Shown in pieces: positions 1 through 64,000 of a stretch of 64,000 bases of DNA. Every line of letters starts with the position of its first letter. Within the stretch, counting starts at the first letter, position 1. The notes below the pieces were generated by a model, which saw only the letters and a list, made by a program, of their open reading frames with translations, did no database searches and had not been told where the DNA came from. A program made the translations under genes and the position numbers. The DNA is from Caballeronia insecticola (GTDB lineage Bacteria; Pseudomonadota; Gammaproteobacteria; Burkholderiales; Burkholderiaceae), in assembly GCF_000402035.1 (NCBI RefSeq), contig NC_021288.1:682001-746000 (forward strand). The letters run 5' to 3'.

Positions 1-339
1 GACGGTCCACTTCACGAAGTCGTCGGATTCGAGTTTTTCCGCGAGTGCGTTCTGCGTCTTGAAGTCGGCGTCGAGTTCGGTGAGACCGCTGTAGAACATG
101 TAGGCGCGCGAGTAGTCGCCCGTATGTGTGCCCTTCGCGGGATCGAGCGAATCCATCAGCGACTGGTTCGCGAGCGCCACGCGAATGCGTCCGCCGCGCT
201 GTGGCGCGGGCTCCGTCGCGGCGAACGCGAGCGATGCCGTGCCCGGCAAGATGATGCCTGCCGCGCCCGCAACGGCCAGCGTCTTCATCGCCTTGCGGCG
301 GCCAGGATCGGCGACAACCAGTTCCTTCGGCAATGTCAT
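1..339 (-). CDS. ABC transporter substrate-binding protein, family 5 (peptide/opine type), 5' part only
   Basis: The gene starts at an ATG at 339 and runs off the left edge, so 113 codons are visible. The N-terminus has a twin-arginine-like stretch (GRRKAMKTLAVAGAAG) and a hydrophobic core, as expected of an exported protein. The mature part begins RGGRIRVALANQSLMDSLDPAKG, cut here to its key motif DSLDPAK, which with the following YMFYSGLTELD is typical of DppA/OppA-type binding proteins that deliver peptides or opines to an inner-membrane importer. It lies 51 bp downstream of the flavin oxidoreductase gene on the same strand, so the two are probably co-transcribed, and permease genes probably follow outside the window. 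The family is well supported; the ligand is unknown. Confidence 0.75.
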   Translation of the reverse strand, partial: MTLPKELVVADPGRRKAMKTLAVAGAAGIILPGTASLAFAATEPAPQRGGRIRVALANQSLMDSLDPAKGTHTGDYSRAYMFYSGLTELDADFKTQNALAEKLESDDFVKWTV

Positions 340-390
340 GTCAGCCTCGCTCGGTCATGTCGTTTTTGCGGATACGTTGCAGCGTCGCCT

Positions 391-2445
391 TCACAGCGCC
401 AGGCATAGCCTGTAGGCGTCGTAGATGGCCGTGTGAATATCGCGCGACGCGCTCGCGTCGCCGATGCGGTACAGATGAAATTGCTCTGCTTCGCGCGCCT
501 GGGTCTGGGGTTGCGGCTGGCCGGTCGCGAATGCGTCGAGATCGGTGTAGCCGTCGTTGACCGAGTACATGCGCGCCGCTTCGAAGAGATCATCGACCGC
601 GAGCATGCCGCGCTCGACCACGACGTGATCCGCTTCCATTTCGATCAGCGCATCGGTCAGATGATGACGGAACACGGCGCGGCGCTTGCCGCCAGGTGCG
701 GCGCTCACTTCGATCAACTCGACGTTGGTGCGCACGGGCACGTCCCAGCGCGCGATGTCGCGCATCCAGACCTGATCGTCGCCGCGTCCGCCGGTCTCCT
801 GTGCGGGCATGCTGTCGATCAGCGCGAGCGAGACGTCGAGCCCCGCATCGACATAGCGTTCGGCGCACAGATACGCGTTGTGCCGCCCGGTGCCGTCGTA
901 GACGAGCACGCTGCCCTGACGCGGCGGCGGTTCGGTGAGCGCATCGAAGACGGACTTGCACAGTTCGCCGCCCGGGAGGCCGTCGAGATTCGGCAGTCCG
1001 CCCGTCGCGATAATGACCACGTCCGCGCGATGATCGAGCACGTCGCTCACTTCGGCGTAGTGGTTGTAGCGCACATCGACGCCGAGCTTGTCGAGCTGCG
1101 TCACGCGCCAGTCGACGATGCCGATGAGGTCGCGCCGCCAACTGCCGGTTGCCGCGAGCAGCATTTGCCCGCCCGCCGACGAGTTCGCTTCGAGCACGGT
1201 CACGTCGTGGCCGCGCGTCGCGCTGATGCGTGCGGCTTCGAGGCCCGCGGGTCCCGCGCCGACGATCAACACGCGCTTCCTGTGTTGCGCTTTCGGTATG
1301 TCGTGCGTGAGATACGTTTCGCGCGATGTCGCCGGATTATGGATGCAGGTCGCGCGAAAGTTGCGGCAGAACGATGCGCCGACGCACGGCCGCGCTTCGT
1401 CCTCCCTGCCCGCTTCCACGAGCTTCACGAGATGCGGCTCCGCGATATGCGCGCGCGTCATGCCGACCATGTCGAGCAGGCCTTCGCGAATGGCATAGCG
1501 CGCGGTGGCGAGATCGGCGATCTTGGCGGCGTGGAAGACGGGCAGATCCACCGCGCGCTTGAACGCGGCGGCTTTCGGCAGCCACGGCGCGGACGGCACG
1601 AACATGCCCGGCATCGAGTTGAGCGCAAGCGACATCTTCGTGTCCATGCGGCCGAACACGACGTTGAAGAAATCGAACAGGCCGGTACGCTGGAGAATGC
1701 GCGACATCTCCAGCCCTTCCTCGAAGCTGCATCCGTCTTCGAGCGCGAAGCGAAAGCCGACGATGAAATCATCGCCGACCTGCTTTCTGATTTCTTCGTG
1801 AACCTCGATCGCGAAACGCACGCGATTGACGGTCGAGCCGCCGTATTTGTCGGTGCGCAGATTCACGGTCGGGTCCATGAACTGGCCGATCAAATGCCCG
1901 CCCGCATGCGTCTCGATGCCGTCCAGTCCGCCCTCGCGGCAACGCCTGGCCGCAAGGCCGAAATCGCGGATCACGCGGCGGATGTCCGCGTCATGGATCG
2001 CCTGCGGCATTGCGCGATGCAGCGTCTCGCGCACGGCGGATGGCGCGAGCATCGGCAGCCACGGCTCGGTGTATGCATCGCCGCGCCGCCCGAGATGCGT
2101 GATCTGGCACATCAGCGCCGCACCGTGCGTATGGATGCGATCGGAGAAGCGCCGCAGATGCGGCACGACAGCGTCGGTGGCCACGTTGATCTGCTGGAAC
2201 GTGTTCGGACTGTCGATGCTCACGTTCGACGAACCGCCGAACATCGTCAGCGCGAGTCCCCCTTTGGCCTTTTCCTCGTGATACCGTTGATAGACCTCTT
2301 GCGGGAACTCGTCGCGCGTCAGGCGGCTCGCATGGCTCGTGCTCATCACGCGATTCCTGAGCTGCAGATGTTTGAGCGTGAACGGCTGAAGCAACGGGTC
2401 CGACGAAGCGGGAGCGGCGGCGCGGTTCTCGGTGTGGGTCGTCAT
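391..2445 (-). CDS. FMN/FAD iron-sulfur oxidoreductase, Old Yellow Enzyme/trimethylamine-dehydrogenase family
   Basis: The 684-residue protein has an N-terminal FMN TIM barrel (about residues 15-350; the MCQITHLGRRG and GIETHAGGHLIGQFMDP segments match the family). An iron-sulfur region follows (354-370), then a C-terminal NAD(P)/FAD Rossmann part with RVLIVGAGPAGLEAA at about 391. This is the layout of 2,4-dienoyl-CoA reductase, trimethylamine dehydrogenase and the N-methylproline or dimethylglycine demethylases. The cysteine region is unusual: C354, C360 and C367 are present, but the second cluster cysteine is Ala357 and the last loop is about six residues short. It lies upstream of a binding-protein gene and is divergent from a LysR gene. 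An AGGCAGG-like ribosome site precedes the ATG. A demethylase or amine-catabolic role is inference. Confidence 0.85.
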   Translation of the reverse strand: MTTHTENRAAAPASSDPLLQPFTLKHLQLRNRVMSTSHASRLTRDEFPQEVYQRYHEEKAKGGLALTMFGGSSNVSIDSPNTFQQINVATDAVVPHLRRFSDRIHTHGAALMCQITHLGRRGDAYTEPWLPMLAPSAVRETLHRAMPQAIHDADIRRVIRDFGLAARRCREGGLDGIETHAGGHLIGQFMDPTVNLRTDKYGGSTVNRVRFAIEVHEEIRKQVGDDFIVGFRFALEDGCSFEEGLEMSRILQRTGLFDFFNVVFGRMDTKMSLALNSMPGMFVPSAPWLPKAAAFKRAVDLPVFHAAKIADLATARYAIREGLLDMVGMTRAHIAEPHLVKLVEAGREDEARPCVGASFCRNFRATCIHNPATSRETYLTHDIPKAQHRKRVLIVGAGPAGLEAARISATRGHDVTVLEANSSAGGQMLLAATGSWRRDLIGIVDWRVTQLDKLGVDVRYNHYAEVSDVLDHRADVVIIATGGLPNLDGLPGGELCKSVFDALTEPPPRQGSVLVYDGTGRHNAYLCAERYVDAGLDVSLALIDSMPAQETGGRGDDQVWMRDIARWDVPVRTNVELIEVSAAPGGKRRAVFRHHLTDALIEMEADHVVVERGMLAVDDLFEAARMYSVNDGYTDLDAFATGQPQPQTQAREAEQFHLYRIGDASASRDIHTAIYDAYRLCLAL

Positions 2446-2574
2446 GGCCTGCCTGATGAAGTGAGGCGAAGTAAGGCGAAAGTGAGCCGGAAGTCGGGCG
2501 TCGCAATCAAGGTAGGGAAGCCAATACGCGCCGTCAAATTACAAATGGATGCAGGCCCCATAACATGGTGTTGC

Positions 2575-3531
2575 ATGAGTCTCAGACTTCCTTCGCTGCA
2601 GGCGCTGCTCGTCTTCGAAACTTCCGCGCGGCTGTTGAGCTTCACCAAGGCGGCCGGCGAGCTGAACGTGACGCCCGTCGCCGTGAGTCGCATGGTGGCG
2701 CGCCTCGAAGACGCGCTCGGCTTCAGGCTCTTCGACCGCACGAAGTCAGGGCTAACCCTGACCGATCGCGGTGCAACATTGCAGCGCGCCGTCGCGTCCG
2801 GCTTCGGGCAGATCGGTGACACGATCGAAGAACTCAAACGCGATCTGGCTCGCGGCGAAATCGTCACGCTCTCGCTGGCAAGCGGCTTTGCCGCGCTGTG
2901 GCTTCTGCCGCGCTATGCCGCATTCCGCCAGGCGTTTCCCACCGTCAATCTCCGTTTGCAGGTCATGCCGGGACGGCTATACGGGCCGCTCGACGATGCG
3001 GACCTGGGCATCCGCCTGCACGGACCCGGCTCGGAAAACGATCCGTCGTGTCTGTGTCCGGAGATCATCGTGCCGATATGCAGTCCGAATTATCTGGCCG
3101 AATTCGGCGCGCTCGATGATGCGGCGAAGAGCGCCGAAGGTCACGCCTACATTCATCTCGACGTGACCACGCATTCATGGGCCGACTTTCACCGGGCGAC
3201 GGGACTCGCGAATCGAGGCATCGGCCGCGCCGTGCATCACACCGATCCGGGCCTCGCCGTGCAATGCGCGATGCTCGGCCAGGGCGTCGTGCTGGGCTGG
3301 CTGCTCGCAATCGCCGCGCCGCTCAACGAGGGCAAGGTGATCCCTGCATGGAACCGGTATATCGACACCGGCTGTCATTACGTGCTGGAATACCGCTCGT
3401 CGAATCCGTCTGAGAACACGCGCCGCGTCGCGCAATGGCTCATCGACGAAATGAAGCAGGAACTCGACGGCGCACGACGCGTGCTCGCACCGATGACGGC
3501 GATCTGCCGCAGCCGCGCCGCCTCCGTCTGA
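2575..3531 (+). CDS. LysR-family transcriptional regulator (GcvA-like)
   Basis: The product is 318 residues. The N-terminal winged helix (MSLRLPSLQALLVFETSAR, then SFTKAAGELNVTPVAVSRMV) is of the GcvA/AmpR branch, followed by a LysR substrate-binding domain with LASGFAALWLLPRYAAF. I chose the ATG at 2575 because it places the DNA-binding domain at the very N-terminus; an in-frame ATG at 2545 is possible. The gene is divergent from the flavin oxidoreductase gene with 129 bp between the starts, the usual arrangement for a LysR protein and its target. It converges with the next LysR gene, leaving only a 3-bp gap between the stop codons. Confidence 0.9.
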   Translation: MSLRLPSLQALLVFETSARLLSFTKAAGELNVTPVAVSRMVARLEDALGFRLFDRTKSGLTLTDRGATLQRAVASGFGQIGDTIEELKRDLARGEIVTLSLASGFAALWLLPRYAAFRQAFPTVNLRLQVMPGRLYGPLDDADLGIRLHGPGSENDPSCLCPEIIVPICSPNYLAEFGALDDAAKSAEGHAYIHLDVTTHSWADFHRATGLANRGIGRAVHHTDPGLAVQCAMLGQGVVLGWLLAIAAPLNEGKVIPAWNRYIDTGCHYVLEYRSSNPSENTRRVAQWLIDEMKQELDGARRVLAPMTAICRSRAASV

Positions 3532-3534
3532 ACG

Positions 3535-4476
3535 TCATGCCTGCAAAGCTGCGCGCGAACGCGCACGCCGCGTCGGCGCGACGACTTCCGCCAGCAGTTC
3601 CTCATGCAATTCGCGCAGGACCTCGACGAACGCAGACGCCAGCCGCTCGCGCGGCCGATGCGGCGGAAACAGCAGATAGGTGGGAAAGAGCGTTGCCGGC
3701 AGGAACGGCCGGATCGCGATTTCCGGCCCCGCGTAATCGCGCGCGACGATCGGATGCGCGAGCGTCACGCCCATGCCGTGGCGGACCATCTCGCAGCACA
3801 TTGCGGTGTATTGCGCTTCGATTGCGAGCACGCGCTTCACGCCCGCGCGCTGGAACACTTCGTCCATCAGCGCGCGCGTGCCGTCGCCGTGACACAGCGA
3901 GATGAACGACTCGCCCTCCAGGTCCTCGGGCCGGATCACGCGCTTTTTCGCCAGCCTGTGACTCGCGGGCATCACGCAGACGGCGGCGACCTTCGACAAC
4001 TGCTCGACCTCGCAATCGGACGCCTCGCTGACATACACCGCGACGCCGAGATCGCAGAACTGCGATGCCGTCCAGTGATTGACCGTGCCCGACGTATTCA
4101 CATGCAGCGACACCGTCACTTCCGGAAACCGCTCGACGAAACGTTTGATTGCGTGCGGCACGAGCGTCATGCCGGCGGACGGCATTGCCGCGATGCGCAG
4201 GCGGCCGCTGCCGAGATTGCGGATTTGCGCCGCCGCGTTCGCCAGTCCCTGCAAGCCGACGAACGCGCGTTCGACTTCGCGGAAGAAGGCCGTGCCCTCG
4301 CTCGTCGGGATGAGCCGCACGCCGCTGCGCTGAAAAAGCTGCAAGCCGGTTTCGCGCTCCAGCTGCGAGATCAGACGGCTCACATTGGGCTGCGACGTGA
4401 AGAGCGCCTTGGCCGCGGCGGTCATCGATCCGGACACCATCACCGCACGAAAGGCCTCGATGTGCTTCAGATTCAT
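3535..4476 (-). CDS. LysR-family regulator, NocR/OccR-like, of the adjacent oxidase operon
   Basis: The 313-residue protein starts MNLKHIEAFRAVMVSGSMTA and continues with the helix-turn-helix residues AAKALFTSQPNVSRLISQLE, followed by a periplasmic-binding-like effector domain. This N-terminus resembles NocR and OccR, regulators of opine catabolism in Agrobacterium. It is divergent from the ABC transporter/oxidase operon that starts at 4637, with a 160-bp AT-richer gap that should hold both promoters and the operator. The pairing with opine-oxidase-like enzymes supports an opine- or amino-acid-responsive regulator. The effector itself is not visible. Confidence 0.88.
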   Translation of the reverse strand: MNLKHIEAFRAVMVSGSMTAAAKALFTSQPNVSRLISQLERETGLQLFQRSGVRLIPTSEGTAFFREVERAFVGLQGLANAAAQIRNLGSGRLRIAAMPSAGMTLVPHAIKRFVERFPEVTVSLHVNTSGTVNHWTASQFCDLGVAVYVSEASDCEVEQLSKVAAVCVMPASHRLAKKRVIRPEDLEGESFISLCHGDGTRALMDEVFQRAGVKRVLAIEAQYTAMCCEMVRHGMGVTLAHPIVARDYAGPEIAIRPFLPATLFPTYLLFPPHRPRERLASAFVEVLRELHEELLAEVVAPTRRARSRAALQA

Positions 4477-4636
4477 TGCGTGTTTTCCCTATTCTCGCTG
4501 ATCCCGATTCATATCATCCCTGCATAGCTAGGTATTTTATTCGTATTGGACGATATGTATTCACGGCGCGAAACTGCATTTCATCGACGGGCTGCGAGCC
4601 CGCTCCCCACACGTACCGGAACTGGAGATCGTCGTC

Positions 4637-5704
4637 ATGAGAAGCGCGCCGCATAGCCGTCTGTCCGTCCTGTCCCGCGCCGTTCTGGCGGGTGTCACGA
4701 TCTCCGGCGCGCTCGCGGCGCCGCTTCTGGCGCAGGCCGAGACCACGCTGTATGTGGCCAACGTCGGCGGCTCGAACGAGCAGTTGTATCGCCAGAAAAT
4801 CATTCCTCCGTTCGAGAAGGCGCACAACGTCAAGATCGTCTACGTGGCGGGCAATTCGAGCGACACGCTCGCCAAATTGCAGGCGCAGAAGGGCCATCAG
4901 CAGATCAACGTCGCGGTGATGGACGACGGCCCCATGTATCAGGCGATGCAGCTCAACCTGTGCGCGAAGCTCGACGACGCGCCCGTGATGAACGACATCT
5001 ATCCGCTCGCGAAACTCGGCGCGACGTCGGTGGGCGTCGGCATGGTGGCGACGGGTATCGGCTACAACGAAGAGGCCTTCAAGAAGGCGGGCCTGCCGCC
5101 GCCCGATTCGTGGAAGGCGCTCACCGACAAGCGCATCAAGGGCAAGCTCGGCGTGCCGCCGATCACCAACACCTACGGCCTGCATACGCTCGTGATGCTC
5201 GCGCGTCTGTCCGGCGGCGGCGAGAAGAACATCGATCCGGGCTTCGCCGAAATGACGAAGCAGGTCGCGCCCAACGTGCTGTCCTGGGCGCCGACGCCCG
5301 GCGAAATGGACGGTCAGATGCAGTCGGGCGACGTGATCCTCGCGCCCTACGGCAGCGGCCGCGCAGTGGCGCTGCAGAACACCGGCTTCCCGCTCAAGTT
5401 CATCTACCCGAAGGAAGGCGCAGTCGCGTTGCAGGTGGCGGCATGCGCCGTCGCGGAGAATGCGCAGCCCGCCTTGTCGCAGCAATTCGTGCAGTACCTC
5501 CTGAGCCCCGAAGTGCAGATGCTGCAGGCGCAGAACATCGGGCTCGGTCCGGTCAACAAGACGGTCAAGCTGACGCCCGAAGTGGCCGCGCGCGTGCCCT
5601 ATGGCCCAGAGCAAATCTCGAAACTCACCGCGATGGACTGGACCACGATCAACCAGCATCGCACCGAGTGGACCGAGCGATGGAACCGGTCGGTCGAGCG
5701 TTGA
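4637..5704 (+). CDS. ABC transporter substrate-binding protein, PotD/spermidine-putrescine-like
   Basis: The product is 355 residues with a Sec signal peptide ending in ALAAPLLAQA before ETTLYVANVGG. The fold is the type II periplasmic binding protein of the PotD/AfuA group (motifs ATGIGYNEEAFKKAG, PYGSGRAVAL). A GGAG ribosome site lies 9 bases before the ATG. It is the first gene of an operon with an ATPase, two permeases and redox enzymes, so it probably captures the substrate that the oxidases degrade. PotD homologues bind polyamines, opines, phosphonates or iron, so the ligand cannot be told from sequence. A CGGGCT/AGCCCG hairpin sits in the leader at 4588-4602. Confidence 0.88.
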   Translation: MRSAPHSRLSVLSRAVLAGVTISGALAAPLLAQAETTLYVANVGGSNEQLYRQKIIPPFEKAHNVKIVYVAGNSSDTLAKLQAQKGHQQINVAVMDDGPMYQAMQLNLCAKLDDAPVMNDIYPLAKLGATSVGVGMVATGIGYNEEAFKKAGLPPPDSWKALTDKRIKGKLGVPPITNTYGLHTLVMLARLSGGGEKNIDPGFAEMTKQVAPNVLSWAPTPGEMDGQMQSGDVILAPYGSGRAVALQNTGFPLKFIYPKEGAVALQVAACAVAENAQPALSQQFVQYLLSPEVQMLQAQNIGLGPVNKTVKLTPEVAARVPYGPEQISKLTAMDWTTINQHRTEWTERWNRSVER

Positions 5705-5734
5705 TCCTCCACCCGGCTTGAAGGAGCAAGGCAT

Positions 5735-6832
5735 ATGGCCTTTCTGACTCTGCAAGGCATCTCCAAACGATACGGCGATTTCACCGCGATCGAACAGCTC
5801 GATCTCGATGTCGAACGCGGCGAACTGCTGGCGCTGCTCGGTCCTTCCGGCTGCGGCAAGACGACGACGCTGCAAATGATCGCGGGCTTCGTCGCGCCGA
5901 CGACGGGCCGCATCACGCTCGACGGCCGCGACATCACGAACGAGCGCCCCGAGAAACGCGGCCTCGGCGTGGTGTTTCAAAGCTATGCGCTGTTTCCGCA
6001 CATGACGGTGGCGGGCAACGTCGGCTTCGGGCTGGAGATGCGCAAGGTCAAGCGCCGCGAACGCGATGAACGCGTCGCCGAGGCGCTCGCGCTCGTGCGT
6101 CTGAACGGACTCGGGCATCGTTATCCGAAGGAGCTGTCGGGCGGCCAGAGGCAGCGCGTCGCCATTGCGCGCGCCATCGCCATGCAGCCCGAACTGCTGC
6201 TGCTCGACGAGCCGATGTCCAACCTCGACGCCAAGCTGCGCGAGGAAATGCACATCGAATTGCGCGCGATCCAGAAGCGCCTCGGCATCACGACGATCCT
6301 CGTCACGCACGATCAGGTCGAAGCAATGACGATGAGCGACCGCATCGCGGTGATGCATCGCGGCACGATCGCGCAACTCTCCACGCCCTACGACGCCTAC
6401 GAGCGCCCCGCAACGCCGTTCGCCTCGACCTTCCTCGGGCGCACCAATGCGTTCTCCGGCGAAGTGCTGCGGCGCAATCCGCGCTGCGCGATCGTCGATG
6501 TCGCGGGCACCACGCTGCACGTGCCGCACGAAGGCCGTCATGTCGATGGCGCGGTGAACGTCTATATCCGTCCCGAGAAAGTGCATCTCGCGAACGGCAA
6601 TCCGGCCGATGCCCGCGTGCGCGGACGCATCGCGACGCGCGTGTTCGTCGGCAATCAATGGCTGCTGGAAGTGGAGACCGGACTCGGCAAGCTGCGTGTC
6701 GCGCAGCCGAACCACGGCGCGCCGCCGCCCGAAGAAGGCGACGAAGTGGGCCTCGCCTGGACCGACGACGACCTGCGCGTGCTCACGCAAGACGCGCCGA
6801 ACGCGAAGGAGAACGCTCATGGCCACGCTTGA
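5735..6832 (+). CDS. ABC transporter ATPase, PotA-like
   Basis: The product is 365 residues. Walker A is GPSGCGKT (36-43), the signature is LSGGQ (134-138), Walker B is LLLLDEP (154-160) followed by MSNLDAKLRE, and a switch histidine lies in LVTHDQ. A C-terminal TOBE-like domain follows, with VYIRPEKVHLA. This is the full-length PotA/FbpC type that powers import through two permeases. An AAGGAG ribosome site precedes the ATG. Its last 14 bases overlap the next permease gene, which suggests translational coupling. Confidence 0.92.
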   Translation: MAFLTLQGISKRYGDFTAIEQLDLDVERGELLALLGPSGCGKTTTLQMIAGFVAPTTGRITLDGRDITNERPEKRGLGVVFQSYALFPHMTVAGNVGFGLEMRKVKRRERDERVAEALALVRLNGLGHRYPKELSGGQRQRVAIARAIAMQPELLLLDEPMSNLDAKLREEMHIELRAIQKRLGITTILVTHDQVEAMTMSDRIAVMHRGTIAQLSTPYDAYERPATPFASTFLGRTNAFSGEVLRRNPRCAIVDVAGTTLHVPHEGRHVDGAVNVYIRPEKVHLANGNPADARVRGRIATRVFVGNQWLLEVETGLGKLRVAQPNHGAPPPEEGDEVGLAWTDDDLRVLTQDAPNAKENAHGHA

Positions 6833-7691
6833 CGACACCCGCCCCGGCGCCGCGCCGTGGCTGCTGTCGGGGCCCGCGCTGCTGCTGTTCATCGGCTTGT
6901 TGCTGGTGCCGCTGATGCTCACGCTGATGTTGTCGTTCCGCGTGTTCAGCGATACGGCCGGCGTCACGTCCGTCTATACGCTCGGCAACTACTGGGAAGT
7001 GGTGAGCGACCCGTACTACGGCACGATCTTTCTGCGCACGGCCGGCCTCGCGTTCGCGGTCACGTTGCTGTCTATCGTGCTCGGCGTGCCGGAGACCATC
7101 GTGCTCGCGCGCATGAAGCGGCCGTGGCAGTCGCTGTGTCTGTTGATCGTGCTCGGGCCGCTGCTCATCTCGGTCGTCGTGCGCACGCTCGGCTGGCAGA
7201 TTCTGCTCGGCAACAACGGCGTGCTCAACAACGTGCTGCAGGCGCTGCATATCACCGACGAACCCATCCGCCTCGTCTTCACGATGACGGGCATGATCAT
7301 CGCGCTCACGCATGTGCTGGTGCCGTTCATGGTGATGTCGGTCTGGGCGACGATGCAAAAGCTCGACCCGCAAGTGGAATGGGCCGGCCGCTCGCTCGGC
7401 GGCTCGCCGTTCGCGGTGTTCCGCCGCGTGGTGCTGCCGCAGATCATGCCGGGCGTGCTGTCGGGCTCGATCATCGTGTTCGCGCTGTCGGCGTCCGCGT
7501 TCGCCACGCCCGCGCTGATCGGCGGACGGCGTCTCAAAGTGGTCGCCACCGCCGCCTACGACGAATTCCTCGGCACGCTCAACTGGCCGCTCGGCGCGAG
7601 CATCGCGGTGCTGCTGCTGATTGCGAACGTCGCGATCGTGATGGGTTGCAGCCGCCTCGCCGAACGTCGCTTCCGGCACATCTTCGACTGA
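6819..7691 (+). CDS. ABC transporter permease, PotB-like
   Basis: The 290-residue inner-membrane protein has about six hydrophobic segments and a C-terminal EAA-type loop (AGRSLGGSPFAVFRRVVLPQIMPG) typical of binding-protein-dependent permeases. The ATG at 6819 overlaps the end of the ATPase gene by 14 bases and is preceded by a GAAGGAG site, so it is preferred over upstream in-frame starts inside the ATPase gene. It pairs with the following PotC-like permease. Confidence 0.9.
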   Translation: MATLDDTRPGAAPWLLSGPALLLFIGLLLVPLMLTLMLSFRVFSDTAGVTSVYTLGNYWEVVSDPYYGTIFLRTAGLAFAVTLLSIVLGVPETIVLARMKRPWQSLCLLIVLGPLLISVVVRTLGWQILLGNNGVLNNVLQALHITDEPIRLVFTMTGMIIALTHVLVPFMVMSVWATMQKLDPQVEWAGRSLGGSPFAVFRRVVLPQIMPGVLSGSIIVFALSASAFATPALIGGRRLKVVATAAYDEFLGTLNWPLGASIAVLLLIANVAIVMGCSRLAERRFRHIFD

Positions 7692-7707
7692 GTTCCGGAG
7701 AACCCTC

Positions 7708-8505
7708 ATGAACCGCAACGGCTTTCTCGGGCTCGCCTTCAACGCCTGCTTTCTCACGTTCATCATGGCGCCGCTCGCGGTGGTGATGCTCGTGGCCTTC
7801 ACCGACAAGGGCTTTATTTCGATGCCTTTCGACGGCGCGTCGCTGCGCTGGTTTCGCGCGATCATCGAGAACGGCGATATCGTCGCGGCGTTCTGGCTGT
7901 CGGTGCGGCTCGCGTTCGCGGCGGCGACCATCGGCGTGTTGCTCGCGGTGCCGGCGGCGCTCGCGATCGCGCGCTATCGCTTTCCGGGCCGCGCTGCGCT
8001 CACGAGCTTCTTTCTCTCGCCGATGATGATCCCCGCCGTCGTGCTCGGCATCGCGTTCCTGCGCTTTCTCTCGCTGCTGCATCTGTCGGGCTCGTTCTGG
8101 TCGCTGGTCGCCGCGCACGTGATCATCGTGCTGCCGTATGCGCTGCGGCTCGCGCTGTCCTCCGCCGTCGGCCTCGACCGCGACGCTGAGCGCGCCGCGC
8201 TGTCCTGTGGCGCGAGCCGCTTCACCGCGTTTCGCCGCGTGGTGCTGCCGATGATCCGCACGGGCGTCGCGGGCGGCTGGGTGCTGTCGTTCATCCAGAG
8301 CTTCGACGAGCTGACCATGACCATCTTCGTTGCGACGCCCGGCACCACCACGCTGCCCGTCGCCATGTACAACCAGATCGCGCAGACGATCGATCCGCTG
8401 GTCGCAAGCGTCTCGGCGGTGCTGATCGTCGGCACGGTTCTGCTGATGATTCTGCTCGACCGCATGGTCGGACTGGATCGCATTCTGATCGGAGAAGCCC
8501 GATGA
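7708..8505 (+). CDS. ABC transporter permease, PotC-like
   Basis: The product is 265 residues with multiple membrane helices and the EAA loop ALSCGASRFTAFRRVVLPMI. It is the second permease of the importer. A GGAG site lies 8 bases before the start. Its stop overlaps the start of the next oxidase gene in an ATGA, which ties transport and oxidation into one transcript. Confidence 0.9.
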   Translation: MNRNGFLGLAFNACFLTFIMAPLAVVMLVAFTDKGFISMPFDGASLRWFRAIIENGDIVAAFWLSVRLAFAAATIGVLLAVPAALAIARYRFPGRAALTSFFLSPMMIPAVVLGIAFLRFLSLLHLSGSFWSLVAAHVIIVLPYALRLALSSAVGLDRDAERAALSCGASRFTAFRRVVLPMIRTGVAGGWVLSFIQSFDELTMTIFVATPGTTTLPVAMYNQIAQTIDPLVASVSAVLIVGTVLLMILLDRMVGLDRILIGEAR

Positions 8506-9638
8506 CATTTTCAAGCTCCGCCAGCCCCGATGTGATCGTCGTGGGCGGCGGCCTGGTCGGCTCGGCCGTCGCCTACGGCCTCGCTCGCGAAGGCGCGCGC
8601 GTGACCGTGCTCGACGAAGACGACGGCGGCTTTCGCGCCTCGCGCGGCAACTTCGGCCTCGTATGGATTCAGGGCAAGGGCTACGGCCTGTCGCCGTATG
8701 CGAGCTGGTCGCGCAGTTCCGCGACGCGCTGGCCCGCCCTCGCGCAAGCCCTGCTGAACGAGACCGGCGTCGATGTGGCCTTGCGTCAGCCGGGCGGCTT
8801 CCAGTTCCTTTTCAACGACGCGGAGTTCGCCGAACGCGAGCAACGCCTCGCGACGCTCAAGGCCGAACTCGGCGACTACCCGTTTCAGATGATGAGCGCC
8901 GCCGAAGTGCGCGAGCGCATTCCGCAGATCGGCCCGGATGTGATCGGCGCGAGCTATACGCCGATGGACGGGCACGTGAATCCGCTCAAGCTGCTGCGCG
9001 CGCTGCACGTCGCGATGCAGGCGCGCGGCGTGCAACTCGTGTCGGCGGAGCGGGCGCTGCGCATCGTGCCGGAGGCGAACGGCTTCACCGTGCACGGCAA
9101 GCGCGGGACGTATCGCGCGGGGCGTGTCGTGCTGGCGGCCGGACTCGGCAATCGCGCGCTCGCGCCGTTCGTCGGACTGAATGCGCCGGTCGCGCCGAAT
9201 CGCGGACAGGTGCTGGTGAGCGAACGCGTCGCGCCGTTTCTGTCGTATCCGACGCTCAACGTGCGCCAGACCGACGAAGGCAGCGTGCAGTTCGGCGATT
9301 CGATGGAAGAAGTCGGCTTCGACGATCTCACGACGACGCCCGTGCTCGCCGATATCGCCCGGCGCGGCGTGCGCGCCTTTCCGATGCTCCGGCACGTGCG
9401 GCTCGTGCGCATGTGGGCGGCGCTGCGCGTCTACAGCCCCGACGGCTTCCCGATCTACGACGCATCCGAGGCGCATCCGGGCGCGTTCGTCGTCACCTGC
9501 CACAGCGGCGTGACGCTCGCCGCCGCGCATGTGCTGCGCGTGTCGCCGTGGATTCTGGGCGCGCCGATGCCCGACGAACTGCCCGTGTTCTCCGCGCGCC
9601 GCTTCGAGAACGCGCAGGAACTGACTACCGCTCATTGA
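8502..9638 (+). CDS. FAD-dependent oxidoreductase, DAO family (HcnC/OoxB-like)
   Basis: The product is 378 residues. An N-terminal dinucleotide fold, GGGLVG (15-20), with VIVVGGGLVGSAVAYGLA, belongs to the D-amino-acid-oxidase/sarcosine-oxidase/glycine-oxidase family. The C-terminal FAD motif region VTCHSGVTLAAAH is also present. In opine oxidases, HCN synthase and hydroxyproline dehydrogenases a DAO subunit works with a small [2Fe-2S] protein and an HcnB-like subunit. Both of those follow immediately here, so this is probably the catalytic subunit that oxidises a C-N bond and releases an imine. The substrate is unknown. Confidence 0.88.
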   Translation: MTFSSSASPDVIVVGGGLVGSAVAYGLAREGARVTVLDEDDGGFRASRGNFGLVWIQGKGYGLSPYASWSRSSATRWPALAQALLNETGVDVALRQPGGFQFLFNDAEFAEREQRLATLKAELGDYPFQMMSAAEVRERIPQIGPDVIGASYTPMDGHVNPLKLLRALHVAMQARGVQLVSAERALRIVPEANGFTVHGKRGTYRAGRVVLAAGLGNRALAPFVGLNAPVAPNRGQVLVSERVAPFLSYPTLNVRQTDEGSVQFGDSMEEVGFDDLTTTPVLADIARRGVRAFPMLRHVRLVRMWAALRVYSPDGFPIYDASEAHPGAFVVTCHSGVTLAAAHVLRVSPWILGAPMPDELPVFSARRFENAQELTTAH

Positions 9639-9645
9639 GTGCCTT

Positions 9646-10005
9646 ATGACTTCATCGACACACACGCTCTTCAGGCCGCTCGCCGATTCGCGCGACGCCA
9701 GCATCGAGATTTTCTTCAACGGCGCACCGCTTGCCGTGCCCGCCGGCCGTTCGGTCGCGGCGGCGTTGCTCGCGGCAGGCGTCTCGCGCTTTCGTGCGAC
9801 GCCGGTCTCGGGTGCGCCGCGCGCGCCCTACTGCATGATGGGCGCGTGCTTCGAATGCCTGGTCGAGATCGACGGCGTGCCGAGCCGCCAGAGCTGCATG
9901 GTCGAAGTGCAGGCCGGCATGCGCGTGCGCTCGCAGGAAGGCGCGCGCGACCTGCCGCCGTCGATCGATGCCGATGTCCCGCTGGAGAACGCGCATGGCC
10001 GCTGA
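9646..10005 (+). CDS. Small [2Fe-2S] ferredoxin-like subunit (HcnA-like)
   Basis: The product is 119 residues. Cysteines C63, C68, C71 and C84 form C-x4-C-x2-C-x12-C, the plant-ferredoxin-type cluster motif seen in HcnA and sarcosine oxidase alpha N-termini. It begins with a beta-rich stretch (IEIFFNGAPLAVPAGRSVAAA). It should pass electrons between the FAD subunits. The gene overlaps the start of the next subunit by 11 bases. The ribosome site is weak (GAGTG), consistent with coupling to the upstream gene. Confidence 0.88.
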   Translation: MTSSTHTLFRPLADSRDASIEIFFNGAPLAVPAGRSVAAALLAAGVSRFRATPVSGAPRAPYCMMGACFECLVEIDGVPSRQSCMVEVQAGMRVRSQEGARDLPPSIDADVPLENAHGR

Positions 10006-11401
10006 TTTCGCTTCGCAAACCGTCGATGTCGTCGTGGTCGGCGCCGGTCCCGCCGGCATGAGCGCCGCGACGCGCGCCGCCCGCGCCGGTCTCGAAACCG
10101 TGCTGATCGACGAGCAGGACACCGTGGGCGGCCAGATCTATCGCGCGATCGGCCGCGCCGATGCACGCCGCAAGCAGATTCTCGGCCCCGACTACGCGGC
10201 GGGCGCGGCGATTGCCGAAGCGTTCGCGGCATCGGGTGCGCGTCACCTGACCGGCGCGAGCGTGTGGCAAGTCACGCGCGAGTGCAGCGTCAACTATCTG
10301 AAGGACGGCAAGATCGGCTCGTTCGATGCGCAGCGCGTGATTCTCGCGAGCGGCGCGCTGGAGCGGCCCTTTCCGATTCCCGGCTGGACGCTGCCCGGCG
10401 TGTTGACGGCGGGCGCCGCGCAGATCCTCCTGAAAAGCGCCGGCGAAGTGCCCGCCGCGCCGCCGGTGCTCGCGGGCTGCGGGCCGCTGCTTTATCTGCT
10501 CGGCTGGCAATACGTGCGCGCCGGCGTGCCGATCCGCGCACTCGTCGATACGACGCGCCACGAAGATCGCTGGCGTGCGAAGCGGCACATGTTGTCGGCG
10601 TTGCGCGCGTGGCCGTTCTTGTCGAAGGGGCTGCAACTGATCCGCACGCTGCGCGAAGCGGGCGTGCCGATTTTCGAGGCGGCGGACGATCTGCGCGTGG
10701 AGTCGCGCATCGGCACGGACGGCGTCGAGCATGCGCACGCGCTGGCGTTTTCGACGCAAGGCGCGGCGCAGCGCATCGAAGCCGATGTGATCCTGCTGCA
10801 TCAGGGCGTCGTACCGAATACGCAGTTCACGCAGGCGTTGCGCGCGGCGCATCGCTGGGACGATGCCCAGTTATGCTTCACGCCGAAGACCGACGCCTGG
10901 GGCGAACTGGATGTGCCCGGCATCTTCATTGCGGGCGATGGCGCGGGTATCGGCGGCGCGCAGGCGGCCGCGTTGCAGGGCACGCTTGCGGGACTGGCCG
11001 CCGCGGCGCAACTCGATGCCGTCGCTCAAGCCGCCCGCGACGCCGAAGCCGCCCCGCTGCGCCGCGCGCTCGCGGGCGTGATGCGCATCCGGCCGTTTCT
11101 CGACAGCCTCTACCGTCCGCGCCACATCAACCGCATTCCGGGCAACGAGACGATCGTGTGCCGTTGCGAGGAAGTCACGGCGGGTGAATTGCGCCGCTTC
11201 GTCGAACTGGGCTGCGTCGGGCCGAATCAGGCGAAGTCGTTCGGGCGCTGCGGCATGGGACCGTGTCAGGGCCGCATGTGCGGCCTCACGGTGACGGAAG
11301 TGATTGCGGATGCGCGCGGCGTCTCGCCCGGCGAAGTCGGCTATTACCGCATTCGTCCGCCGATCAAACCGCTCACGCTCGGAGAACTCGCCGGTGAATG
11401 A
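9995..11401 (+). CDS. FAD/NAD(P)-type oxidoreductase subunit with C-terminal BFD-like [2Fe-2S] domain (HcnB/OoxA-like)
   Basis: The product is 468 residues starting MAADFASQTVDVVVVGAGPAG; this start at 9995 is chosen because it sits just before the nucleotide-binding motif. The central pyridine-nucleotide-disulfide-oxidoreductase fold includes a GDGAGIGGAQAA motif. The last 90 residues hold a bacterioferritin-associated-ferredoxin-like cluster domain (CRCEEV, then GRCGMGPCQGRMC). This matches the alpha subunit of opine oxidase, HCN synthase and D-hydroxyproline dehydrogenase. Together with the DAO and [2Fe-2S] proteins it forms a complete HcnABC-like set. Confidence 0.9.
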   Translation: MAADFASQTVDVVVVGAGPAGMSAATRAARAGLETVLIDEQDTVGGQIYRAIGRADARRKQILGPDYAAGAAIAEAFAASGARHLTGASVWQVTRECSVNYLKDGKIGSFDAQRVILASGALERPFPIPGWTLPGVLTAGAAQILLKSAGEVPAAPPVLAGCGPLLYLLGWQYVRAGVPIRALVDTTRHEDRWRAKRHMLSALRAWPFLSKGLQLIRTLREAGVPIFEAADDLRVESRIGTDGVEHAHALAFSTQGAAQRIEADVILLHQGVVPNTQFTQALRAAHRWDDAQLCFTPKTDAWGELDVPGIFIAGDGAGIGGAQAAALQGTLAGLAAAAQLDAVAQAARDAEAAPLRRALAGVMRIRPFLDSLYRPRHINRIPGNETIVCRCEEVTAGELRRFVELGCVGPNQAKSFGRCGMGPCQGRMCGLTVTEVIADARGVSPGEVGYYRIRPPIKPLTLGELAGE

Positions 11402-12575
11402 CGCGAACGACGCCACCGCGCCGATGGAAGCGGACGTGCTCGTGATCGGCGGCGGCCTGCACGGCACGAGCAGCGCGTTTCACACGGCACGCCGCGGCGC
11501 GAAGGTCATCGTGCTCGAAGCCGATTATGTCGCGCGCCATTCGTCGGGCGTCAACGCGGGCGGCGTGCGCACGCTCGGGCGTCCGCTGCCGGAAATTCCG
11601 CTCGCGCTGATGTCGCGTGAAATCTGGCACGGCATGACGGATTTCATCGGCGAGGACGGCGGTTTCGTCGCATCGGGCCAGTTGAAAATCGCCGAAACCG
11701 ACGACGAGCTCGAAGCCTGCCGCCAGCGCGTCGCGCTGCTCGAAGCGCATGGCTTCACGCACGAAAAGGTGATCGACCGCGCGAGCGTGCTCGAACTCGA
11801 ACCGGCGCTCGCGAAGCACGTGACGGGCGGCATCTGGGTCGAGCGCGACGGCTACGCGCTGCCGTTTCGCACGACCACCGCATTCCGTCTCGCCGCGCAA
11901 CGGCTCGGCGCGCGCTTTCTGGAAGGCACGCCGGTGCGTCGCATCGAACAACGCGGCACGCGCTGGTTTGCGCACACGCCGCGCGGCACGTTCAGCGCGG
12001 AAAAGCTGCTCGTTACGGCGGGCGCGTGGTCCGGCGAGCTTGCGAAACAGGTGGGCGAGCCGGTGCCTGTGCATCCGGAAGGACTCATGCTGATGGTGAC
12101 GCATCGCGTCGCGCCGTTTTGCCGCGCGACGCTCGGCGCGACAGGCCGGCCGCTCTCGTTCAAGCAGTTCGATAACGGCACGGTGGTGATCGGCGGCAAG
12201 CTGATCGGCATCGCGGACCTGGCGAATCGGCACGGCGAAGTGGACTTCGTGCGGCTCGTGAAAAGCGCGCGCACCGTCACCGATCTCTTTCCGCACTTGC
12301 GCCATCTCGGCGTGAATCGCGCGTGGGCCGGCGTCGAGGCCTTCACGGAAGACGAATTGCCGGTGATTTCCGCGAGCCGCAAGGCCGCGAACCTGTACTA
12401 CTCGTTCGGCTATTGCGGCAGCGGCTTTCAGCTCGGGCCGGGCTGCGGCAAGCTCGTGTCCGAACTGATGCTCGACGGCACGCCGTCGCTTTCACTCGAT
12501 GCATTCGCCATCGATCGCTTCGCGCGCCACGCGGCGCAGGCGGGCGCGGATGCATCGCCTTTGGTCGCTCATTGA
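11394..12575 (+). CDS. Second FAD-dependent oxidoreductase, DAO family
   Basis: The product is 393 residues from a GTG start at 11394. The GTG overlaps the previous stop by 8 bases and follows a GGAG site with a 9-base gap; an ATG at 11424 is an alternative. The FAD motif is DVLVIGGGLHGTSSAFH, followed by HSSGVNAGGVRTLGR as in glycine/sarcosine-type oxidases, and GYCGSGFQLGPGCG near the C-terminus. It is a paralogue of the first DAO gene of the operon rather than a duplicate, as the sequences clearly differ. It may be an alternative catalytic subunit or act on the product of the first step. Confidence 0.87.
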   Translation: MNDANDATAPMEADVLVIGGGLHGTSSAFHTARRGAKVIVLEADYVARHSSGVNAGGVRTLGRPLPEIPLALMSREIWHGMTDFIGEDGGFVASGQLKIAETDDELEACRQRVALLEAHGFTHEKVIDRASVLELEPALAKHVTGGIWVERDGYALPFRTTTAFRLAAQRLGARFLEGTPVRRIEQRGTRWFAHTPRGTFSAEKLLVTAGAWSGELAKQVGEPVPVHPEGLMLMVTHRVAPFCRATLGATGRPLSFKQFDNGTVVIGGKLIGIADLANRHGEVDFVRLVKSARTVTDLFPHLRHLGVNRAWAGVEAFTEDELPVISASRKAANLYYSFGYCGSGFQLGPGCGKLVSELMLDGTPSLSLDAFAIDRFARHAAQAGADASPLVAH

Positions 12576-12626
12576 GTCCACATTGAGCACTCATTGAGCA
12601 CATCGACTTTCAACGGAGAAACACGC

Positions 12627-12980
12627 ATGAACGATATCGTTCGAATCGACACCAATCAGCGCATGAGCCGCGTCGTCAAGGCGGCGGGCCTCGTGTTCGT
12701 CGGCGGTCAGACGTCCGCCGATCTCACGCCCGACATCAAGCTCCAGACCGCCCGCGTGCTGGAGAAGATCGACGGCTTCCTGGAGAAAGCGGGCATCGAC
12801 AAGACGCGGCTCATCTCGGCGCAGGTCTGGCTCGCGGACATCGCCCGCGATTTCGGCGGCATGAACGAAGTGTGGGACGCATGGGTGCCGCAAGGCTGCG
12901 CACCGGCGCGCGCAACGGTTCAGGCGCAGCTCGCGTCGCCCGCGTTGCTCGTCGAGATTGCCGTCGTGGCGCTCGCCTGA
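12627..12980 (+). CDS. RidA/YjgF-family enamine/imine deaminase
   Basis: The 117-residue protein matches the RidA fold: GLVFVGGQTSAD near the N-terminus, the LISAQVWLADI segment, and PARATVQAQLASPALLVEI with the Arg and Glu that bind the substrate carboxylate and water in this family. RidA proteins hydrolyse reactive enamines and imines, which FAD amine oxidases produce. Its place as the last gene of the oxidase operon is therefore functionally coherent. A GGAG site lies 8 bases before the ATG. Confidence 0.9.
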   Translation: MNDIVRIDTNQRMSRVVKAAGLVFVGGQTSADLTPDIKLQTARVLEKIDGFLEKAGIDKTRLISAQVWLADIARDFGGMNEVWDAWVPQGCAPARATVQAQLASPALLVEIAVVALA

Positions 12981-12999
12981 TACGCAACCCCGGCGTGCG

Positions 13000-13905
13000 C
13001 TATTCCGGCGCCGCCGCCTCGCCGCTCGCTCTCAGCCAGTCGATGAAGTCGCGCATGTGCACGGGCTTGTCCGCATCGAGCGGGACCAGCGCGTAGTACG
13101 TCGAACCCTTCGCGCCGATCTCGGGAAACGGCACCTGCACGCGCCCGGCTTCGCGATCGGCATCGAGCGTCGGAAACGGCCCGATGCCGAAGCCCAGTCC
13201 ATCGACAACGGCTTGCAGCGTCACGAAGAAGTGATCGAACCTCAGCATCCGATTGGCGCGCAGCGACGGCTCGCCTGCCGCTTCGAGCCAGCTTTCCCAG
13301 TCGCCGGGACGCGTCTCGCTCGTGAGCCAGGTCACGGACGCCAGCCCGCCTACTTCCCAGGCGCCTGACACGCCCGTCTGCGCCATCAGCCACGGACTCG
13401 CGATCACCGTATTGCGCTCCTGAAACAACGGCCAGCTCTGGAACTGTCCGCCGGGCGGAACGTGCCGGCGAATCGCGACGTCGAAGCTGCCCCTGAGCGC
13501 GGGCTCCGTCGACATTGCGGTGGACACGCGCACATCGACATCCGGATACTGCTCCGCGAAACGCGGCAAACGGGGAATCAGCCAGCGCATTGCCATGGTC
13601 GCGGACGCGCTCACGCGGATCACCTTCACGCGCTGGTTCTTGCCATAGCGCTCGGCCGCATCGGCGATGTGATCGAACGCCGCGCTGATCTCGCGTGCGA
13701 ACGCCCGCGCATGCGACGACGCCACCATGCTCTGGCCGTCGCGCGCGAACAGCGGCTGGTCGAGCCAGTCTTCCAGAATGGAAATATGCCGGCTCACCGC
13801 GCCGTGCGTCAGGTTGAGCTCGCGCGCCGCAGCCGAATAGCTGCCCGCGCGCGCCGCGACTTCGAATACCCGCAGCGCGTTGAGAGGGGGAAGCTTGTGT
13901 CGCAT
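13000..13905 (-). CDS. LysR-family regulator of the phosphonoacetate operon (GcvA-like)
   Basis: The product is 301 residues from the ATG at 13905, where the sequence begins RHKLPPLNALRVFEVAARAG, the standard start of GcvA-type LysR proteins. A longer in-frame start at 13965 would add 20 residues rich in charged residues without family support. The C-terminal effector domain is complete. The gene is divergent from phnA with about 100 bp between starts. LysR regulators next to phnA are known from phosphonoacetate-degrading pseudomonads, so phosphonoacetate or its import is the likely signal. Confidence 0.87.
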   Translation of the reverse strand: MRHKLPPLNALRVFEVAARAGSYSAAARELNLTHGAVSRHISILEDWLDQPLFARDGQSMVASSHARAFAREISAAFDHIADAAERYGKNQRVKVIRVSASATMAMRWLIPRLPRFAEQYPDVDVRVSTAMSTEPALRGSFDVAIRRHVPPGGQFQSWPLFQERNTVIASPWLMAQTGVSGAWEVGGLASVTWLTSETRPGDWESWLEAAGEPSLRANRMLRFDHFFVTLQAVVDGLGFGIGPFPTLDADREAGRVQVPFPEIGAKGSTYYALVPLDADKPVHMRDFIDWLRASGEAAAPE

Positions 13906-13952
13906 ATGTGAGTTTTCTTGACAGGTACCGCGTCTTTTTTTCGGTTGTGTGA

Positions 13953-15227
<1,275 letters not shown>

Positions 15228-15275
15228 TCCCGACACCGCGAGCGCGACACAGAATCGCGCCTGCAAGGAGACATC

Positions 15276-16565
15276 ATGCCCTCGGATACACCGGATATTC
15301 TGGAATACGAAGCATCGCGCCGCGAGACGACGTTCGCGCAATACAGATGGCGCGCGCTCATCGGCGTCACGTTCTGCTATCTCTTCTATTACACCGGCCG
15401 GCAGACGCTCGGCTTCGCGGTCAGCGGGATTCAGCTCGACTACGGGCTGTCGAAATACGAAATCGGCTGGATCAGCGCGACGATGCTGTGGTGCTATGCG
15501 GGCGGCCAGTTCATCAACGGCAATCTCGGCGACAAGCTCGGCGGCAAGACCATGATGGTGGCGGGCGCGCTGCTTTCGCTCGCGGCGAACTGGCTGTTCA
15601 GCTTCGGCCACTCGTTCCTGTTCTTTCTGCTGGCGTGGGGCCTGAACGGCTATTTCCAGTCGATGGGTTTCGCGCCCGGCAGCCGCCTGCTGTCGAACTG
15701 GTGGGGGCACAAGAATCGCGGCTTCGTGTACGGCGTATACGTGGGGTTTTCGGGCTTTTCGTCGGTGCTCGCGTATATTCTGCCGGTGCTGATTCTCGGC
15801 ACGATGCATCTCGGCTGGATCTGGATCTTCCGCCTCGCGCCGCTCTCGATGCTGCTCGGCGCGCTGGTCCTGCTGCTGTTCGTCGCCGAACGTCCCGAGG
15901 ACAAACGTCTTCCCGCCGTGGAACGAGACGCCGGCGACACCGCGCCGGGTTCCGCCGGCGACGAGTTGAGCAGCGCGCAACGCTATCTGCTCGTGCTCAA
16001 AAACTGGAAGCTCTATATCACGGGCCTCGCGATCGGCCTGCAGAACGCGGCGCGCTATGCGCTCGTCGTGTGGGTGCCGGTTCACTTCCTCGGCATGGAC
16101 TGGAAGACCTCGTCGTCGCTGATCGATCCGAAGTGGATCACGGTCGCGTTGCCGGTTGGCATGGCGCTCGGCTCGCTGTCGAACAGCTGGATCTCCGACG
16201 TGCTGTTTCAGGGCAAACGCTACGTGGCGATCGTCTGGTACATGGTGCTCGCCTCGGCGACGGCCGTGTGCATGATGTTCGTCCCGCACGGCAGCATGCT
16301 CGGGGTCGGCCTGCTGTTCCTGTGCGGCTTCTTCGTGTTCGGCCCGGCCTCGTCCTTCTGGGCGCTCTGCCCCGATCTGTTCGGACGACGCGCGGCAGGC
16401 ACGGCAACCGGCGTGCTCAACACGATGTCCTACGCGTTCGCGGGTGTCGGCGAGCCGGTGATCGGCCACGTGATCGACGCGACCGGGCATACGTCGATCA
16501 TCTTTCCGATCGTGGCCGGTCTGTGTGCGACGAGCGCGCTGATGTCGATGCTGATCAAGCGTTGA
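15276..16565 (+). CDS. MFS transporter, organophosphate:phosphate antiporter (GlpT-like) family
   Basis: The product is 429 residues with 12 predicted membrane segments. The N-terminal motif YLFYYTGRQTLGFAVSGIQ and the GNLGDKLGGKTMM loop belong to the OPA branch of the major facilitator superfamily. An AAGGAG site lies 5 bases before the ATG. It follows phnA by 48 bp in the same direction, so it probably imports phosphonoacetate or a related phosphonate. The family is clear from the sequence; the substrate comes only from the neighbour. Confidence 0.87.
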   Translation: MPSDTPDILEYEASRRETTFAQYRWRALIGVTFCYLFYYTGRQTLGFAVSGIQLDYGLSKYEIGWISATMLWCYAGGQFINGNLGDKLGGKTMMVAGALLSLAANWLFSFGHSFLFFLLAWGLNGYFQSMGFAPGSRLLSNWWGHKNRGFVYGVYVGFSGFSSVLAYILPVLILGTMHLGWIWIFRLAPLSMLLGALVLLLFVAERPEDKRLPAVERDAGDTAPGSAGDELSSAQRYLLVLKNWKLYITGLAIGLQNAARYALVVWVPVHFLGMDWKTSSSLIDPKWITVALPVGMALGSLSNSWISDVLFQGKRYVAIVWYMVLASATAVCMMFVPHGSMLGVGLLFLCGFFVFGPASSFWALCPDLFGRRAAGTATGVLNTMSYAFAGVGEPVIGHVIDATGHTSIIFPIVAGLCATSALMSMLIKR

Positions 16566-16609
16566 GCGGCGCACGACACCTCATCGAGCGACGTGCGCGG
16601 CTGCTTTTG

Positions 16610-17971
16610 TCATGCGGCATATTCCTCGGCGGTTCCGGCATGCCGCGAACGCGGCTTGTCGAGACCCAGATGATCCCGCAGCGTGCGTCCTTCGTATTCG
16701 CTGCGAAACAGCCCGCGCCGCCGCAGTTCGGGCAACACCAGTTCGATGAAGTCGTCGAGCGAATCGGGCAGCAGCGCGGGCATGACGTTGAAGCCGTCCG
16801 CGCCATGATTCACGAAGCGTTCCTCCAACGCATCCGCGATCTGCGCGGGCGTGCCGACCAGTTGCCAGTGTCCGCGCGCCCCGGCGATGCGCCGAACCAG
16901 CTCGCGAATCGTGAGGTTTTCGCGCCGCGCGAGTTCGATCATCAGCGTCTGGCGGCTCTTGCTCGCATTGGTCTCGGGCAGCTCGGGAATCGGGCCGTCG
17001 AGCGGATACGGCGACAGATCGAAGCCGCCCGTCAGCGCCGACACCATCGCGAGTCCCACGGCCGGGTCGATGAGCGCCTGCAACGCGTCGAACTTCGCGC
17101 GCGCCTCGGCTTCCGTGCGGCCGACGATCGGCATCACGCCCGGCATGATCTTGAGCGCATCCGGATGACGGCCGTAGCGCGCCATGCGGCCTTTCACGTC
17201 GGCATAGAAGGCGACGGCGTCCGCGAGCGTCTGCTGCGCCGTGAAGATCACCTCGGCGGTGCGCGCAGCGAGCGCCCTGCCCGCCTCCGACGATCCCGCC
17301 TGCACGATCACCGGATGCCCCTGCGGCGCCCGCGCGACGTTCAACGGCCCGCGCACCCTGAAAAACGCACCGCGATGATTCAGCACGTGGCGCTTGTCCG
17401 GATCGAAGTAACGCCCGGACGCCTTGTCGCGTTCGAATGCGTCCTCGTCCCAGCTATCCCAAAGGCCCGTCACGACATCCGCGAATTCGTCGGCGCGTTC
17501 ATAGCGATGCGCGTGCGCGAGATGTTCGTCGAAGCCGAAATTGCGCGCCTCGTGTTCGCTCGACGACGTCACGAGATTCCAGCCCGCGCGCCCGCCGCTG
17601 ATGTGATCGAGCGACGCGAACTTGCGCGCGATGTGATACGGCTCGTTGAACGACGTCGATGCGGTGCCCACCAGCCCGATGCGCTGCGTCACCGCCGCGA
17701 GCGCCGACAGCAGCGTGAGCGGCTCGAATTGCGCGACGTAGCTATGCGCGGTGCGGCTCAGGAATTGCGGATCGTCGCCGCGCGTGCCGGAGCCGTCGGC
17801 GAGAAAGACGAGATCGAACTTCGCCGCTTCGGCCGCCTGCGCAAGCTGCACGTAGTGCGCGAAATTGCTGCCCGCGTCGGCCACGGCATGCGGATGCCGC
17901 CATGCCGCGATGTGATGACCCGTGGGATAAAGAAATGCGCCGAGATGCAGATGTCCGCTTCGTCGAGTCAT
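16610..17971 (-). CDS. Flavin-dependent monooxygenase, NtaA/SnaA/DszA family
   Basis: The product is 453 residues of the bacterial-luciferase-like group. HLGAFLYPTGHHIAAWRHP at the N-terminus, EPLTLLSALAAVTQRIGLV, SGGRAGWNLVTS and FVNHGADGFNVMPALLPDSL near the end are hallmarks of NtaA-type enzymes. These use reduced FMN from a partner reductase to oxidise nitrilotriacetate, sulfur heterocycles and similar compounds. No flavin reductase gene is adjacent, so electrons must come from elsewhere. An AAGGAAA site precedes the ATG. It converges with the transporter gene. Confidence 0.9.
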   Translation of the reverse strand: MTRRSGHLHLGAFLYPTGHHIAAWRHPHAVADAGSNFAHYVQLAQAAEAAKFDLVFLADGSGTRGDDPQFLSRTAHSYVAQFEPLTLLSALAAVTQRIGLVGTASTSFNEPYHIARKFASLDHISGGRAGWNLVTSSSEHEARNFGFDEHLAHAHRYERADEFADVVTGLWDSWDEDAFERDKASGRYFDPDKRHVLNHRGAFFRVRGPLNVARAPQGHPVIVQAGSSEAGRALAARTAEVIFTAQQTLADAVAFYADVKGRMARYGRHPDALKIMPGVMPIVGRTEAEARAKFDALQALIDPAVGLAMVSALTGGFDLSPYPLDGPIPELPETNASKSRQTLMIELARRENLTIRELVRRIAGARGHWQLVGTPAQIADALEERFVNHGADGFNVMPALLPDSLDDFIELVLPELRRRGLFRSEYEGRTLRDHLGLDKPRSRHAGTAEEYAA

Positions 17972-18059
17972 GGCTCAGTTTTCCTTCGCGTCCGCGCGCG
18001 GACTGCTGTTCGAGGAGAGCCAATGTACAGGCGCGTGCGGCGCGCGCAAACGAAGAAAA

Positions 18060-18098
18060 CGCGATACGGATATCGCGGCGAACGATATGCGTATCGCG
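18060..18098 (-). terminator. Strong hairpin downstream of the FrnE-like gene
   Basis: Arms 18060-18075 and 18083-18098 are complementary over 16 positions with a single G-G mismatch (CGCGATACG pairs with CGTATCGCG, ATATCG with CGATAT) and a 7-base loop. On the minus strand the stem is followed by GTTTTCTTCGTTTG, a moderately T-rich tail. It lies 23 bp after the stop of the DsbA-family gene and about 90 bp before the monooxygenase start, so it probably ends the first and insulates the second. An operator role is the alternative. Confidence 0.6.
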
Positions 18099-18121
18099 TG
18101 AGTGACGCTTAAGCGCGAACG

Positions 18122-18766
18122 TTACGCCTTCTCGTCGATGATCTTTCGGATCGCTTCTTCAAACACTTCCGACGGCTGGCCGCCGCTCACCAGATACTTC
18201 CGGTCGAGGATGATCGCGGGCACCGACTGAATGCCCAGTTGCTGAAACTCGCGCTCTTCGGCGCGCACTTCATCGGCATAGGCGCCGCTTTGGATCACTT
18301 CGCGCGCGCGATTGCCGTCGAGCCCGACGCTCTGCGCCGCCTCGATCAGCACGTCCGGATTGCCGGGATCGCGGCCCTCGCCGTGATAGGCGCGCAGCAG
18401 CGCGAGCTTGAGCGGCAACTGCTTGCCTTCGATCTGCGCCCAGTGCAGCAGCCGGTGCGCATCGAACGTGTTGTAGATGCGGTTGCGCTCGCCGAACGCG
18501 AAACCTTCACGCGCGCCGCGCTCGCGGATTGTCGCCTGCGCCTCTTTGATCTGCTCGGGCGTGCGGCCATATTTGCGGCCGATATGATCGACAAGTGCCT
18601 CGCCTTCAGGCGCCATGTTTGGATTCAGTTCGAACGGATGCAGCGTGATGTGTGCGTCGACGCTGTCGCCCAGACGCTCCAGCGCGCGTTGCAGTGAAGC
18701 CAGGCCGACGGCGCACCATGGGCAGGCGATGTCGGAAACGAAGTCGATTTGAAGAGCGCGAGTCAT
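18122..18766 (-). CDS. DsbA-family oxidoreductase, FrnE-like
   Basis: The product is 214 residues from the ATG at 18766, placed so that LQIDFVSDIACPWCAVG starts the thioredoxin-like fold. The CPWC active site is at 15-18. Further conserved features are HPFELNPNMAPEGE and the C-terminal GIQSVPAIILDRKYLVSGGQ with the cis-proline. No signal peptide is seen, so it is a cytoplasmic 2-hydroxychromene-2-carboxylate-isomerase/FrnE-type protein, a group linked to thiol redox and stress. A longer in-frame start at 18838 looks spurious. Confidence 0.88.
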   Translation of the reverse strand: MTRALQIDFVSDIACPWCAVGLASLQRALERLGDSVDAHITLHPFELNPNMAPEGEALVDHIGRKYGRTPEQIKEAQATIRERGAREGFAFGERNRIYNTFDAHRLLHWAQIEGKQLPLKLALLRAYHGEGRDPGNPDVLIEAAQSVGLDGNRAREVIQSGAYADEVRAEEREFQQLGIQSVPAIILDRKYLVSGGQPSEVFEEAIRKIIDEKA

Positions 18767-18954
18767 GATCGTGATCGAAAAAAAACGGAACGAATCTGGA
18801 AGGCTAGCGCAAATCACGCGGGCTTGCAGTCCGTGCATGTCGGCGCGCGACGAGTGATGCGCGAAGCGGCCTCATTCTCCGCTCATTCACGCGCGCCAGA
18901 ATGCTCCTCAACCGATGCGCACTCACGTCGCACCGCGTTTCGAGGAGAGAGGCC

Positions 18955-19275
18955 ATGAACAAGATCGCTTATGTCGCAGCCGCAGCCGTGCTCGGTTTCG
19001 GACTGGTGCGCGCCGCGCAGGCGCATGTCTTCGTCGGCGTGAATGTCGGCATGCCTTTGGTGCCTGCGGTGCCTGTCATGCCCGTCATGCCTGTGATGGC
19101 GCCCGCGCCCGTGATCGTGGCTCCGCCCGTCGCCCCGGTTGCGGTTTATGCGCCGCCGGTGGCCTACTCCTACTATGCGCCGCCCGCGCCCGTGTATGCG
19201 CCGTCCGTCGCGGTCGGTTACTGGGGACATCCGGGATGGGGATACCGTCATTACGCCGTCGGCTACTGGCGCTAG
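18955..19275 (+). CDS. Small exported PXPV-repeat protein
   Basis: The product is 106 residues. A signal peptide (MNKIAYVAAAAVLGFGLVRAAQA) is followed by a low-complexity region of Val, Pro, Ala and Tyr with repeated P-V-M and P-x-P-V units, ending GYWGHPGWGYRHYAVGYW. It resembles the PXPV-repeat proteins common in Burkholderiaceae, whose function is unknown. A GAGGAGAG ribosome site precedes the ATG at 18955; an upstream in-frame ATG at 18901 would spoil the signal peptide. The gene is divergent from the FrnE-like gene and converges with the IclR gene. Confidence 0.82.
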   Translation: MNKIAYVAAAAVLGFGLVRAAQAHVFVGVNVGMPLVPAVPVMPVMPVMAPAPVIVAPPVAPVAVYAPPVAYSYYAPPAPVYAPSVAVGYWGHPGWGYRHYAVGYWR

Positions 19276-19280
19276 ACGCT

Positions 19281-20123
19281 TCAGTCGACGCGCCGCCGGG
19301 ACGAGATCGCCGATGCCGTGGAAATGACGAGATCGGCGAAGCGCTTTTCATCGCGATCCGCCTGCCAGCGCGAACGCGCCACCGCAATATTCACCGCGCC
19401 GATACCGCGTCCGCGCACGTTGGTAATGGCGGCCGCCGTCGAGATGTCGCTGACGAAGTATTCGTCTTCCGTATGCGCGTAGCCTTGCTTGCGGATCTGC
19501 GCGATGCGCTCCTTGATCTTGCGCGGCTGATACACCGTGGACTGCGTGTAGGGCACGAGATTCGTGCGCGCGAGAATGTCGTCGATTTCGCCGTCGTCAA
19601 GCGTTGCGAGAATCGCGAGTCCGGGCGCCGTGCAATACGCGGGCAGCCGCGAGCCGGTGATCACATGCGCGTTGAACACGTTGCGGCTCACGATGCGCAG
19701 CACGAACACGATATGCGTGTCGTCGAGCACGGTGAGGTTGGTCGCCTCTTCCGTCTCCGAGCCGAGCTGCTGCAAATACGGCGTCGCGCGGCTGACGAGT
19801 TCGTTCGACGTGAGGTAGTGATAGGTGAAGTCGAGCAGACGCGGCGACAGTTCGTACTTGCGGCTGTCCGGGTCCTTGAAGAGATAGCCGAGCGCGGACA
19901 GCGTGTAGGTGAAGCGTTGCGTCGCGCTCATGTCGAAGCCGGTGAGCGATGCAATCTCCGAAAGCGACAGTTGACGCTTGCTGCCGTCGAAGGCGGTGAG
20001 CACTTTCATCGCCTTTTCGACCGACTGCACGTAAAGCGCCGATGCGCTCGGGTCCGCCGTCTCGCCTCGCGGCTTGGCCGCCGGAGTCTTGCGCTTGCGC
20101 GGGGCTTTGGGCTCGTCGTTCAT
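19281..20123 (-). CDS. IclR-family transcriptional regulator
   Basis: The product is 280 residues. A basic, disordered N-terminus (PKAPRKRKTPAAKPRG) precedes the IclR winged helix (VQSVEKAMKVLTAFDGSKRQ, then LSEIASLTGFDMSATQRFTYTL). An effector domain follows, ending around YVSDISTAAAITNVRG-like residues (EDEYFVSDISTAAAI). The ATG at 20123 is preferred; an upstream frame to 20207 runs into the preceding gene region. It is the last gene of the CoA-ligase/ABC-importer operon, 40 bp after the ligase, and probably controls it, perhaps through the repeated palindromes near 26502-26531. Confidence 0.88.
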   Translation of the reverse strand: MNDEPKAPRKRKTPAAKPRGETADPSASALYVQSVEKAMKVLTAFDGSKRQLSLSEIASLTGFDMSATQRFTYTLSALGYLFKDPDSRKYELSPRLLDFTYHYLTSNELVSRATPYLQQLGSETEEATNLTVLDDTHIVFVLRIVSRNVFNAHVITGSRLPAYCTAPGLAILATLDDGEIDDILARTNLVPYTQSTVYQPRKIKERIAQIRKQGYAHTEDEYFVSDISTAAAITNVRGRGIGAVNIAVARSRWQADRDEKRFADLVISTASAISSRRRVD

Positions 20124-20163
20124 CGGTCTTGTTGTCTTCGGTTCGAACCACGAATTATGGCAC

Positions 20164-21714
20164 TTACGCCTGCACTTTCCCCAGCCGGTCCCATGCATCG
20201 TCGACATTGCGCGGCAGCAGATGCTTCTTGATGCGCTCGCTCGCCGTCAATTCGAAGCCCGCCACCGCGCGGTAATAGCGCGGCAACTGGAAGCTCGCGA
20301 GCCGGTCGCGCGCCCATGCATGCATGGCTTCCCATTCGACCGGCGCGTCCTTGAACTGCACATTCAGCAGGATATCCTGCTCGCCGATCGACGACGCCAC
20401 GCCAATCGCCGCGCTCGCGCGAATTGCCGGATGCGCCGCGAAAATGCGCTCGATTTCCCACGCCGACACGTTCTCGCCACGCACGCGCATGCTGTCCGTC
20501 TGCCGGCCGATGAAGTACAGATCGCCATCGGCGTCGCGGCGCGCGCGGTCGCCCGTATGCAGCTTGCCGTTGCGCAGCGCGGCGTGCGTGGCGTCGGGAT
20601 TCTTCAGGTACATCGGCAGGAACGTGCCGTCCACCTTGCTCGTCAATACGATCTCGCCCGCTTCGCCGTCCTGCACGGGCAGGCCGTTTTCATCGAGTAA
20701 TTCGATCTCGATCCACGGCAGCGCGCGGCCGATCGAGCCCGGTTTGCCGGTGGCGTTCATGCTCGCGAAGCTCGAACATTCGGTCATGCCGTAGCATTCC
20801 CGCAAACGCACGCTCAGCCGTTCCTGAATCGCTTCCCATGCGGATGCGCTCACGCCCGCGCCCCACGCGACGCGCAGCGTATGCGACGCAGGCCGCGCCG
20901 TGTCGGGCAACTGCATCAGGATATCGAGCACGCCGCCGAGATAATGCAGTTGCGTCGCGCCCGCGCGTTCAATCTGCGGCCAGAACTGCGACGCCGAGAA
21001 ACGCGGCACCGCGTGCAGCGTCACCGCTTCGAGAAACGGCAGCAGCAGCATCTGCGCCCCGCCGATATGACACAACGGTTCCCACAGAAACAGCCGGTCG
21101 CCTTCGCGCACGTCCGCGACCTTGAGCGCCGCTTCGCTCGCAATACGCATCATGCGATGCGTGAAGACGACGCCCTTCGGCGCGCCCGTCGTACCCGATG
21201 TATAGATGATGCACAGCGGATCATGCACGCCGATATCCGGCGTCGTGAACTGCGCGTTCGCATCGCTTGCATCGCTTTCATCGAAGGCCGGCAGACGCAC
21301 GCGACGCGCCGCGCCGCAATCGATGCCGGCGCTCGCGTCATCGAATTCGTCGTCGATGACGAAGAGCTTCGGCTCCGCATGTTGCAGCAGATATTCGAGG
21401 CCCGCCGCGCGCAGCTTCGTGTTCACCGGCACCCAGACAAGCCCGCTCAACACGAGCGCGTAGATCAGGTGAATATGTTCGGCGCTGTTGCCGAGCATCA
21501 CGGCAACGCGATCGCCCTGCACGAGTCCCGCATCGGCGAACCAGTGCTGTAACTGCGCGATATGCCGCGCGGCGTCTTCGCAGGTGATCGCGTGATCGTC
21601 GAAATGCACGATGGTGCGCGCGGGCGCGCGGCGCAATCCGGCTGCGAGCAGCGGCACGCAATCGAGTTCGTCTTCTGCGTGACGATGAGCGAAGTAGTCT
21701 GAGTAACGATGCAT
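20164..21714 (-). CDS. AMP-dependent acyl-CoA synthetase/ligase (CaiC-like)
   Basis: The product is 516 residues of the ANL superfamily. The P-loop-like motif is YTSGTTGAPKGVVFTH, followed by CYGMTECS, the ATP-binding HTGDRARRDADGDLYFIGR, and the hinge GENVSAWEIE with a late KKHLLPR-type lysine region. It activates a carboxylate as acyl-CoA. Start 21714 gives MHRYSDYFAHRH; the in-frame extension overlaps the permease gene and is rejected. With the CoA hydratase and importer of the same operon it suggests uptake, CoA activation and hydration of a short, possibly carnitine-like acid. That role is inference. Confidence 0.9.
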   Translation of the reverse strand: MHRYSDYFAHRHAEDELDCVPLLAAGLRRAPARTIVHFDDHAITCEDAARHIAQLQHWFADAGLVQGDRVAVMLGNSAEHIHLIYALVLSGLVWVPVNTKLRAAGLEYLLQHAEPKLFVIDDEFDDASAGIDCGAARRVRLPAFDESDASDANAQFTTPDIGVHDPLCIIYTSGTTGAPKGVVFTHRMMRIASEAALKVADVREGDRLFLWEPLCHIGGAQMLLLPFLEAVTLHAVPRFSASQFWPQIERAGATQLHYLGGVLDILMQLPDTARPASHTLRVAWGAGVSASAWEAIQERLSVRLRECYGMTECSSFASMNATGKPGSIGRALPWIEIELLDENGLPVQDGEAGEIVLTSKVDGTFLPMYLKNPDATHAALRNGKLHTGDRARRDADGDLYFIGRQTDSMRVRGENVSAWEIERIFAAHPAIRASAAIGVASSIGEQDILLNVQFKDAPVEWEAMHAWARDRLASFQLPRYYRAVAGFELTASERIKKHLLPRNVDDAWDRLGKVQA

Positions 21715-21740
21715 GTCTGAACCGGTTGAAGCGCCGAAAG

Positions 21741-23522
21741 TTAGCGCGCGCGGCGCTTGAGCCAGGAAGAAACCGCGACGACGAGCGCAATCAGGATGAT
21801 GAGCGTGGTCGATACGGCGGCGAGCGTCGGCGTGATCGCAAGCTGGATGTCGTCCCACATCTGCTTGGGCAGCGTCGAATTGATGCCGCCGCTCACGAAG
21901 ATCGCGATGGTCAGATCGTCGAACGACACGAGGAACGCGAACAGGAACGCGGCGGTCACGCTCGCCATCAACAGCGGCAGCACGACCGACGTGATGCGTC
22001 GCAAGGGCGATGCGCCCATTACGCGCGCGGCGTCGTCGAGACGCCAGTCGAAGCGCTGGAAACCTGCGGCGAGCGTCACGACTACATAAGGAATCGCGAG
22101 CACCGTATGTCCGATGACGAGGCCGAGATTCGTGCCCGTCAGACCGAAGCGGCCGAACAGATACAGCAGCCCGACCGCCACGACAATGCGCGGCACGATC
22201 AGCGGCGCGACCAGCAGCGCGAACATCGGCTTGCTCGCGCGGCGCGGCATGCGCGTCATCGCGAGCGTCGCGCCGAAGCCGAGCAGGAGCGACAACACGG
22301 CGGTGCCGAGACCGACTTCGAACGAGCGGATGATCGCGCTATGCCACACCGGCGAATCCATGAAGGTGCCGAACCACTTCATGCTGAAGAGCTTCGGCGG
22401 AAACGCGATGTAATCGCTCTTCGTGAACGCATACGGAATCACCGAGAGCACCGGCGCCACCAGCACCGCCATGATCACGCACGTATAGAAACCGAGCGGG
22501 CTCGCGGCGCGTGCAGTCACGGCGGCGTTCGCCTTGCGTCGCATCACGAAGGGCGAAAACAGGCGGCCCGCCGTCATCAGCAGCGCCAGTCTGAAGCCCT
22601 GCGCACGCGAGCCGCGCGAACGTTCCGTCACTTCGCCCGTGAGCGACGTGAGGCCGACCATGCGGTCGTAGACGAAGAAGATCACGATCGAGCAGATGAG
22701 CAGCACCGTCGACAACGCGCCCGCGAAACGCATGTCGAACAGTTCGAGCACGGCGGAAATGACAAGCTGCGCGATCATCGTTTCCTTCGGCGAGCCGAGC
22801 AGCGCCGGCACGATGAAGAAGCCGAGACTCGAAATGAACACGAGCAGTCCCGCCGCCGCAACGCCCGGCGACGAGAGCGGCAGGAACACCGTGAAGAAGC
22901 TCATGCCGCGTTCGGCGCCGAGCGTTTCGGCGGCTTGCGCGAGACGATCGTCGATGCCGCGCATCACGGGCAGCATGGTCATCACGGCGAGCGGCAACAT
23001 CGAATGAACCATGCCGATGAGCACGCCCGTCAGCGACGGAATCGTGCCGCTGGTTTCGCGCACGAGTCCGAGCGACAGCGCAATGGTCGACAGCACGCCG
23101 GTCTTCGAAAGCAGCAGCATCCACGCGTAGGTCTTCACGAGATAGCTGGTCCAGAACGGCAGCATGATCCACAGCAGCCAACGCTCGCGCATGCGCTCCG
23201 ACAAGCGGCTCAGCATGTACGCGACCGGATAGCCGAGCAGAATCGACAATGCCGCCGTCATGAACGAAATGGCGAAGGTGATCCACAGCACCTTCGCATA
23301 GACCGGCGTGCGCGCAATGCGCTCGAATTGCGCGAGGCCGATCTGCCCATCGGGGCCGACGAGGCCGCCTTGCAGAATCTCGCCGACCGGCACGATAAAG
23401 AACACGAGCAGGAACAACAGCGTCGGCACGATCGGCAGAAAGCGCATGCAGCGCGCGAGCCACATGGCGCGCCCGCGACGCGCGGCATCGTTCTCGCGAT
23501 GCGCATGAAGGGCGATGGTCAT
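21741..23522 (-). CDS. ABC transporter permease, two permease units fused
   Basis: The product is 593 residues with about 12 membrane segments. Two separate EAA loops are seen: AETLGAERGMSFFTVFLPLS in the first half and ARVMGASPLRRITSVVLPLL in the second. This equals a PotB-like and a PotC-like permease in one chain, as in FbpB-type iron importers, while the partner ATPase and binding protein are PotA/PotD-like. It replaces the two separate permease genes seen in the other importers of the window. It is spaced 9 bp from the ATPase gene and 26 bp from the ligase gene. Confidence 0.9.
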   Translation of the reverse strand: MTIALHAHRENDAARRGRAMWLARCMRFLPIVPTLLFLLVFFIVPVGEILQGGLVGPDGQIGLAQFERIARTPVYAKVLWITFAISFMTAALSILLGYPVAYMLSRLSERMRERWLLWIMLPFWTSYLVKTYAWMLLLSKTGVLSTIALSLGLVRETSGTIPSLTGVLIGMVHSMLPLAVMTMLPVMRGIDDRLAQAAETLGAERGMSFFTVFLPLSSPGVAAAGLLVFISSLGFFIVPALLGSPKETMIAQLVISAVLELFDMRFAGALSTVLLICSIVIFFVYDRMVGLTSLTGEVTERSRGSRAQGFRLALLMTAGRLFSPFVMRRKANAAVTARAASPLGFYTCVIMAVLVAPVLSVIPYAFTKSDYIAFPPKLFSMKWFGTFMDSPVWHSAIIRSFEVGLGTAVLSLLLGFGATLAMTRMPRRASKPMFALLVAPLIVPRIVVAVGLLYLFGRFGLTGTNLGLVIGHTVLAIPYVVVTLAAGFQRFDWRLDDAARVMGASPLRRITSVVLPLLMASVTAAFLFAFLVSFDDLTIAIFVSGGINSTLPKQMWDDIQLAITPTLAAVSTTLIILIALVVAVSSWLKRRAR

Positions 23523-23531
23523 GGCGTGTCC

Positions 23532-24593
23532 TCAGGCGTGCAGCAATGTCGTGCGATAGGGGTCCCACACGAGTCCCACCTTGTCGCCGATGCGCGGGCT
23601 CAGGCTGCGTTCGCATCGCACGGTGAGTTCGCTGCCGTCGTTCATCGCGAGTTGCACGCGCGTGTCGCTGCCGAAGAACACGACATCCGCGATCGTGCCG
23701 TCGACAAAGCCGCTTTGCGGCTCGACCAGACGCGGCGCTTCGGGACGCACGAGCAGCGTATGGCGTGCATCCGGTGCGGCCGAGACGTTCAACGGCAGCG
23801 GAATACGCCCGCCCGCCGCGAGCAGAATCGGTTCGCCGCCCGCGCCGCGTGTATCGTCGAGCGCGCCTTCGAGCAGATTCGAATGACCGATGAAACCCGC
23901 AGCAAAGCGCGTCGCGGGACGATCGTAGAGATCGGCGGGCGTGCCCACCTGTTCGATGCGCGCCTGGTTCATCAGGCAGATGCGGTCGGAGAGCGTGAGC
24001 GCCTCGTCCTGATCGTGCGTCACGTAGACGAAGGTCGCGCCGAGTTCCTTGTGCAGGCGGCGAATCTCCGACTGCATGTGCTCGCGCAATTTCTTGTCGA
24101 GCGCGCCGAGCGGTTCGTCGAGCAGAATCACCGAAGGACGATACGCAAAGCAGCGCGCCAGCGCGATGCGCTGCTGCTGCCCGCCCGACAGCTCCTTCGG
24201 AAAGCGCTGCGCGTAGTCGCCCATGCGCACCATCGCGAGCGCATCGTCGACGGCGGCGCGCACGTCCTCGCGCGACTTGCGGCGCATGCGCAGCCCGTAC
24301 GCGACGTTGTCCCACACGCTCATGTGCGGAAACAGCGCATAGCTTTGAAATACCATGCCGATGCCGCGCTTGCCCGGTTCGACATGCGTGACGTCGCGCC
24401 CGTCGATCTCGATGCGTCCCGCGCTCGGCGCGACGAGTCCCGAGATCATCTGCAACAGCGTGGTCTTGCCCGAACCCGAGGGACCGAGCAGCGTCAGGAA
24501 TTCGCCGGCCTGCACGGCAAGATCCGTCGCTTCCAGCGCAACCGAGTCGCCGTAGCGCTTCGCAATGCCGATCGCCTCGAGTTTCGAGCTCAT
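23532..24593 (-). CDS. ABC transporter ATPase, PotA-like
   Basis: The product is 353 residues. Walker A is GPSGSGKT (37-44), the signature LSGGQQQR, Walker B VILLDEPLGALDKKLRE and the switch histidine VTHDQDEAL. A C-terminal TOBE-like regulatory domain ends with VRCERSLSPRIGDKVGLVW. It drives the fused permease encoded next. It is preceded by the binding-protein gene with a 10-bp gap. Confidence 0.92.
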   Translation of the reverse strand: MSSKLEAIGIAKRYGDSVALEATDLAVQAGEFLTLLGPSGSGKTTLLQMISGLVAPSAGRIEIDGRDVTHVEPGKRGIGMVFQSYALFPHMSVWDNVAYGLRMRRKSREDVRAAVDDALAMVRMGDYAQRFPKELSGGQQQRIALARCFAYRPSVILLDEPLGALDKKLREHMQSEIRRLHKELGATFVYVTHDQDEALTLSDRICLMNQARIEQVGTPADLYDRPATRFAAGFIGHSNLLEGALDDTRGAGGEPILLAAGGRIPLPLNVSAAPDARHTLLVRPEAPRLVEPQSGFVDGTIADVVFFGSDTRVQLAMNDGSELTVRCERSLSPRIGDKVGLVWDPYRTTLLHA

Positions 24594-24603
24594 CTTGCCT
24601 TCC

Positions 24604-25665
24604 TCACGAAATGATCCACGAGTTGAAGCGCTCGGTGACCTTCTGGCGGTTCGCTTCCCACCATTGCGGGCTCGGCAGCTTCATGTCGCGGATATTGTCC
24701 GGCGCCGTGGGCAGAAGCGACGCGCGCTCTTTGCCGATGAACTCGAACGCCTTCTTGTTGGTCGGGCCATAGGCGAGCGTGCGCGTGAGCAGCGCCTGGC
24801 GCTTCGCATCGGCGCAAAAGCGCACGAACTGCTTCGCGGCATCCGCGCGCGGCGTGCCCTTCGGAATGCCCCAGCCTTCGATCGAATACAGACCCTGATT
24901 CCACACGATGTTGACCGGCGCGCCGCCATCCTTCGCGGCTTGCGCGCGGCCGTTCCATGTCGAGATCATGTCGACGTCGCCGCTCTGGATCGCCTGCATC
25001 GCCTGTGCGCCCGAGGTCCACCAGATGTTGATGTGCGGCTTGATCTTGTCGAGGCTCTTGAACGCGCGGTCCACATCGAGCGGATAGAGTTTGTCGAGCG
25101 GCACGCCGTCCGCGAGCAGCGCCTGTTCGAGCGTGTCGAGCGGACTGCGGCGCAGGCAGCGGCGGCCGGGAAATTTCTTCACGTCCCAGAAGTCCGCCCA
25201 CGATTTCGGGCCGTTGTCCTTGAACTTGTCCGCGCGATACGCGAGCACCGTGGCGTACACATCGACGCCGAGCCAGTTCGGCGTGATCGCCTCCGGCATG
25301 ATGTCGGGGAAATCGCTCGCCTTCAGGCCGATCGGCTCCAGCAGACCCTTCGATTCCAGATACGGAATGTCGGCGGACAACGTGAGCGTCGTCACGTCCC
25401 ACACGTAATTCTTCGTCTGCACCATGGCGGCGAACTGCGCGACCGGCTGCGATTCGCGCGCGACGCTCACCACCTTGATGCCCGTCGCCTTCTCGAACGG
25501 ATCGTAGAACGCTTCGCGATAAGCCGTCGTATAAGGACCGCCCGGGTCCGACACCACGATCTGCTTCGATTGCGCGCGCGCCGCGAGCGGCATCGCGCCG
25601 GCCACGGCGAGCGCGCCCGCGCCGTGCAGAATGCGGCGCCGCGCCGGGTTGAAGTCTTGCGTCAT
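24604..25665 (-). CDS. ABC transporter substrate-binding protein, PotD/AfuA-like
   Basis: The product is 353 residues. The N-terminus has a twin-arginine-like signal (NPARRRILHGAGALAVAG) ending AARAQS. The mature protein (VVSDPGGPYTTAYREAF, then ISTWNGRAQAAKDGGAP) is a type II binding protein of the spermidine/putrescine group. It is the periplasmic part of the importer encoded by the next two genes and follows the enoyl-CoA hydratase gene by 65 bp. The ligand is unknown. Confidence 0.87.
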   Translation of the reverse strand: MTQDFNPARRRILHGAGALAVAGAMPLAARAQSKQIVVSDPGGPYTTAYREAFYDPFEKATGIKVVSVARESQPVAQFAAMVQTKNYVWDVTTLTLSADIPYLESKGLLEPIGLKASDFPDIMPEAITPNWLGVDVYATVLAYRADKFKDNGPKSWADFWDVKKFPGRRCLRRSPLDTLEQALLADGVPLDKLYPLDVDRAFKSLDKIKPHINIWWTSGAQAMQAIQSGDVDMISTWNGRAQAAKDGGAPVNIVWNQGLYSIEGWGIPKGTPRADAAKQFVRFCADAKRQALLTRTLAYGPTNKKAFEFIGKERASLLPTAPDNIRDMKLPSPQWWEANRQKVTERFNSWIIS

Positions 25666-25730
25666 TGTTCAGGTCTCCCGCACAGGGGTTGAGAAAGAGA
25701 ACGGCTCGACTCGGGTTCGGCTGCGTGGTG

Positions 25731-26492
25731 TTATTTGGCGCGCTTGCGGAAGAACTCTTCCATCATGCGCGCGGGTTCCCCGGAGTCGTACGCTTCGCGC
25801 TGGATGCGCTCGCCCGCCTCGATGCAATCGACGAAGCCCGGTTCCGTCATTTCGCGGAAACGCTGCTTGTCCAGACGCATCGCGACAGGCGGCTTGGCGG
25901 CGAGTTCGGTGGCAATCTCGAGCGCCTTCTCGAACACCTTGTCTTCATCGACGAGATGATGAATCAGCCCGATGCGATGGCACTCCTCCGCCTCCATCAG
26001 ACGGCCGGTCAGCGTGAGTTCGATGGTGCGCGACATGCCGAGCATCGCGTTCATGATCCACGGGCCGGTCGTGCTCGCGATGCCCGCGTTGATTTCCGGC
26101 TGGCCCATGCGCACGCCCGCATGCCCGACGCGGATGTCGCCCAGCAGCGCAACCTGAAACGCCGAACCGGCGGCCGTGCCGTTGAGCGCCATCACGAGCG
26201 GCTTTTTCAGGCCGCGCAGCGCCGTGTAGTAACGCTGCCATTCCTTGACCCAGGCGACGGCGCGTTCGCCATCGAAATCGTGCGCTTCCGACAGATCCTG
26301 CCCCGCCGAAAATGCGCGATTACCCGCGCCCGTCATGATGATTGCGGCCACATCGTTGTCGTCGTTGAAGCGCTCCAGCGCCGCGATGATCGTCTCGCGC
26401 ATGGGCGTGGTCCACGCGTTCAGACGCTCCGGACGATTGAGGGTGATGACCGCGACGCGGCCATGGTTCGAGAACAGGACGTTTTCGCTCAT
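25731..26492 (-). CDS. Enoyl-CoA hydratase/isomerase family protein (crotonase fold)
   Basis: The product is 253 residues. The oxyanion-hole segments AFSAGQDL (60-67) and NGTAAGSAF (104-112) are present. By alignment in the head, the first catalytic Glu of hydratases is Gln113 while the second is kept as Glu133 in GQPEINAG. A one-glutamate active site points to an isomerase, lyase or unusual hydratase rather than a standard beta-oxidation enzyme. It is the first gene of the operon, with paired palindromes just upstream. Its substrate should be the CoA ester made by the ligase of the same operon. Confidence 0.87.
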   Translation of the reverse strand: MSENVLFSNHGRVAVITLNRPERLNAWTTPMRETIIAALERFNDDNDVAAIIMTGAGNRAFSAGQDLSEAHDFDGERAVAWVKEWQRYYTALRGLKKPLVMALNGTAAGSAFQVALLGDIRVGHAGVRMGQPEINAGIASTTGPWIMNAMLGMSRTIELTLTGRLMEAEECHRIGLIHHLVDEDKVFEKALEIATELAAKPPVAMRLDKQRFREMTEPGFVDCIEAGERIQREAYDSGEPARMMEEFFRKRAK

Positions 26493-26501
26493 TTTTTATC
26501 G

Positions 26502-26531
26502 CATCGCAATAGTTGATGGTGTATTGCAATA
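26502..26531. promoter_or_regulatory. Paired operator-like palindromes upstream of the hydratase operon
   Basis: TATTGCAATA at 26522-26531 is a perfect 10-bp palindrome. A near copy, CATCGCAATA, lies at 26502-26511. The two are exactly 20 bp apart start to start (two helical turns), 10-39 bp upstream of the hydratase ATG. GCAATA (26506) and TATTGC (26522) also form a longer inverted repeat. They are good candidates for the binding site of the IclR protein encoded at the end of the operon. Confidence 0.5.
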
Positions 26532-26702
26532 TAGGCGCATCAAAAAGATGGTGCAAGCGGGTTTACGAGATAGGCGGAAGCGGTGTGTTGGCGCGGGGTT
26601 TGCAACAGGCGCGCAGGCGGGCCGGACGCATGAGTGCGTAGCGGCCGCAGGAGAAAGGCTTTGAGTGAATCGGCGCCGGGCGTTTGCCGGCTCAGGCTGC
26701 GC

Positions 26703-27734
26703 TCATGCCACGCTAAGCGGCGACAGATAGTCCGGCAGATCGGGCTGCTTCATGCGGCGGATGATCTCGAAGCGCAGCATCCAGCGCGTGTCCGCTTCGG
26801 CGATATGCGCCTGCAGAATCTGCGCCGCGCGCTCCGGCTTGCCCGCGAGAATGTGATCGATGATCTGAAGATGCTCGGTGAAGGCATCGCTGATGAGCTG
26901 ATCGGGAATCTGGAGATACGGATCGCTCAAATAGCGCGTCGGCACGAACAGCACATGCGTGCGCGAGAGCGCGAGCACGATCTCTTTGTTCGGACAATGC
27001 GAGAGCAGGTCGATATGCAGATCGGTTTCGGCCGTGTCCATCTCCGCGCCGCCGCGCTGCTTCGCCCCGATAGCGCCGATGAGCCGTTCGCGCGCCGCTT
27101 CGAGAAACGCGCGCGACACATGCGGCGCGGCCTGCATGAGCGCGGTCGGTTCGAGCAGGCGGCGCATTTCGAACAGATGGCCGATGCGCTCGCGCGTCAC
27201 TTGTTCTGCGATCCAGTGCCCGTTGCGGTCCTTCGACAGTTGACCCACGCTGTGCATGCGCGCCATCACGCCGCGCGCAATGGTGCGGCTCACGTCGAAA
27301 TGCTGTGCAAGCCCTTCCTCGGTGATGCGCACCGAGCCGAACAGCACGCGCGTGCAAAGTTCGCGTTCGAGTTCGGCGTACATGCGCTGCCATTGCGGCT
27401 CGCTCGTGATTTCCACGCGATCGAGCACGGCCTGCCTGCCCACGCGCTCGCCCGACGCCGTGCCCGCCACGCGATAACCGCGCCCTTCGCTCTCGACGAT
27501 GATCTTGTCCGCACACAACGCCGCGAGCGCAATGCGCGCAGGCGAACGGCTGATGCAGAACGACTTCGCGACCTGCGCTTCGAGCAGCTTTTCGCCGGGC
27601 GCGATGCGGCCATCGGCGATCATCTCGCGCAGCAACTGATACGTGCGATGCTGAATCGATCCGCTCGCTTCAGCCGGTGAAGGCGTGCCGGATTGCGCAT
27701 TCAACGTGGTCATGTCGGTGACGATGGAACTCAT
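26703..27734 (-). CDS. GntR/FCD-family regulator with two winged-helix domains
   Basis: The product is 343 residues. Residues 27-90 form a GntR winged helix (QHRTYQLLREMIADGRIAPG, then VAKSFCISRSPARIALAAL). Residues about 115-178 form a second one (YAELERELCTRVLFGSVRIT, then LAQHFDVSRTIARGVMARM). An all-helical FCD effector domain (about 183-330) follows. Most GntR/FCD proteins have a single winged helix and about 230 residues. It is the last cistron of the MFS-to-hydrolase operon, overlapping the hydrolase stop by 4 bases, so it probably regulates that operon. Confidence 0.87.
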   Translation of the reverse strand: MSSIVTDMTTLNAQSGTPSPAEASGSIQHRTYQLLREMIADGRIAPGEKLLEAQVAKSFCISRSPARIALAALCADKIIVESEGRGYRVAGTASGERVGRQAVLDRVEITSEPQWQRMYAELERELCTRVLFGSVRITEEGLAQHFDVSRTIARGVMARMHSVGQLSKDRNGHWIAEQVTRERIGHLFEMRRLLEPTALMQAAPHVSRAFLEAARERLIGAIGAKQRGGAEMDTAETDLHIDLLSHCPNKEIVLALSRTHVLFVPTRYLSDPYLQIPDQLISDAFTEHLQIIDHILAGKPERAAQILQAHIAEADTRWMLRFEIIRRMKQPDLPDYLSPLSVA

Positions 27735-28756
27735 GGCAATGCTTCGATATTACACATGAACGACGCGATCTCGCCGTTCAGCCGTGCGGCGGCGGCAGGG
27801 TCCGCGTCGGAGGCGGCCATGTGACCGCTCATCGACGGAACGCGCAACAGGCGCCCGTGCCTGATCTGTGCGGCAGCCCATTCGCCCGCCTCGACGGGAT
27901 TGTAGAGATCCAGTGCGGGCACGCCGATCAGCGTAGGCGCCGCGATGCTCGCGAGGGCTTTGGCCGTGTCGCCATCGAAGCCGGGCGACGTGCCGACATC
28001 GTGCGCATCATAGGCATGCGACTGGTAGATCCAGTCGAGCGCATCGAAACGCTGCTTGCGGAACCATGCCGCGCGCTGCTCGAACCATGCGTGCGTGCTG
28101 CCCGCCTGCGCCACGTCCTCGGCGAAACGTTCGGGCGTGCGCATGGCAAGCACATGCATCACGGCGAGCCACGCGCTCCAGTCGCCGCCCGATGTTTCGA
28201 GCGCACGGCGTCCCGCATGATTGATCGCCTGCGACCACGGCGTGGTCTTGGCCATCGGCACGAGCGCGACGAGTGTCTTCATGAAGCGCGGATACGAAAC
28301 GCCCCATTGCAGCGCCTGCATGCCGCCCATCGACGCGCCCACGACCGCGTCCAGCGCCTCGATGCCGAGATGATCGAGCAGCGCCTTCTGGCTGCGCATC
28401 ATGTCGCGGATCGTGAAGTGCGGGAACTGCGTGCCGCCCTGCGTCGACGAATTCGACGGCGAACTCGACAGGCCGTTGCCCAGCGCATCCACCACGATGA
28501 CCGTAGTACGCGAAGGATCGAGCGCGCGTCCCGCTCCGATCAGAAAGTCCAGCCGATGATGCGTGCTGCCGATCGCGCAGAGCCCCAGCACGACCGGCCG
28601 CGTGCGATCGTCGAGATTGCCGTGCACGACGTACGACACGAACAGATCGTCGATATGCGCGCCCGATTCGAGCGCGAAGCGTCCGAGCGAAACGCCCCGA
28701 TGCGGCGCGTCGATCCAGCCGGGTTGCATGTCGGGATGGTGCATCGTCAAGGTCAT
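27731..28756 (-). CDS. Alpha/beta hydrolase, homoserine O-acetyltransferase (MetX)-like
   Basis: The product is 341 residues. The nucleophile elbow GASMGGMQALQWG is of the MetX type. The family order is kept by SYVVHG near the N-terminus, DALGNGLSSSPSNS, and a late acid and His (VPALDLYNP, SMSGHMAAS). MetX relatives include acyltransferases and esterases. The genomic setting among oxidative catabolic genes favours a hydrolase or acyl-transfer step in degradation rather than methionine synthesis. It overlaps the GntR gene by 4 bases and follows the alcohol dehydrogenase gene by 5 bp. Confidence 0.85.
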   Translation of the reverse strand: MTLTMHHPDMQPGWIDAPHRGVSLGRFALESGAHIDDLFVSYVVHGNLDDRTRPVVLGLCAIGSTHHRLDFLIGAGRALDPSRTTVIVVDALGNGLSSSPSNSSTQGGTQFPHFTIRDMMRSQKALLDHLGIEALDAVVGASMGGMQALQWGVSYPRFMKTLVALVPMAKTTPWSQAINHAGRRALETSGGDWSAWLAVMHVLAMRTPERFAEDVAQAGSTHAWFEQRAAWFRKQRFDALDWIYQSHAYDAHDVGTSPGFDGDTAKALASIAAPTLIGVPALDLYNPVEAGEWAAAQIRHGRLLRVPSMSGHMAASDADPAAAARLNGEIASFMCNIEALP

Positions 28757-28761
28757 CCGTA

Positions 28762-29862
28762 TCAGAACTCGATCACGGCGCGCACGTCCGCGCCCACCGC
28801 AAGCCGCTGCATGCCCTCGTTCACGCGCGCAAGCGTGATGCGCGAGGTCACGTATTCATCGAGCTTCAGCGTGCCGTCGAGGTACGCGTTCGCGAGCATC
28901 GGAAAGTCGCGCGCCGGATTCGCGCCGCCGTAGCTCGAACGCACGATGCGCTTCTCGCCCATCAGCGCGCCCCAGCGAAACGATGCCTCTTCGTCGGCGG
29001 GCAGCTTGCCGAGCCACACGACCTGACCGCCGGGCCGCGCGAGTTCGACGCTTGCGCGCAGCGCCTGCCGGTTGCCCGCCGACTCGATCACGACATCCGC
29101 GCCGCGTCCCGAAGTCAGTTCCGCTTGCGCTGCGACGAGCGTGTCGTCCGCGACGAGCGCGTGCGTAGCGCCGAGCGCGCGCGCCATGTCGAGTTTCTCG
29201 CGCGCGCGATCCACCGCGATGATGCGCGCCGCGCCCGCATGCCGCGCGCCCTGAATCGCGGACAATCCGACCGCGCCGCAACCGATCACGGTGACCGTGC
29301 TGCCAGGCTCGACGAGTGCGATGTTCGTCGCCGCGCCGAAGCCCGTCATCACGCCGCAGCCGACGAGACACGCGCGATCGAACGGCATCGCTTTCGGTAC
29401 GGGAATCGCGCAGTCTTCGGACACCACGCAACATTCCGCGAAGCTGCCCATGTATGCGAGCTGATGCACGGGCGAGCCGTCGTCGAGAAAGAGACGCGGC
29501 GTGCCGTCGAAGTGAAACGCCTGCGCCATGCGATCGCGATACGGCTGGCAGAGAATCGCCGTCTGCCGCGTGCAATAGAAGCACTGGCCGCAATGCGGAT
29601 TCCACGACATCACCACATGATCGCCCTTCCTGACGCGCGTCACCGCACTGCCCGTCCACTCGACAATGCCCGCCGCCTCGTGTCCCGGCACGAACGGCAA
29701 GGGCGTGCGCAAGTCGCCGCGCGTGGCTTCGAGATCGGTGTGACAGAGGCTCGCCGCTTTCACGCGCACGACGACGTCGGTATCGGCAAGATGCCCGAGC
29801 GACACCGACGCGATGCGCAACGGCTCGCCCGTGCGCTCCATGAGCGCCGCGTGGAAGTTCAT
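28762..29862 (-). CDS. Zinc-dependent alcohol dehydrogenase, class III-like MDR family
   Basis: The product is 366 residues. The catalytic-zinc region is SLCHTDLEATRGD with GHEAAGIVEWTG. The structural-zinc cysteines are CGQCFYCTRQTAILC, and the NAD-binding fold has VTVIGCGAVGLSAIQGA. It should oxidise an alcohol to an aldehyde or the reverse with NAD. It starts with an ATGA overlapping the stop of the PhyH dioxygenase gene by 4 bases, so the two are translationally linked. Confidence 0.9.
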   Translation of the reverse strand: MNFHAALMERTGEPLRIASVSLGHLADTDVVVRVKAASLCHTDLEATRGDLRTPLPFVPGHEAAGIVEWTGSAVTRVRKGDHVVMSWNPHCGQCFYCTRQTAILCQPYRDRMAQAFHFDGTPRLFLDDGSPVHQLAYMGSFAECCVVSEDCAIPVPKAMPFDRACLVGCGVMTGFGAATNIALVEPGSTVTVIGCGAVGLSAIQGARHAGAARIIAVDRAREKLDMARALGATHALVADDTLVAAQAELTSGRGADVVIESAGNRQALRASVELARPGGQVVWLGKLPADEEASFRWGALMGEKRIVRSSYGGANPARDFPMLANAYLDGTLKLDEYVTSRITLARVNEGMQRLAVGADVRAVIEF

Positions 29863-30698
29863 CGTCGGGCCGCCGCCGCGTTCTCCGCCGCGCCTTTATA
29901 GAGGATATTCAGATTGCGCTCGCCGATGCGCTGATGCAACGCCACGAACTCGGGATCGAGATCTTCGGTCGGACGCGGCTCGTGTTCGAACGTGTTGAAC
30001 GTATCGATGCCGCGCACGAGCGTTGCACTGTCGTCGCCTTCGAGCTGGCGCACATAGGTGGGGATATAGCGGATCGCATAACCGATACGCCGCTCGGGCG
30101 ATGTATTCGGCGGCGACCCATGCACGATGCGCACATGATGCAGCGACATCTCGCCCGGCTCCAGTTCGATCGACACCGCCTGCGACTCGTCCACCTCGAC
30201 GGCCACTTCCTGCCCGCGCGTGAGCAGATTGTGTTCGTTATACGTGTCCCGATGCGGAATCTGATCGAGCAGATGCGTGCCGGGTACGACCTGCATCGCG
30301 CCGTTCGCGCGATTGCTCGCCGACAGCGCGACCCATGCGGTCACGACATCGGGCTTCGACAAACCCCAGTACGTCGAGTCCTGATGCCACGACACGTATG
30401 CAGGATCGTGACCGTTCTTGATGAAGAAGCTGCTCGCCCACGCCAGCAGATTTTCGCCGTACAGGTCTTCGATTGGATCGACAACCTTATCGTTGCGCAC
30501 GAGATCGTTGAGCCATGCAAACAGCAAATGGCTCTTCACGTTGAGCGCCTTCTTTTTGAGCGGACTACTCGAATGCTCGAAATCTTCGAGACGTTTGCGC
30601 AATTCCAGCGCGGTCTTTTCGGACATGACGCGAATCGGCGCGACATAACCGAACTTCCTGAAATGCTCGACTTGTTCCTGCGTCAACGACTTCAACAT
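29859..30698 (-). CDS. Phytanoyl-CoA dioxygenase (PhyH)-family Fe(II)/2-oxoglutarate enzyme
   Basis: The product is 279 residues. The iron-binding facial triad is visible as H105-x-D107 in YVSWHQDSTYWG and H193 in RIVHGSPPNTS, with R203/R204 as the 2-oxoglutarate-binding candidates (PERRIGYAIRY). PhyH proteins hydroxylate an aliphatic carbon next to a carboxylate, phosphonate or similar group. It lies between a 2-hydroxyacid oxidase and an alcohol dehydrogenase, which could act on the hydroxylated product. The substrate cannot be named from sequence. Confidence 0.88.
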   Translation of the reverse strand: MLKSLTQEQVEHFRKFGYVAPIRVMSEKTALELRKRLEDFEHSSSPLKKKALNVKSHLLFAWLNDLVRNDKVVDPIEDLYGENLLAWASSFFIKNGHDPAYVSWHQDSTYWGLSKPDVVTAWVALSASNRANGAMQVVPGTHLLDQIPHRDTYNEHNLLTRGQEVAVEVDESQAVSIELEPGEMSLHHVRIVHGSPPNTSPERRIGYAIRYIPTYVRQLEGDDSATLVRGIDTFNTFEHEPRPTEDLDPEFVALHQRIGERNLNILYKGAAENAAAARR

Positions 30699-30722
30699 GT
30701 TTCGAGTCTCCTTGTGATCCGT

Positions 30723-31934
30723 TCACGCGGCCTGAATGCGCACAGGCTTCGCGTCTTCGCCCGGCAGTTGGCGCGGCTTCATGAAGCCGCCGGCGCGCAG
30801 CACGTCGCCGTTTATCGCGCGCACGTCGGTGATGCCGGCGAGCGCCATCGTCATGTCGAGTTCGTCGCGGACGATTTCGAGGCAGCGCGTCACGCCCGCT
30901 TCGCCCGCCGCGCCGAGTCCGTACAGAAACGCGCGGCCCATGTAGACCGCATGCGCTCCGCACGCGAGCGCCTTGAGCACGTCCTGTCCCGAGCGGATGC
31001 CGCCGTCCATGTGCAGTTCGATATCGCCGTGCAGCACGTCGGCGATGCGCGGTAGCATCGAGATGGTGGAGGGCGCGCCGTCGAGTTGACGTCCGCCGTG
31101 ATTCGATACGATCAACGCATCCGCGCCGACATTGCGTGCGATACGCGCGTCTTCTTCGTCGAGGATGCCCTTCAGGATCAGCTTGCCGCCCCAGCGCTCG
31201 CGTATCCATTCGATGTCGTTCCACGTGAGCGTCGGGTCGAACTGCTTCGCGGCCCAGTCGGCCATCGACGCGATGCCCGTCACGCCCGGCGCGTGCCCCA
31301 CGATGTTACCGAAGCTGCGGCGCGGCGTACGCAGCATGCCCGCGCACCAGCGCGGATAGCGCGACAGATGCGCGAGATTGCGCAGCGTGAGCCGTGGCGG
31401 CGCAGACAAACCGTTGCGCTTGTCCTTGTGGCGTTGCCCCTGAATTTGCAGATCCAGCGTAAGCACGAGCGCGGAGCAGCGCGCATGTTTCGCGCGCGCG
31501 ATCAGGTCCGCGATGAAGCCGCGATCCTTCATCATGTAAAGCTGGAACCAGAACGGCGCCTGCGTATGCGCGGCGACGTCTTCGATCGAACAGATGCTCA
31601 CTGTCGACAGCGTGAACGGCACGCCGAAGCGCTGCGCCGCGCGCGCCGCGAGTATCTCGCCGTCGGCGTGCTGCATGCCGGCAATGCCTGTTGGCGCGAG
31701 TGCCACCGGCATCGATACGGGCTGGCCGATCATCGTCGTCGCGAGATTGCGGCGGCTGAAATCCACCGCGACGCGTTGACGAAACTGCAGGCGCGCGAAG
31801 TCGTCGCTATTCGCGCGATAGGTCGATTCGCTCCACGATCCGGCATCGACGTATTCGTAGAACATGCGCGGCACACGCTTCTTCGCCGCGCGGCGCAGTT
31901 CTTCGATGGTGGCGTAATGCGGCATGCCGTTCAT
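30723..31934 (-). CDS. FMN-dependent alpha-hydroxy-acid dehydrogenase (LldD/glycolate-oxidase family)
   Basis: The product is 403 residues. The FMN TIM barrel has PVALAPTGIAGMQHADGE, the catalytic SNHGGRQLDGAPST and the phosphate-binding MDGGIRSGQDVLKALACGA. It oxidises an (S)-2-hydroxy acid to the 2-oxo acid. The ATG at 31934 overlaps the transporter stop in an ATGA; an ATG at 31925 is a second candidate. It is followed by the PhyH gene after 24 bp. A PhyH enzyme could create the 2-hydroxy acid this enzyme needs. Confidence 0.9.
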   Translation of the reverse strand: MNGMPHYATIEELRRAAKKRVPRMFYEYVDAGSWSESTYRANSDDFARLQFRQRVAVDFSRRNLATTMIGQPVSMPVALAPTGIAGMQHADGEILAARAAQRFGVPFTLSTVSICSIEDVAAHTQAPFWFQLYMMKDRGFIADLIARAKHARCSALVLTLDLQIQGQRHKDKRNGLSAPPRLTLRNLAHLSRYPRWCAGMLRTPRRSFGNIVGHAPGVTGIASMADWAAKQFDPTLTWNDIEWIRERWGGKLILKGILDEEDARIARNVGADALIVSNHGGRQLDGAPSTISMLPRIADVLHGDIELHMDGGIRSGQDVLKALACGAHAVYMGRAFLYGLGAAGEAGVTRCLEIVRDELDMTMALAGITDVRAINGDVLRAGGFMKPRQLPGEDAKPVRIQAA

Positions 31935-33196
31935 GCCAGTTCCGCCTGAAGCTGCAACTGCTGCTTCGGCGCGCGCACGAACACCGCGACGAAGAGCGCG
32001 CCCAGCGCGGCGATCACGCCCGTCAGCACGAATGCGCTCCTGAAGTTGCCGGACCACTGCACGAGAAAGCCCGTCAGCGCCGGCGCGACAATGCCCGCCA
32101 GATTCGCGATGAAGTGCACGAAGCCGCCGACCGCACCGACGCGGCGCTTCTCCACGGTATCGAGCACGATCGCGAAGTACGTGTTGAACGACGCATACAT
32201 GAAGAAGACCGCGATCGCCATCAGCGCGACGGCGCTCGTGAGTTCGGTGACCGTGCCCGTCAGCCCGATGCACACCGCGCCCGCGCCCAGACTCGTGATC
32301 AGCACGATCTTGCGCGAGTAGATCGCGCGCCCGGTCTTTCTGACGAGCCAGTCGCACACATAGCCGCCCGCGACCAGACCCGTCACGCCGACGGCCCACG
32401 GAATCACGCTGACGATCGACATCTTCTGAATGCTCAGGTGATGCGCCATCGTCAGATAGGACGGGAACCACGACAGGAAGAAATACAGGATGTACGCGTA
32501 GCCGAAGAACGCGAAGGCGGTGGCGAGAATCGCCGGGCGCAGCAAGTACGTGGAGAGCGGCGCGGGCGCGGCGGAATCGTCGGTGAGCGCGGCGTCCTGC
32601 ACGCGCGACAGCGCCGGGTCTTCGACAGGCTTCGTGGGCTTCTCCTTCGCGAGCCACAGCCATGCGGCGACCCACACCACGCCCACCGCGCCGATGATCA
32701 CGAACGACGTGCGCCAGCTCGTGGCGAGCGCAAGGAAGCCGACGACCGGCCCCGCAATCGCCGCGCCGATAGATTGCCCCGAATTGGCGAGGCCGAGCGC
32801 ACTCGCCTGCTGATCGCGCGGATACCAGTTCGACACGAGCTTGTTGATGTTCGCGCAGAACGGCCCCTCGCCCATGCCGAAGATCACGCGCACGACGAGC
32901 AGACTGGCAATGCCGACCGTCACCGCCGTGAGCCCGCAGAACAGGGACCAGACGAGCATCGACACGGTGAGCACGGCCTTCGGACCCCAGCGGTCCGCCG
33001 AATAGCCGCCGACGAAGCAGAACAGCGCATAACCCACGAAGAAGCTCGAAAACACGATGCCAAGCTGCGCCGGATCGAGATGCAATTCCTTCGCGATGAG
33101 CGGCGCGGTGATCGACAGCGCCGCCCGGTCCAGATAACTGATCATGCCTCCGACGAACAGCAGACTGACGAGAGTCCAGCGCGCGCGTGTCTCCAT
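31931..33196 (-). CDS. MFS transporter, anion:cation symporter (phthalate permease-like) family
   Basis: The product is 421 residues with 12 membrane segments. METRARWTLVSLLFVGGMIS, then LDRAALSITAPLIAKEL, is the start typical of the ACS branch (hexuronate, glucarate and phthalate transporters), and the GGYSADRWGPK loop fits. The ATG at 33196 has a GGAG site 7 bases upstream; the in-frame ATG at 33235 overlaps a palindrome and is less likely. It is the first gene of the six-gene operon and probably imports a carboxylate that the operon degrades. Confidence 0.9.
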   Translation of the reverse strand: METRARWTLVSLLFVGGMISYLDRAALSITAPLIAKELHLDPAQLGIVFSSFFVGYALFCFVGGYSADRWGPKAVLTVSMLVWSLFCGLTAVTVGIASLLVVRVIFGMGEGPFCANINKLVSNWYPRDQQASALGLANSGQSIGAAIAGPVVGFLALATSWRTSFVIIGAVGVVWVAAWLWLAKEKPTKPVEDPALSRVQDAALTDDSAAPAPLSTYLLRPAILATAFAFFGYAYILYFFLSWFPSYLTMAHHLSIQKMSIVSVIPWAVGVTGLVAGGYVCDWLVRKTGRAIYSRKIVLITSLGAGAVCIGLTGTVTELTSAVALMAIAVFFMYASFNTYFAIVLDTVEKRRVGAVGGFVHFIANLAGIVAPALTGFLVQWSGNFRSAFVLTGVIAALGALFVAVFVRAPKQQLQLQAELA

Positions 33197-33212
33197 CGTG
33201 ATCTCCGATAAA

Positions 33213-33234
33213 TGTCCACTGCATCCAATGTACA
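33213..33234. promoter_or_regulatory. Imperfect palindrome in front of the six-gene operon
   Basis: The 22-bp stretch starting TGTCCACTGCA and ending AATGTACA matches its own reverse complement at 16 of 22 positions. It sits 17-38 bp upstream of the transporter ATG, next to its ribosome site. GntR/FCD regulators often bind short palindromes of this size, so it is a candidate site for the regulator encoded at the end of the operon. The palindrome is seen; the binding is inference. Confidence 0.4.
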
Positions 33235-33351
33235 TTTAGCGTAGTTGACGGGCGCGGCGCGTGTCAACACGCGTGTTGCCGGGGTATACCTGTAGACGCA
33301 TACTGGGCTTCGCGCCGTCACCGCATACGTCACACGAACAGGCACGCACTC

Positions 33352-33723
33352 ATGAACTGGCTCGCGAACATCGTGCTCGTGCTGCACGCGCTGATCGTGC
33401 TGTTCATCGTCGGCGGGTTGTTTGCCGTGTGGATGGGCGCCGCGCTCAAGCAGAAATGGGCGCGCAACCGCGTGTTTCGCACGATGCACATTGCCGCTAT
33501 CGGCATCGTCGCGGGGCTTGCCGTGGCTGGCTTGCCGTGTCCGCTCACCGTGCTGGAAAACGATCTGCGCGCGGGGGCGTCGGGCGCGCAGGGCTTTCTT
33601 CAGCATTGGATCAGCGTCTTTTTGTATTTCGACTTGCCGTTGTGGATGTTCACGGTCGCCTATGCCGCGTTTTTTCTTGCGGTGGCGATCGCGTGGCGGC
33701 GCATTCCGCCGCGACGCGTCTAG
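33352..33723 (+). CDS. DUF2784 inner-membrane protein
   Basis: The product is 123 residues with four hydrophobic segments. LVLHALIVLFIVGGLFAVWMG, cut to its core LIVLFIVGG, then AGLPCPLTVLENDLR and GFLQHWISVFLYFDLPLW match the DUF2784 family of small integral membrane proteins with unknown role. Its stop codon overlaps the stop of the convergent ATPase gene at CTAG. Nothing ties it functionally to its neighbours. Confidence 0.85.
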   Translation: MNWLANIVLVLHALIVLFIVGGLFAVWMGAALKQKWARNRVFRTMHIAAIGIVAGLAVAGLPCPLTVLENDLRAGASGAQGFLQHWISVFLYFDLPLWMFTVAYAAFFLAVAIAWRRIPPRRV

Positions 33724-34790
33724 ACGGCGTTTTCGTCCAGCACGAGCAAGTTGTCGTGCGAGAAGCCGAGCGCAACCGGCTGTCCGCGTTCGGGCAGGAT
33801 GCGGTTGGGATCGTTGAAGACATCGAGCGAAATCACGGCGTTCGTGACCCGCGCGCGAATGCGCACGACCGCGCCCAGGAAGCTGATTTCCTCCACCGTG
33901 GCCGCGAGCGAATTGCGCCCGTGCGCCGGCGGTTCCAGCAGAATCGCCTCGGGCCGCAGCGCGAGCAAACGCTCTTTGCCGGCGTCGTCGGCGGGCAAGG
34001 GCCGCGCGGTCACGAGTTCCTGACCATCGACGACAATGCGCCCCGCGGCCGGATCGATCACGCGTCCGGCCAGAATATTCAGCGTCCCGACGAACGACGC
34101 GACAAAGCGCGTGCGCGGAAAGTTATAGATGTCGAGCGGCGCGCCGACCTGTTCGACGCGCCCTTCATTCATCACGACGATCCGGTCCGAGATCGACAAC
34201 GCCTCTTCCTGATCGTGCGTGACGAACACCGATGTGATTCCAAGCTCGCGTTGCAGCGCGCGAATGTCCTCGCGCAACGAGACGCGGATCTTTGCATCGA
34301 GCGCGGAGAGCGGTTCGTCGAGCAGCAGCACGCGCGGCTTGTTGGCGAGCGCGCGCGCCAGCGCCACGCGTTGTTGCTGTCCGCCCGACAACTGCCACGG
34401 ATAACGCGCGGCGAGATGCGGCAGCTTGATCAGTTCGAGCATCTCGGCCACGCGCGCGTCCGCTGCCTTTTGCGCGAGCTTTGCGACCTTCAGCGAAAAG
34501 CCGATGTTCTGCGCCACCGTCATGTTCGGAAACAGCGCATACGACTGGAACACCATGCCGACCGCGCGATCGCGCGTGCGCACCCGCGTGACGTCGCGGC
34601 CTTCGAGGCGGATCGTGCCGCGCGTGGGCGTTTCGAATCCGGCGATCATGCGCAGCACGGTGGTTTTGCCGCATCCCGACGGGCCGAGGAACGTGATGAA
34701 TTCGCCGCGCTCGATCTTCATGTCGAAATGATGCAGGGCGATGTTTGGCCCAAACGCTTTGTGCAGATTGTCGATTTCGAGGAATGCCAT
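33720..34790 (-). CDS. ABC transporter ATPase, PotA-like
   Basis: The product is 356 residues. Walker A is GPSGCGKT (36-43), the signature LSGGQQQR, Walker B VLLLDEPLSALDAKIR, and the switch His VTHDQEEAL. A C-terminal TOBE-like domain follows with LALRPEAILLEPPA. It is the last gene of a binding protein-permease-permease-ATPase operon read leftwards from 37669. Confidence 0.92.
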   Translation of the reverse strand: MAFLEIDNLHKAFGPNIALHHFDMKIERGEFITFLGPSGCGKTTVLRMIAGFETPTRGTIRLEGRDVTRVRTRDRAVGMVFQSYALFPNMTVAQNIGFSLKVAKLAQKAADARVAEMLELIKLPHLAARYPWQLSGGQQQRVALARALANKPRVLLLDEPLSALDAKIRVSLREDIRALQRELGITSVFVTHDQEEALSISDRIVVMNEGRVEQVGAPLDIYNFPRTRFVASFVGTLNILAGRVIDPAAGRIVVDGQELVTARPLPADDAGKERLLALRPEAILLEPPAHGRNSLAATVEEISFLGAVVRIRARVTNAVISLDVFNDPNRILPERGQPVALGFSHDNLLVLDENAV

Positions 34791-34809
34791 GCTCAGCGAC
34801 CCCGGCGGC

Positions 34810-35601
34810 TCAAGGTTTGTGTCCGGCCAGCGTGCGCGCCGAGCCGAATACTTGTATCAGTCCCATCGATGCCCACGTCACGATGAACGCGATGATCGCA
34901 AGCGCCGAGGGTTCATAGGCGCGGTTTGCGCCGATCAGTTGAAGGTACGGTCCGAACGCCGGACGGTCGAGCAGGCTTGCGATCGTGAACTCGCCGATCA
35001 CCACGGCGAAGGTCAGGAAAGCGCCGGAGAGAATGCCCGAGCGCACGTTCGGAAAGATCACGCGCAACAGGATGGTCGTCCAGCCCGCGCCGAGGCACTC
35101 CGCCGCCTCCGTCAGCGAGCGGATATCGACGGCGCGCATGCCCGCATCGACGGCGCGGTACATGTACGGCAGCGACAGCGTCACGTAGCCGAACACGAGC
35201 AGCACATCGGTTGCGCGCTCGTTGCCGGTGAGCGGCAGGATCGAACTGCTGTTGTAGATGCGCAGATAGCCGAACACGATAACGATGGCCGGTATCACGA
35301 GCGGCAGCAACGTGATGAACTCCACGACGGGCCGCAGCCTCGGCAAACGAAGCTGAACCCAGTACGCGGTAGGCACGACGAGCAGCACGCCGAGCACGAT
35401 GGTCAGCAGCCCCATCAGCACCGAATAGCCGAACGACGCCTGAAAATGCGGATCGCCGAGCACGACGCGATAAGCATCGAAGCTATACGCGCCGCGCCGC
35501 ATCCGCAGGCTGAACTCGAAGGTCGCGGCAAGCGGAATCAGGAAATACAGCGCGCCGACGATCATCGCGATCCAGGCGCCCACGCGCGACTGCGTCTTCA
35601 T
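34810..35601 (-). CDS. ABC transporter permease, PotC-like
   Basis: The product is 263 residues with about six membrane helices and the EAA loop AECLGAGWTTILLRVIFPNV. It is the second inner-membrane subunit of the third importer. Its start overlaps the stop of the preceding permease gene by 4 bases, which argues for stoichiometric co-translation. Confidence 0.9.
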   Translation of the reverse strand: MKTQSRVGAWIAMIVGALYFLIPLAATFEFSLRMRRGAYSFDAYRVVLGDPHFQASFGYSVLMGLLTIVLGVLLVVPTAYWVQLRLPRLRPVVEFITLLPLVIPAIVIVFGYLRIYNSSSILPLTGNERATDVLLVFGYVTLSLPYMYRAVDAGMRAVDIRSLTEAAECLGAGWTTILLRVIFPNVRSGILSGAFLTFAVVIGEFTIASLLDRPAFGPYLQLIGANRAYEPSALAIIAFIVTWASMGLIQVFGSARTLAGHKP

Positions 35602-36536
35602 CGGCGTCCCCTTTCGGCGCGCGCGCGCAGCCAGATGTAGCCGCCGTTCGACAGCCCCGTCACTACGATCATGCCGAGCGCGAGCGCGTAACCGAGGTTC
35701 TGGTTATGCAGCACGTCGCCGCGAATCTGCGCGTACAGCAGGATCGGCACGATGTTGAGCGAGCTTCCCGTCAGCGCGTAGGCCGTCGCGACCGCGCCGA
35801 AAGCATTGGCGAACAGCAGCAGCGTCGCGCCCAAAAGACTGGGCCACAGCACCGGCAAGCCGACGTAACGCCAGTACTGCGCCGCAGTGCCGCCGAGACA
35901 GTCGCAGGCTTCGCGCCATTCGCGTTTCAGACCGTCGAGCGCGGGCGTGATGATGAGCACCATCAACGGAATCTGGAAGTACAGATAGGTCAGCGTGAGG
36001 CCGGTGAAGCTGAGAATGCTGAAGCCGGTCGAATAGAGATTGAAGCCGAGATACTTTCTCGCCAGCACGGTGACGAGGCCCACGCGTCCCAATGTGCAGA
36101 TGAACGCGAACGCAAGCGGCACGCCCGCAAAGTTGGACGCGACGCCCGAGAAGGTCAGAAGCGTCGGGCGAATCCAGGCAGGCAGGCGGCCCTGCACCGC
36201 GGCCCACGCGAGCAACGCGCCGAACAGCGCGCCACCCGCGGCGGAGGCGATGCTCACCTTCACGCTGATCCAGTAGGCATCGAGCACGCCGGGCTGAAGC
36301 AGTTCGCGCAGATTCGCAAACGTGAAGTGCCCCTGCGCGTCCTGAAACGCGCCGATCATCAGGAAGGCCGTGGGCAACAAGAGAAACAGCAGCGCGAACG
36401 CGAAGAACGGCAGCACGCCCGCATAGGCGAGCCAGCTCGCGCCGCCATGGGCCCGCGCAGGAGCGGACGGCGGCGCGGGCGCGCCCGGCGTCAGCAGATC
36501 CGGGCCGGAAGCGCCTGACTGCGGCGACCCGCTCAT
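35598..36536 (-). CDS. ABC transporter permease, PotB-like
   Basis: The product is 312 residues with a Pro/Ala-rich cytoplasmic N-terminal extension of about 30 residues, then six membrane helices and the EAA loop CDCLGGTAAQYWRYVGLPVL. It forms the translocation pore with the next gene's product. The gene follows the binding protein gene by 14 bp. Confidence 0.9.
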   Translation of the reverse strand: MSGSPQSGASGPDLLTPGAPAPPSAPARAHGGASWLAYAGVLPFFAFALLFLLLPTAFLMIGAFQDAQGHFTFANLRELLQPGVLDAYWISVKVSIASAAGGALFGALLAWAAVQGRLPAWIRPTLLTFSGVASNFAGVPLAFAFICTLGRVGLVTVLARKYLGFNLYSTGFSILSFTGLTLTYLYFQIPLMVLIITPALDGLKREWREACDCLGGTAAQYWRYVGLPVLWPSLLGATLLLFANAFGAVATAYALTGSSLNIVPILLYAQIRGDVLHNQNLGYALALGMIVVTGLSNGGYIWLRARAERGRR

Positions 36537-36550
36537 GTCGGCGGCGGCGC

Positions 36551-37669
36551 TTATTTCACGTTCGCGCCGACGACCTGATCCCAGCCCTTCGTCACGACGT
36601 CCTTCGTGGCGTTCTGCTGGTCGAGCGTCGGAAAGACGGCATTGCCGTACGACGACGCGGGCGGCAGCTTCGACAGCAGCGCCTGCGGCACCTTCTTCTG
36701 CGCGACGAGTTCGTTATAGCGCATCGGATGACAGTAACCGGCCAGCCAGCCGAGTTGCCCTTCGTCGGAATAGAGGAACTCCATCCACAGCTTCGCGGCA
36801 TTCGGATGCGGCGCAAACGCGCTGATCGCCTGCACATAGACGCCCGCGACCACGCCCGTCTTCGGCACGATCACCTGCACTTTCGGATTGCCCTTGAGCG
36901 TGTCGCGGTCGGCGAGCGCGTTGTAGTCCCAGCGCACGACGATCGGCGTCGTGCCCTGCGCCAGCGACGCCGCCTTGCCGATCACCGGAACGAAGTTGCC
37001 GCTCTTGTTGAGATCGGCGAAAAACTTGAGGCCGGCCTGATCCGCCTTGCCCGCGTCGCCCTTGGTCTGCGACAGTCCCGCCGCGTAGACCGCCTGAATC
37101 GCCTGATTCGCCGAGCGCGGATCGCCCGCCAGCGACACCGCGTTGCGATATTCCGGCTTGAGCAGATCGCCCCAGTCGGCGGGCGGCTTGTCGATCATGT
37201 CGGCGTTCACTTCGAATGCAAGCACGCCGTAATAATCGCCGTACCAGTAGCCTTCGGCATCTTTCGATGCAGCCGGAATCGAATCCCACGTCGCCACCTT
37301 GTAAGGCTGCAACAAACCTTCTTTCTTCGCGGACGGACCGAATGACAAGCCGACGTCGATCACGTCGGGCGCCTGCGGTCCCTTGTTGCCCTTGTTCGCC
37401 TTGATGGCCTCGATTTCGTCGCCGGAGCCCGCGTCCGGATTGAGCTCGTTGACGTGGATGCCGTATTTCTTCTGGAACGTGTCGATGAGCGCGCCGTAGC
37501 CGCACCAGTCATGCGGCAACGCGATAGTGGTGAGTTGCCCCTCTTGCTTCGCCGCGGCGACGAGCGCATCCGATGGAGCCGCCGATGCATGTTCGAGTCC
37601 GCCTGCCGTCAGCGCGGCGCCCGCGGAAAGGGAAAGAAGCCGGCCTGCCCAGATACGCTTCATCGTCAT
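36551..37669 (-). CDS. ABC transporter substrate-binding protein, PotD/AfuA-like
   Basis: The product is 372 residues. A signal peptide ends at LEHASAAPSDA, and the mature protein has LTTIALPHDWCGYGALIDTF, VIDVGLSFGPSAKKEGLL and the conserved WDYNALADRD segment. It belongs to the spermidine/putrescine/iron binding-protein group. It is the first gene of the importer operon, with 115 bp upstream for a promoter. Unlike the other two importers in the window, this one has no catabolic gene next to it, so its ligand is open. Confidence 0.87.
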   Translation of the reverse strand: MTMKRIWAGRLLSLSAGAALTAGGLEHASAAPSDALVAAAKQEGQLTTIALPHDWCGYGALIDTFQKKYGIHVNELNPDAGSGDEIEAIKANKGNKGPQAPDVIDVGLSFGPSAKKEGLLQPYKVATWDSIPAASKDAEGYWYGDYYGVLAFEVNADMIDKPPADWGDLLKPEYRNAVSLAGDPRSANQAIQAVYAAGLSQTKGDAGKADQAGLKFFADLNKSGNFVPVIGKAASLAQGTTPIVVRWDYNALADRDTLKGNPKVQVIVPKTGVVAGVYVQAISAFAPHPNAAKLWMEFLYSDEGQLGWLAGYCHPMRYNELVAQKKVPQALLSKLPPASSYGNAVFPTLDQQNATKDVVTKGWDQVVGANVK

Positions 37670-37784
37670 TGCTGCCCCATGCCGGAAGGTAGTGCGTTGA
37701 GGAGATCCGCCGATAGCCGAAGCAGGCTAAAGTCAACGAGTCGAATTTGCAAGCTGCCAAAAACACTCGCTTATTCGCACCGGC

Positions 37785-38402
37785 TCATTCGAACGATCCG
37801 GTGCGCACCTCGCCGTCGCGCACGTAGCGCGTGACCAGCACGCCGCCCGGCGTGGCGATCGAATGCGCCAGCGTGAAGGCGGACGGCAGCGCGTCGTCGC
37901 CGAACAGTCGCCTGCCGCGCCCGAGGACCACCGGATAGATCAGCAGACGAAGCTCGTCCACCAGACCGGCGGCGAGTAGCTGGCGCACCATGTCGCCGCT
38001 GCCGAACGTCAGAAGATCGGCGTCGCCGTCATGTTGAAGCGCGCGTACCGCGTCGGCTATGTCGCCTTTTAGCGCGTGACTGTTCTGCCAGCCGAGCGCC
38101 TCGGGCCGATGTGTCGCGACGTGTTTGGGCACACCGTTGAACAGGTCCGCGATTGCGCGGCTGCCCGAATCCGCCGGCACGGTCGGCCAGTAAGCCGCGA
38201 AGATGTCGTAGGTGCGGCGTCCGAGCAGCAATTCGAACGGTTGCGAGAGCAGATCCTGCAGATGCTGGCCGATAGCTTCGTCGGCGTAAGGAACGATCCA
38301 GCCGCCCAGACGGAAATCGCCGCTTTGATCTTCTGTGGGCCCGCCCGGCGCCTGAATCGCGCCATCCAGACTGAGGAATGCGGAAACGATGAGCTTGCGC
38401 AT
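37785..38402 (-). CDS. Dihydrofolate reductase-family protein (RibD C-terminal-like)
   Basis: The product is 205 residues. MRKLIVSAFLSLDGAIQAPG at the start, LLLGRRTYDIFAAYWP, and GSGDMVRQLLAAGLVDELRLLIYPVVLGRGRRLF are those of the YyaP/YwjB-type RibD-C family, thought to be NADPH-dependent reductases of unknown substrate. It is a stand-alone protein without the deaminase half of RibD. Confidence 0.9.
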   Translation of the reverse strand: MRKLIVSAFLSLDGAIQAPGGPTEDQSGDFRLGGWIVPYADEAIGQHLQDLLSQPFELLLGRRTYDIFAAYWPTVPADSGSRAIADLFNGVPKHVATHRPEALGWQNSHALKGDIADAVRALQHDGDADLLTFGSGDMVRQLLAAGLVDELRLLIYPVVLGRGRRLFGDDALPSAFTLAHSIATPGGVLVTRYVRDGEVRTGSFE

Positions 38403-38502
38403 GAGCTTCTCCAGGTCGACGGACCCGATCGGTCCGTAGCTACGACGAACGAATCATTCGCGAATCGACAACCCGCCTGCCCGACCTGAAAAAGCCCAGC
38501 CA

Positions 38503-40170
38503 TCACTCCTTCACATGCAGCGTATCGAGCGAACGCTTGCGCAAGCGCGTGTCGTGCAGCGCGCCCGCGGCTTCTAGCACCGGATAGGCGGTCGAACAGA
38601 AGAGCGAGTTCAGGCGCTTCATGTTGCTGATGAGATCGAGATGCAGCGCGCTGGTTTCCATGCTGCGCAGGGTCTGCCCGGCCAGCCGGTCCAGATGCTT
38701 GTGCGAATAGGCGCGCTCCAGATCGCGAAAACGCTCTTTCTCGGCCAGCAGTTGTTCGGCGCAGCGCAGGTCGCTGTTGAGAAACACCGACAGCCCGAGC
38801 CGCAGATTGCTGATGAGCCGCGCATGGAGATCGTCGAGTTCGCCGAGACCCTGCTCCGAGAACGCGAGCCGTTGAGAAATCTTCTTCTCTTCGATGTCGC
38901 TCACGATCCGCTCGATGATGTCGCCCGCGTGTTCGAGATTGATCGTCAGCGAAATGATGTCGGTCCAGCGGCGGCTGTCTTTTTCGTCGAGTTGTTCGCG
39001 CGAGATCAGCGTCAGATAGTCCTTCACCTGCGCGTAGAGCTGATCGACGTCGTCGTCCATGCGCATCGTTTCCCGCGCGATGACGAGGTCGTTGCGCCTC
39101 AGCAGTTCCGACACGTTGTCGAGCATGACGCGCACGATATCGCCGATACGCAGCACTTCACGCGACGCGTTCGCAAGCGCCAGACTCGGCGTCAGCAGTC
39201 CCGCCGGATCGAGGTAAAGCGGACGGAGTTCGCCGTTTGCCACCGCGCGATCGGGCATCAGGCGGCGGCTGAGATCGGCGACGCGATCGACCAGCGAGAG
39301 GCACGCGCAGCAGCGCACCGTGTTGTAGATGACGTGGAAACCGACCACGGCCTCGCGCGGATTGGCGATCAGCATGGGCAGCCCGCGCGCGAGCAGCGCG
39401 GCGAACGGCAGGATGATCACGGCGCCCGCCAGCTTGAACGCGAAGCTGCCGACCGCGAGACGCCGCGCCGCCGCGTTCTGCGGCAACGCGTTGAGCAGAG
39501 CCAGCAGACCGCTGCCGAGATTGGCCCCGACGACGAGACACAGCGCGACCTTAAGCGAGATCACGCCCGAGGATGCGAGCGTCGCCGTGAGCAGAACGGC
39601 GGCAAGGCTCGAATACGAGATCATCGCGAAGCCCGCGCCGACGAGCGCGTCCAGCATCGTGTCGCCGGTCAGCGCGCTGAACATCACGCGGACGCCTGAG
39701 GCCTGCATCATCGGCTGCGCAGCTTCGACGATAAGATGCAGCGCCAGAAGAATCAGCCCGAGCCCGATGATCGCGCGCCCCGCCTGCCCCGCCCGCGTCT
39801 GCTTGCGGGTGAGGAACAGCGGCACGCCGAACAGGATCAGGAGCGGCGAGAGCCATGAAAGATCGAGCGTGAGCACGCGCGCCATCAGCGCCGTGCCGAC
39901 ATCCGCGCCGAGCATGACAGTCAGGCCGCTTGCGAGCGGCACCAGTCCCTGCGCGGCGAACGACGTGAGGATGACGGCGGTCGCGTTGCTGCTCTGCACG
40001 AGGCTCGTGACGCCGATCCCCGACAGGAACGCGCGCATTCGGCTGCCCGTGCTGCGGCCGAGAATCGCGCGAAGATCGGCGCCGAGGACGCGGAGAATGC
40101 CAGTACGGACGATGTGCGAGCCCCACACCAGCAGGGCGACGCCGGACAACAGATTGAGCAGAATCAGCAC
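38503..40170 (-). CDS. Na/Pi-cotransporter II-related protein with PhoU-like C-terminal region
   Basis: The product is 555 residues. The N-terminal part (about 1-320) is hydrophobic with the repeated NptA motifs SLVQSSNATAVILTSFAAQG and VGANLGSGLLALLNALP. The C-terminal 220 residues are helical and charged, with two PhoU-like segments (NVSELLRRNDLVIARETMRM, LEHAGDIIERIVSDIEEKK). Proteins of this type import phosphate or adjust phosphate flux. It is divergent from the KaiC-like gene with 240 bp between them. Confidence 0.9.
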   Translation of the reverse strand: MLILLNLLSGVALLVWGSHIVRTGILRVLGADLRAILGRSTGSRMRAFLSGIGVTSLVQSSNATAVILTSFAAQGLVPLASGLTVMLGADVGTALMARVLTLDLSWLSPLLILFGVPLFLTRKQTRAGQAGRAIIGLGLILLALHLIVEAAQPMMQASGVRVMFSALTGDTMLDALVGAGFAMISYSSLAAVLLTATLASSGVISLKVALCLVVGANLGSGLLALLNALPQNAAARRLAVGSFAFKLAGAVIILPFAALLARGLPMLIANPREAVVGFHVIYNTVRCCACLSLVDRVADLSRRLMPDRAVANGELRPLYLDPAGLLTPSLALANASREVLRIGDIVRVMLDNVSELLRRNDLVIARETMRMDDDVDQLYAQVKDYLTLISREQLDEKDSRRWTDIISLTINLEHAGDIIERIVSDIEEKKISQRLAFSEQGLGELDDLHARLISNLRLGLSVFLNSDLRCAEQLLAEKERFRDLERAYSHKHLDRLAGQTLRSMETSALHLDLISNMKRLNSLFCSTAYPVLEAAGALHDTRLRKRSLDTLHVKE

Positions 40171-40410
40171 AGCAGATCGAATTCCTCAGAGACGGATGTG
40201 ACGCAACGCTGAATTGTGACAGTAATGTTACACAGAACTGCCGTGGTGGAGGAAACTTATCCTCTGAGCGATTAACTCACGAAAGCCCGTGAATCGGGCG
40301 TCGAAAAGTGTTCGTACGTCGCTTACTGTTTTAGTCATACCGCTGGCCCGCTTATTGCAAGCAGCGCGTGGCATCAACCTTTTAGCCGTCTTCGACCTCA
40401 AATACGCGCC
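40171..40410. promoter_or_regulatory. Divergent promoter region between the Na/Pi gene and the KaiC-like gene
   Basis: This 240-bp gap is AT-richer than its surroundings and holds several short inverted repeats: CTCAGAG near 40184 with CTCTGAG near 40261, GAGGA/TCCTC around 40247-40262, and TCACG/CGTGA around 40277-40292. No coding sequence is seen. It must carry both promoters. No clear ribosome site is visible before the KaiC-like ATG, so its start is less certain than most. Confidence 0.4.
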
Positions 40411-41937
40411 ATGCTCGACACGACCGACACGAACACCGCGATCCAGCCCGGCCGTATACCGACCGGTGTCGATGGCATCGACGACATTCTGAGCGGTGGG
40501 CTCACGCCTCATCGCATGTACCTGATCGAGGGCGCACCGGGCGCCGGTAAAACGACCCTCGCCTTGCAGTTCTTACTCAAAGGCGCGGAGATTGGCGAGC
40601 CCGGGCTCTATGTGACCTTGTCGGAGACGAAGGCGGAACTCGTCGCGGTGGCGCAGAGCCACGGCTGGGATACCGGACGTTTCACGATCATCGAGCTGCT
40701 GTCGGACGAAGGGCTCGACCCGCGCTACGAGCAGACCGTGCTGCATCCGGCCGAAGTCGAGCTGGGCGAAACCGTGCGCGACGTGATCGCGAAAGTCGAT
40801 GAGCTGAGACCCACTCGCCTTGTGTTCGACAGCCTGTCCGAGCTGCGCATGCTGTCGCAGAACTCGCTGCGCTATCGCCGTCAGATTCTTGCGCTGAAGC
40901 GTTATTTCGCGACGCGCGCCTGCACGGTGATGCTGCTCGACGACAACACGTCTGAGCCCGGCGACCTGCAACTGCACAGCATCGCGCATGGCGTCATCAG
41001 CCTCGACAATCTCGTGCACGACTACGGCGGCGAGCGCCGCCGCCTGCGCATTGCGAAGATGCGCGGCATCCGCTTTCGCGAAGGCTTTCACGACATGACG
41101 CTCAAGACGGGCGGCATCGAGGTTTATCCGCGGCTCATCGCGGCCGAGCATCACACCGACTATTCGGCGAACCCGCTCTCCACGGGCACCGAAGGTCTGG
41201 ATGCGCTGCTGGGTGGCGGACTCGTGCCGGGGACCAATGCGCTGATTGTCGGACCTTCGGGCGTCGGCAAGACGACGACGGTCGCATCATGCTTGCTCGC
41301 CGCGCTCCGACGCGGCGAAGCCTGCGTCTACTATTTGTTCGACGAGACGCGGCCCACGCTCCTGCGCCGCTCGATCAATCTGGGCATCGATCTCAGGCCG
41401 TACCTCGAAAACGGCCTGCTGACGCTGCGCCAGATCGATCCCGCGGAAATCTCGCCCGGCGAATTCGCGAGCGACGTGCGCAAGAGCGTCGAGCAGGACG
41501 GCGCGCGCTTCGTCGCCATCGACAGTCTGAACGCCTACTTGCAGGCGATGCCGGGCGAACGCTATCTGCTCTTGCAGATGCACGAACTGCTCACGTATCT
41601 GAACCAGCGCGGCGTCATCACGATGCTGGTGCTCGGGCAGCACGGCATTATCGGCGAGGTGCAGAGCGATATCGACATCAGCTATCTCAGCGACGTGGTC
41701 GTGCTGTTCCGCTATTTCGAGCGCGCGGGCGAAGTGCTCACGGCCATCACCGCCGTCAAGAGCCGTTCGAACGGACATGAACGCTCGATTCGCCAGTTCC
41801 GGCTCGGCAGCGGCGGCCTGAATGTCGGCGAGGCGCTGCGCGATTTCGAAGGCATCCTGAGCGGCCTGCCCAGCTACCGGGGCGACACCGCGATGCTTCC
41901 CGGCACCGGGGGCGAGCCCGCATCGCCCGCCGGCTGA
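40411..41937 (+). CDS. KaiC-like protein with two RecA-type ATPase domains
   Basis: The product is 508 residues. Domain 1 has Walker A GAPGAGKT (41-48) and an acidic pair position occupied by S71-E72. Domain 2 has GPSGVGKT (281-288) and D311-E312. The C-terminal segment aligns with circadian KaiC over its phosphorylation loop (ISYLSDVVVLFRYFERAGE), where the two phosphosites would be S424 and Y425. Both KaiC domains are full length. No kaiA or kaiB is nearby, and a histidine kinase gene follows after 4 bp. This suggests an ATP-driven signalling pair of the KaiC2/KaiC-histidine-kinase kind, not necessarily a clock. Confidence 0.88.
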   Translation: MLDTTDTNTAIQPGRIPTGVDGIDDILSGGLTPHRMYLIEGAPGAGKTTLALQFLLKGAEIGEPGLYVTLSETKAELVAVAQSHGWDTGRFTIIELLSDEGLDPRYEQTVLHPAEVELGETVRDVIAKVDELRPTRLVFDSLSELRMLSQNSLRYRRQILALKRYFATRACTVMLLDDNTSEPGDLQLHSIAHGVISLDNLVHDYGGERRRLRIAKMRGIRFREGFHDMTLKTGGIEVYPRLIAAEHHTDYSANPLSTGTEGLDALLGGGLVPGTNALIVGPSGVGKTTTVASCLLAALRRGEACVYYLFDETRPTLLRRSINLGIDLRPYLENGLLTLRQIDPAEISPGEFASDVRKSVEQDGARFVAIDSLNAYLQAMPGERYLLLQMHELLTYLNQRGVITMLVLGQHGIIGEVQSDIDISYLSDVVVLFRYFERAGEVLTAITAVKSRSNGHERSIRQFRLGSGGLNVGEALRDFEGILSGLPSYRGDTAMLPGTGGEPASPAG

Positions 41938-41941
41938 CGTC

Positions 41942-43627
41942 ATGGAGTATCGCGTATTGATCGTGGCGCCCTTCGGCCGCGACGCCGACGTGATCGTCGA
42001 CGTCCTCGCAACCGATGACCGACGCTGCTTTGTCTGCGCCGATTCGCCCGCGCTCGTCGCCGAGCTCGAACGCGGCGCGGGCGTGGCCATCGTCACCGAG
42101 GAGTCGTTGGCCAACGACGATGCCCGCGCGCTCGCGGCCTGGCTCGAAGCGCAGCCCGCCTGGTCCGATTTCCCGATCGTGCTGCTCTCGGGCCGGCTCG
42201 CGGGCCGCCGCTCGGACGCGAGCATCGACATGCTCGAGCGACTCGGCAATGTGCTCGTGCTCGAACGGCCGCTCAACTCGGAGACGTTGCGGCGGGCCGT
42301 GGCATCGTCGTTGCGGGCGCGCGCGCGGCAGTACGATTCGCGCAGGCATCTCGCCGAATCCGGGCAGCATCTGATCGAGCGCGCCCGGGCGCAGGAAGCG
42401 CTCGAACGTCTCAACGAATCGCTCGAAAGCCGCATCGAAGAACGCACGCAGGAACTGGCATCGGCGAACAACCGGCTCATGAAGGAGATTCACGAACGCG
42501 CCAAGGTGCAGGCGGTGCTCGTGCAGTCGCAAAAAATGGAAGCGCTCGGGCAACTGACGGGCGGCATCGCGCACGACTTCAACAATCTGCTGAACGTCAT
42601 CATGGCCAATGCGGAACTGCTCTCGCGCATCAGCGCCGACGAGCGCGTGCGCAAGATGGCCGCCACCACCAAGCGCGCCACCGAACGCGGCGCCAAGCTC
42701 ACCGCGCAGTTGCTGTCGTTTTCCCGCACGAGCAATCTCGATCTCAAGTCCGTCAACGTCGCCTCGTTGCTGCACGGCATGCGCGACATCATTTCGATTT
42801 CGCTCGGCTCGACGATCGCGTTCTCGACCACATCCGATTCCGCCGATCTCTGGACCCAGGCCGACGCCAATCAGCTCGAACTGGCCGTGCTCAATCTCGC
42901 GATCAACGCGCGCGACGCCATGCCGCGCGGCGGCCGTCTCTCGATTCACGCGGGCGAACGCGCCGCGCCCGACGAATCGCTCGCCGCGGGACGTTACGTG
43001 GTGATCAGCGTGAGCGATTCGGGCTCGGGCATCGACCCGGGCGTGCTGTCGCGCGTGTTCGATCCGTTCTTCACGACCAAGCCGGTGGGCAAGGGAACCG
43101 GCCTCGGCCTGAGTCAGGTCTACGGCATTGCGCGGCAGGCGGGCGGCGTGGCGCGCATCGAGAGCGAGCCGGGCGCGGGTACCACTGTGCAGATGTGGTT
43201 GCCGCTCAGCGCAAGCGACTCGCCCGAGACGATCGCCGATGCCGATCCGCACGACGACACGCAGAAGGCCTATCGCATTCTCGTCATCGAGGACGACGAG
43301 GACGTGCGCACGATGATCGTCGAATGTCTCGAAGCGCTCGGCCATCACGTGACCTGCGCGCGCGACGGGCAAAGCGGCCTCGACCGCCTGCGCGCCGACG
43401 CGCCCGATCTGATGATGGTCGATTACGCGATGCCCGGCATGAACGGCATGCAGGTGCTCGCCAGCGCCCGCGAGATGCGTGACGATCTGCCGGTGATCCT
43501 CGCGACGGGCTACGCGGACGTCGATCTATCGACCATCACCGACCGGCGTTTCACCGCGCTGCGCAAGCCGTTTCAACTCGAAGATCTCGCGCGCGCGGTG
43601 CGTCTCGCGTTGAAGACCGCGAGCTGA
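41942..43627 (+). CDS. Hybrid sensor histidine kinase with N-terminal pseudo-receiver and C-terminal receiver
   Basis: The product is 561 residues with no membrane segment. Residues 1-125 look like a receiver fold but lack the usual phospho-Asp (VAIVTEESL at that place). A coiled coil (about 140-195) leads to the dimerisation H-box [16 protein letters not shown] and an ATPase domain with N box [12 protein letters not shown]1 [10 protein letters not shown] and G2 [12 protein letters not shown]-terminal receiver has EDDED and the phospho-Asp in [12 protein letters not shown]. It is coupled to the KaiC-like gene by a 4-bp gap and probably takes its input from that protein. Confidence 0.9.
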
Positions 43628-43658
43628 AGCGCCGGGTTTTGCCACGAGTCTTGCCACA

Positions 43659-44504
43659 TCAGCGATGCTGCGCGTGGCGTGCGAGCAGTTGCTGGTGGCG
43701 CGTCTCGGTTTCGTCATCGGCGGGAAACATGCATTCGAGCCGCAGTTCCTGCGCCGCGACATTCTGCGGCGCGCCGACCGTTGTGACCATCGAGAAATAG
43801 CGCAGCACGGCGCCTTCGCTCACTAAGCTCAGCGGAATGACGGGCGTCGTGGGCGACGCCGATGTACCGCGATGCGTCTTCCAGTCGCGCGGAACGTCGG
43901 GGTACGCCAATAGTTCGTCGAGCAAACGCTTGACGCCGGCGTCGGCCACATGACCCACCGTCTCGCGATACACGCGTTGCAGCAGACTGCGCGAGACCGT
44001 GTCCCAGTCGGCTAAGAACGGACGCATGCCGTGCGGATCGAAGATCAGATGCAGCATGTTGCGCGGACCTTCGCGCGCGGCCATGTCGATGAAACAGCCG
44101 AAGAAGCGCGGCGCCGCTTCGTTGGTCATCAGCACGTTCCAGTGGCGGTCCATGACGATCGCCGGAAACGGCTCATGCTGCCGCACGACGCGTTCGAGCG
44201 CGCGAATCACGCCGTGCATTTCCTGCGCATTCCACGGCGCCTCCGAATAGACCGGCGCGTAGCCTGCGGCGAGCAGCAGCGCGTTGCGTTCGCGCAGCGG
44301 CACATCGAGCGTCTGTGCAAGCGTGAGCAGCGTGTCGCGGCCCGGCACGCTGCGCCCGCTTTCGATGAAACTGATCTGACGCTGCGACACGCCCGCATCG
44401 AGCGACAGATCGAGCTGACTCACGCCGCGCACGTCGCGCCAGTAGCGCAGCAGATCGCCGAGTTCGACCGGCTGCGCGTTCGGATCGGGACGGTTCGCGT
44501 TCAT
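43659..44504 (-). CDS. XRE-family regulator with MmyB-like ligand-binding domain
   Basis: The product is 281 residues. The N-terminal helix-turn-helix (LGDLLRYWRDVRGVSQLDLS, then DAGVSQRQISFIESGRSVPG) is followed by the MmyB-type domain (ERNALLLAAGYAPVYSEAPW, VMDRHWNVLMTNEAAPRFF), which resembles a PAS-like fatty-acid-binding module in related proteins. A GAGGAAA site precedes the ATG. It is downstream of the carboxymuconolactone-decarboxylase-like gene by 24 bp and probably controls it, with the ATTACA/TGTAAT palindrome upstream as a candidate site. Confidence 0.9.
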   Translation of the reverse strand: MNANRPDPNAQPVELGDLLRYWRDVRGVSQLDLSLDAGVSQRQISFIESGRSVPGRDTLLTLAQTLDVPLRERNALLLAAGYAPVYSEAPWNAQEMHGVIRALERVVRQHEPFPAIVMDRHWNVLMTNEAAPRFFGCFIDMAAREGPRNMLHLIFDPHGMRPFLADWDTVSRSLLQRVYRETVGHVADAGVKRLLDELLAYPDVPRDWKTHRGTSASPTTPVIPLSLVSEGAVLRYFSMVTTVGAPQNVAAQELRLECMFPADDETETRHQQLLARHAQHR

Positions 44505-44528
44505 CGCATTTCCTCGACAGACGATGCT

Positions 44529-45086
44529 TCAAAGAACCGGCGCATGCCAGACGAACGCCTCGAACTGCGCTTCGAGCGGCGGCTGCGTCACGCTGGCGAC
44601 GTAGTTCGTGATCGTCGATGCGGCGACGACCGCGATCACTTCGAGTATCTGTTCGGCGCTGAAACCGGCGTCGAGAAAGCGTTGCTGGTCGGCTTCGGTA
44701 AGACGCCCGCGCTTGCCGATCAGCGTTCGCGCCAGCGTCGACAGCGCGGCCAGTGCGGCGTCGGCAGGTAACGCGCCGTGGCGGATCGCGTCGACATCGG
44801 CGGGCGGCACGCCTTGCTTCAATGCGAGCGCCGTGTGGAACGCGACGGGCCATTCGCTTGCGTTCGTGACTGCGTTGGTGAGCAACAGCGTCTGAATCTG
44901 CGGCTCGGTCAGACTGCTTGCATGCACGCGTTCGAACAGGCCGACGAAGCCGTTGAGCAGCACCGGCGATGCAGCCATCGTGCCCGCGATGTTCGGGATC
45001 AGCCCGAATGCGTTTTGCAGTTGTTGGAGCGCGGGTTGTGATTGCGCGGGAGCGGTGTCGGGCGTGTGGACGGGGTAGCTGGACAT
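44529..45086 (-). CDS. Carboxymuconolactone decarboxylase/AhpD-family protein
   Basis: The product is 185 residues. ALQQLQNAFGLIPNIAGTMA, VLLNGFVGLFERVHASSLTE, and a helical core with FHTALALKQGV fit the CMD family. The usual CxxC redox pair of AhpD is not seen in the core (LLLTNAVTNASEWPVAFH), so a peroxidase-reductant role is doubtful. It is probably the regulated partner gene of the XRE regulator. Confidence 0.87.
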   Translation of the reverse strand: MSSYPVHTPDTAPAQSQPALQQLQNAFGLIPNIAGTMAASPVLLNGFVGLFERVHASSLTEPQIQTLLLTNAVTNASEWPVAFHTALALKQGVPPADVDAIRHGALPADAALAALSTLARTLIGKRGRLTEADQQRFLDAGFSAEQILEVIAVVAASTITNYVASVTQPPLEAQFEAFVWHAPVL

Positions 45087-45704
45087 GGTATCTCCTTCGA
45101 TGGGCGCTGCCGGGAGGGCGGCGCGATAAGCAAAGGTTAGAGATGGCCGTGTGTGGGGACAATTACATGCGGTGTAATGATGGGGGATGCGAAAAAATGA
45201 TCTCGCATCAGCAGGTTAGGCCCGGTTAGATACGTTTTAGGCCTGTTCAAAAATGCGCAATTGGGCACTATTGGAATCAACTAGTTACAGTGCCGTTCCA
45301 GACTGCACTTACTGGATATCCTGACGTCCGCTACGTGACTCTCAGGTTTCAGCGCGCGCGCATGGTGACGCCGGCGATCCGCGAAGTCTCCGCCCCGAGT
45401 TCAAGGCGTTGGAGCGCGAGCGCAGCGGTACGCCCCTCTCCAACGTCCGAATGGTCTGGCGCTCGAAATCCGGCGCGTCGGCGTGATCGACGACGCGCCG
45501 AAGGAAAAAAAAGAGCCGTGGCAGCGGCCCATCTGCTGACGCCATATGAAGCGCGACCCTTGCAATCCGACACTGAAGAGCAACAAGCGCGCTTCGGACG
45601 TCATCTAGATTCAATACCACGCCTCCTTCTGTACGCACCGCACCCGCTGCCGGCAGGATCGCGGCGAACTCGCGCCAGGGAACCGACGTTTGTCGATATC
45701 GAGA
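45087..45704. other. 618-bp region without a supported gene
   Basis: It begins with the promoter side of the CMD-like gene and contains the palindrome at 45162-45178. From about 45370 a plus-strand frame reads like a protein end (PEFKALERERSGTPLSN, then VRMVWRSKSG) before a stop at about 45485, followed by frames full of stops. This may be the relic of a gene lost when the tail-fibre island formed. I see no RNA gene or insertion sequence here. Confidence 0.4.
45162..45178. promoter_or_regulatory. ATTACA-N5-TGTAAT palindrome upstream of the CMD-XRE operon
   Basis: ATTACA (45162-45167) and TGTAAT (45173-45178) form a perfect inverted repeat with a 5-base spacer, about 76 bp upstream of the CMD-family start. 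XRE/MmyB regulators bind such 17-bp palindromes, so the downstream regulator is the likely ligand. The palindrome is seen directly; the assignment is inference. Confidence 0.5.
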
Positions 45705-47990
45705 TCAGCGCGAACCACGGAGTTGGTCGACCATACTGGCGAGCTCCTGCACCGCTTTGATCAGCGGCGCGATCAGTTCGTCGTAGCCGATGGTCTTCAC
45801 GTCGCAGCCGCCGTCGACCGCGTGATTCTGGAATCCCCCGAAGTCAACGCCCGTGCGCTCGATTAGGGTCTGCACTTCTTGCGCAATCAAACCGTGATGG
45901 AACCGCGCGCGCTTCTTCGAACCATCCTTCGGGAGTTGGCGAATTTTGCGAACGATGATCGGCTTGCCTTCCGCGTCGATGCCGTCCTCTTCCTCGTACG
46001 GCTCGGCGTAGTCGTCGCGCATGTCCCACCGGTAGTCGACCGGGCGCAAGGCCTTGATGAAATCTAGTCCGAGTACGGTATCGCGGACGTCAGCTTTGTC
46101 GTGCAGATCGGAACGGTTTTGCACCGTGCCATAGACGTACGTCGTCGTCGCGCTGTTGCCGAGCTGCACCTGGTTGTCGCCCGAGACGCGCGAGTCATAG
46201 CCAACGCCGGTGATATTGTTGAACGTCGCGGTAACTGAGCCGTCCTGCGAGTTGCGCAGCGCACTTCGGCCAAGTGCCGTAACTTGCGAGCCCGTCGTAA
46301 TATTCGACGCCGCGAACTCGCCCACCGCGACGCAATCCGTGCCAGTTGTCAGCGCGCGCAGAGCCGAGTAACCGACTGCCGTATTGCGCGTTCCGGTCGT
46401 GGCCGCGCTGAGCGTTAAGTTGCCGACCGACGTGTTGTTGATGCCCTGGCTCTGAAACTGGGCCACGGCGCCAATGGCGATGCTGTTCGAACACGTCTTG
46501 CCGCTGTAGAGCGCCTTGCGGCCGATCGCCATGACATCCGAAACAGGCGTAATCGCCATGAGCGTGACCCACTCGATGACCTTTGCCACGCCACTTTCCG
46601 AGTTTTGCGTTGGCGACAAAGCAGTACTTAACGTGAACGTGTTTGCATCCGGAACGGACACAATGGTCATGTACTGCGCTTCGTGAGCGCCGAGCCCAAT
46701 GCGCACGCGCCATCCGGCTGAGAATCCATGAGCTGCGATCGTGACGGTGATCGTATTCACGTTCCAGACGTACGTTCCGGTTTTTGTTGTTCCGGTGACG
46801 CGCTGGAATCCGTCAAAACTCGAATCGACTTCGAGCGTAGATGCTGCCTGCCAGCCGAACGCGGTGAGCGTGCCCTTTTTGATTTCGCTACCGCAGTCGG
46901 CGCCGACGCAGGTATTGCCCTCTGCGTTCGACATCATGCCCGCATTCGAGCCGATCATTGTTTGATGGTCGACCGTGAGCGGTGTCTGGTTGAGAATGGT
47001 CGTATCGTCCAGGTCGAGCGGGGCCAGTCCGTAGAGCGCAGCGCTACCCAGTGCCGTACAGAAATTTCCGTTCGTGATGGATTGTCCCGCGTTGCGGCCC
47101 ATCGCGATGTTGGAATAGCCAGTCACGTTGAAGCGCAGAGTATTGTCGCCGACGCCGATGTTGCGTGTTCCTGCGGTGTTCGCTCCGTCGTTGCTGTTCA
47201 CGCAGTACTGCGATTCGAGGCCGATTGCGATGTTATAGCGGCCGTTCACCGTGTTCTGCATCGCACCAACGCCGATCGCAATCGAATTGCGAGCAGTTGT
47301 GTTGGCCGCCATTGCGCTGTCGCCAATCGCAATCACGTTGTACGGGTTGCCCGCCTTCTTGTATTCGATGAACTTCGGGAGCGCCGCGCCGGCACCCTTC
47401 CCGATAACGACGGCGTGATTGCCGACGCGCGTTTGTCCGATGTATCCCGCATCGAACAGGAACCCATCGGATGCGCGTTTGAACGTGCCGTTGAAGTAGT
47501 AGTTGTTCGTCGGCAGTGCGGAGACGAGATACGTCTTGCCGAGTAGGTCTACGTATCGTCCGGCGTGGCTGCTTTCGAGCTTGGCTATCGCGGCTGTGTC
47601 ATCTGTAACGCCATCGCCAACAACGGGAAAGTCCGTGGCGCTCAATTGCTCACGCACCTTCTCTTGCAAGTTGCGCGGAACCGCACCTTCTCCCGCCTGA
47701 ACGAAACCCACCTCAGAGGCGCCGCTTGCGCTTGCCAAGTTTTCCGCGAGCTGATGGGAAGATCCCACCTCGCGCCAAACGTCGGCGGGTGGCGCGCTGT
47801 CTAAATTTGCACTGTTTGCGATGTAGAGTTGTCCGTCCGCACCGACAACCATCGCATTGGCTGGATATGCGATGTTCGGATTCCAGATATCACCCTGCGG
47901 CACGATCTCGCCATTCACGGTGTCTTCAAAGAATCCGGTCGCGCTGAGATTGGCACCGGTGATCGGGTTCGACGGAATGTAGTATCTCAT
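45705..47990 (-). CDS. Phage tail-fibre-like protein with C-terminal S74 intramolecular chaperone
   Basis: The product is 761 residues. An N-terminal module of about 140 residues (YYIPSNPITGANLSATGFFE, GDGVTDDTAAI) is shared with the second fibre gene. The middle part has many YadA-head-like repeats (NSIAIGVGAMQNTVNGRYNI, NTAVGYSALRALTTGTDCVA), suggesting a trimeric shaft. The last 135 residues match the peptidase-S74/endosialidase chaperone (SDLHDKADVRD, LGLDFIKALRPVDYRWDM, HGLIAQEV), with S627 and K632 as candidate self-cleavage residues. No other phage structural genes are present. GC is lower than in the flanks. Confidence 0.87.
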   Translation of the reverse strand: MRYYIPSNPITGANLSATGFFEDTVNGEIVPQGDIWNPNIAYPANAMVVGADGQLYIANSANLDSAPPADVWREVGSSHQLAENLASASGASEVGFVQAGEGAVPRNLQEKVREQLSATDFPVVGDGVTDDTAAIAKLESSHAGRYVDLLGKTYLVSALPTNNYYFNGTFKRASDGFLFDAGYIGQTRVGNHAVVIGKGAGAALPKFIEYKKAGNPYNVIAIGDSAMAANTTARNSIAIGVGAMQNTVNGRYNIAIGLESQYCVNSNDGANTAGTRNIGVGDNTLRFNVTGYSNIAMGRNAGQSITNGNFCTALGSAALYGLAPLDLDDTTILNQTPLTVDHQTMIGSNAGMMSNAEGNTCVGADCGSEIKKGTLTAFGWQAASTLEVDSSFDGFQRVTGTTKTGTYVWNVNTITVTIAAHGFSAGWRVRIGLGAHEAQYMTIVSVPDANTFTLSTALSPTQNSESGVAKVIEWVTLMAITPVSDVMAIGRKALYSGKTCSNSIAIGAVAQFQSQGINNTSVGNLTLSAATTGTRNTAVGYSALRALTTGTDCVAVGEFAASNITTGSQVTALGRSALRNSQDGSVTATFNNITGVGYDSRVSGDNQVQLGNSATTTYVYGTVQNRSDLHDKADVRDTVLGLDFIKALRPVDYRWDMRDDYAEPYEEEDGIDAEGKPIIVRKIRQLPKDGSKKRARFHHGLIAQEVQTLIERTGVDFGGFQNHAVDGGCDVKTIGYDELIAPLIKAVQELASMVDQLRGSR

Positions 47991-48043
47991 TAGTCTTCAA
48001 TAATTTAGTTATGCTTAAACACGTACCGATGATTCGGTTCGAA

Positions 48044-48071
48044 GGAATGCAGGGGTAGTCAGTGATGTAGT
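48044..48071. repeat. Leader repeat, copy A, upstream of fibre gene 1
   Basis: This 28-bp stretch (GGAATGCAGGGG... on the plus strand) is identical at 24 of 28 positions to copy B at 50161-50188. Both sit 50-80 bp upstream of a tail-fibre start, so the leader was duplicated along with the N-terminal module. In the fibre direction the copies line up codon by codon as a short peptide-like frame. Here it has no ATG. Confidence 0.7.
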
Positions 48072-48075
48072 ACTT

Positions 48076-48333
48076 TCACGGGCACCTCCCGCGAAGTCTT
48101 GACCTAGCTCTGATGCACGTTACCCGAGACCGCTCCCAGATATCGCGCAGGCCTTCCTTGACGAGACTTCCCTCGTCGACGAACAGCTCGTCGTAGTGCC
48201 GCGAGCGGGCCGCGTCCTGGCGCAGCGTCATGCCGTCGACGATGGCGGCACACCGCGCCTTCGCCATCTTCTGGGTGTATGTCGCACGCAGCTTTTGCCA
48301 TGGCGCCACGCCTGAACGTGGATCTCCCGTCAC
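48076..48333 (-). CDS. Small hypothetical protein coupled to the second fibre gene
   Basis: The frame is 85 residues from a GTG at 48333 that overlaps the TGA of the second fibre gene in a GTGA, a common coupling signature. The sequence (YTQKMAKARCAAIVDGMTLR, then SRHYDELFVDEG) is charged and helical-looking without frameshifts, but I do not recognise a family. Tail-fibre genes are often followed by a fibre assembly protein, yet no such motif is visible. It may also be a truncated relic. Confidence 0.35.
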   Translation of the reverse strand: MTGDPRSGVAPWQKLRATYTQKMAKARCAAIVDGMTLRQDAARSRHYDELFVDEGSLVKEGLRDIWERSRVTCIRARSRLRGRCP

Positions 48334-50108
48334 GTAAGCGTTACGACCTTGATCGCGTTGGTGCTGTCCCGGAACTTCAGCTTGTTGTCCGCCGCATCGA
48401 CAAAGAGCATGTTCGTAAATCCGGACGTGGTGCTCGCGGCGACGGCATTCAACTGATATCCCAAGGACGGCAATGCCACGCCCAGCGGCTTGACGCGAAA
48501 CACCTCGCGAGAACCGGTCGCATCGGAATACGCGACAACGAACTTCGATGAGGTATTGGTAACCAGCCGCGATCCAAAATACACAACGACCGCACCGCCG
48601 TTCGATCCTGCAGCATCTTTCCCATACGTGATGACCTGGCCGCCTTCGTTGTAGAAGTCGCTTCCCGGTGTCCCACCCGCAAGCGTCACATACCCGGCTG
48701 TGTTTTTATCCAGGCCGATGCCGAATTGGTTCTGACGCATCGACATATCGCCCATCAGCATCGATCCGGCTTCGCAAAAGCTCGTGGAGAGATCGATGCT
48801 GCAGCTTTTGAGCGCGACATGCGAGCAGTTCTTGACGCTGGCAAAAGGCGCAAGAACGTTTTCGAAGGTGCAGGTATCGAAGATGTAATGCGCGAAATCG
48901 ACCGCCTCGACGATGAGACCTTGCGCAGGAATGTCCTTGAATGTGACATTGAAGAAGCCCACGCGACCGCCGTGGCCGCCGATGGCGTAGTTGTTGAAGG
49001 CGCCGCCACCGCGCTGAATGATGCAATTCATCAGGCGGCACGTGACGTCGTAGGGCCAAAACGCATCAATCGTGACACCCTCCATGGACGTGTTATAGGT
49101 CCCGCCGTAGATGCACGACCACGCCGTTACCGCTCGGCTGCCATCCGAGGCGAGGGTCGAGAAAACGACGGCCTCCGGCTTTGTGTCCGAGTACGCGGGA
49201 TTGTTCGGCGTATGCCCGATGACCGCAAAATTAGCCCACCGGCTGGCCGTAGAAAATACATGAGAGACGATGGGTGCTTCGTCATAGACACCATCAAGCA
49301 AATAAATCCGCGCAGCGTGAAACAGGTAATACGGGACACGCGACATCGCAGCGGCAAAAGTTCGCAGAGCTGTTTGCTGCGTCTTTCCATCCCGAGCGTC
49401 ATCACCGCTCACAGGATCGACCCATACAGTCACGTCCTCTACTGAATACATGGGGCGCTGCGCAGAATGCCCACTTCTGGCGGGCACCCAGTTTGGATTG
49501 CCGCCCAGCGTCGGAAAGTCCTCTATCCAATACGGTGTGCGCGCGCGGAACGGCGCCGAGAAGATGGGGTCCACCCGATGAGGGACGCCATCGAGCAAGA
49601 GTGTCCCGAAACCGACATACCGTTTTTTCAGCTGCACGCCATTCACGATATAGGTGTGCCCGCGCGTGAGTTCGATCACTGGATGCTGGCTGCTCTCAGC
49701 GCGCTGGAACGCCGAAGAATCGTCGGCTTGACCGTCGCCGACGGCACCAAAGTCCTCCGGCGTCACATGCTCCCGCGTCTTGCTCAACTCTTCCCGTGGC
49801 GCGGCACCCTGCCCTTCTTGAATAAATCCGACCATCTGAGCACCGGTATTACCGCTGATCTCATCTGCGAACTGCGAGCCGACTGATTTCCAGCTATTAC
49901 TCGGCGGGGCGCTATTCACATTCGCGTTCGTCGCGATGTAGAGCAGGCCATCAGGTCCAACGGCCAGCGCGCGCGACGGATAGGCGATGTTCGGATTCCA
50001 AACGTCACCCTGCGGCACGATCGATCCGTTCACGGTGTCTTCAAAGAATCCCGTGGTACTGAGTTTGGCACCAGTGACCGGGTTCGACGGAATGTAGTAG
50101 TTCATCAT
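48330..50108 (-). CDS. Phage tail-fibre/tailspike-like protein with beta-helix body
   Basis: The product is 592 residues. The N-terminal 140 residues (YYIPSNPVTGAKLSTTGFFE, IVPQGDVWNPNIAYP, GAVGDGQADDSSAF) are homologous to fibre gene 1. The rest is different: a pectate-lyase-like right-handed beta-helix (WVDPVSGDDARDG, LLDGVYDEAPIVSHVFS, MNCIIQRGGGAFNN) and a short C-terminal cap without the S74 chaperone. This is the pattern of receptor-binding tailspikes that swap C-terminal parts. Two ATGs begin the gene at 50108 and 50105. Confidence 0.85.
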   Translation of the reverse strand: MMNYYIPSNPVTGAKLSTTGFFEDTVNGSIVPQGDVWNPNIAYPSRALAVGPDGLLYIATNANVNSAPPSNSWKSVGSQFADEISGNTGAQMVGFIQEGQGAAPREELSKTREHVTPEDFGAVGDGQADDSSAFQRAESSQHPVIELTRGHTYIVNGVQLKKRYVGFGTLLLDGVPHRVDPIFSAPFRARTPYWIEDFPTLGGNPNWVPARSGHSAQRPMYSVEDVTVWVDPVSGDDARDGKTQQTALRTFAAAMSRVPYYLFHAARIYLLDGVYDEAPIVSHVFSTASRWANFAVIGHTPNNPAYSDTKPEAVVFSTLASDGSRAVTAWSCIYGGTYNTSMEGVTIDAFWPYDVTCRLMNCIIQRGGGAFNNYAIGGHGGRVGFFNVTFKDIPAQGLIVEAVDFAHYIFDTCTFENVLAPFASVKNCSHVALKSCSIDLSTSFCEAGSMLMGDMSMRQNQFGIGLDKNTAGYVTLAGGTPGSDFYNEGGQVITYGKDAAGSNGGAVVVYFGSRLVTNTSSKFVVAYSDATGSREVFRVKPLGVALPSLGYQLNAVAASTTSGFTNMLFVDAADNKLKFRDSTNAIKVVTLT

Positions 50109-50126
50109 TTCTCAGAGTATTTAGTT

Positions 50127-50180
50127 TTACTTACTATTAATACCGACAATCTGTTTTGGTGGAATGTAGGGGCAGTCCAT
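50127..50180 (-). other. Seventeen-codon leader ORF upstream of the second fibre gene
   Basis: The frame MDCPYIPPKQIVGINSK ends in TAA 18 bp before the fibre ATG. It resembles the start of the fibre proteins (YYIPSNPITG) and aligns codon by codon with the same place upstream of fibre gene 1, where the reading is TDYPCIPSNRIIG without a start. It could be a leader peptide, or the relic of an N-terminal module left by recombination. No clear ribosome site is seen. Confidence 0.3.
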
Positions 50181-50188
50181 GATGTAGT
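50161..50188. repeat. Leader repeat, copy B, upstream of fibre gene 2
   Basis: It matches copy A at 48044-48071 in 24 of 28 positions. It overlaps the first codons of the 17-codon leader frame. The similarity fades further upstream, so the duplicated unit seems to begin near this site and run into the fibre gene. Confidence 0.7.
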
Positions 50189-50632
50189 GACCTACCCTTG
50201 GCTATAGTACGAACCGCAGTTAGGCTGTTCGGTGTTGTACCCGATTCGCCACCATTCGATCAAGCCCCTGGGGTGGCAGATGGAGATAAACCGATGCTCG
50301 TTCAAACATGGCATCGGCGGCTGTCACGCGCAGATCGTGCTTAAATGGCCCGACATTCCCGAGTGCGGTCGTCGACCACGTTCAGGCATCGAAAGCGTCG
50401 TCCATGAGCCAGACCGTCTAAGACGAAGTCCATTCACCAACTGTGGTTCGGGCCACTTGGCATGGGCCGCGGCTTACGCTGCTAAACGGCGTCGAGAGAC
50501 TGCGTTATCGGCCCACATGCCGCGCTGCATGGCACCGCACCGCGCGGCGACCGCTAAACCGCCAACCAAAACCGATGGACGAAAAAAAACCCTGCCGTTA
50601 AAGACAGGGTTTCCGGATCAACAACAACCCGC
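50189..50632. other. Gene-free stretch with a terminator at its right end
   Basis: About 440 bp between the leader of the second fibre gene and the small His-rich gene. Plus-strand frames here are rich in Arg, His and Pro and run into the terminator, so I do not take them as genes. The only supported element is the hairpin at 50582-50612. The stretch probably includes the right boundary of the fibre island, but no attachment site or direct repeat was found. Confidence 0.4.
50582..50612 (-). terminator. Rho-independent terminator of the small His-rich gene
   Basis: On the minus strand AAACCCTG and CAGGGTTT form an 8-bp stem around a 10-base loop, followed directly by a run of T. It starts 20 bp after the stop of the small gene at 50633. 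It is a textbook intrinsic terminator and supports that gene being real and expressed. Confidence 0.85.
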
Positions 50633-50773
50633 TTACTTGCAGTGGCGTTCCCAATGATGATGCACGCGCACCTTATGGCAAACCGGCTGATGATGATGCG
50701 ATGCCGCGAAAGCCGGAGCAATGGCGAAAAACGTGGTGCCTGCAACCAGCGCGGCGAGTACGGCCTTTTTCAT
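50633..50773 (-). CDS. Small exported histidine-rich protein (46 residues)
   Basis: The frame reads MKKAVLAALVAGTTFFAIAP, then AFAASHHHQPVCHKVRVHHH, then WERHCK. The first 24 residues are a clear signal peptide ending AFA-A. The mature part of about 22 residues has eight His and two Cys (C32, C45), which could form a disulfide or bind metal. Tiny proteins of this kind with HHH motifs recur in Burkholderiaceae, with no known function. The intrinsic terminator right after the stop supports it. Confidence 0.78.
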   Translation of the reverse strand: MKKAVLAALVAGTTFFAIAPAFAASHHHQPVCHKVRVHHHWERHCK

Positions 50774-50931
50774 GAGTTTCGTTGTCTTGAAGATGGAAAG
50801 AGGCGCCATCGTAACAGCGTGAGTTTACGGCAACGTAAGCGAAAGAAATGAGCGTTTAAAGATCGGAAAAAATCGTCGACATCAAAACGATGTCGCGGCT
50901 CGCGTCGATCCTTCGCGTCGAAGCGCAATGC

Positions 50932-52482
50932 TCAATGTCCTCCCGCGCCCGCCGCGCCGGCGCCCGCTCCCTTGCCGGGCTTCGTCAGCCAGATCAGCGG
51001 CACGATTGCGATAAAAATCACCGCCGACAGCCAGAAAATATCGTTGAGTCCCAGCATCGCCGCCTGCGCGTTGAGCGTGCGCTCGAAATAAGCGAGCGCC
51101 TGCGGTCCGCCGCCGAGCGCATCCTGCAACGTGCTGATCGCACCGTTGAACGTCGGGTTGAGTACGCTTGCCTGCTCGACCAGATGCGCATGATGAAGAA
51201 TCGTCCGGTCATTCCAGCCCGTGCTGGCGAGCGACGTGCCCACCGCGCCCGCGAACACGCGCACGAAATTCGACAAACCCGCCGCGGCGGGAATCTTGCC
51301 GGGCGGCTGGCCGGACAGAATGATCGCCGTAAGCGGCACGAAGAACAGCGCGGTGGGAATGCCCTGCAACAGCGTCGGGATGACGAGCGTGTAGGTATCG
51401 ACGCCGGTCGTGTAATGCGAGCGCATGAAGAAAACCGCCGCGAAGCCGAAGAAAGCGAGCGTGGCGAGCACGCGGGCATCGGACTTCGGCATCAGCTTGC
51501 CCATGACGGGCGCGAGCATCACCGCGAAAATGCCGAGCGGCGCGGTGACAAGCCCGGCATCGACGGAACGGTAATTCAAGTAGCCCTGCATCCATTGCGG
51601 CAACAGCACGAGGTTCGAAAAAAACACCGCATACGCAACCGATATCGCCACCGTGCCGCCCAGAAAATTGCGCCCCATGAAGAGCTTGATGTCGATCACC
51701 GGGTTCTTCTCGGTCAACTCCCAGATCAGAAAAAAGATGAAGCTCACGAGCGCAAACACCCCGAGCGCGACGATCACCGGCGACGCGAACCAGTCGAGGT
51801 CCTTGCCCTTGTCGAGCATGATCTGCAACGACGCAACCCACGCGATAAGCGAGAGCAGCCCGACCTTGTCGATAGGCACGCGGCGCACCGGCGTCTCGCG
51901 CTCGCGATAGATGGCCCACGTCACGCCCGCCGCAAACAGCCCGACCGGAATGTTGATATAGAAGATCCACGACCACGAATAGCTGTCCGTGATCCAGCCG
52001 CCGAGCGCGGGGCCCGCAATGGGTCCGACGGTCGCGGTCATCGCCCAGAGGGACAGCGCGGTCGAGCTCTTTTCCTTCGGATAGGAGCCGAGCAGAATTG
52101 CCTGCGACAGCGGAATCAGCGGCCCGGCCACCGCGCCCTGCAAGATGCGCGCGGCCAGCAGCACGGGCAGATTCGGCGCGATGCCGCATAACCACGACGA
52201 CACCACGAACAGCAAAATCGCCCACACGAACAGTTTGATTTGCCCGACGCGCTGCGTGAGCCAGCCCGTCAGCGGAATCGAGATCGCGTTGGCCGCGGCG
52301 AACAGTGTGATGACCCACGTGCCTTCATCGACGGATACGCCGAGATTGCCGGCGATAGTCGGAATCGCAACGTTGGCGATCGACGAATCGAGCACGTTCA
52401 TGAAGGTCGCGAGCGCAACGGCGAGCGTCGCGAGAACGAGCTTGCCGCCGGTGAGCGGCGCGGATGAAGCGGTCGGATGCAT
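50932..52482 (-). CDS. emrB: DHA2-family drug efflux MFS transporter, EmrB-like
   Basis: The product is 516 residues with 14 predicted membrane segments. ATFMNVLDSSIANVAIPTIA is motif D1 of the DHA2 branch, with WVITLFAAANAISIPLTGWL following, and GPALGGWITDSYSWSWIFYI is the antiporter motif C. The C-terminal tail is Gly/Ala rich. It pairs with the EmrA-like adaptor and the NodT-like outer-membrane channel to pump compounds out of the cell. A MarR-type operator lies 22 bp before the start. Confidence 0.9.
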   Translation of the reverse strand: MHPTASSAPLTGGKLVLATLAVALATFMNVLDSSIANVAIPTIAGNLGVSVDEGTWVITLFAAANAISIPLTGWLTQRVGQIKLFVWAILLFVVSSWLCGIAPNLPVLLAARILQGAVAGPLIPLSQAILLGSYPKEKSSTALSLWAMTATVGPIAGPALGGWITDSYSWSWIFYINIPVGLFAAGVTWAIYRERETPVRRVPIDKVGLLSLIAWVASLQIMLDKGKDLDWFASPVIVALGVFALVSFIFFLIWELTEKNPVIDIKLFMGRNFLGGTVAISVAYAVFFSNLVLLPQWMQGYLNYRSVDAGLVTAPLGIFAVMLAPVMGKLMPKSDARVLATLAFFGFAAVFFMRSHYTTGVDTYTLVIPTLLQGIPTALFFVPLTAIILSGQPPGKIPAAAGLSNFVRVFAGAVGTSLASTGWNDRTILHHAHLVEQASVLNPTFNGAISTLQDALGGGPQALAYFERTLNAQAAMLGLNDIFWLSAVIFIAIVPLIWLTKPGKGAGAGAAGAGGH

Positions 52483-52504
52483 GGTTTTGCCTGCGTCGTT
52501 TATG

Positions 52505-52518
52505 TCTGACTCGTCAGA
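52505..52518. promoter_or_regulatory. MarR operator between the emrA-like and emrB genes
   Basis: TCTGAC-TC-GTCAGA is a perfect 6-2-6 palindrome. The same palindrome with TT as centre lies at 55262-55275 in front of the NodT-family gene. It is in the 61-bp gap between the adaptor and pump genes, which suggests that the pump gene has its own regulated promoter in addition to read-through. Confidence 0.7.
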
Positions 52519-52543
52519 TAATTGCTTAAAAAAATTCGCTTGC

Positions 52544-53755
52544 TCATTTCACGCGCGGTGCTCGCGGCGAGGACACGTTATCCGCGATGATCCGTGCGAT
52601 CTCCGCGTCCGCCTCATCGCCGTAATGGCTGTAGACATCGGTGCGATAAACCGTGTTCGATGCCGCGCCCAGTTGCGTGCCCGATTCGTCGCGCGTTTCG
52701 ACTTCGGCCTGCATCGACAAGCCGATGCGCAGCGGATGCGCCTCCAGCTCGCGCTGATCGAGGCGAATGCGCACCGGCAGACGCTGCACCACCTTGATCC
52801 AATTGCCTGTCGCGTTTTGCGCGGGCAGCACGGCGAAGGCCGCGCCCGTGCCCGCCGAGAAGCCTTCTACGTGCCCGTGATACTTCACCTTCGAGCCGTA
52901 GACATCGGCGGTGAGCGTGACCGGCTGGCCGATACGCATGCGCGTGAGCTGCACTTCCTTGAAGTTGGCATCGATCCACACGCCATCGAGCGGCACGATC
53001 GCCAAGAGCGGCTTGCCTGGCGCGACGCGCTCGCCAACCTGCACCGAGCGGCGTGCGACATAGCCGGTCACGGGCGCGGGCAGCGTGTTGCGCGCGTAAT
53101 CGAGCCAGGCGTCGCGTACTTTGCTCGCGGCGGCCTGCACGTTCGGATGCCGTTCGATGGACGTGCGATCGGTCAGCGCGTGGTTCGCTTCGGCCTGCTG
53201 ACGCACGGCATCGAGCGCGGCTTGCGCAGCGGCGACGGCATCGCGGGCGTGCGCGACATCCTCGCCGGATACCGCGCCGGTCTGCGCGATCGTCTGGCGG
53301 CGCTTGAGATCGTCCTGTGCGCGGGTCAGGTCGGACTGACGTTGCGCGACGGTCGCGGCGTAATACGCGTTGTTCACGTAGAGCGTGCTGACCTGCCGCA
53401 CGGTCTGCGCCAGCGTGGCTTCGGCGTTGGCGAGCGCCACTTTGGCATCGGCGGCGTCGAGGACGACGAGCGGCGCGCCCTGATGCACGATCTGCGTATC
53501 GTCCGCATTCACCGCGATCACCGTGCCGCTCACTTGCGGCGTGAGTTGCACGAGATTGCCGCTGACATAGGCATCGTCGGTCGCTTCGAAAAAACGCCCG
53601 CTCGTCGCGTACCAGGCGCCCCAACCCGCGCCTGAAATTGCCACCGCCGCGGCGAGCAGCGACAGCAGCAGTGTGCGGCGCCGGCGGTTCTTCGTCTCGG
53701 CCGCGGCCTCGGGTTGATCCGCCGCCGTGCGCGCGGATGTAATCGTGTCGCTCAT
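52544..53755 (-). CDS. emrA: HlyD-family membrane fusion protein, EmrA-like
   Basis: The product is 403 residues from the ATG at 53755. A cytoplasmic N-terminus, one membrane anchor (RRRTLLLSLLAAAVAISGAG), a lipoyl half-motif (YVSGNLVQLTPQVSGTVIAV), a coiled-coil hairpin and the beta-barrel part (APVTGYVARRSVQVGERVAP, VDANFKEVQLTRMRIGQPV-like sequence) are visible. It bridges the EmrB pump and the outer-membrane channel. The in-frame extension to 53815 overlaps the upstream gene and is rejected. Confidence 0.9.
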   Translation of the reverse strand: MSDTITSARTAADQPEAAAETKNRRRRTLLLSLLAAAVAISGAGWGAWYATSGRFFEATDDAYVSGNLVQLTPQVSGTVIAVNADDTQIVHQGAPLVVLDAADAKVALANAEATLAQTVRQVSTLYVNNAYYAATVAQRQSDLTRAQDDLKRRQTIAQTGAVSGEDVAHARDAVAAAQAALDAVRQQAEANHALTDRTSIERHPNVQAAASKVRDAWLDYARNTLPAPVTGYVARRSVQVGERVAPGKPLLAIVPLDGVWIDANFKEVQLTRMRIGQPVTLTADVYGSKVKYHGHVEGFSAGTGAAFAVLPAQNATGNWIKVVQRLPVRIRLDQRELEAHPLRIGLSMQAEVETRDESGTQLGAASNTVYRTDVYSHYGDEADAEIARIIADNVSSPRAPRVK

Positions 53756-53777
53756 GTTCGTTCTCCGTGAATATCGA

Positions 53778-55259
53778 TCAGCGCGCGGCCACGGCCGCGG
53801 TGTTCTTGCTTGCATCCGTATCGGTGTATCCGCCGCCCAGCGCCGCCGCGAGCGCGATCTGCTGGTCGCGGCGATCCATCTTCAGATTGGCGACGGACCG
53901 GTCCGCGGCGAGCGCGTTGGTCTCGGCGTTCAGCACCGTCAACTGATTCGTGAGGCCCGCCTTGTATTGCGTGAACGCGAGTTCCTGCGCGCGGCGTGCG
54001 GCGCTCTGCGCGACGTTCGCGTCGACGAGCTGCGCATCGGTCGAACGGATCTGCGAAAGCTGCGTCGCGACATCGCTCAATGCCGTGACGAGCGTCTGGT
54101 TGTACGTGGCGATCGCGTAGTCGAACTCGGCGTAGCGGCCCTTCAGTTGCGCGCGCAATGCGCCGCCGTCGAAGATCGGCAGATGAATCGCCGGCCCCGC
54201 CGACGCGGTCCGGCTCGCGGCCGTCAGAAAGCGGCCGAAGCCGAACGCATCGAGACCGAGCGACGCGCTCAGGTTGATGTCGGGATAAAACTCCGCTTTC
54301 GCTTGCTGGATGCCGTGCGTCATCGCATCGACGCGCCAGCGCGCCGCGACGATATCCGGGCGGCGGCTCACGAGATCGGCGGGGAGATTGCCGGGCAGGC
54401 GCACTTCATCGCCGATGCCGAGCTGCGGCCGCGCAATCGACAAGCCGCGATCCGGACCTTGCCCGACGAGCGCACCCAATTGATAGCGCGTCGCGAGAAT
54501 GCGGCCGTCGAGCGCGGAGAGCGTCGCGCGGCTGGACGCCAGATTGGCCTCGGCGGTCTTGCGTTCGACTTCGGTATCCAGCCCGTTCGCGATGCGCCCC
54601 GCCGTGATGCGCTCGACCTGCTCGCGCTGCACGATCTCGCTCGCCGCGATGTCGCGCAACGCATAGAGCCGCGCGAGCTGGTTGTAGGCGCGGGCGATGG
54701 CCGCATCGAGCGTGAGCCGGACCACTTCGGCGTCGGCCTGGCTCGCCTGCCATTGCGACACGGCGGCCCGAAGCGCCTCGCGATTCTTACCCCACAGATC
54801 GAGATCGTAGGACGCGGACAGCAGCCCCTTGTTCTCCGATTGCCACGATCCGGCATACGGCGGCGGCACCAGCGCATTGGCCGAATACTGCTGACGCGTG
54901 TACGAATACGACGCGTCCACTTGCGGCAAGGTGTCCGCCCGCGCCGTCTCGCTATAGGCGGACGCCGCCGCGATGCGTGCGCGCGCCTGTTCGAGCGTCG
55001 GGCTGTGGGCGAGCGCTTCGTCGAGCAATGCGTGCAGTTGCGCGTCGCCGAACTGGTCGGCCCAGTCGGCAGCGGGCCAATGGCCGGCTTCGGCGGGCAG
55101 GCTCTGCGACGTCGCGTAGGACTGCGGCTGTGCCATGTCCTTGTCGCTGTGAATGCCCGCATAGTTCGCGCATGCCGACAGCACGGCGACGAACATCAGC
55201 GTCGCGCTCGTTCTGGCAAAGCGCCGGGCCGAATTTTCACGATTTGATTGATTGATCAT
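53778..55259 (-). CDS. Outer-membrane efflux lipoprotein, NodT/OprM family
   Basis: The product is 493 residues. A lipoprotein signal (SATLMFVAVLSAC, Cys29) is followed by two OEP repeats of the TolC fold (HALLDEALAHSPTLEQARAR, LGLDAFGFGRFLTAASRT). It forms the outer-membrane channel of the EmrAB pump. The MarR palindrome ends only 2 bases before the ATG, where a ribosome site would be, and no Shine-Dalgarno sequence is visible, so the transcript may be leaderless or nearly so. It is followed by the EmrA-like gene after 22 bp. Confidence 0.9.
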   Translation of the reverse strand: MINQSNRENSARRFARTSATLMFVAVLSACANYAGIHSDKDMAQPQSYATSQSLPAEAGHWPAADWADQFGDAQLHALLDEALAHSPTLEQARARIAAASAYSETARADTLPQVDASYSYTRQQYSANALVPPPYAGSWQSENKGLLSASYDLDLWGKNREALRAAVSQWQASQADAEVVRLTLDAAIARAYNQLARLYALRDIAASEIVQREQVERITAGRIANGLDTEVERKTAEANLASSRATLSALDGRILATRYQLGALVGQGPDRGLSIARPQLGIGDEVRLPGNLPADLVSRRPDIVAARWRVDAMTHGIQQAKAEFYPDINLSASLGLDAFGFGRFLTAASRTASAGPAIHLPIFDGGALRAQLKGRYAEFDYAIATYNQTLVTALSDVATQLSQIRSTDAQLVDANVAQSAARRAQELAFTQYKAGLTNQLTVLNAETNALAADRSVANLKMDRRDQQIALAAALGGGYTDTDASKNTAAVAAR

Positions 55260-55261
55260 TG

Positions 55262-55275
55262 TCTGACTTGTCAGA
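55262..55275. promoter_or_regulatory. MarR operator abutting the NodT-family start
   Basis: TCTGAC-TT-GTCAGA is a perfect 6-2-6 palindrome, almost identical to the one before emrB. It ends 2 bases before the NodT-family ATG, so a bound regulator would cover the start region. Two copies of the same palindrome in one operon, next to a marR gene, make a MarR site very likely. Confidence 0.72.
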
Positions 55276-55352
55276 TAAATATGCCAAAAAAATGCGCGTG
55301 CTTCTACGCGTACTTCTACGAGAATTTCGCGCGTGGTCCGCTTCGGTGCCAG

Positions 55353-55790
55353 TCAGGCATCGACGAATTTGTTGAGCAGTCGCCGTAGTTCGGTGAACTC
55401 GCTCTTGCTGAAACCTTTGAGCCGCTTGTTCAGCACGTGCGGCACGATATGCGGCAACTCCTCCGCGATTTTCTTGCCCTCTTTCGTGAGCGTCAGATTG
55501 ACGACGCGCCGGTCTTCCGTGCTGCGCGAGCGATCCAGCAGGCCTTTCACTTCGAGCTTGTCGAGCATGCGCGTCATGAGGCCGGTGTCGATGCTGAGCA
55601 GCTTCGACAATTCGAACGGCGTGCGGGACTCGCCGTAGCGCATGGACATCAGAATGCCCATTTGCTGAGTCGTGATGCCCAGGTCCTTGAGCGCGGCGTC
55701 CAGTTCCGCAACGAGCATGTTGCGCGCCTTGTTGATCGCAAAGCCGATGCTTTGCGTCAGCGTGAAGCTCTCCGGCGTGTAGTGGTCCAT
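55353..55790 (-). CDS. MarR-family transcriptional regulator
   Basis: The product is 145 residues from the ATG at 55790, which follows a GGGAGAGGGG site. The MarR winged helix (TTQQMGILMSMRYGESRTPF, LLSIDTGLMTRMLDKLEVKG, then RSTEDRRVVNLTLTKEGKKI) is complete. It is the first gene of the efflux operon. A half-site GTCAGATA lies about 50 bp upstream of its start, so it probably represses itself and the pump and is released by a substrate of the pump. Confidence 0.92.
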   Translation of the reverse strand: MDHYTPESFTLTQSIGFAINKARNMLVAELDAALKDLGITTQQMGILMSMRYGESRTPFELSKLLSIDTGLMTRMLDKLEVKGLLDRSRSTEDRRVVNLTLTKEGKKIAEELPHIVPHVLNKRLKGFSKSEFTELRRLLNKFVDA

Positions 55791-55839
55791 CCCCTCTCCC
55801 GTGCGATCCCAACCGCGATGCACGGAAATATACTGCAAA

Positions 55840-55847
55840 GTCAGATA
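55840..55847. promoter_or_regulatory. MarR half-site upstream of marR
   Basis: GTCAGATA at this place equals one arm of the two full palindromes in the operon. The opposite arm is degraded (TACTGC at 55831-55836). It may give weaker self-regulation of the marR gene. Support is limited to the half-site match and its position. Confidence 0.35.
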
Positions 55848-56025
55848 TTGTCAAAGAAGTTTTTTGAGATGGCCCGGTATGCCGCGGCGACGCGCACGCC
55901 GCTCGAAAGTGCGGTCGCGAACAGTAATCAACCTTTCAATTAGCTAACTTTCATGCGACGGATGCACCGGCCAACTTTCCGGTTCATCGACGAACCTCAC
56001 TCAATCCAGCCACCGTCCTGACTGT

Positions 56026-57111
56026 ATGCAATCGTCATCCATCGGCAAATTTCTGAAATTCGGCGACAGCCGGCGAGCTGCGTCCGGTCCGCATCGGTGC
56101 GAGCCGCGTGTTAATCCGCAGAGCGACGCTCAGACCGCGTCACCGGTCGTCGCGGCCCGCGCGGAGTCCGAACCGCTTCCCGCGCATTCCATTTTTCATG
56201 AACGCTGGTGGCTCGACATCGCAACCGACGGCAACTGGCAGGCCGCGACCGTCCGGCGCAGCAACGAGATCGTCGCGGAGATGCCGTACGCGATCCGCAA
56301 AAAGGGACTATGGCGCACGTCGCAGATGCCGCCGCTCACGCGCACGCTCGGGCCCGCCTTCAGGCCGGGCGCCGCCGATCCGGCGCGGGCGATGCTCGAT
56401 CGCCTCAGCATCGCCGAGGAACTCATCGCGCAGATTCCGGAGGTGGACAGCTTCTATCAGATCCTCGATCCGCGGATCGAAGATGCACTCGCCTTCGGCC
56501 TGAACGGCTACACGATCACGACGCGCTATACGTTGCAATTTTCTCCGGAACGCAGCGTTGAGGAATTGTGGAAGGCGTTGAACGGCAAGACGCGCAATCT
56601 GATCCGCACCGGACAAAAATTTCTGCGCGTGGCGCGCATCGACTCGCCCGCCGAATTCAATCGCTTTTACGAAGGCAATCTCGCTGTGCGCAGCCGTTCC
56701 AATGTCTACGGTGCGCATGTCATGCAGCGGCTGGTCGATGCGTTCGTCGAGCGAAATGCGGGCTATCTGCTGGGTGCGTACGATGCCAACGGCAAGCTCG
56801 TCGCGGCGATCGGCGTCACATTCGATACGCACGCGGCCTACTATCTGTTGTCGTCGCGCGTGCCCGGCGCGCATGCGGGCGCGATCAGCGTTCTGGTGTG
56901 GCACGCCATTCAGGATGCGCTGCAACGCAAGCTCACGTTCGATTTCGATGGCATCCCGAATGCGAACACGTTCCGTTTTCTTTGCGGCTTCAGACCCACG
57001 CTCAAGCCTCGTCTCGTGATCGAACGTCATAAATCGATCTGGTCGATGCTGAAGGCGGGCCGGCGCGTGCTTCTGCCGAAAAAATCGGAATGGTTTGTTT
57101 CGACGGCTTGA
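56026..57111 (+). CDS. GNAT/FemAB-like protein (BioF2-like acetyltransferase domain)
   Basis: The product is 361 residues. HSIFHERWWLDIATDGNWQA at the domain start, LWKALNGKTRNLIRTGQKFL, and the C-terminal GNAT half (LVAAIGVTFDTHAAYYLLSS, LTFDFDGIPNANTFRFLCGF) fit the Acetyltransf_6 group, which includes FemAB peptidyl transferases and polysaccharide-linked acetyltransferases. About 55 N-terminal residues are low-complexity and the ribosome site is weak, so the start may lie further in. It converges with another protein of the same fold. Confidence 0.8.
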   Translation: MQSSSIGKFLKFGDSRRAASGPHRCEPRVNPQSDAQTASPVVAARAESEPLPAHSIFHERWWLDIATDGNWQAATVRRSNEIVAEMPYAIRKKGLWRTSQMPPLTRTLGPAFRPGAADPARAMLDRLSIAEELIAQIPEVDSFYQILDPRIEDALAFGLNGYTITTRYTLQFSPERSVEELWKALNGKTRNLIRTGQKFLRVARIDSPAEFNRFYEGNLAVRSRSNVYGAHVMQRLVDAFVERNAGYLLGAYDANGKLVAAIGVTFDTHAAYYLLSSRVPGAHAGAISVLVWHAIQDALQRKLTFDFDGIPNANTFRFLCGFRPTLKPRLVIERHKSIWSMLKAGRRVLLPKKSEWFVSTA

Positions 57112-57114
57112 TTC

Positions 57115-57156
57115 GTTGATAAGACAGGGCGCGCGCTGCGCCCTTGCCTTATCAAC
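57115..57156. terminator. Bidirectional hairpin between the two convergent acetyltransferase-fold genes
   Basis: GTTGATAAG (57115-57123) pairs with CTTATCAAC (57148-57156), and inside this GGGCGC (57127-57132) pairs with GCGCCC (57138-57143) around a 5-base loop. It starts 3 bp after one stop codon and its right end borders the other, so it fits a shared terminator for both genes. There is no long T tract, but the stem is long. Confidence 0.65.
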
Positions 57157-57159
57157 ACA

Positions 57160-58323
57160 TCAGCCGACTGGACGCTTGCCGGGCTTTCCGGCATCGGCGC
57201 GCGTCTTCTTCGCACGCAGACCGGCGAGCTTCGCCGCCACGGCTTTCGCCAGAAACGCAAACCGTCCCCAGCGCGACAACGCGATCTGAAAACTCTTGTT
57301 CGGCAGGATGTTGCCGCGGCTCCAGTACGCCTTGAACTCTTCCTTGCCGATACCGAAATCCAGATCCAGCCGATGCTCCCACGCCCACTTCACGCAGCGC
57401 TCCATCATGATCGCGCCGGGTGAGAATTTCGCGTAGGCCGGATCGAAGCCTGCGATCAAGCCGCTCGCGCTCGTGCTCCCCAAGCCGACGACATTGACCA
57501 CGACCGGCGCGCCGTCGAGCGTCATCAGGAACATCAGCGCGAGCGGTTCGTCTCGCGTGCCATCGAGGAGTCGAATCAGGAAGTCACGATAATCATGCGA
57601 ATCGAGCCAAGGTCCGTGCTTGCCGACGCGCTCCGCCCATTCGCGCTTGCGTGCGAGCATCCAGTCGACCCATCGGGCATGCGCGCCGGTGTCGGCGGCG
57701 TCGATCACGCGAATCTCCAGGACGCCTTCTTTCATGAAACGCCGCTCGATTGCAGCAGGCTTCTTCTTCGACAACGACGAAAGCGAATCGCGATATGCGT
57801 TCCACTCCGGTTCACGACGAAGCAAGGCGGTGGCGGAGACATCGAGTGTCGTGACAGCGAGGCCCGGATGTTTCGATGCGAGCCTGTCGATGCGCGAATC
57901 CGCGCTCACATAGGGAATCGACAGCACGTCCGCGCCGCATTGCCCGATGGCGCTTTGCCACGCGGCATCGATGGCGTGCTCTGCATCGGCGGACACGAGG
58001 ATGCTGGTATGTTCGGCGGTTCCCGGTGCGAGCGGTTCGAGCATCGTCCAGAGATGCCGGCGATGGCTGACGAGCGGCCAGACGAGTTTGAGTTCACCGT
58101 GTTCGCGAACCACGATGCAATGCAGCCGGCGACCGCGCGGCTTGGCCACATAGAGCCAGCATAACCAGCACACAGCGAAGGACTGGTTATGCTGTCCGTC
58201 GACGCTCGACCAGAGCGCGTTCCATTCATCCCGAAGCGCCAGAAAGGCCTCGGGATCGCACACGATGCTGACGTGAAATTGCGGGTCTTGCGGGTCTTGC
58301 ACATGACGGTCTGATGGCGGCAT
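57160..58323 (-). CDS. GNAT-family protein, CelD/BcsL-like (BioF2-like acetyltransferase domain)
   Basis: The product is 387 residues. FLALRDEWNALWSSVDGQHN, then WLCWLYVAKPRGRRLHCIVV, is the CelD-type start. The central YRDSLSSLSKKKPAAIERR and the second half LDGAPVVVNVVGLGSTSASG, MMERCVKWAWEHRLDLDFGI complete the domain. Proteins of this type sit in cell-envelope polysaccharide loci. Its start codon follows a short tandem repeat (GCGGGTCTT twice) that encodes DPQDPQ. The acceptor substrate is unknown. Confidence 0.82.
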   Translation of the reverse strand: MPPSDRHVQDPQDPQFHVSIVCDPEAFLALRDEWNALWSSVDGQHNQSFAVCWLCWLYVAKPRGRRLHCIVVREHGELKLVWPLVSHRRHLWTMLEPLAPGTAEHTSILVSADAEHAIDAAWQSAIGQCGADVLSIPYVSADSRIDRLASKHPGLAVTTLDVSATALLRREPEWNAYRDSLSSLSKKKPAAIERRFMKEGVLEIRVIDAADTGAHARWVDWMLARKREWAERVGKHGPWLDSHDYRDFLIRLLDGTRDEPLALMFLMTLDGAPVVVNVVGLGSTSASGLIAGFDPAYAKFSPGAIMMERCVKWAWEHRLDLDFGIGKEEFKAYWSRGNILPNKSFQIALSRWGRFAFLAKAVAAKLAGLRAKKTRADAGKPGKRPVG

Positions 58324-58409
58324 GGTCTCTCTTCATCGCGACAAAGGCCCGTGCAAGTCTAGCGTGCGATACCATCGACCAACGTTCGATCACACTCATA
58401 TGAATGCGC

Positions 58410-60632
58410 CTATACCGCATGCCGCAGATCGAACGGCGTATCGCGCAGACGCTTGCCGCTCAGCCTGAACACGGCATTGCCGACAGCAGGCGCCACCGAC
58501 GGACTCGACAGTTCTCCAACACCGCCCGGCTTCGCGCGATCGCCCTGCACGATCACGATATCGATGTCGGGCATATCGCTCATGCGCATCACGCGATACG
58601 AGTCGAAGTTGGCTTGCTGAACCCGGCCATGACGAATATCGACGCGATCGGCAAGCGCGTGTCCGAGTCCCCACATCAGCCCGCCATACAACTGTTCCTC
58701 GACGCCGCCCGGCGACACCGCGAGCCCGCAATCGGCCACGCACGTCAGCTTCTCGATCGCGATGCCGCCATCGCGCCGCGTCACGCGTGCGATCACGGCG
58801 ACGTAGCTGCCATACGCCCGGTTGGTTGCGACGCCGAGTGCGCTTCCGCGCGGCAACGGCTTGCCCCATCCGGCCCGCGCGGCGGCTTCGCGCAACACAG
58901 CGACGTGGCGCGGGTCCTTCATGTGAGCGATGCGAAACTCGACCGGATCGCGCTGCGCGGCGTGCGCCGCTTCGTCCATGAACGATTCGACCGCGAACAC
59001 GTTCGGGATATAACTCACCGCGCGATACCAGCCGGTCGGCACGCCGGTCTCGTGGCGCACCCAGCCGACATCGACATTCGGCGCGCCATACGCGAACTCG
59101 TACTTGCTGATCGCCTCCGTCGTGCTGTAGTCCATGCGATCCGGACGATCGAAATAGCCCGGCTCCCATTGCTCGGGCGATGCGGGCATCACCGCGCGCA
59201 ATTGCAGCGCGGCGAGATTGCCGTGCGCATCGAGCGTCGCGCGTCCGCGATGATGACTCGCCGCGTGATAGAAGAGCGCGCGCATCTCGTCCTCGCGGCT
59301 GTTCATCAGCTTGACGGGCTTGCCGGTTTGCAGCGCGAGCCACGTTACTTCGAAGAGCCAGTATTTCGACTCGCGCGCGCCGAAGCTGCCGCCCGACACG
59401 AGCTCATGCAGCACGACGCGATCCGCCGGAATGCACCCGATCGTTTCGGCGGCCTCCTGCGCCGTGGACGGCACCTGCAAGCCACCCCAATACTCGATGC
59501 CGCCTTGCTTCGCCCACGCAGTCACGTTGATCGGTTCGAGCGGATTCTGCGCTTTATACGGCATCGAATACGACGCCTGAATCACGCGTGGTCCGCGCTT
59601 CAGGATGGCATCGGCATCGCCATTTCTGACGGTCGGCACGACGCGCGCTTCGGGATCGTCGAGCCATGCGGCCTGACGCGCGGCAAGCTCGCGGCTGTCG
59701 AAGTTTGTGAACGGACTGTCTTCCCACTCGATGTGCAACGCGGCCTGCCCCTTGTGCGCGGACCAGTAGTCGTCCGCGAGGACCGCGACGCCCGCCTGAT
59801 TGCCGCCGAGCACATCGGGACGGCCCGGTATTTGAAGCACTTGCCGCACGCCAGGCACGGCGAGCGCAGCCTTGGCATCGACGCTGCGCACGCGTGCATC
59901 GATCACGGGCGCGCGCGTGACAACCGCGACCAGCATGCCGGGCAAACGCACATCGATGCTGTATTGAAACGCGCCCGTCGTCTTTTGCGCGGCGCCCCGC
60001 TTTTTACGCAGCTTGCCGATGTATTTGAACTGCGACGGGTCCTTCAACGGCACGTCTTTCGGCGCGGGCAGCGTCGCGGCGATGACGGCGAGCGAACCAT
60101 AGCTCGCGCGCCTGCCGCTCGATGACTCGATGACGAAGCCGTTATCGGTCGAGCACGCGGAAGGCGCGATGCTCCATTGCTTCGCGGCGGCTGCAATCAG
60201 CATCGCGCGAGCGGTTGCGCCCGCATGCCGCAGACGATCGTATTCGAGCGATACGCTCGTGCTTCCGCCCGTCGAAAACACCTTCCATAGCGGATGAATA
60301 TAGTCCGCGAAGAACGGATTCTCCGGCGTGATGACATCGATTCGAAACGGATCGACATCGAGTTCTTCGGCGACCATCGCGGCGAGCGCCGTGCGCGTGC
60401 CGGTACCCGAGTCGTGTTTGTGAACGACGAGACGGATCGTGTCGTCGGGCAGAACGCGCACCCATGCGTTCGGTTCAAAGTCTTTCGTCGGCTCGGGCAG
60501 ATTCTTTGCGAGCACATTGGGCAATTCGAAACCCACCGCAAGCCCCGCTGCGAGCAACATCGAACTCTGCTTGATGAAGCGCCGCCGCGCGCTGCCATGT
60601 GAGTAAGTCAACGTCTGTGCGTCGTTGCGCAT
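58410..60632 (-). CDS. Molybdopterin-binding hydroxylase large subunit, IorB/aldehyde-dehydrogenase type
   Basis: The product is 740 residues. An N-terminal Tat signal (ARRRFIKQSSMLLAAGLAVG) exports it folded. The xanthine-oxidase-family molybdenum domain is recognisable from GGSFGARESKYW and the catalytic-Glu segment GGVGELSSPSVAPAVG near the C-terminus. Such two-subunit enzymes (isoquinoline 1-oxidoreductase, membrane aldehyde dehydrogenases) oxidise N-heterocycles or aldehydes and pass electrons on through the [2Fe-2S] subunit and often a cytochrome. Its ATG directly follows the TGA of the small subunit. No cytochrome subunit is visible here. Confidence 0.9.
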   Translation of the reverse strand: MRNDAQTLTYSHGSARRRFIKQSSMLLAAGLAVGFELPNVLAKNLPEPTKDFEPNAWVRVLPDDTIRLVVHKHDSGTGTRTALAAMVAEELDVDPFRIDVITPENPFFADYIHPLWKVFSTGGSTSVSLEYDRLRHAGATARAMLIAAAAKQWSIAPSACSTDNGFVIESSSGRRASYGSLAVIAATLPAPKDVPLKDPSQFKYIGKLRKKRGAAQKTTGAFQYSIDVRLPGMLVAVVTRAPVIDARVRSVDAKAALAVPGVRQVLQIPGRPDVLGGNQAGVAVLADDYWSAHKGQAALHIEWEDSPFTNFDSRELAARQAAWLDDPEARVVPTVRNGDADAILKRGPRVIQASYSMPYKAQNPLEPINVTAWAKQGGIEYWGGLQVPSTAQEAAETIGCIPADRVVLHELVSGGSFGARESKYWLFEVTWLALQTGKPVKLMNSREDEMRALFYHAASHHRGRATLDAHGNLAALQLRAVMPASPEQWEPGYFDRPDRMDYSTTEAISKYEFAYGAPNVDVGWVRHETGVPTGWYRAVSYIPNVFAVESFMDEAAHAAQRDPVEFRIAHMKDPRHVAVLREAAARAGWGKPLPRGSALGVATNRAYGSYVAVIARVTRRDGGIAIEKLTCVADCGLAVSPGGVEEQLYGGLMWGLGHALADRVDIRHGRVQQANFDSYRVMRMSDMPDIDIVIVQGDRAKPGGVGELSSPSVAPAVGNAVFRLSGKRLRDTPFDLRHAV

Positions 60633-61121
60633 TCACGCCTCCGTTACAGACGAAGAAGCCAGCGTCGGATCGCCCGATGCCGCGCGCTTGATCGCACGAC
60701 GAATCCGCGCATACGTGCCGCAGCGGCACAGATTGCCGGACATCGCCGAGGTGATGGCTTCGTCGCTGACGGATGTCTTGCCCTTCAGAAGCGATGCCGC
60801 CTGCATCAACTGTCCGGACTGGCAGTAGCCGCATTGCGGCACATCCTCGGCGACCCACGCGAGTTGCAACGGATGCGTGCCGTCTTTGGACAGGCCCTCG
60901 ATCGTCGTGATGCGTTTCCCGGCGACCGCCGCGATCGGCAAGAGGCACGAGCGCACCGCTTCGCCTTCGAGATGCACCGTGCATGCGCCGCAGAAACCGC
61001 CGCCGCAGCCGAACTTCGTGCCCGTCAAACCGATCCGGTCGCGCAACACCCACAACAAGGGCATGTCTTCCGGTACATTGTCGAGCGAGTGCCGCGCGTC
61101 GTTGACGATGATCTCGATCAT
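60633..61121 (-). CDS. [2Fe-2S] subunit of the molybdenum hydroxylase, IorA-like
   Basis: The product is 162 residues from the ATG at 61121, which has an AGGAGA site 6 bases upstream. The plant-type cluster is C39, C44, C47, C59 ([12 protein letters not shown]), and the second cluster is C97, C100, C132, C134 ([14 protein letters not shown]). It transfers electrons from the molybdenum subunit encoded next. The longer in-frame extension to 61298 has no family support. Confidence 0.92.
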
Positions 61122-61225
61122 GCGCTGTCTCCTGAATGTCGTCGTGTCTGCGGCCATTATTGGAAGACCGCACGCACAGCGCCAGCGACGATTTCTTTGA
61201 TCACCCGTAAGTCCGGCTAACACCC

Positions 61226-62122
61226 ATGTTGAAGCGCTACCCTTCGATTCAGTCGATGCAAGCTTTTCTGCAAGCGGCGCGCGCCGGCAGCTTTTCAAGC
61301 GCGGCGCGCCAGTTATCGCTCACGCATAGCGCGATCAGTCAGCAGATCCGCACGCTCGAAGAGTTCGTCGGCCAGCCGCTGTTCGTGCGTGAAGGCGCGC
61401 GCGTCGTGCTGACCGATGCGGGCGCGCTCTTCGCCAATCAGCTCGCCGATGGCTTCGAGCAGATCGACCGTGCGTTGTCGTCGGTGAAGGAACGCGCGGT
61501 GAAGCAGTCGCTCACGCTCGATGTCGATCCCGAACTCGCGCAGAGCTGGCTCGTCGCGCGCCTGCCCGCACTGCTCGGCGCGCTGACGGGCACGTCGTTG
61601 ACCGTGCTGTCCGCGCCACGCCACGACCGCGGCGCATTCGAGCGCGTGGATCTCGCGCTGCGCTACGGTTATGGCGAATGGGACGGCTTCGAAAACGCGC
61701 TGATCTGCGGCGATCGTCTGACGGTAGTCGGATCGCCCGATCTCTTGAAAGCGCGCGGACTCGACGCGCCGCTTACGCCCGAGCAGACGCTCGGCCTGCC
61801 GTTGCTCGGCTACACCAAGCGTTCGTGGATTCCGTGGCTCGCGGCGGCGGGCCTTCCCGCCGTCGAGCCGGACGCGGTCGCCGTCTTCGACAATGCCGCC
61901 GGATTGATCGCGGCTGCAAGCGCGGGCGTGGGCGTCGGACTTGCGCGCGGGTTGCTCGCGGCCGATGCGCGGCGAGAAGGCAGGCTCGTGGAACTCACGG
62001 AAGTCGAGATTCCGACGCACTACAACCTTTATGCCGTCTGGCCTCGCGAGAAAACGGCACGCGTGGCGCCGCTCGTGGAGGCGATACGCGAGCTTGTCGC
62101 GCAGACGGTCACGCGGTCTTAG
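61226..62122 (+). CDS. LysR-family regulator of the molybdenum hydroxylase (GcvA-like)
   Basis: The product is 298 residues starting [20 protein letters not shown] after the ATG, with the helix-turn-helix [20 protein letters not shown] and a complete effector domain. It is divergent from the IorAB-type operon with about 104 bp between starts, so it is the likely regulator. Its 3' end meets the remains of the truncated LysR gene on the other strand. Confidence 0.9.
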
Positions 62123-62195
62123 CCACCTCCCGCACCGTCTCAAGAAACCGCGCAAGCACCGGAGACGGCGTCTCCGCACGATACCGCGCATGCAA

Positions 62196-62993
62196 CTACA
62201 CTTCCGGCGCCGGCGCTGCGAGCCGCACGAACGCAACGCCGCCGCTCGACAACTGCTGCGCCGACGACGGCAACAGCGCAACGCCCAGCCCCTCGCGCAG
62301 CAAACACAGCAGCGTATGCAATTCGACGACTTCCTGTTCGATACGCGGCGTGAATCCCGCATCGACACAGCAGTCGCGCAGAAAACGCGCAAGCTGCGAT
62401 TGCAACAAGCCGAACGACAAGAAGCGCTCCGTCGCCAGCTCACGCAGCGCGATCTCCTCGCGTGATGCGAGCGGATGCGCAAGCGGCAGCGCCACCACCG
62501 CCGCTTCGCGCAGCACGACTTCGCTGGTGATCTCCGGGTCTTCATGCGACACGCGAAAGAAACACACGTCGAGCCGGCGTTCCTTCAACGCCTGAATCTG
62601 CGCGGCGGGCGTCATCTCGTGCAGCGTCCATCGCACTTGCGGATGCTGGCGTGCGAAAGCGCCGAGCGTGCGCGGAATCGGCTCGACCATGGCCGAACTG
62701 ATCACGCCGATCTCGAGGCTCCCCACTTCGCCGCGCCCCGCGCAACGCGTGAGATCGATCGCGCGCTCGAACTGCGCGAAGATCAACGGCGCCTGTTCCT
62801 TCAGTGTTTTCCCTGCCTCCGTGAGTTCCACGCGATGTTGCGAGCGCAGAAACAGCGCCGTGCCCATCTCCTCTTCGAGGATGCGAATCTGCTGGCTCAA
62901 AGGCGGCTGCGAGATGTGCAGGCGCGCGGCTGCGCGGCCGAAATGCAGTTCGTCGGCGAGCACCGCGAAGTAACGCAACAGCCGCATGTCCAT
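62196..62993 (-). CDS. LysR-family regulator (BenM/CatM-like) cut short by an in-frame amber codon
   Basis: The product as read is 265 residues, from MDMRLLRYFAVLADELHFGR, through the helix-turn-helix AAARLHISQPPLSQQIRILE, to PAPEV. The family is usually 290-310 residues. After the TAG at 62198-62196 the same frame stays open for 28 more sense codons with typical LysR C-terminal sequence (ARYRAETPSPVLARFLE), to a TGA at 62109. A single change from GAG to TAG would explain this. It is divergent from the amidohydrolase gene, so it was probably its regulator. It may be inactive, partly active or a sequencing error. Confidence 0.85.
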   Translation of the reverse strand: MDMRLLRYFAVLADELHFGRAAARLHISQPPLSQQIRILEEEMGTALFLRSQHRVELTEAGKTLKEQAPLIFAQFERAIDLTRCAGRGEVGSLEIGVISSAMVEPIPRTLGAFARQHPQVRWTLHEMTPAAQIQALKERRLDVCFFRVSHEDPEITSEVVLREAAVVALPLAHPLASREEIALRELATERFLSFGLLQSQLARFLRDCCVDAGFTPRIEQEVVELHTLLCLLREGLGVALLPSSAQQLSSGGVAFVRLAAPAPEV

Positions 62994-63197
62994 ATCGTTA
63001 ACGTATCAAGATCGTGGTCAAAAAATATTGTACAGAGCGTTCGTAACTTGTGAGACTGCATCGCAAGCAGCAGTGCACATCAGTGTGACACTCGATGCCG
63101 GCGAGGGGAAGGCGCAATCACACGCGTCTTGCAAAGGGCCGCATGGGCAAGCTCGCAAGGGCTTTCGTTCCATCGATGCGCCTGCCCGCGATCCGGC

Positions 63198-63214
63198 AAC
63201 TGGACACGCCAGTT
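63198..63214. promoter_or_regulatory. AACTGG-N5-CCAGTT palindrome before the amidohydrolase gene
   Basis: AACTGG (63198-63203) and CCAGTT (63209-63214) form a perfect inverted repeat, 7 bp upstream of the AAGGAG ribosome site. It could be an operator or a small leader hairpin. No matching second copy was found. Confidence 0.3.
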
Positions 63215-63235
63215 CCCCTCAAGGAGATCGAGACC

Positions 63236-64000
63236 ATGATCATCGACACAAGTTGTTATCCGACCAATCTCGTCGACCTCGCCTGGCGCCATGACGGCGA
63301 GCCCTTTTCCGGCGAGCGTCTGATCGAAGTGATGGACGGCCCGTACATCATCAACGGCAAGCCGCGCCGCATCGACCGTGCATTCATTCAACCGCCGCAA
63401 GGCAACACCATCTATACGTGGACCGACGGCGAGCGCACGGGCCGCGAGTCGATCGACGACTACATGGCGTACACCGTCGAGATGACGCAGAAGTATCCCG
63501 ACCGTCTGCTCGGCTGCTTCGTCTATAACCCGCGCTGCGGCCCGCAAAACGGCGCCGATGCGATCGAGTTCTATGCGAAGGAGCACGGCTTCAAGATGGT
63601 GCAGTTGCAGGCCAACATGCACGCGTACCGTCCGGACCGCGCGCTCGACTGGCTGCGGCCCGCATTGCGCAAATGCGCGGACCTGGGCCTGATCGTGAAG
63701 CTGCATACCGGCGACGGCCCGTACAGCATTCCGAGCGAATGGTATCCGCTGATTCGCGAGTTTCCGTCGGTGCCTTTCATCATGGCGCACTTCGGCGTGC
63801 AGACCGGCGGCGTGTATTGCTTCGAGCCGTATCAGATGGCGCTCGACACGCCCAACGTGTATTGCGAATCGAGCTGGTGCCTGCAATCGCGCATCGTCGA
63901 GTTCGCGAAGGTGCTGCCCACGCACAAGATCCTGTACGGCTCCGACACGCCGCCCAACGAGCCCGGCATGTGGCTGCGTCTGCTCGAAGTGCTGTGCCAC
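63236..64000 (+). CDS. Amidohydrolase-2 (ACMSD-like) family protein, 5' part
   Basis: The gene starts at the ATG at 63236, 9 bases after AAGGAG, and runs off the right edge with 255 codons visible. The fold is recognised from FKMVQLQANMHAYRPDR, LGLIVKLHTGDGPYSIP (metal His), IMAHFGVQTGG (His) and ILYGSDTPPNEP (Asp). The N-terminal metal motif H-x-H usual in this family is replaced: the protein begins IIDTSCYPTN. A changed metal site is therefore possible. Family members decarboxylate or hydrolyse aromatic or lactone substrates. It is divergent from the truncated LysR gene. Confidence 0.85.
   Translation, partial: MIIDTSCYPTNLVDLAWRHDGEPFSGERLIEVMDGPYIINGKPRRIDRAFIQPPQGNTIYTWTDGERTGRESIDDYMAYTVEMTQKYPDRLLGCFVYNPRCGPQNGADAIEFYAKEHGFKMVQLQANMHAYRPDRALDWLRPALRKCADLGLIVKLHTGDGPYSIPSEWYPLIREFPSVPFIMAHFGVQTGGVYCFEPYQMALDTPNVYCESSWCLQSRIVEFAKVLPTHKILYGSDTPPNEPGMWLRLLEVLCH

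Follow-up and report, generated by a model that had tools for sequence, protein, structure and literature searches.

Gene content and organization of the locus

In the window, a stretch of 64,000 nucleotides of Caballeronia insecticola DNA, nine densely packed genes were confirmed on the + strand between positions 4637 and 12980, and their identities were assigned using Pfam. The first-pass annotation had described nine close or overlapping genes encoding an importer, an oxidase set, a second DAO enzyme and RidA, and all of them were found, with spacings between 51 and -14 bp (30, -14, 16, -4, 7, -11, -8 and 51 bp from the first gene to the last). The first four genes encode an ABC importer of the polyamine/opine/phosphonate (POPT) type: a substrate-binding protein (4637..5704, SBP_bac_8/6), an ATPase of the PotA/PhnT type (5735..6832, ABC_tran and TOBE_2) and two BPD_transp_1 permeases (6819..7691 and 7708..8505), whose best models, PotB and PotC respectively, scored below their cut-offs. 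They are followed by DAO1, an OdhB1-like catalytic beta subunit of the Nox/Oox-like type 1 (8502..9638; DAO domain at 200 bits, 39% identity to NoxB), an OdhC-like [2Fe-2S] gamma subunit (9646..10005, Fer2_4), an OdhA-like alpha subunit, an NAD/FAD protein with a C-terminal Cys cluster (9995..11401, 41% identity to NoxA), and DAO2, an OdhB2-like catalytic beta subunit of type 2 that begins with GTG (11394..12575, 25% identity to NoxB). An additional DAO protein is thus present, as previously annotated, although which of the two is called second is arbitrary, the upstream one being Nox/Oox-like and the downstream one type 2. The order [2Fe-2S], alpha, DAO is also that of the hydrogen cyanide synthase HcnABC. 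The last gene encodes a RidA-family protein (12627..12980; Ribonuc_L-PSP, 80.9 bits) with a PAR motif at residues 93-95, and we take its Arg95 to be the equivalent of Arg105 of E. coli RidA. Opine synthase, arginase and ornithine cyclodeaminase are absent from the nine genes by Pfam, which counts against an opine-related role.

A LysR regulator is encoded divergently upstream (3535..4476, - strand). It shares 35% identity over 280 residues with the LysR protein encoded beside nocPTQM of pTiC58, and the earlier description of a NocR-like regulator adjoining the operon is therefore fair. The intergenic region contains a block at 4534..4557 (no strand assigned) in which 22 of 24 positions are identical in at least 95% of 36 aligned sequences, the other two being identical in 80-95%; it is probably a LysR-controlled promoter/operator. 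A spaced inverted repeat, CATATC (4510-4515) and GATATG (4552-4557), lies upstream of the substrate-binding protein gene. Promoter-like and terminator-like patterns between 3400 and 14100 (one and six, respectively) were no more frequent than in shuffled sequences (means of 1.2 and 7.3). The nine genes are probably expressed as a single transcript under LysR control.

Conservation across genomes

The first-pass annotation had proposed a comparison of operon order in other Burkholderiaceae, and the ten-gene order (LysR and the nine genes) was found to be identical in 33 of the 40 loci fetched from this family. It is also kept in 71 of the 80 loci of a genome scan, mostly from Bradyrhizobium; among the remaining nine, seven lacked only a RidA match and two were cut by contig ends. 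In both sets the cassette starts with LysR. This recurrence shows that the gene order is not due to chance, and the cassette is a widespread, conserved bacterial operon. Pairwise distances of the substrate-binding protein, DAO1, alpha subunit, DAO2 and RidA correlate at 0.967-0.989 across 54 chosen loci, as fits a single inherited unit, and in comparison with 12 close genomes both beta genes are under purifying selection (median dN/dS of 0.196 for DAO1 and 0.119 for DAO2). Three of the family loci (L004, L074 and L077) lack both DAO1 and RidA.

In four Bradyrhizobium genomes, one of B. diazoefficiens (L122), two of B. japonicum (L094, L151) and one of B. barranii (L128), a single strong match to OdhA is present, and it belongs to this cassette. 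For two of 120 listed relatives of DAO2 a source gives the name opine oxidase subunit B, and most of the named ones are called FAD-dependent or FAD-binding oxidoreductase or sarcosine oxidase subunit beta. No paper on the operon in Burkholderiaceae was found, as judged by titles and opening lines of abstracts; an OdhC-A-B cluster of B. thailandensis is mentioned in PMC4575208.

Subunits of the predicted dehydrogenase

The alpha, beta and gamma genes stand in tandem, as in the OdhABC type. ADP-binding GxGxxG motifs are present in the alpha subunit (GAGPAG at residue 16), DAO1 (GGGLVG at 15) and DAO2 (GGGLHG at 19), and the gamma subunit carries the C-x4-C-x2-C-x11~12-C motif at residue 63 with an x12 spacing. 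The four-Cys cluster of the alpha subunit, C-x-C-xn-C-x4-C, has a spacing of x32 in the window and x33 in NoxA; a legend in PMC4575208 gives 15~20, which neither protein fits. The FMN-related Arg-x-Trp motif is found in DAO1 (Arg303-x-Trp305) and DAO2 (Arg309-x-Trp311) and is kept at 190 of 191 DAO1 places and all 160 DAO2 places. It was dropped as proof of a heteromeric beta subunit because the monomeric glycine oxidase 1ryi also carries it.

The two beta subunits that flank the gamma and alpha genes are unrelated, with only 27-29% identity. By both sequence and fold, the best PDB match of DAO2 is 1y56_B, the beta subunit of P. horikoshii L-proline dehydrogenase, and the nearest solved relatives of DAO1 are stand-alone glycine oxidases; because of these relatives, DAO1 might act alone. 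It would then be a separate soluble enzyme of the glycine oxidase kind, with only DAO2 working together with the alpha and gamma subunits, and it does keep the equivalent of glycine oxidase Arg302. However, in 34 of the 68 usable alpha loci the only beta subunit detected is DAO1-like, as in NoxB-C-A, and according to PMC4575208 the B1 protein of B. japonicum co-purified with A and C, though mostly unassembled. We therefore regard a free-standing DAO1 as improbable, and by analogy one alpha/gamma pair probably accepts either DAO protein as its beta subunit.

At the position of Arg302, which binds the substrate carboxyl group in glycine oxidase, Arg is found at 191 of 191 DAO1 places (Arg309 in the window) and Glu at 160 of 160 DAO2 places (Glu315). 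Because the carboxylate-anchoring Arg of DAO1 is replaced with Glu in DAO2, the two proteins probably differ in what they bind, either in the substrate itself or in the end of a common substrate that they hold. We did not meet this swap in the papers that we read. AlphaFold models (mean pLDDT of 65.4 for DAO1 and 66.7 for DAO2) serve for fold only; confidence around the motif is low throughout in DAO1 and in part of the stretch in DAO2, and no pocket geometry is claimed from them.

The opposite charges at this position would agree with a division of labor on a shared alpha/gamma pair, in which DAO2 cleaves the imported secondary amine, DAO1 deaminates the amino acid that is freed and RidA hydrolyzes the resulting imino acid. 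RidA is active on free imino acids, selection constrains the genes of both beta subunits, and the three family loci without DAO1 also lack RidA. On plasmid pAt2788b the two beta types are located in two adjoining gene groups, with RidA in the DAO1 group. Yet NoxB, which is active on a secondary amine, carries the same Arg as DAO1, and both B1-C-A and C-A-B2 arrangements also stand alone: the 68 usable alpha loci consist of 34 B1-C-A, 21 B1-C-A-B2, 8 C-A-B2 and 5 with neither beta. Moreover, the idea that RidA tracks DAO1, to which hand-picked plasmid loci had hinted, failed in this sample. A RidA gene on the same strand and within reach was observed in 10 of 34, 4 of 21, 4 of 8 and 2 of 5 loci of these four forms; it was not more common with DAO1 (14/55) than without it (4/8; p = 0.21) and tracks neither beta. 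Such a two-step pathway is consequently rather unlikely. The importer is more common with the four-gene form (11 of 21 loci) than at loci with a single beta (3 of 42; Fisher p = 1e-4, relatedness not corrected), a comparison that left out the five loci with neither beta.

Comparison with known systems

The first-pass annotation considered the second oxidase to be unexplained by known systems, but a precedent exists. According to PMC4575208, B. japonicum USDA110 OdhB1-C-A-B2 (bll7193-bll7190) encodes the opine dehydrogenases BjOpnDH1/2, in which two unrelated beta subunits, B1 and B2, are each assembled with common A and C subunits and the proteins carry FAD and FMN. The order DAO, [2Fe-2S], alpha, DAO is the same as in the window. 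The purified relatives described there are dye-linked dehydrogenases, and the earlier label "oxidase" is better replaced accordingly. Their octopine activities are weak (Km of 19.5 mM for B2, with B1 approximately 50-fold less active), which makes octopine an unlikely natural substrate. In the Bradyrhizobium loci that we fetched, which come from strains other than USDA110, the dehydrogenase genes have the same neighbors as in the window, namely the importer, LysR and in most cases RidA, although the dehydrogenase subunits are only ~43-52% and RidA ~35% identical to those of the window.

Both beta types occur on Ti plasmids near opine or T-DNA genes. Type 2 is found in loci L007 and L008, adjoining genes of the opine dehydrogenase family, and type 1 in L180 (NoxB) and on pTiS4. 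The nopaline/octopine catabolic NoxB-C-A/OoxB-C-A systems of Ti plasmids resemble the window in their NocR-like regulator and in DAO1 (39% identity to NoxB), gamma (38% to C) and alpha (41% to NoxA). However, the noc region lacks DAO2, RidA and a POPT-type importer, and the window operon differs from noc/occ in having a PotABCD-type importer rather than the amino-acid-type nocPTQM and in lacking arginase and ornithine cyclodeaminase. The pTiS4 operon (L182) shares the importer type and the B1-C-A order at 45-57% identity; it differs in lacking DAO2 and RidA and in its linkage to traR, and it may serve vitopine or rideopine. The flavin-containing opine dehydrogenase 7fgp of Aureimonas altamirensis has the same fold as DAO1 (TMq 0.71, rank 23), but with a low identity of 25%, and is the best match of neither DAO.

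Like the window DAO proteins, the N-methyl-AEP oxidoreductases PbfB, PbfC and PbfD belong to the DAO superfamily and are encoded in catabolic gene clusters (PMC10590968). An aminophosphonate operon was considered because phnA, a phosphonoacetate hydrolase gene, lies just downstream (13998-15227; TIGR02335, 686.8 bits vs a cut-off of 407.55); AEP or N-methyl-AEP would be imported and converted by a Pbf-like DAO to phosphonoacetaldehyde, and phnA would complete the path. AEP importer families are the best NCBIfam matches of the substrate-binding protein and the ATPase, though below cut-off (55.8 bits vs 392.75 for the former, and 380.4 vs 457.7 for the latter against PhnT2). Of the 36 genomes of the genus that have a close DAO2, this one included, 21 contain phnA, vs 1 of the 22 that have no close DAO2 (p = 2e-5, relatedness not corrected); among genomes of at least 6.5 Mb the figures are 21 of 31 vs 1 of 9 (p = 0.006). 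Linkage is nevertheless absent: phnA was matched in none of 128 comparison loci (48 + 80) and passed the cut-off in none of 12 genomes that bear the cassette (Bradyrhizobium, Microvirga, Methylobacterium and others); in the 20 further members of the genus that carry both, many of them as draft genomes, it is on another contig, and in genome G019 it also lies ~246 kb from the operon on the same contig. In the window, a convergent LysR gene separates RidA from phnA. No curated aminophosphonate model (TIGR03329, TIGR03364, TIGR03261, TIGR03265) was passed, with DAO2 at 55.4 bits vs 632.8 and DAO1 at 78.3 vs 285.1, and neither PhnY nor PhnW was found over cut-off in this genome. An aminophosphonate pathway is thus very improbable and was dropped; phnA is a unit separate from the operon, though more common in operon-bearing genomes of the genus.

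The ligand of the importer could not be taken from solved relatives, since the weak PDB matches of the substrate-binding protein differ widely in what they bind (mannopine, agropine, putrescine, iron, pyridoxal phosphate and AEP).

Proposed function

Gene content and motifs support the initial view of an importer joined to a flavin/[2Fe-2S] enzyme of the opine oxidase kind, and oxidation of an opine, imino acid or amine stays the best class of reaction. It is likely, in our judgment, that this LysR-controlled operon combines an importer, an OdhABC-kind dehydrogenase with two alternative beta subunits, and RidA, and serves an opine-like compound. The importer would bring in an N-substituted amino acid, an opine-like secondary amine. 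The dehydrogenase would consist of one alpha subunit (FAD, Cys cluster), one gamma subunit ([2Fe-2S]) and either DAO1 or DAO2, with the amine oxidized at the FAD of the beta subunit and electrons passed via FMN between alpha and beta to the [2Fe-2S] centers and the respiratory chain. Hydrolysis of the imine would yield an amino acid and a keto acid or aldehyde, and RidA may hasten this step or shield PLP enzymes if a reactive imine or enamine is released. DAO1 and DAO2 probably take different substrates or act at opposite ends of the same one.

The Arg/Glu swap on beta subunits that seemingly share one chassis predicts distinct specificities and makes the idea of subunit exchange assayable. 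More tentatively, and with some doubt on our part, the two interchangeable heads of opposite active-site charge may carry out two different oxidations in one catabolic route, whose starting compound would be an opine-like molecule from plants or soil that has not been described before, and RidA would remove the imine. Many Burkholderiaceae and Bradyrhizobium genomes carry the cassette, and the only biochemistry that we found, in PMC4575208, used octopine with a Km of 19.5 mM. If the two heads do act in this manner, the minor physiological role that has been suggested for B1 in print would be a mistaken view, because octopine would not be the real substrate.

Layout and conservation of the operon

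The first-pass annotation described nine tightly spaced or overlapping genes, and the layout bears this out: nine plus-strand genes occupy 4637-12980, and neighbors are spaced -14 to 51 bp apart. Pfam domains identify them as a substrate-binding protein (SBP), an ABC ATPase, two permeases, a DAO protein, a Fer2_4 protein, a Pyr_redox/SO_alpha_A3 protein, a second DAO protein and RidA. A LysR gene (3535-4476) is divergent from the operon, and the 160 bp between it and the SBP gene contain a conserved 24-bp block (4534-4557); across 36 aligned sequences, identity is at least 95% at 22 of its positions and at least 80% at the other two.

The proposed comparison of operon order also supports the unit. 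DAO2 itself is most similar to proteins of Caballeronia strain NK8 (93%), C. fortuita (92%) and an uncultured Paraburkholderia (93%). It was matched at 1e-60 in 47 of 121 genomes (own genome counted), and 33 of the 40 loci fetched from these 47 carry the divergent LysR gene and all nine operon genes in the same order. The exceptions have broken genes (L053, L076), are cut by a contig end (L058), lack both DAO1 and RidA (L074, L077), consist of gamma-alpha-DAO2 only (L078), or lack the window-type importer and RidA (L079). A second scan, with Microvirga DAO2 as the query, gave 545 relatives; the best 80, mostly Bradyrhizobium and not a fair sample, comprise 71 complete loci, 7 complete except for a RidA match, and 2 cut loci. 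A few loci represent one place under two identifiers (L001/L040, L006/L088). Five operon proteins diverge nearly proportionally over 54 chosen loci (r 0.967-0.989). The operon is real and conserved. The gap between DAO2 and RidA measures 51 bp in the window and about 680 bp in NK8 (L001, 15170-15850).

The clear phosphonoacetate hydrolase gene phnA (13998-15227) lies between a minus-strand LysR gene, convergent with the operon, and a predicted MFS-type transporter gene (named by eye); together these form a unit separate from the operon (13000-16565). An aminophosphonate operon is one rival reading here, judged unlikely, and phnA adjoins the operon in 0 of 48 family loci and 0 of 80 loci of the best-match scan. 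Counting against its dismissal, phnA occurs, unlinked, in 21 of 36 genomes of the genus with a close operon versus 1 of 22 without, a comparison uncorrected for descent in which genomes with a distant full copy (G015, L075) and a partial copy (G052, L077) were counted as without.

A known kind of enzyme with two probable beta subunits

The second oxidase had been considered unexplained by known systems, but a precedent exists in OdhB1-C-A-B2 of B. japonicum. According to Watanabe et al. 2015 (PMC4575208), its two beta subunits come from different subfamilies, type 1 (Nox/Oox/B1) and type 2 (B2), and each assembles with the same alpha and gamma subunits, with FAD and FMN present; both forms oxidize octopine, B2 with a Km of 19.5 mM and B1, mostly unassembled, very weakly. 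DAO1 (8502-9638) and DAO2 (11394-12575) are 39% and 25% identical to NoxB, and the window alpha is 41% identical to NoxA. In four genomes of Bradyrhizobium strains other than USDA110 the sole strong alpha match is a cassette with the operon's gene order, which probably corresponds to bll7190-7193 of USDA110. The window operon encodes an enzyme of a known type, and there is a precedent for the additional oxidase.

Could DAO1 be a relic? Median dN/dS against 12 close genomes is 0.196 for DAO1 and 0.119 for DAO2, and this purifying selection on both genes argues against it. Among solved structures, DAO2 comes closest to the heteromeric 1y56_B, both by sequence and by fold, and DAO1 to glycine oxidases.

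Importer association and related clusters

Alpha-subunit matches were surveyed in partly overlapping samples of 398, 369 and 385 genomes. We fetched 87 loci, passing over hits at contig edges, most of the Bradyrhizobium-like repeats and many hits of low identity, and retained 68 after removing 19 (alpha below 40% or short flanks). With B1, C, A and B2 denoting DAO1-like, gamma, alpha and DAO2-like genes, 34 loci are B1-C-A, 21 B1-C-A-B2, 8 C-A-B2, and 5 have neither beta. A complete polyamine/opine/phosphonate-type (POPT) importer is present in 3/34, 11/21, 0/8 and 0/5, respectively, and RidA in 10/34, 4/21, 4/8 and 2/5; therefore, the importer accompanies the four-gene form and RidA is tied to no form. 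Both beta types adjoin opine or T-DNA genes on Ti plasmids, which supports opine-like substrates as probable for both.

Related clusters occur elsewhere. On pTiS4 (L182, 8078-15625), traR comes directly after a POPT-type importer and B1-C-A; this opine-type operon may couple oxidation by B1-C-A with conjugation. A. fabrum pAt2788b (L181, 11920-20510) carries neighboring groups, DAO1-gamma-alpha-RidA and gamma-alpha-DAO2-like, resembling a split four-gene form; the alpha of the RidA-bearing group is annotated as two pieces. On a B. multivorans plasmid (L003, 2240-5089) a second B1-C-A, its DAO1-like protein 50% identical, lies just upstream of a full cassette. The window's genome has two further alpha-type clusters outside the window (L230, G000:C3; L227, G000:C2); L230 matches the window genes at 52-54% identity for ATPase and permeases and 27-39% for gamma, alpha, DAO2-like protein and SBP. 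Within the window, the minus strand at 21741-25665 encodes another importer, broadly similar in type to that of the operon, with genes for a long permease, an ATPase and a binding protein; other metabolic and regulator genes follow, all named by eye.

A charge swap between DAO1 and DAO2

In a profile alignment, Arg309 of DAO1 aligns with the Arg in the WAGLRP loop of glycine oxidase 1ryi; in B. subtilis glycine oxidase this is Arg302, described in two papers as binding the substrate carboxyl (PMC4741190, PMC3818420). We collected 193 DAO1 and 161 DAO2 places at at least 38% identity, known duplicates excluded, with the motif covered in 191 and 160. The residue is Arg in 191/191 DAO1 and Glu in 160/160 DAO2, counts that include many close relatives and possibly a few genomes twice; in the 87 survey loci alone it is Arg in 62/62 and Glu in 30/30. 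Among proteins from these 87 loci 30-38% identical to DAO2 there are 14 Glu, 1 Gln and 1 His, and below 30% there are 3 Arg, 2 Ile, 1 Asn and 1 Val. NoxB has Arg at this position, and the beta subunit of P. horikoshii proline dehydrogenase has Tyr, neither Arg nor Glu. What this analysis adds is this charge swap between DAO1 and DAO2, together with the importer association.
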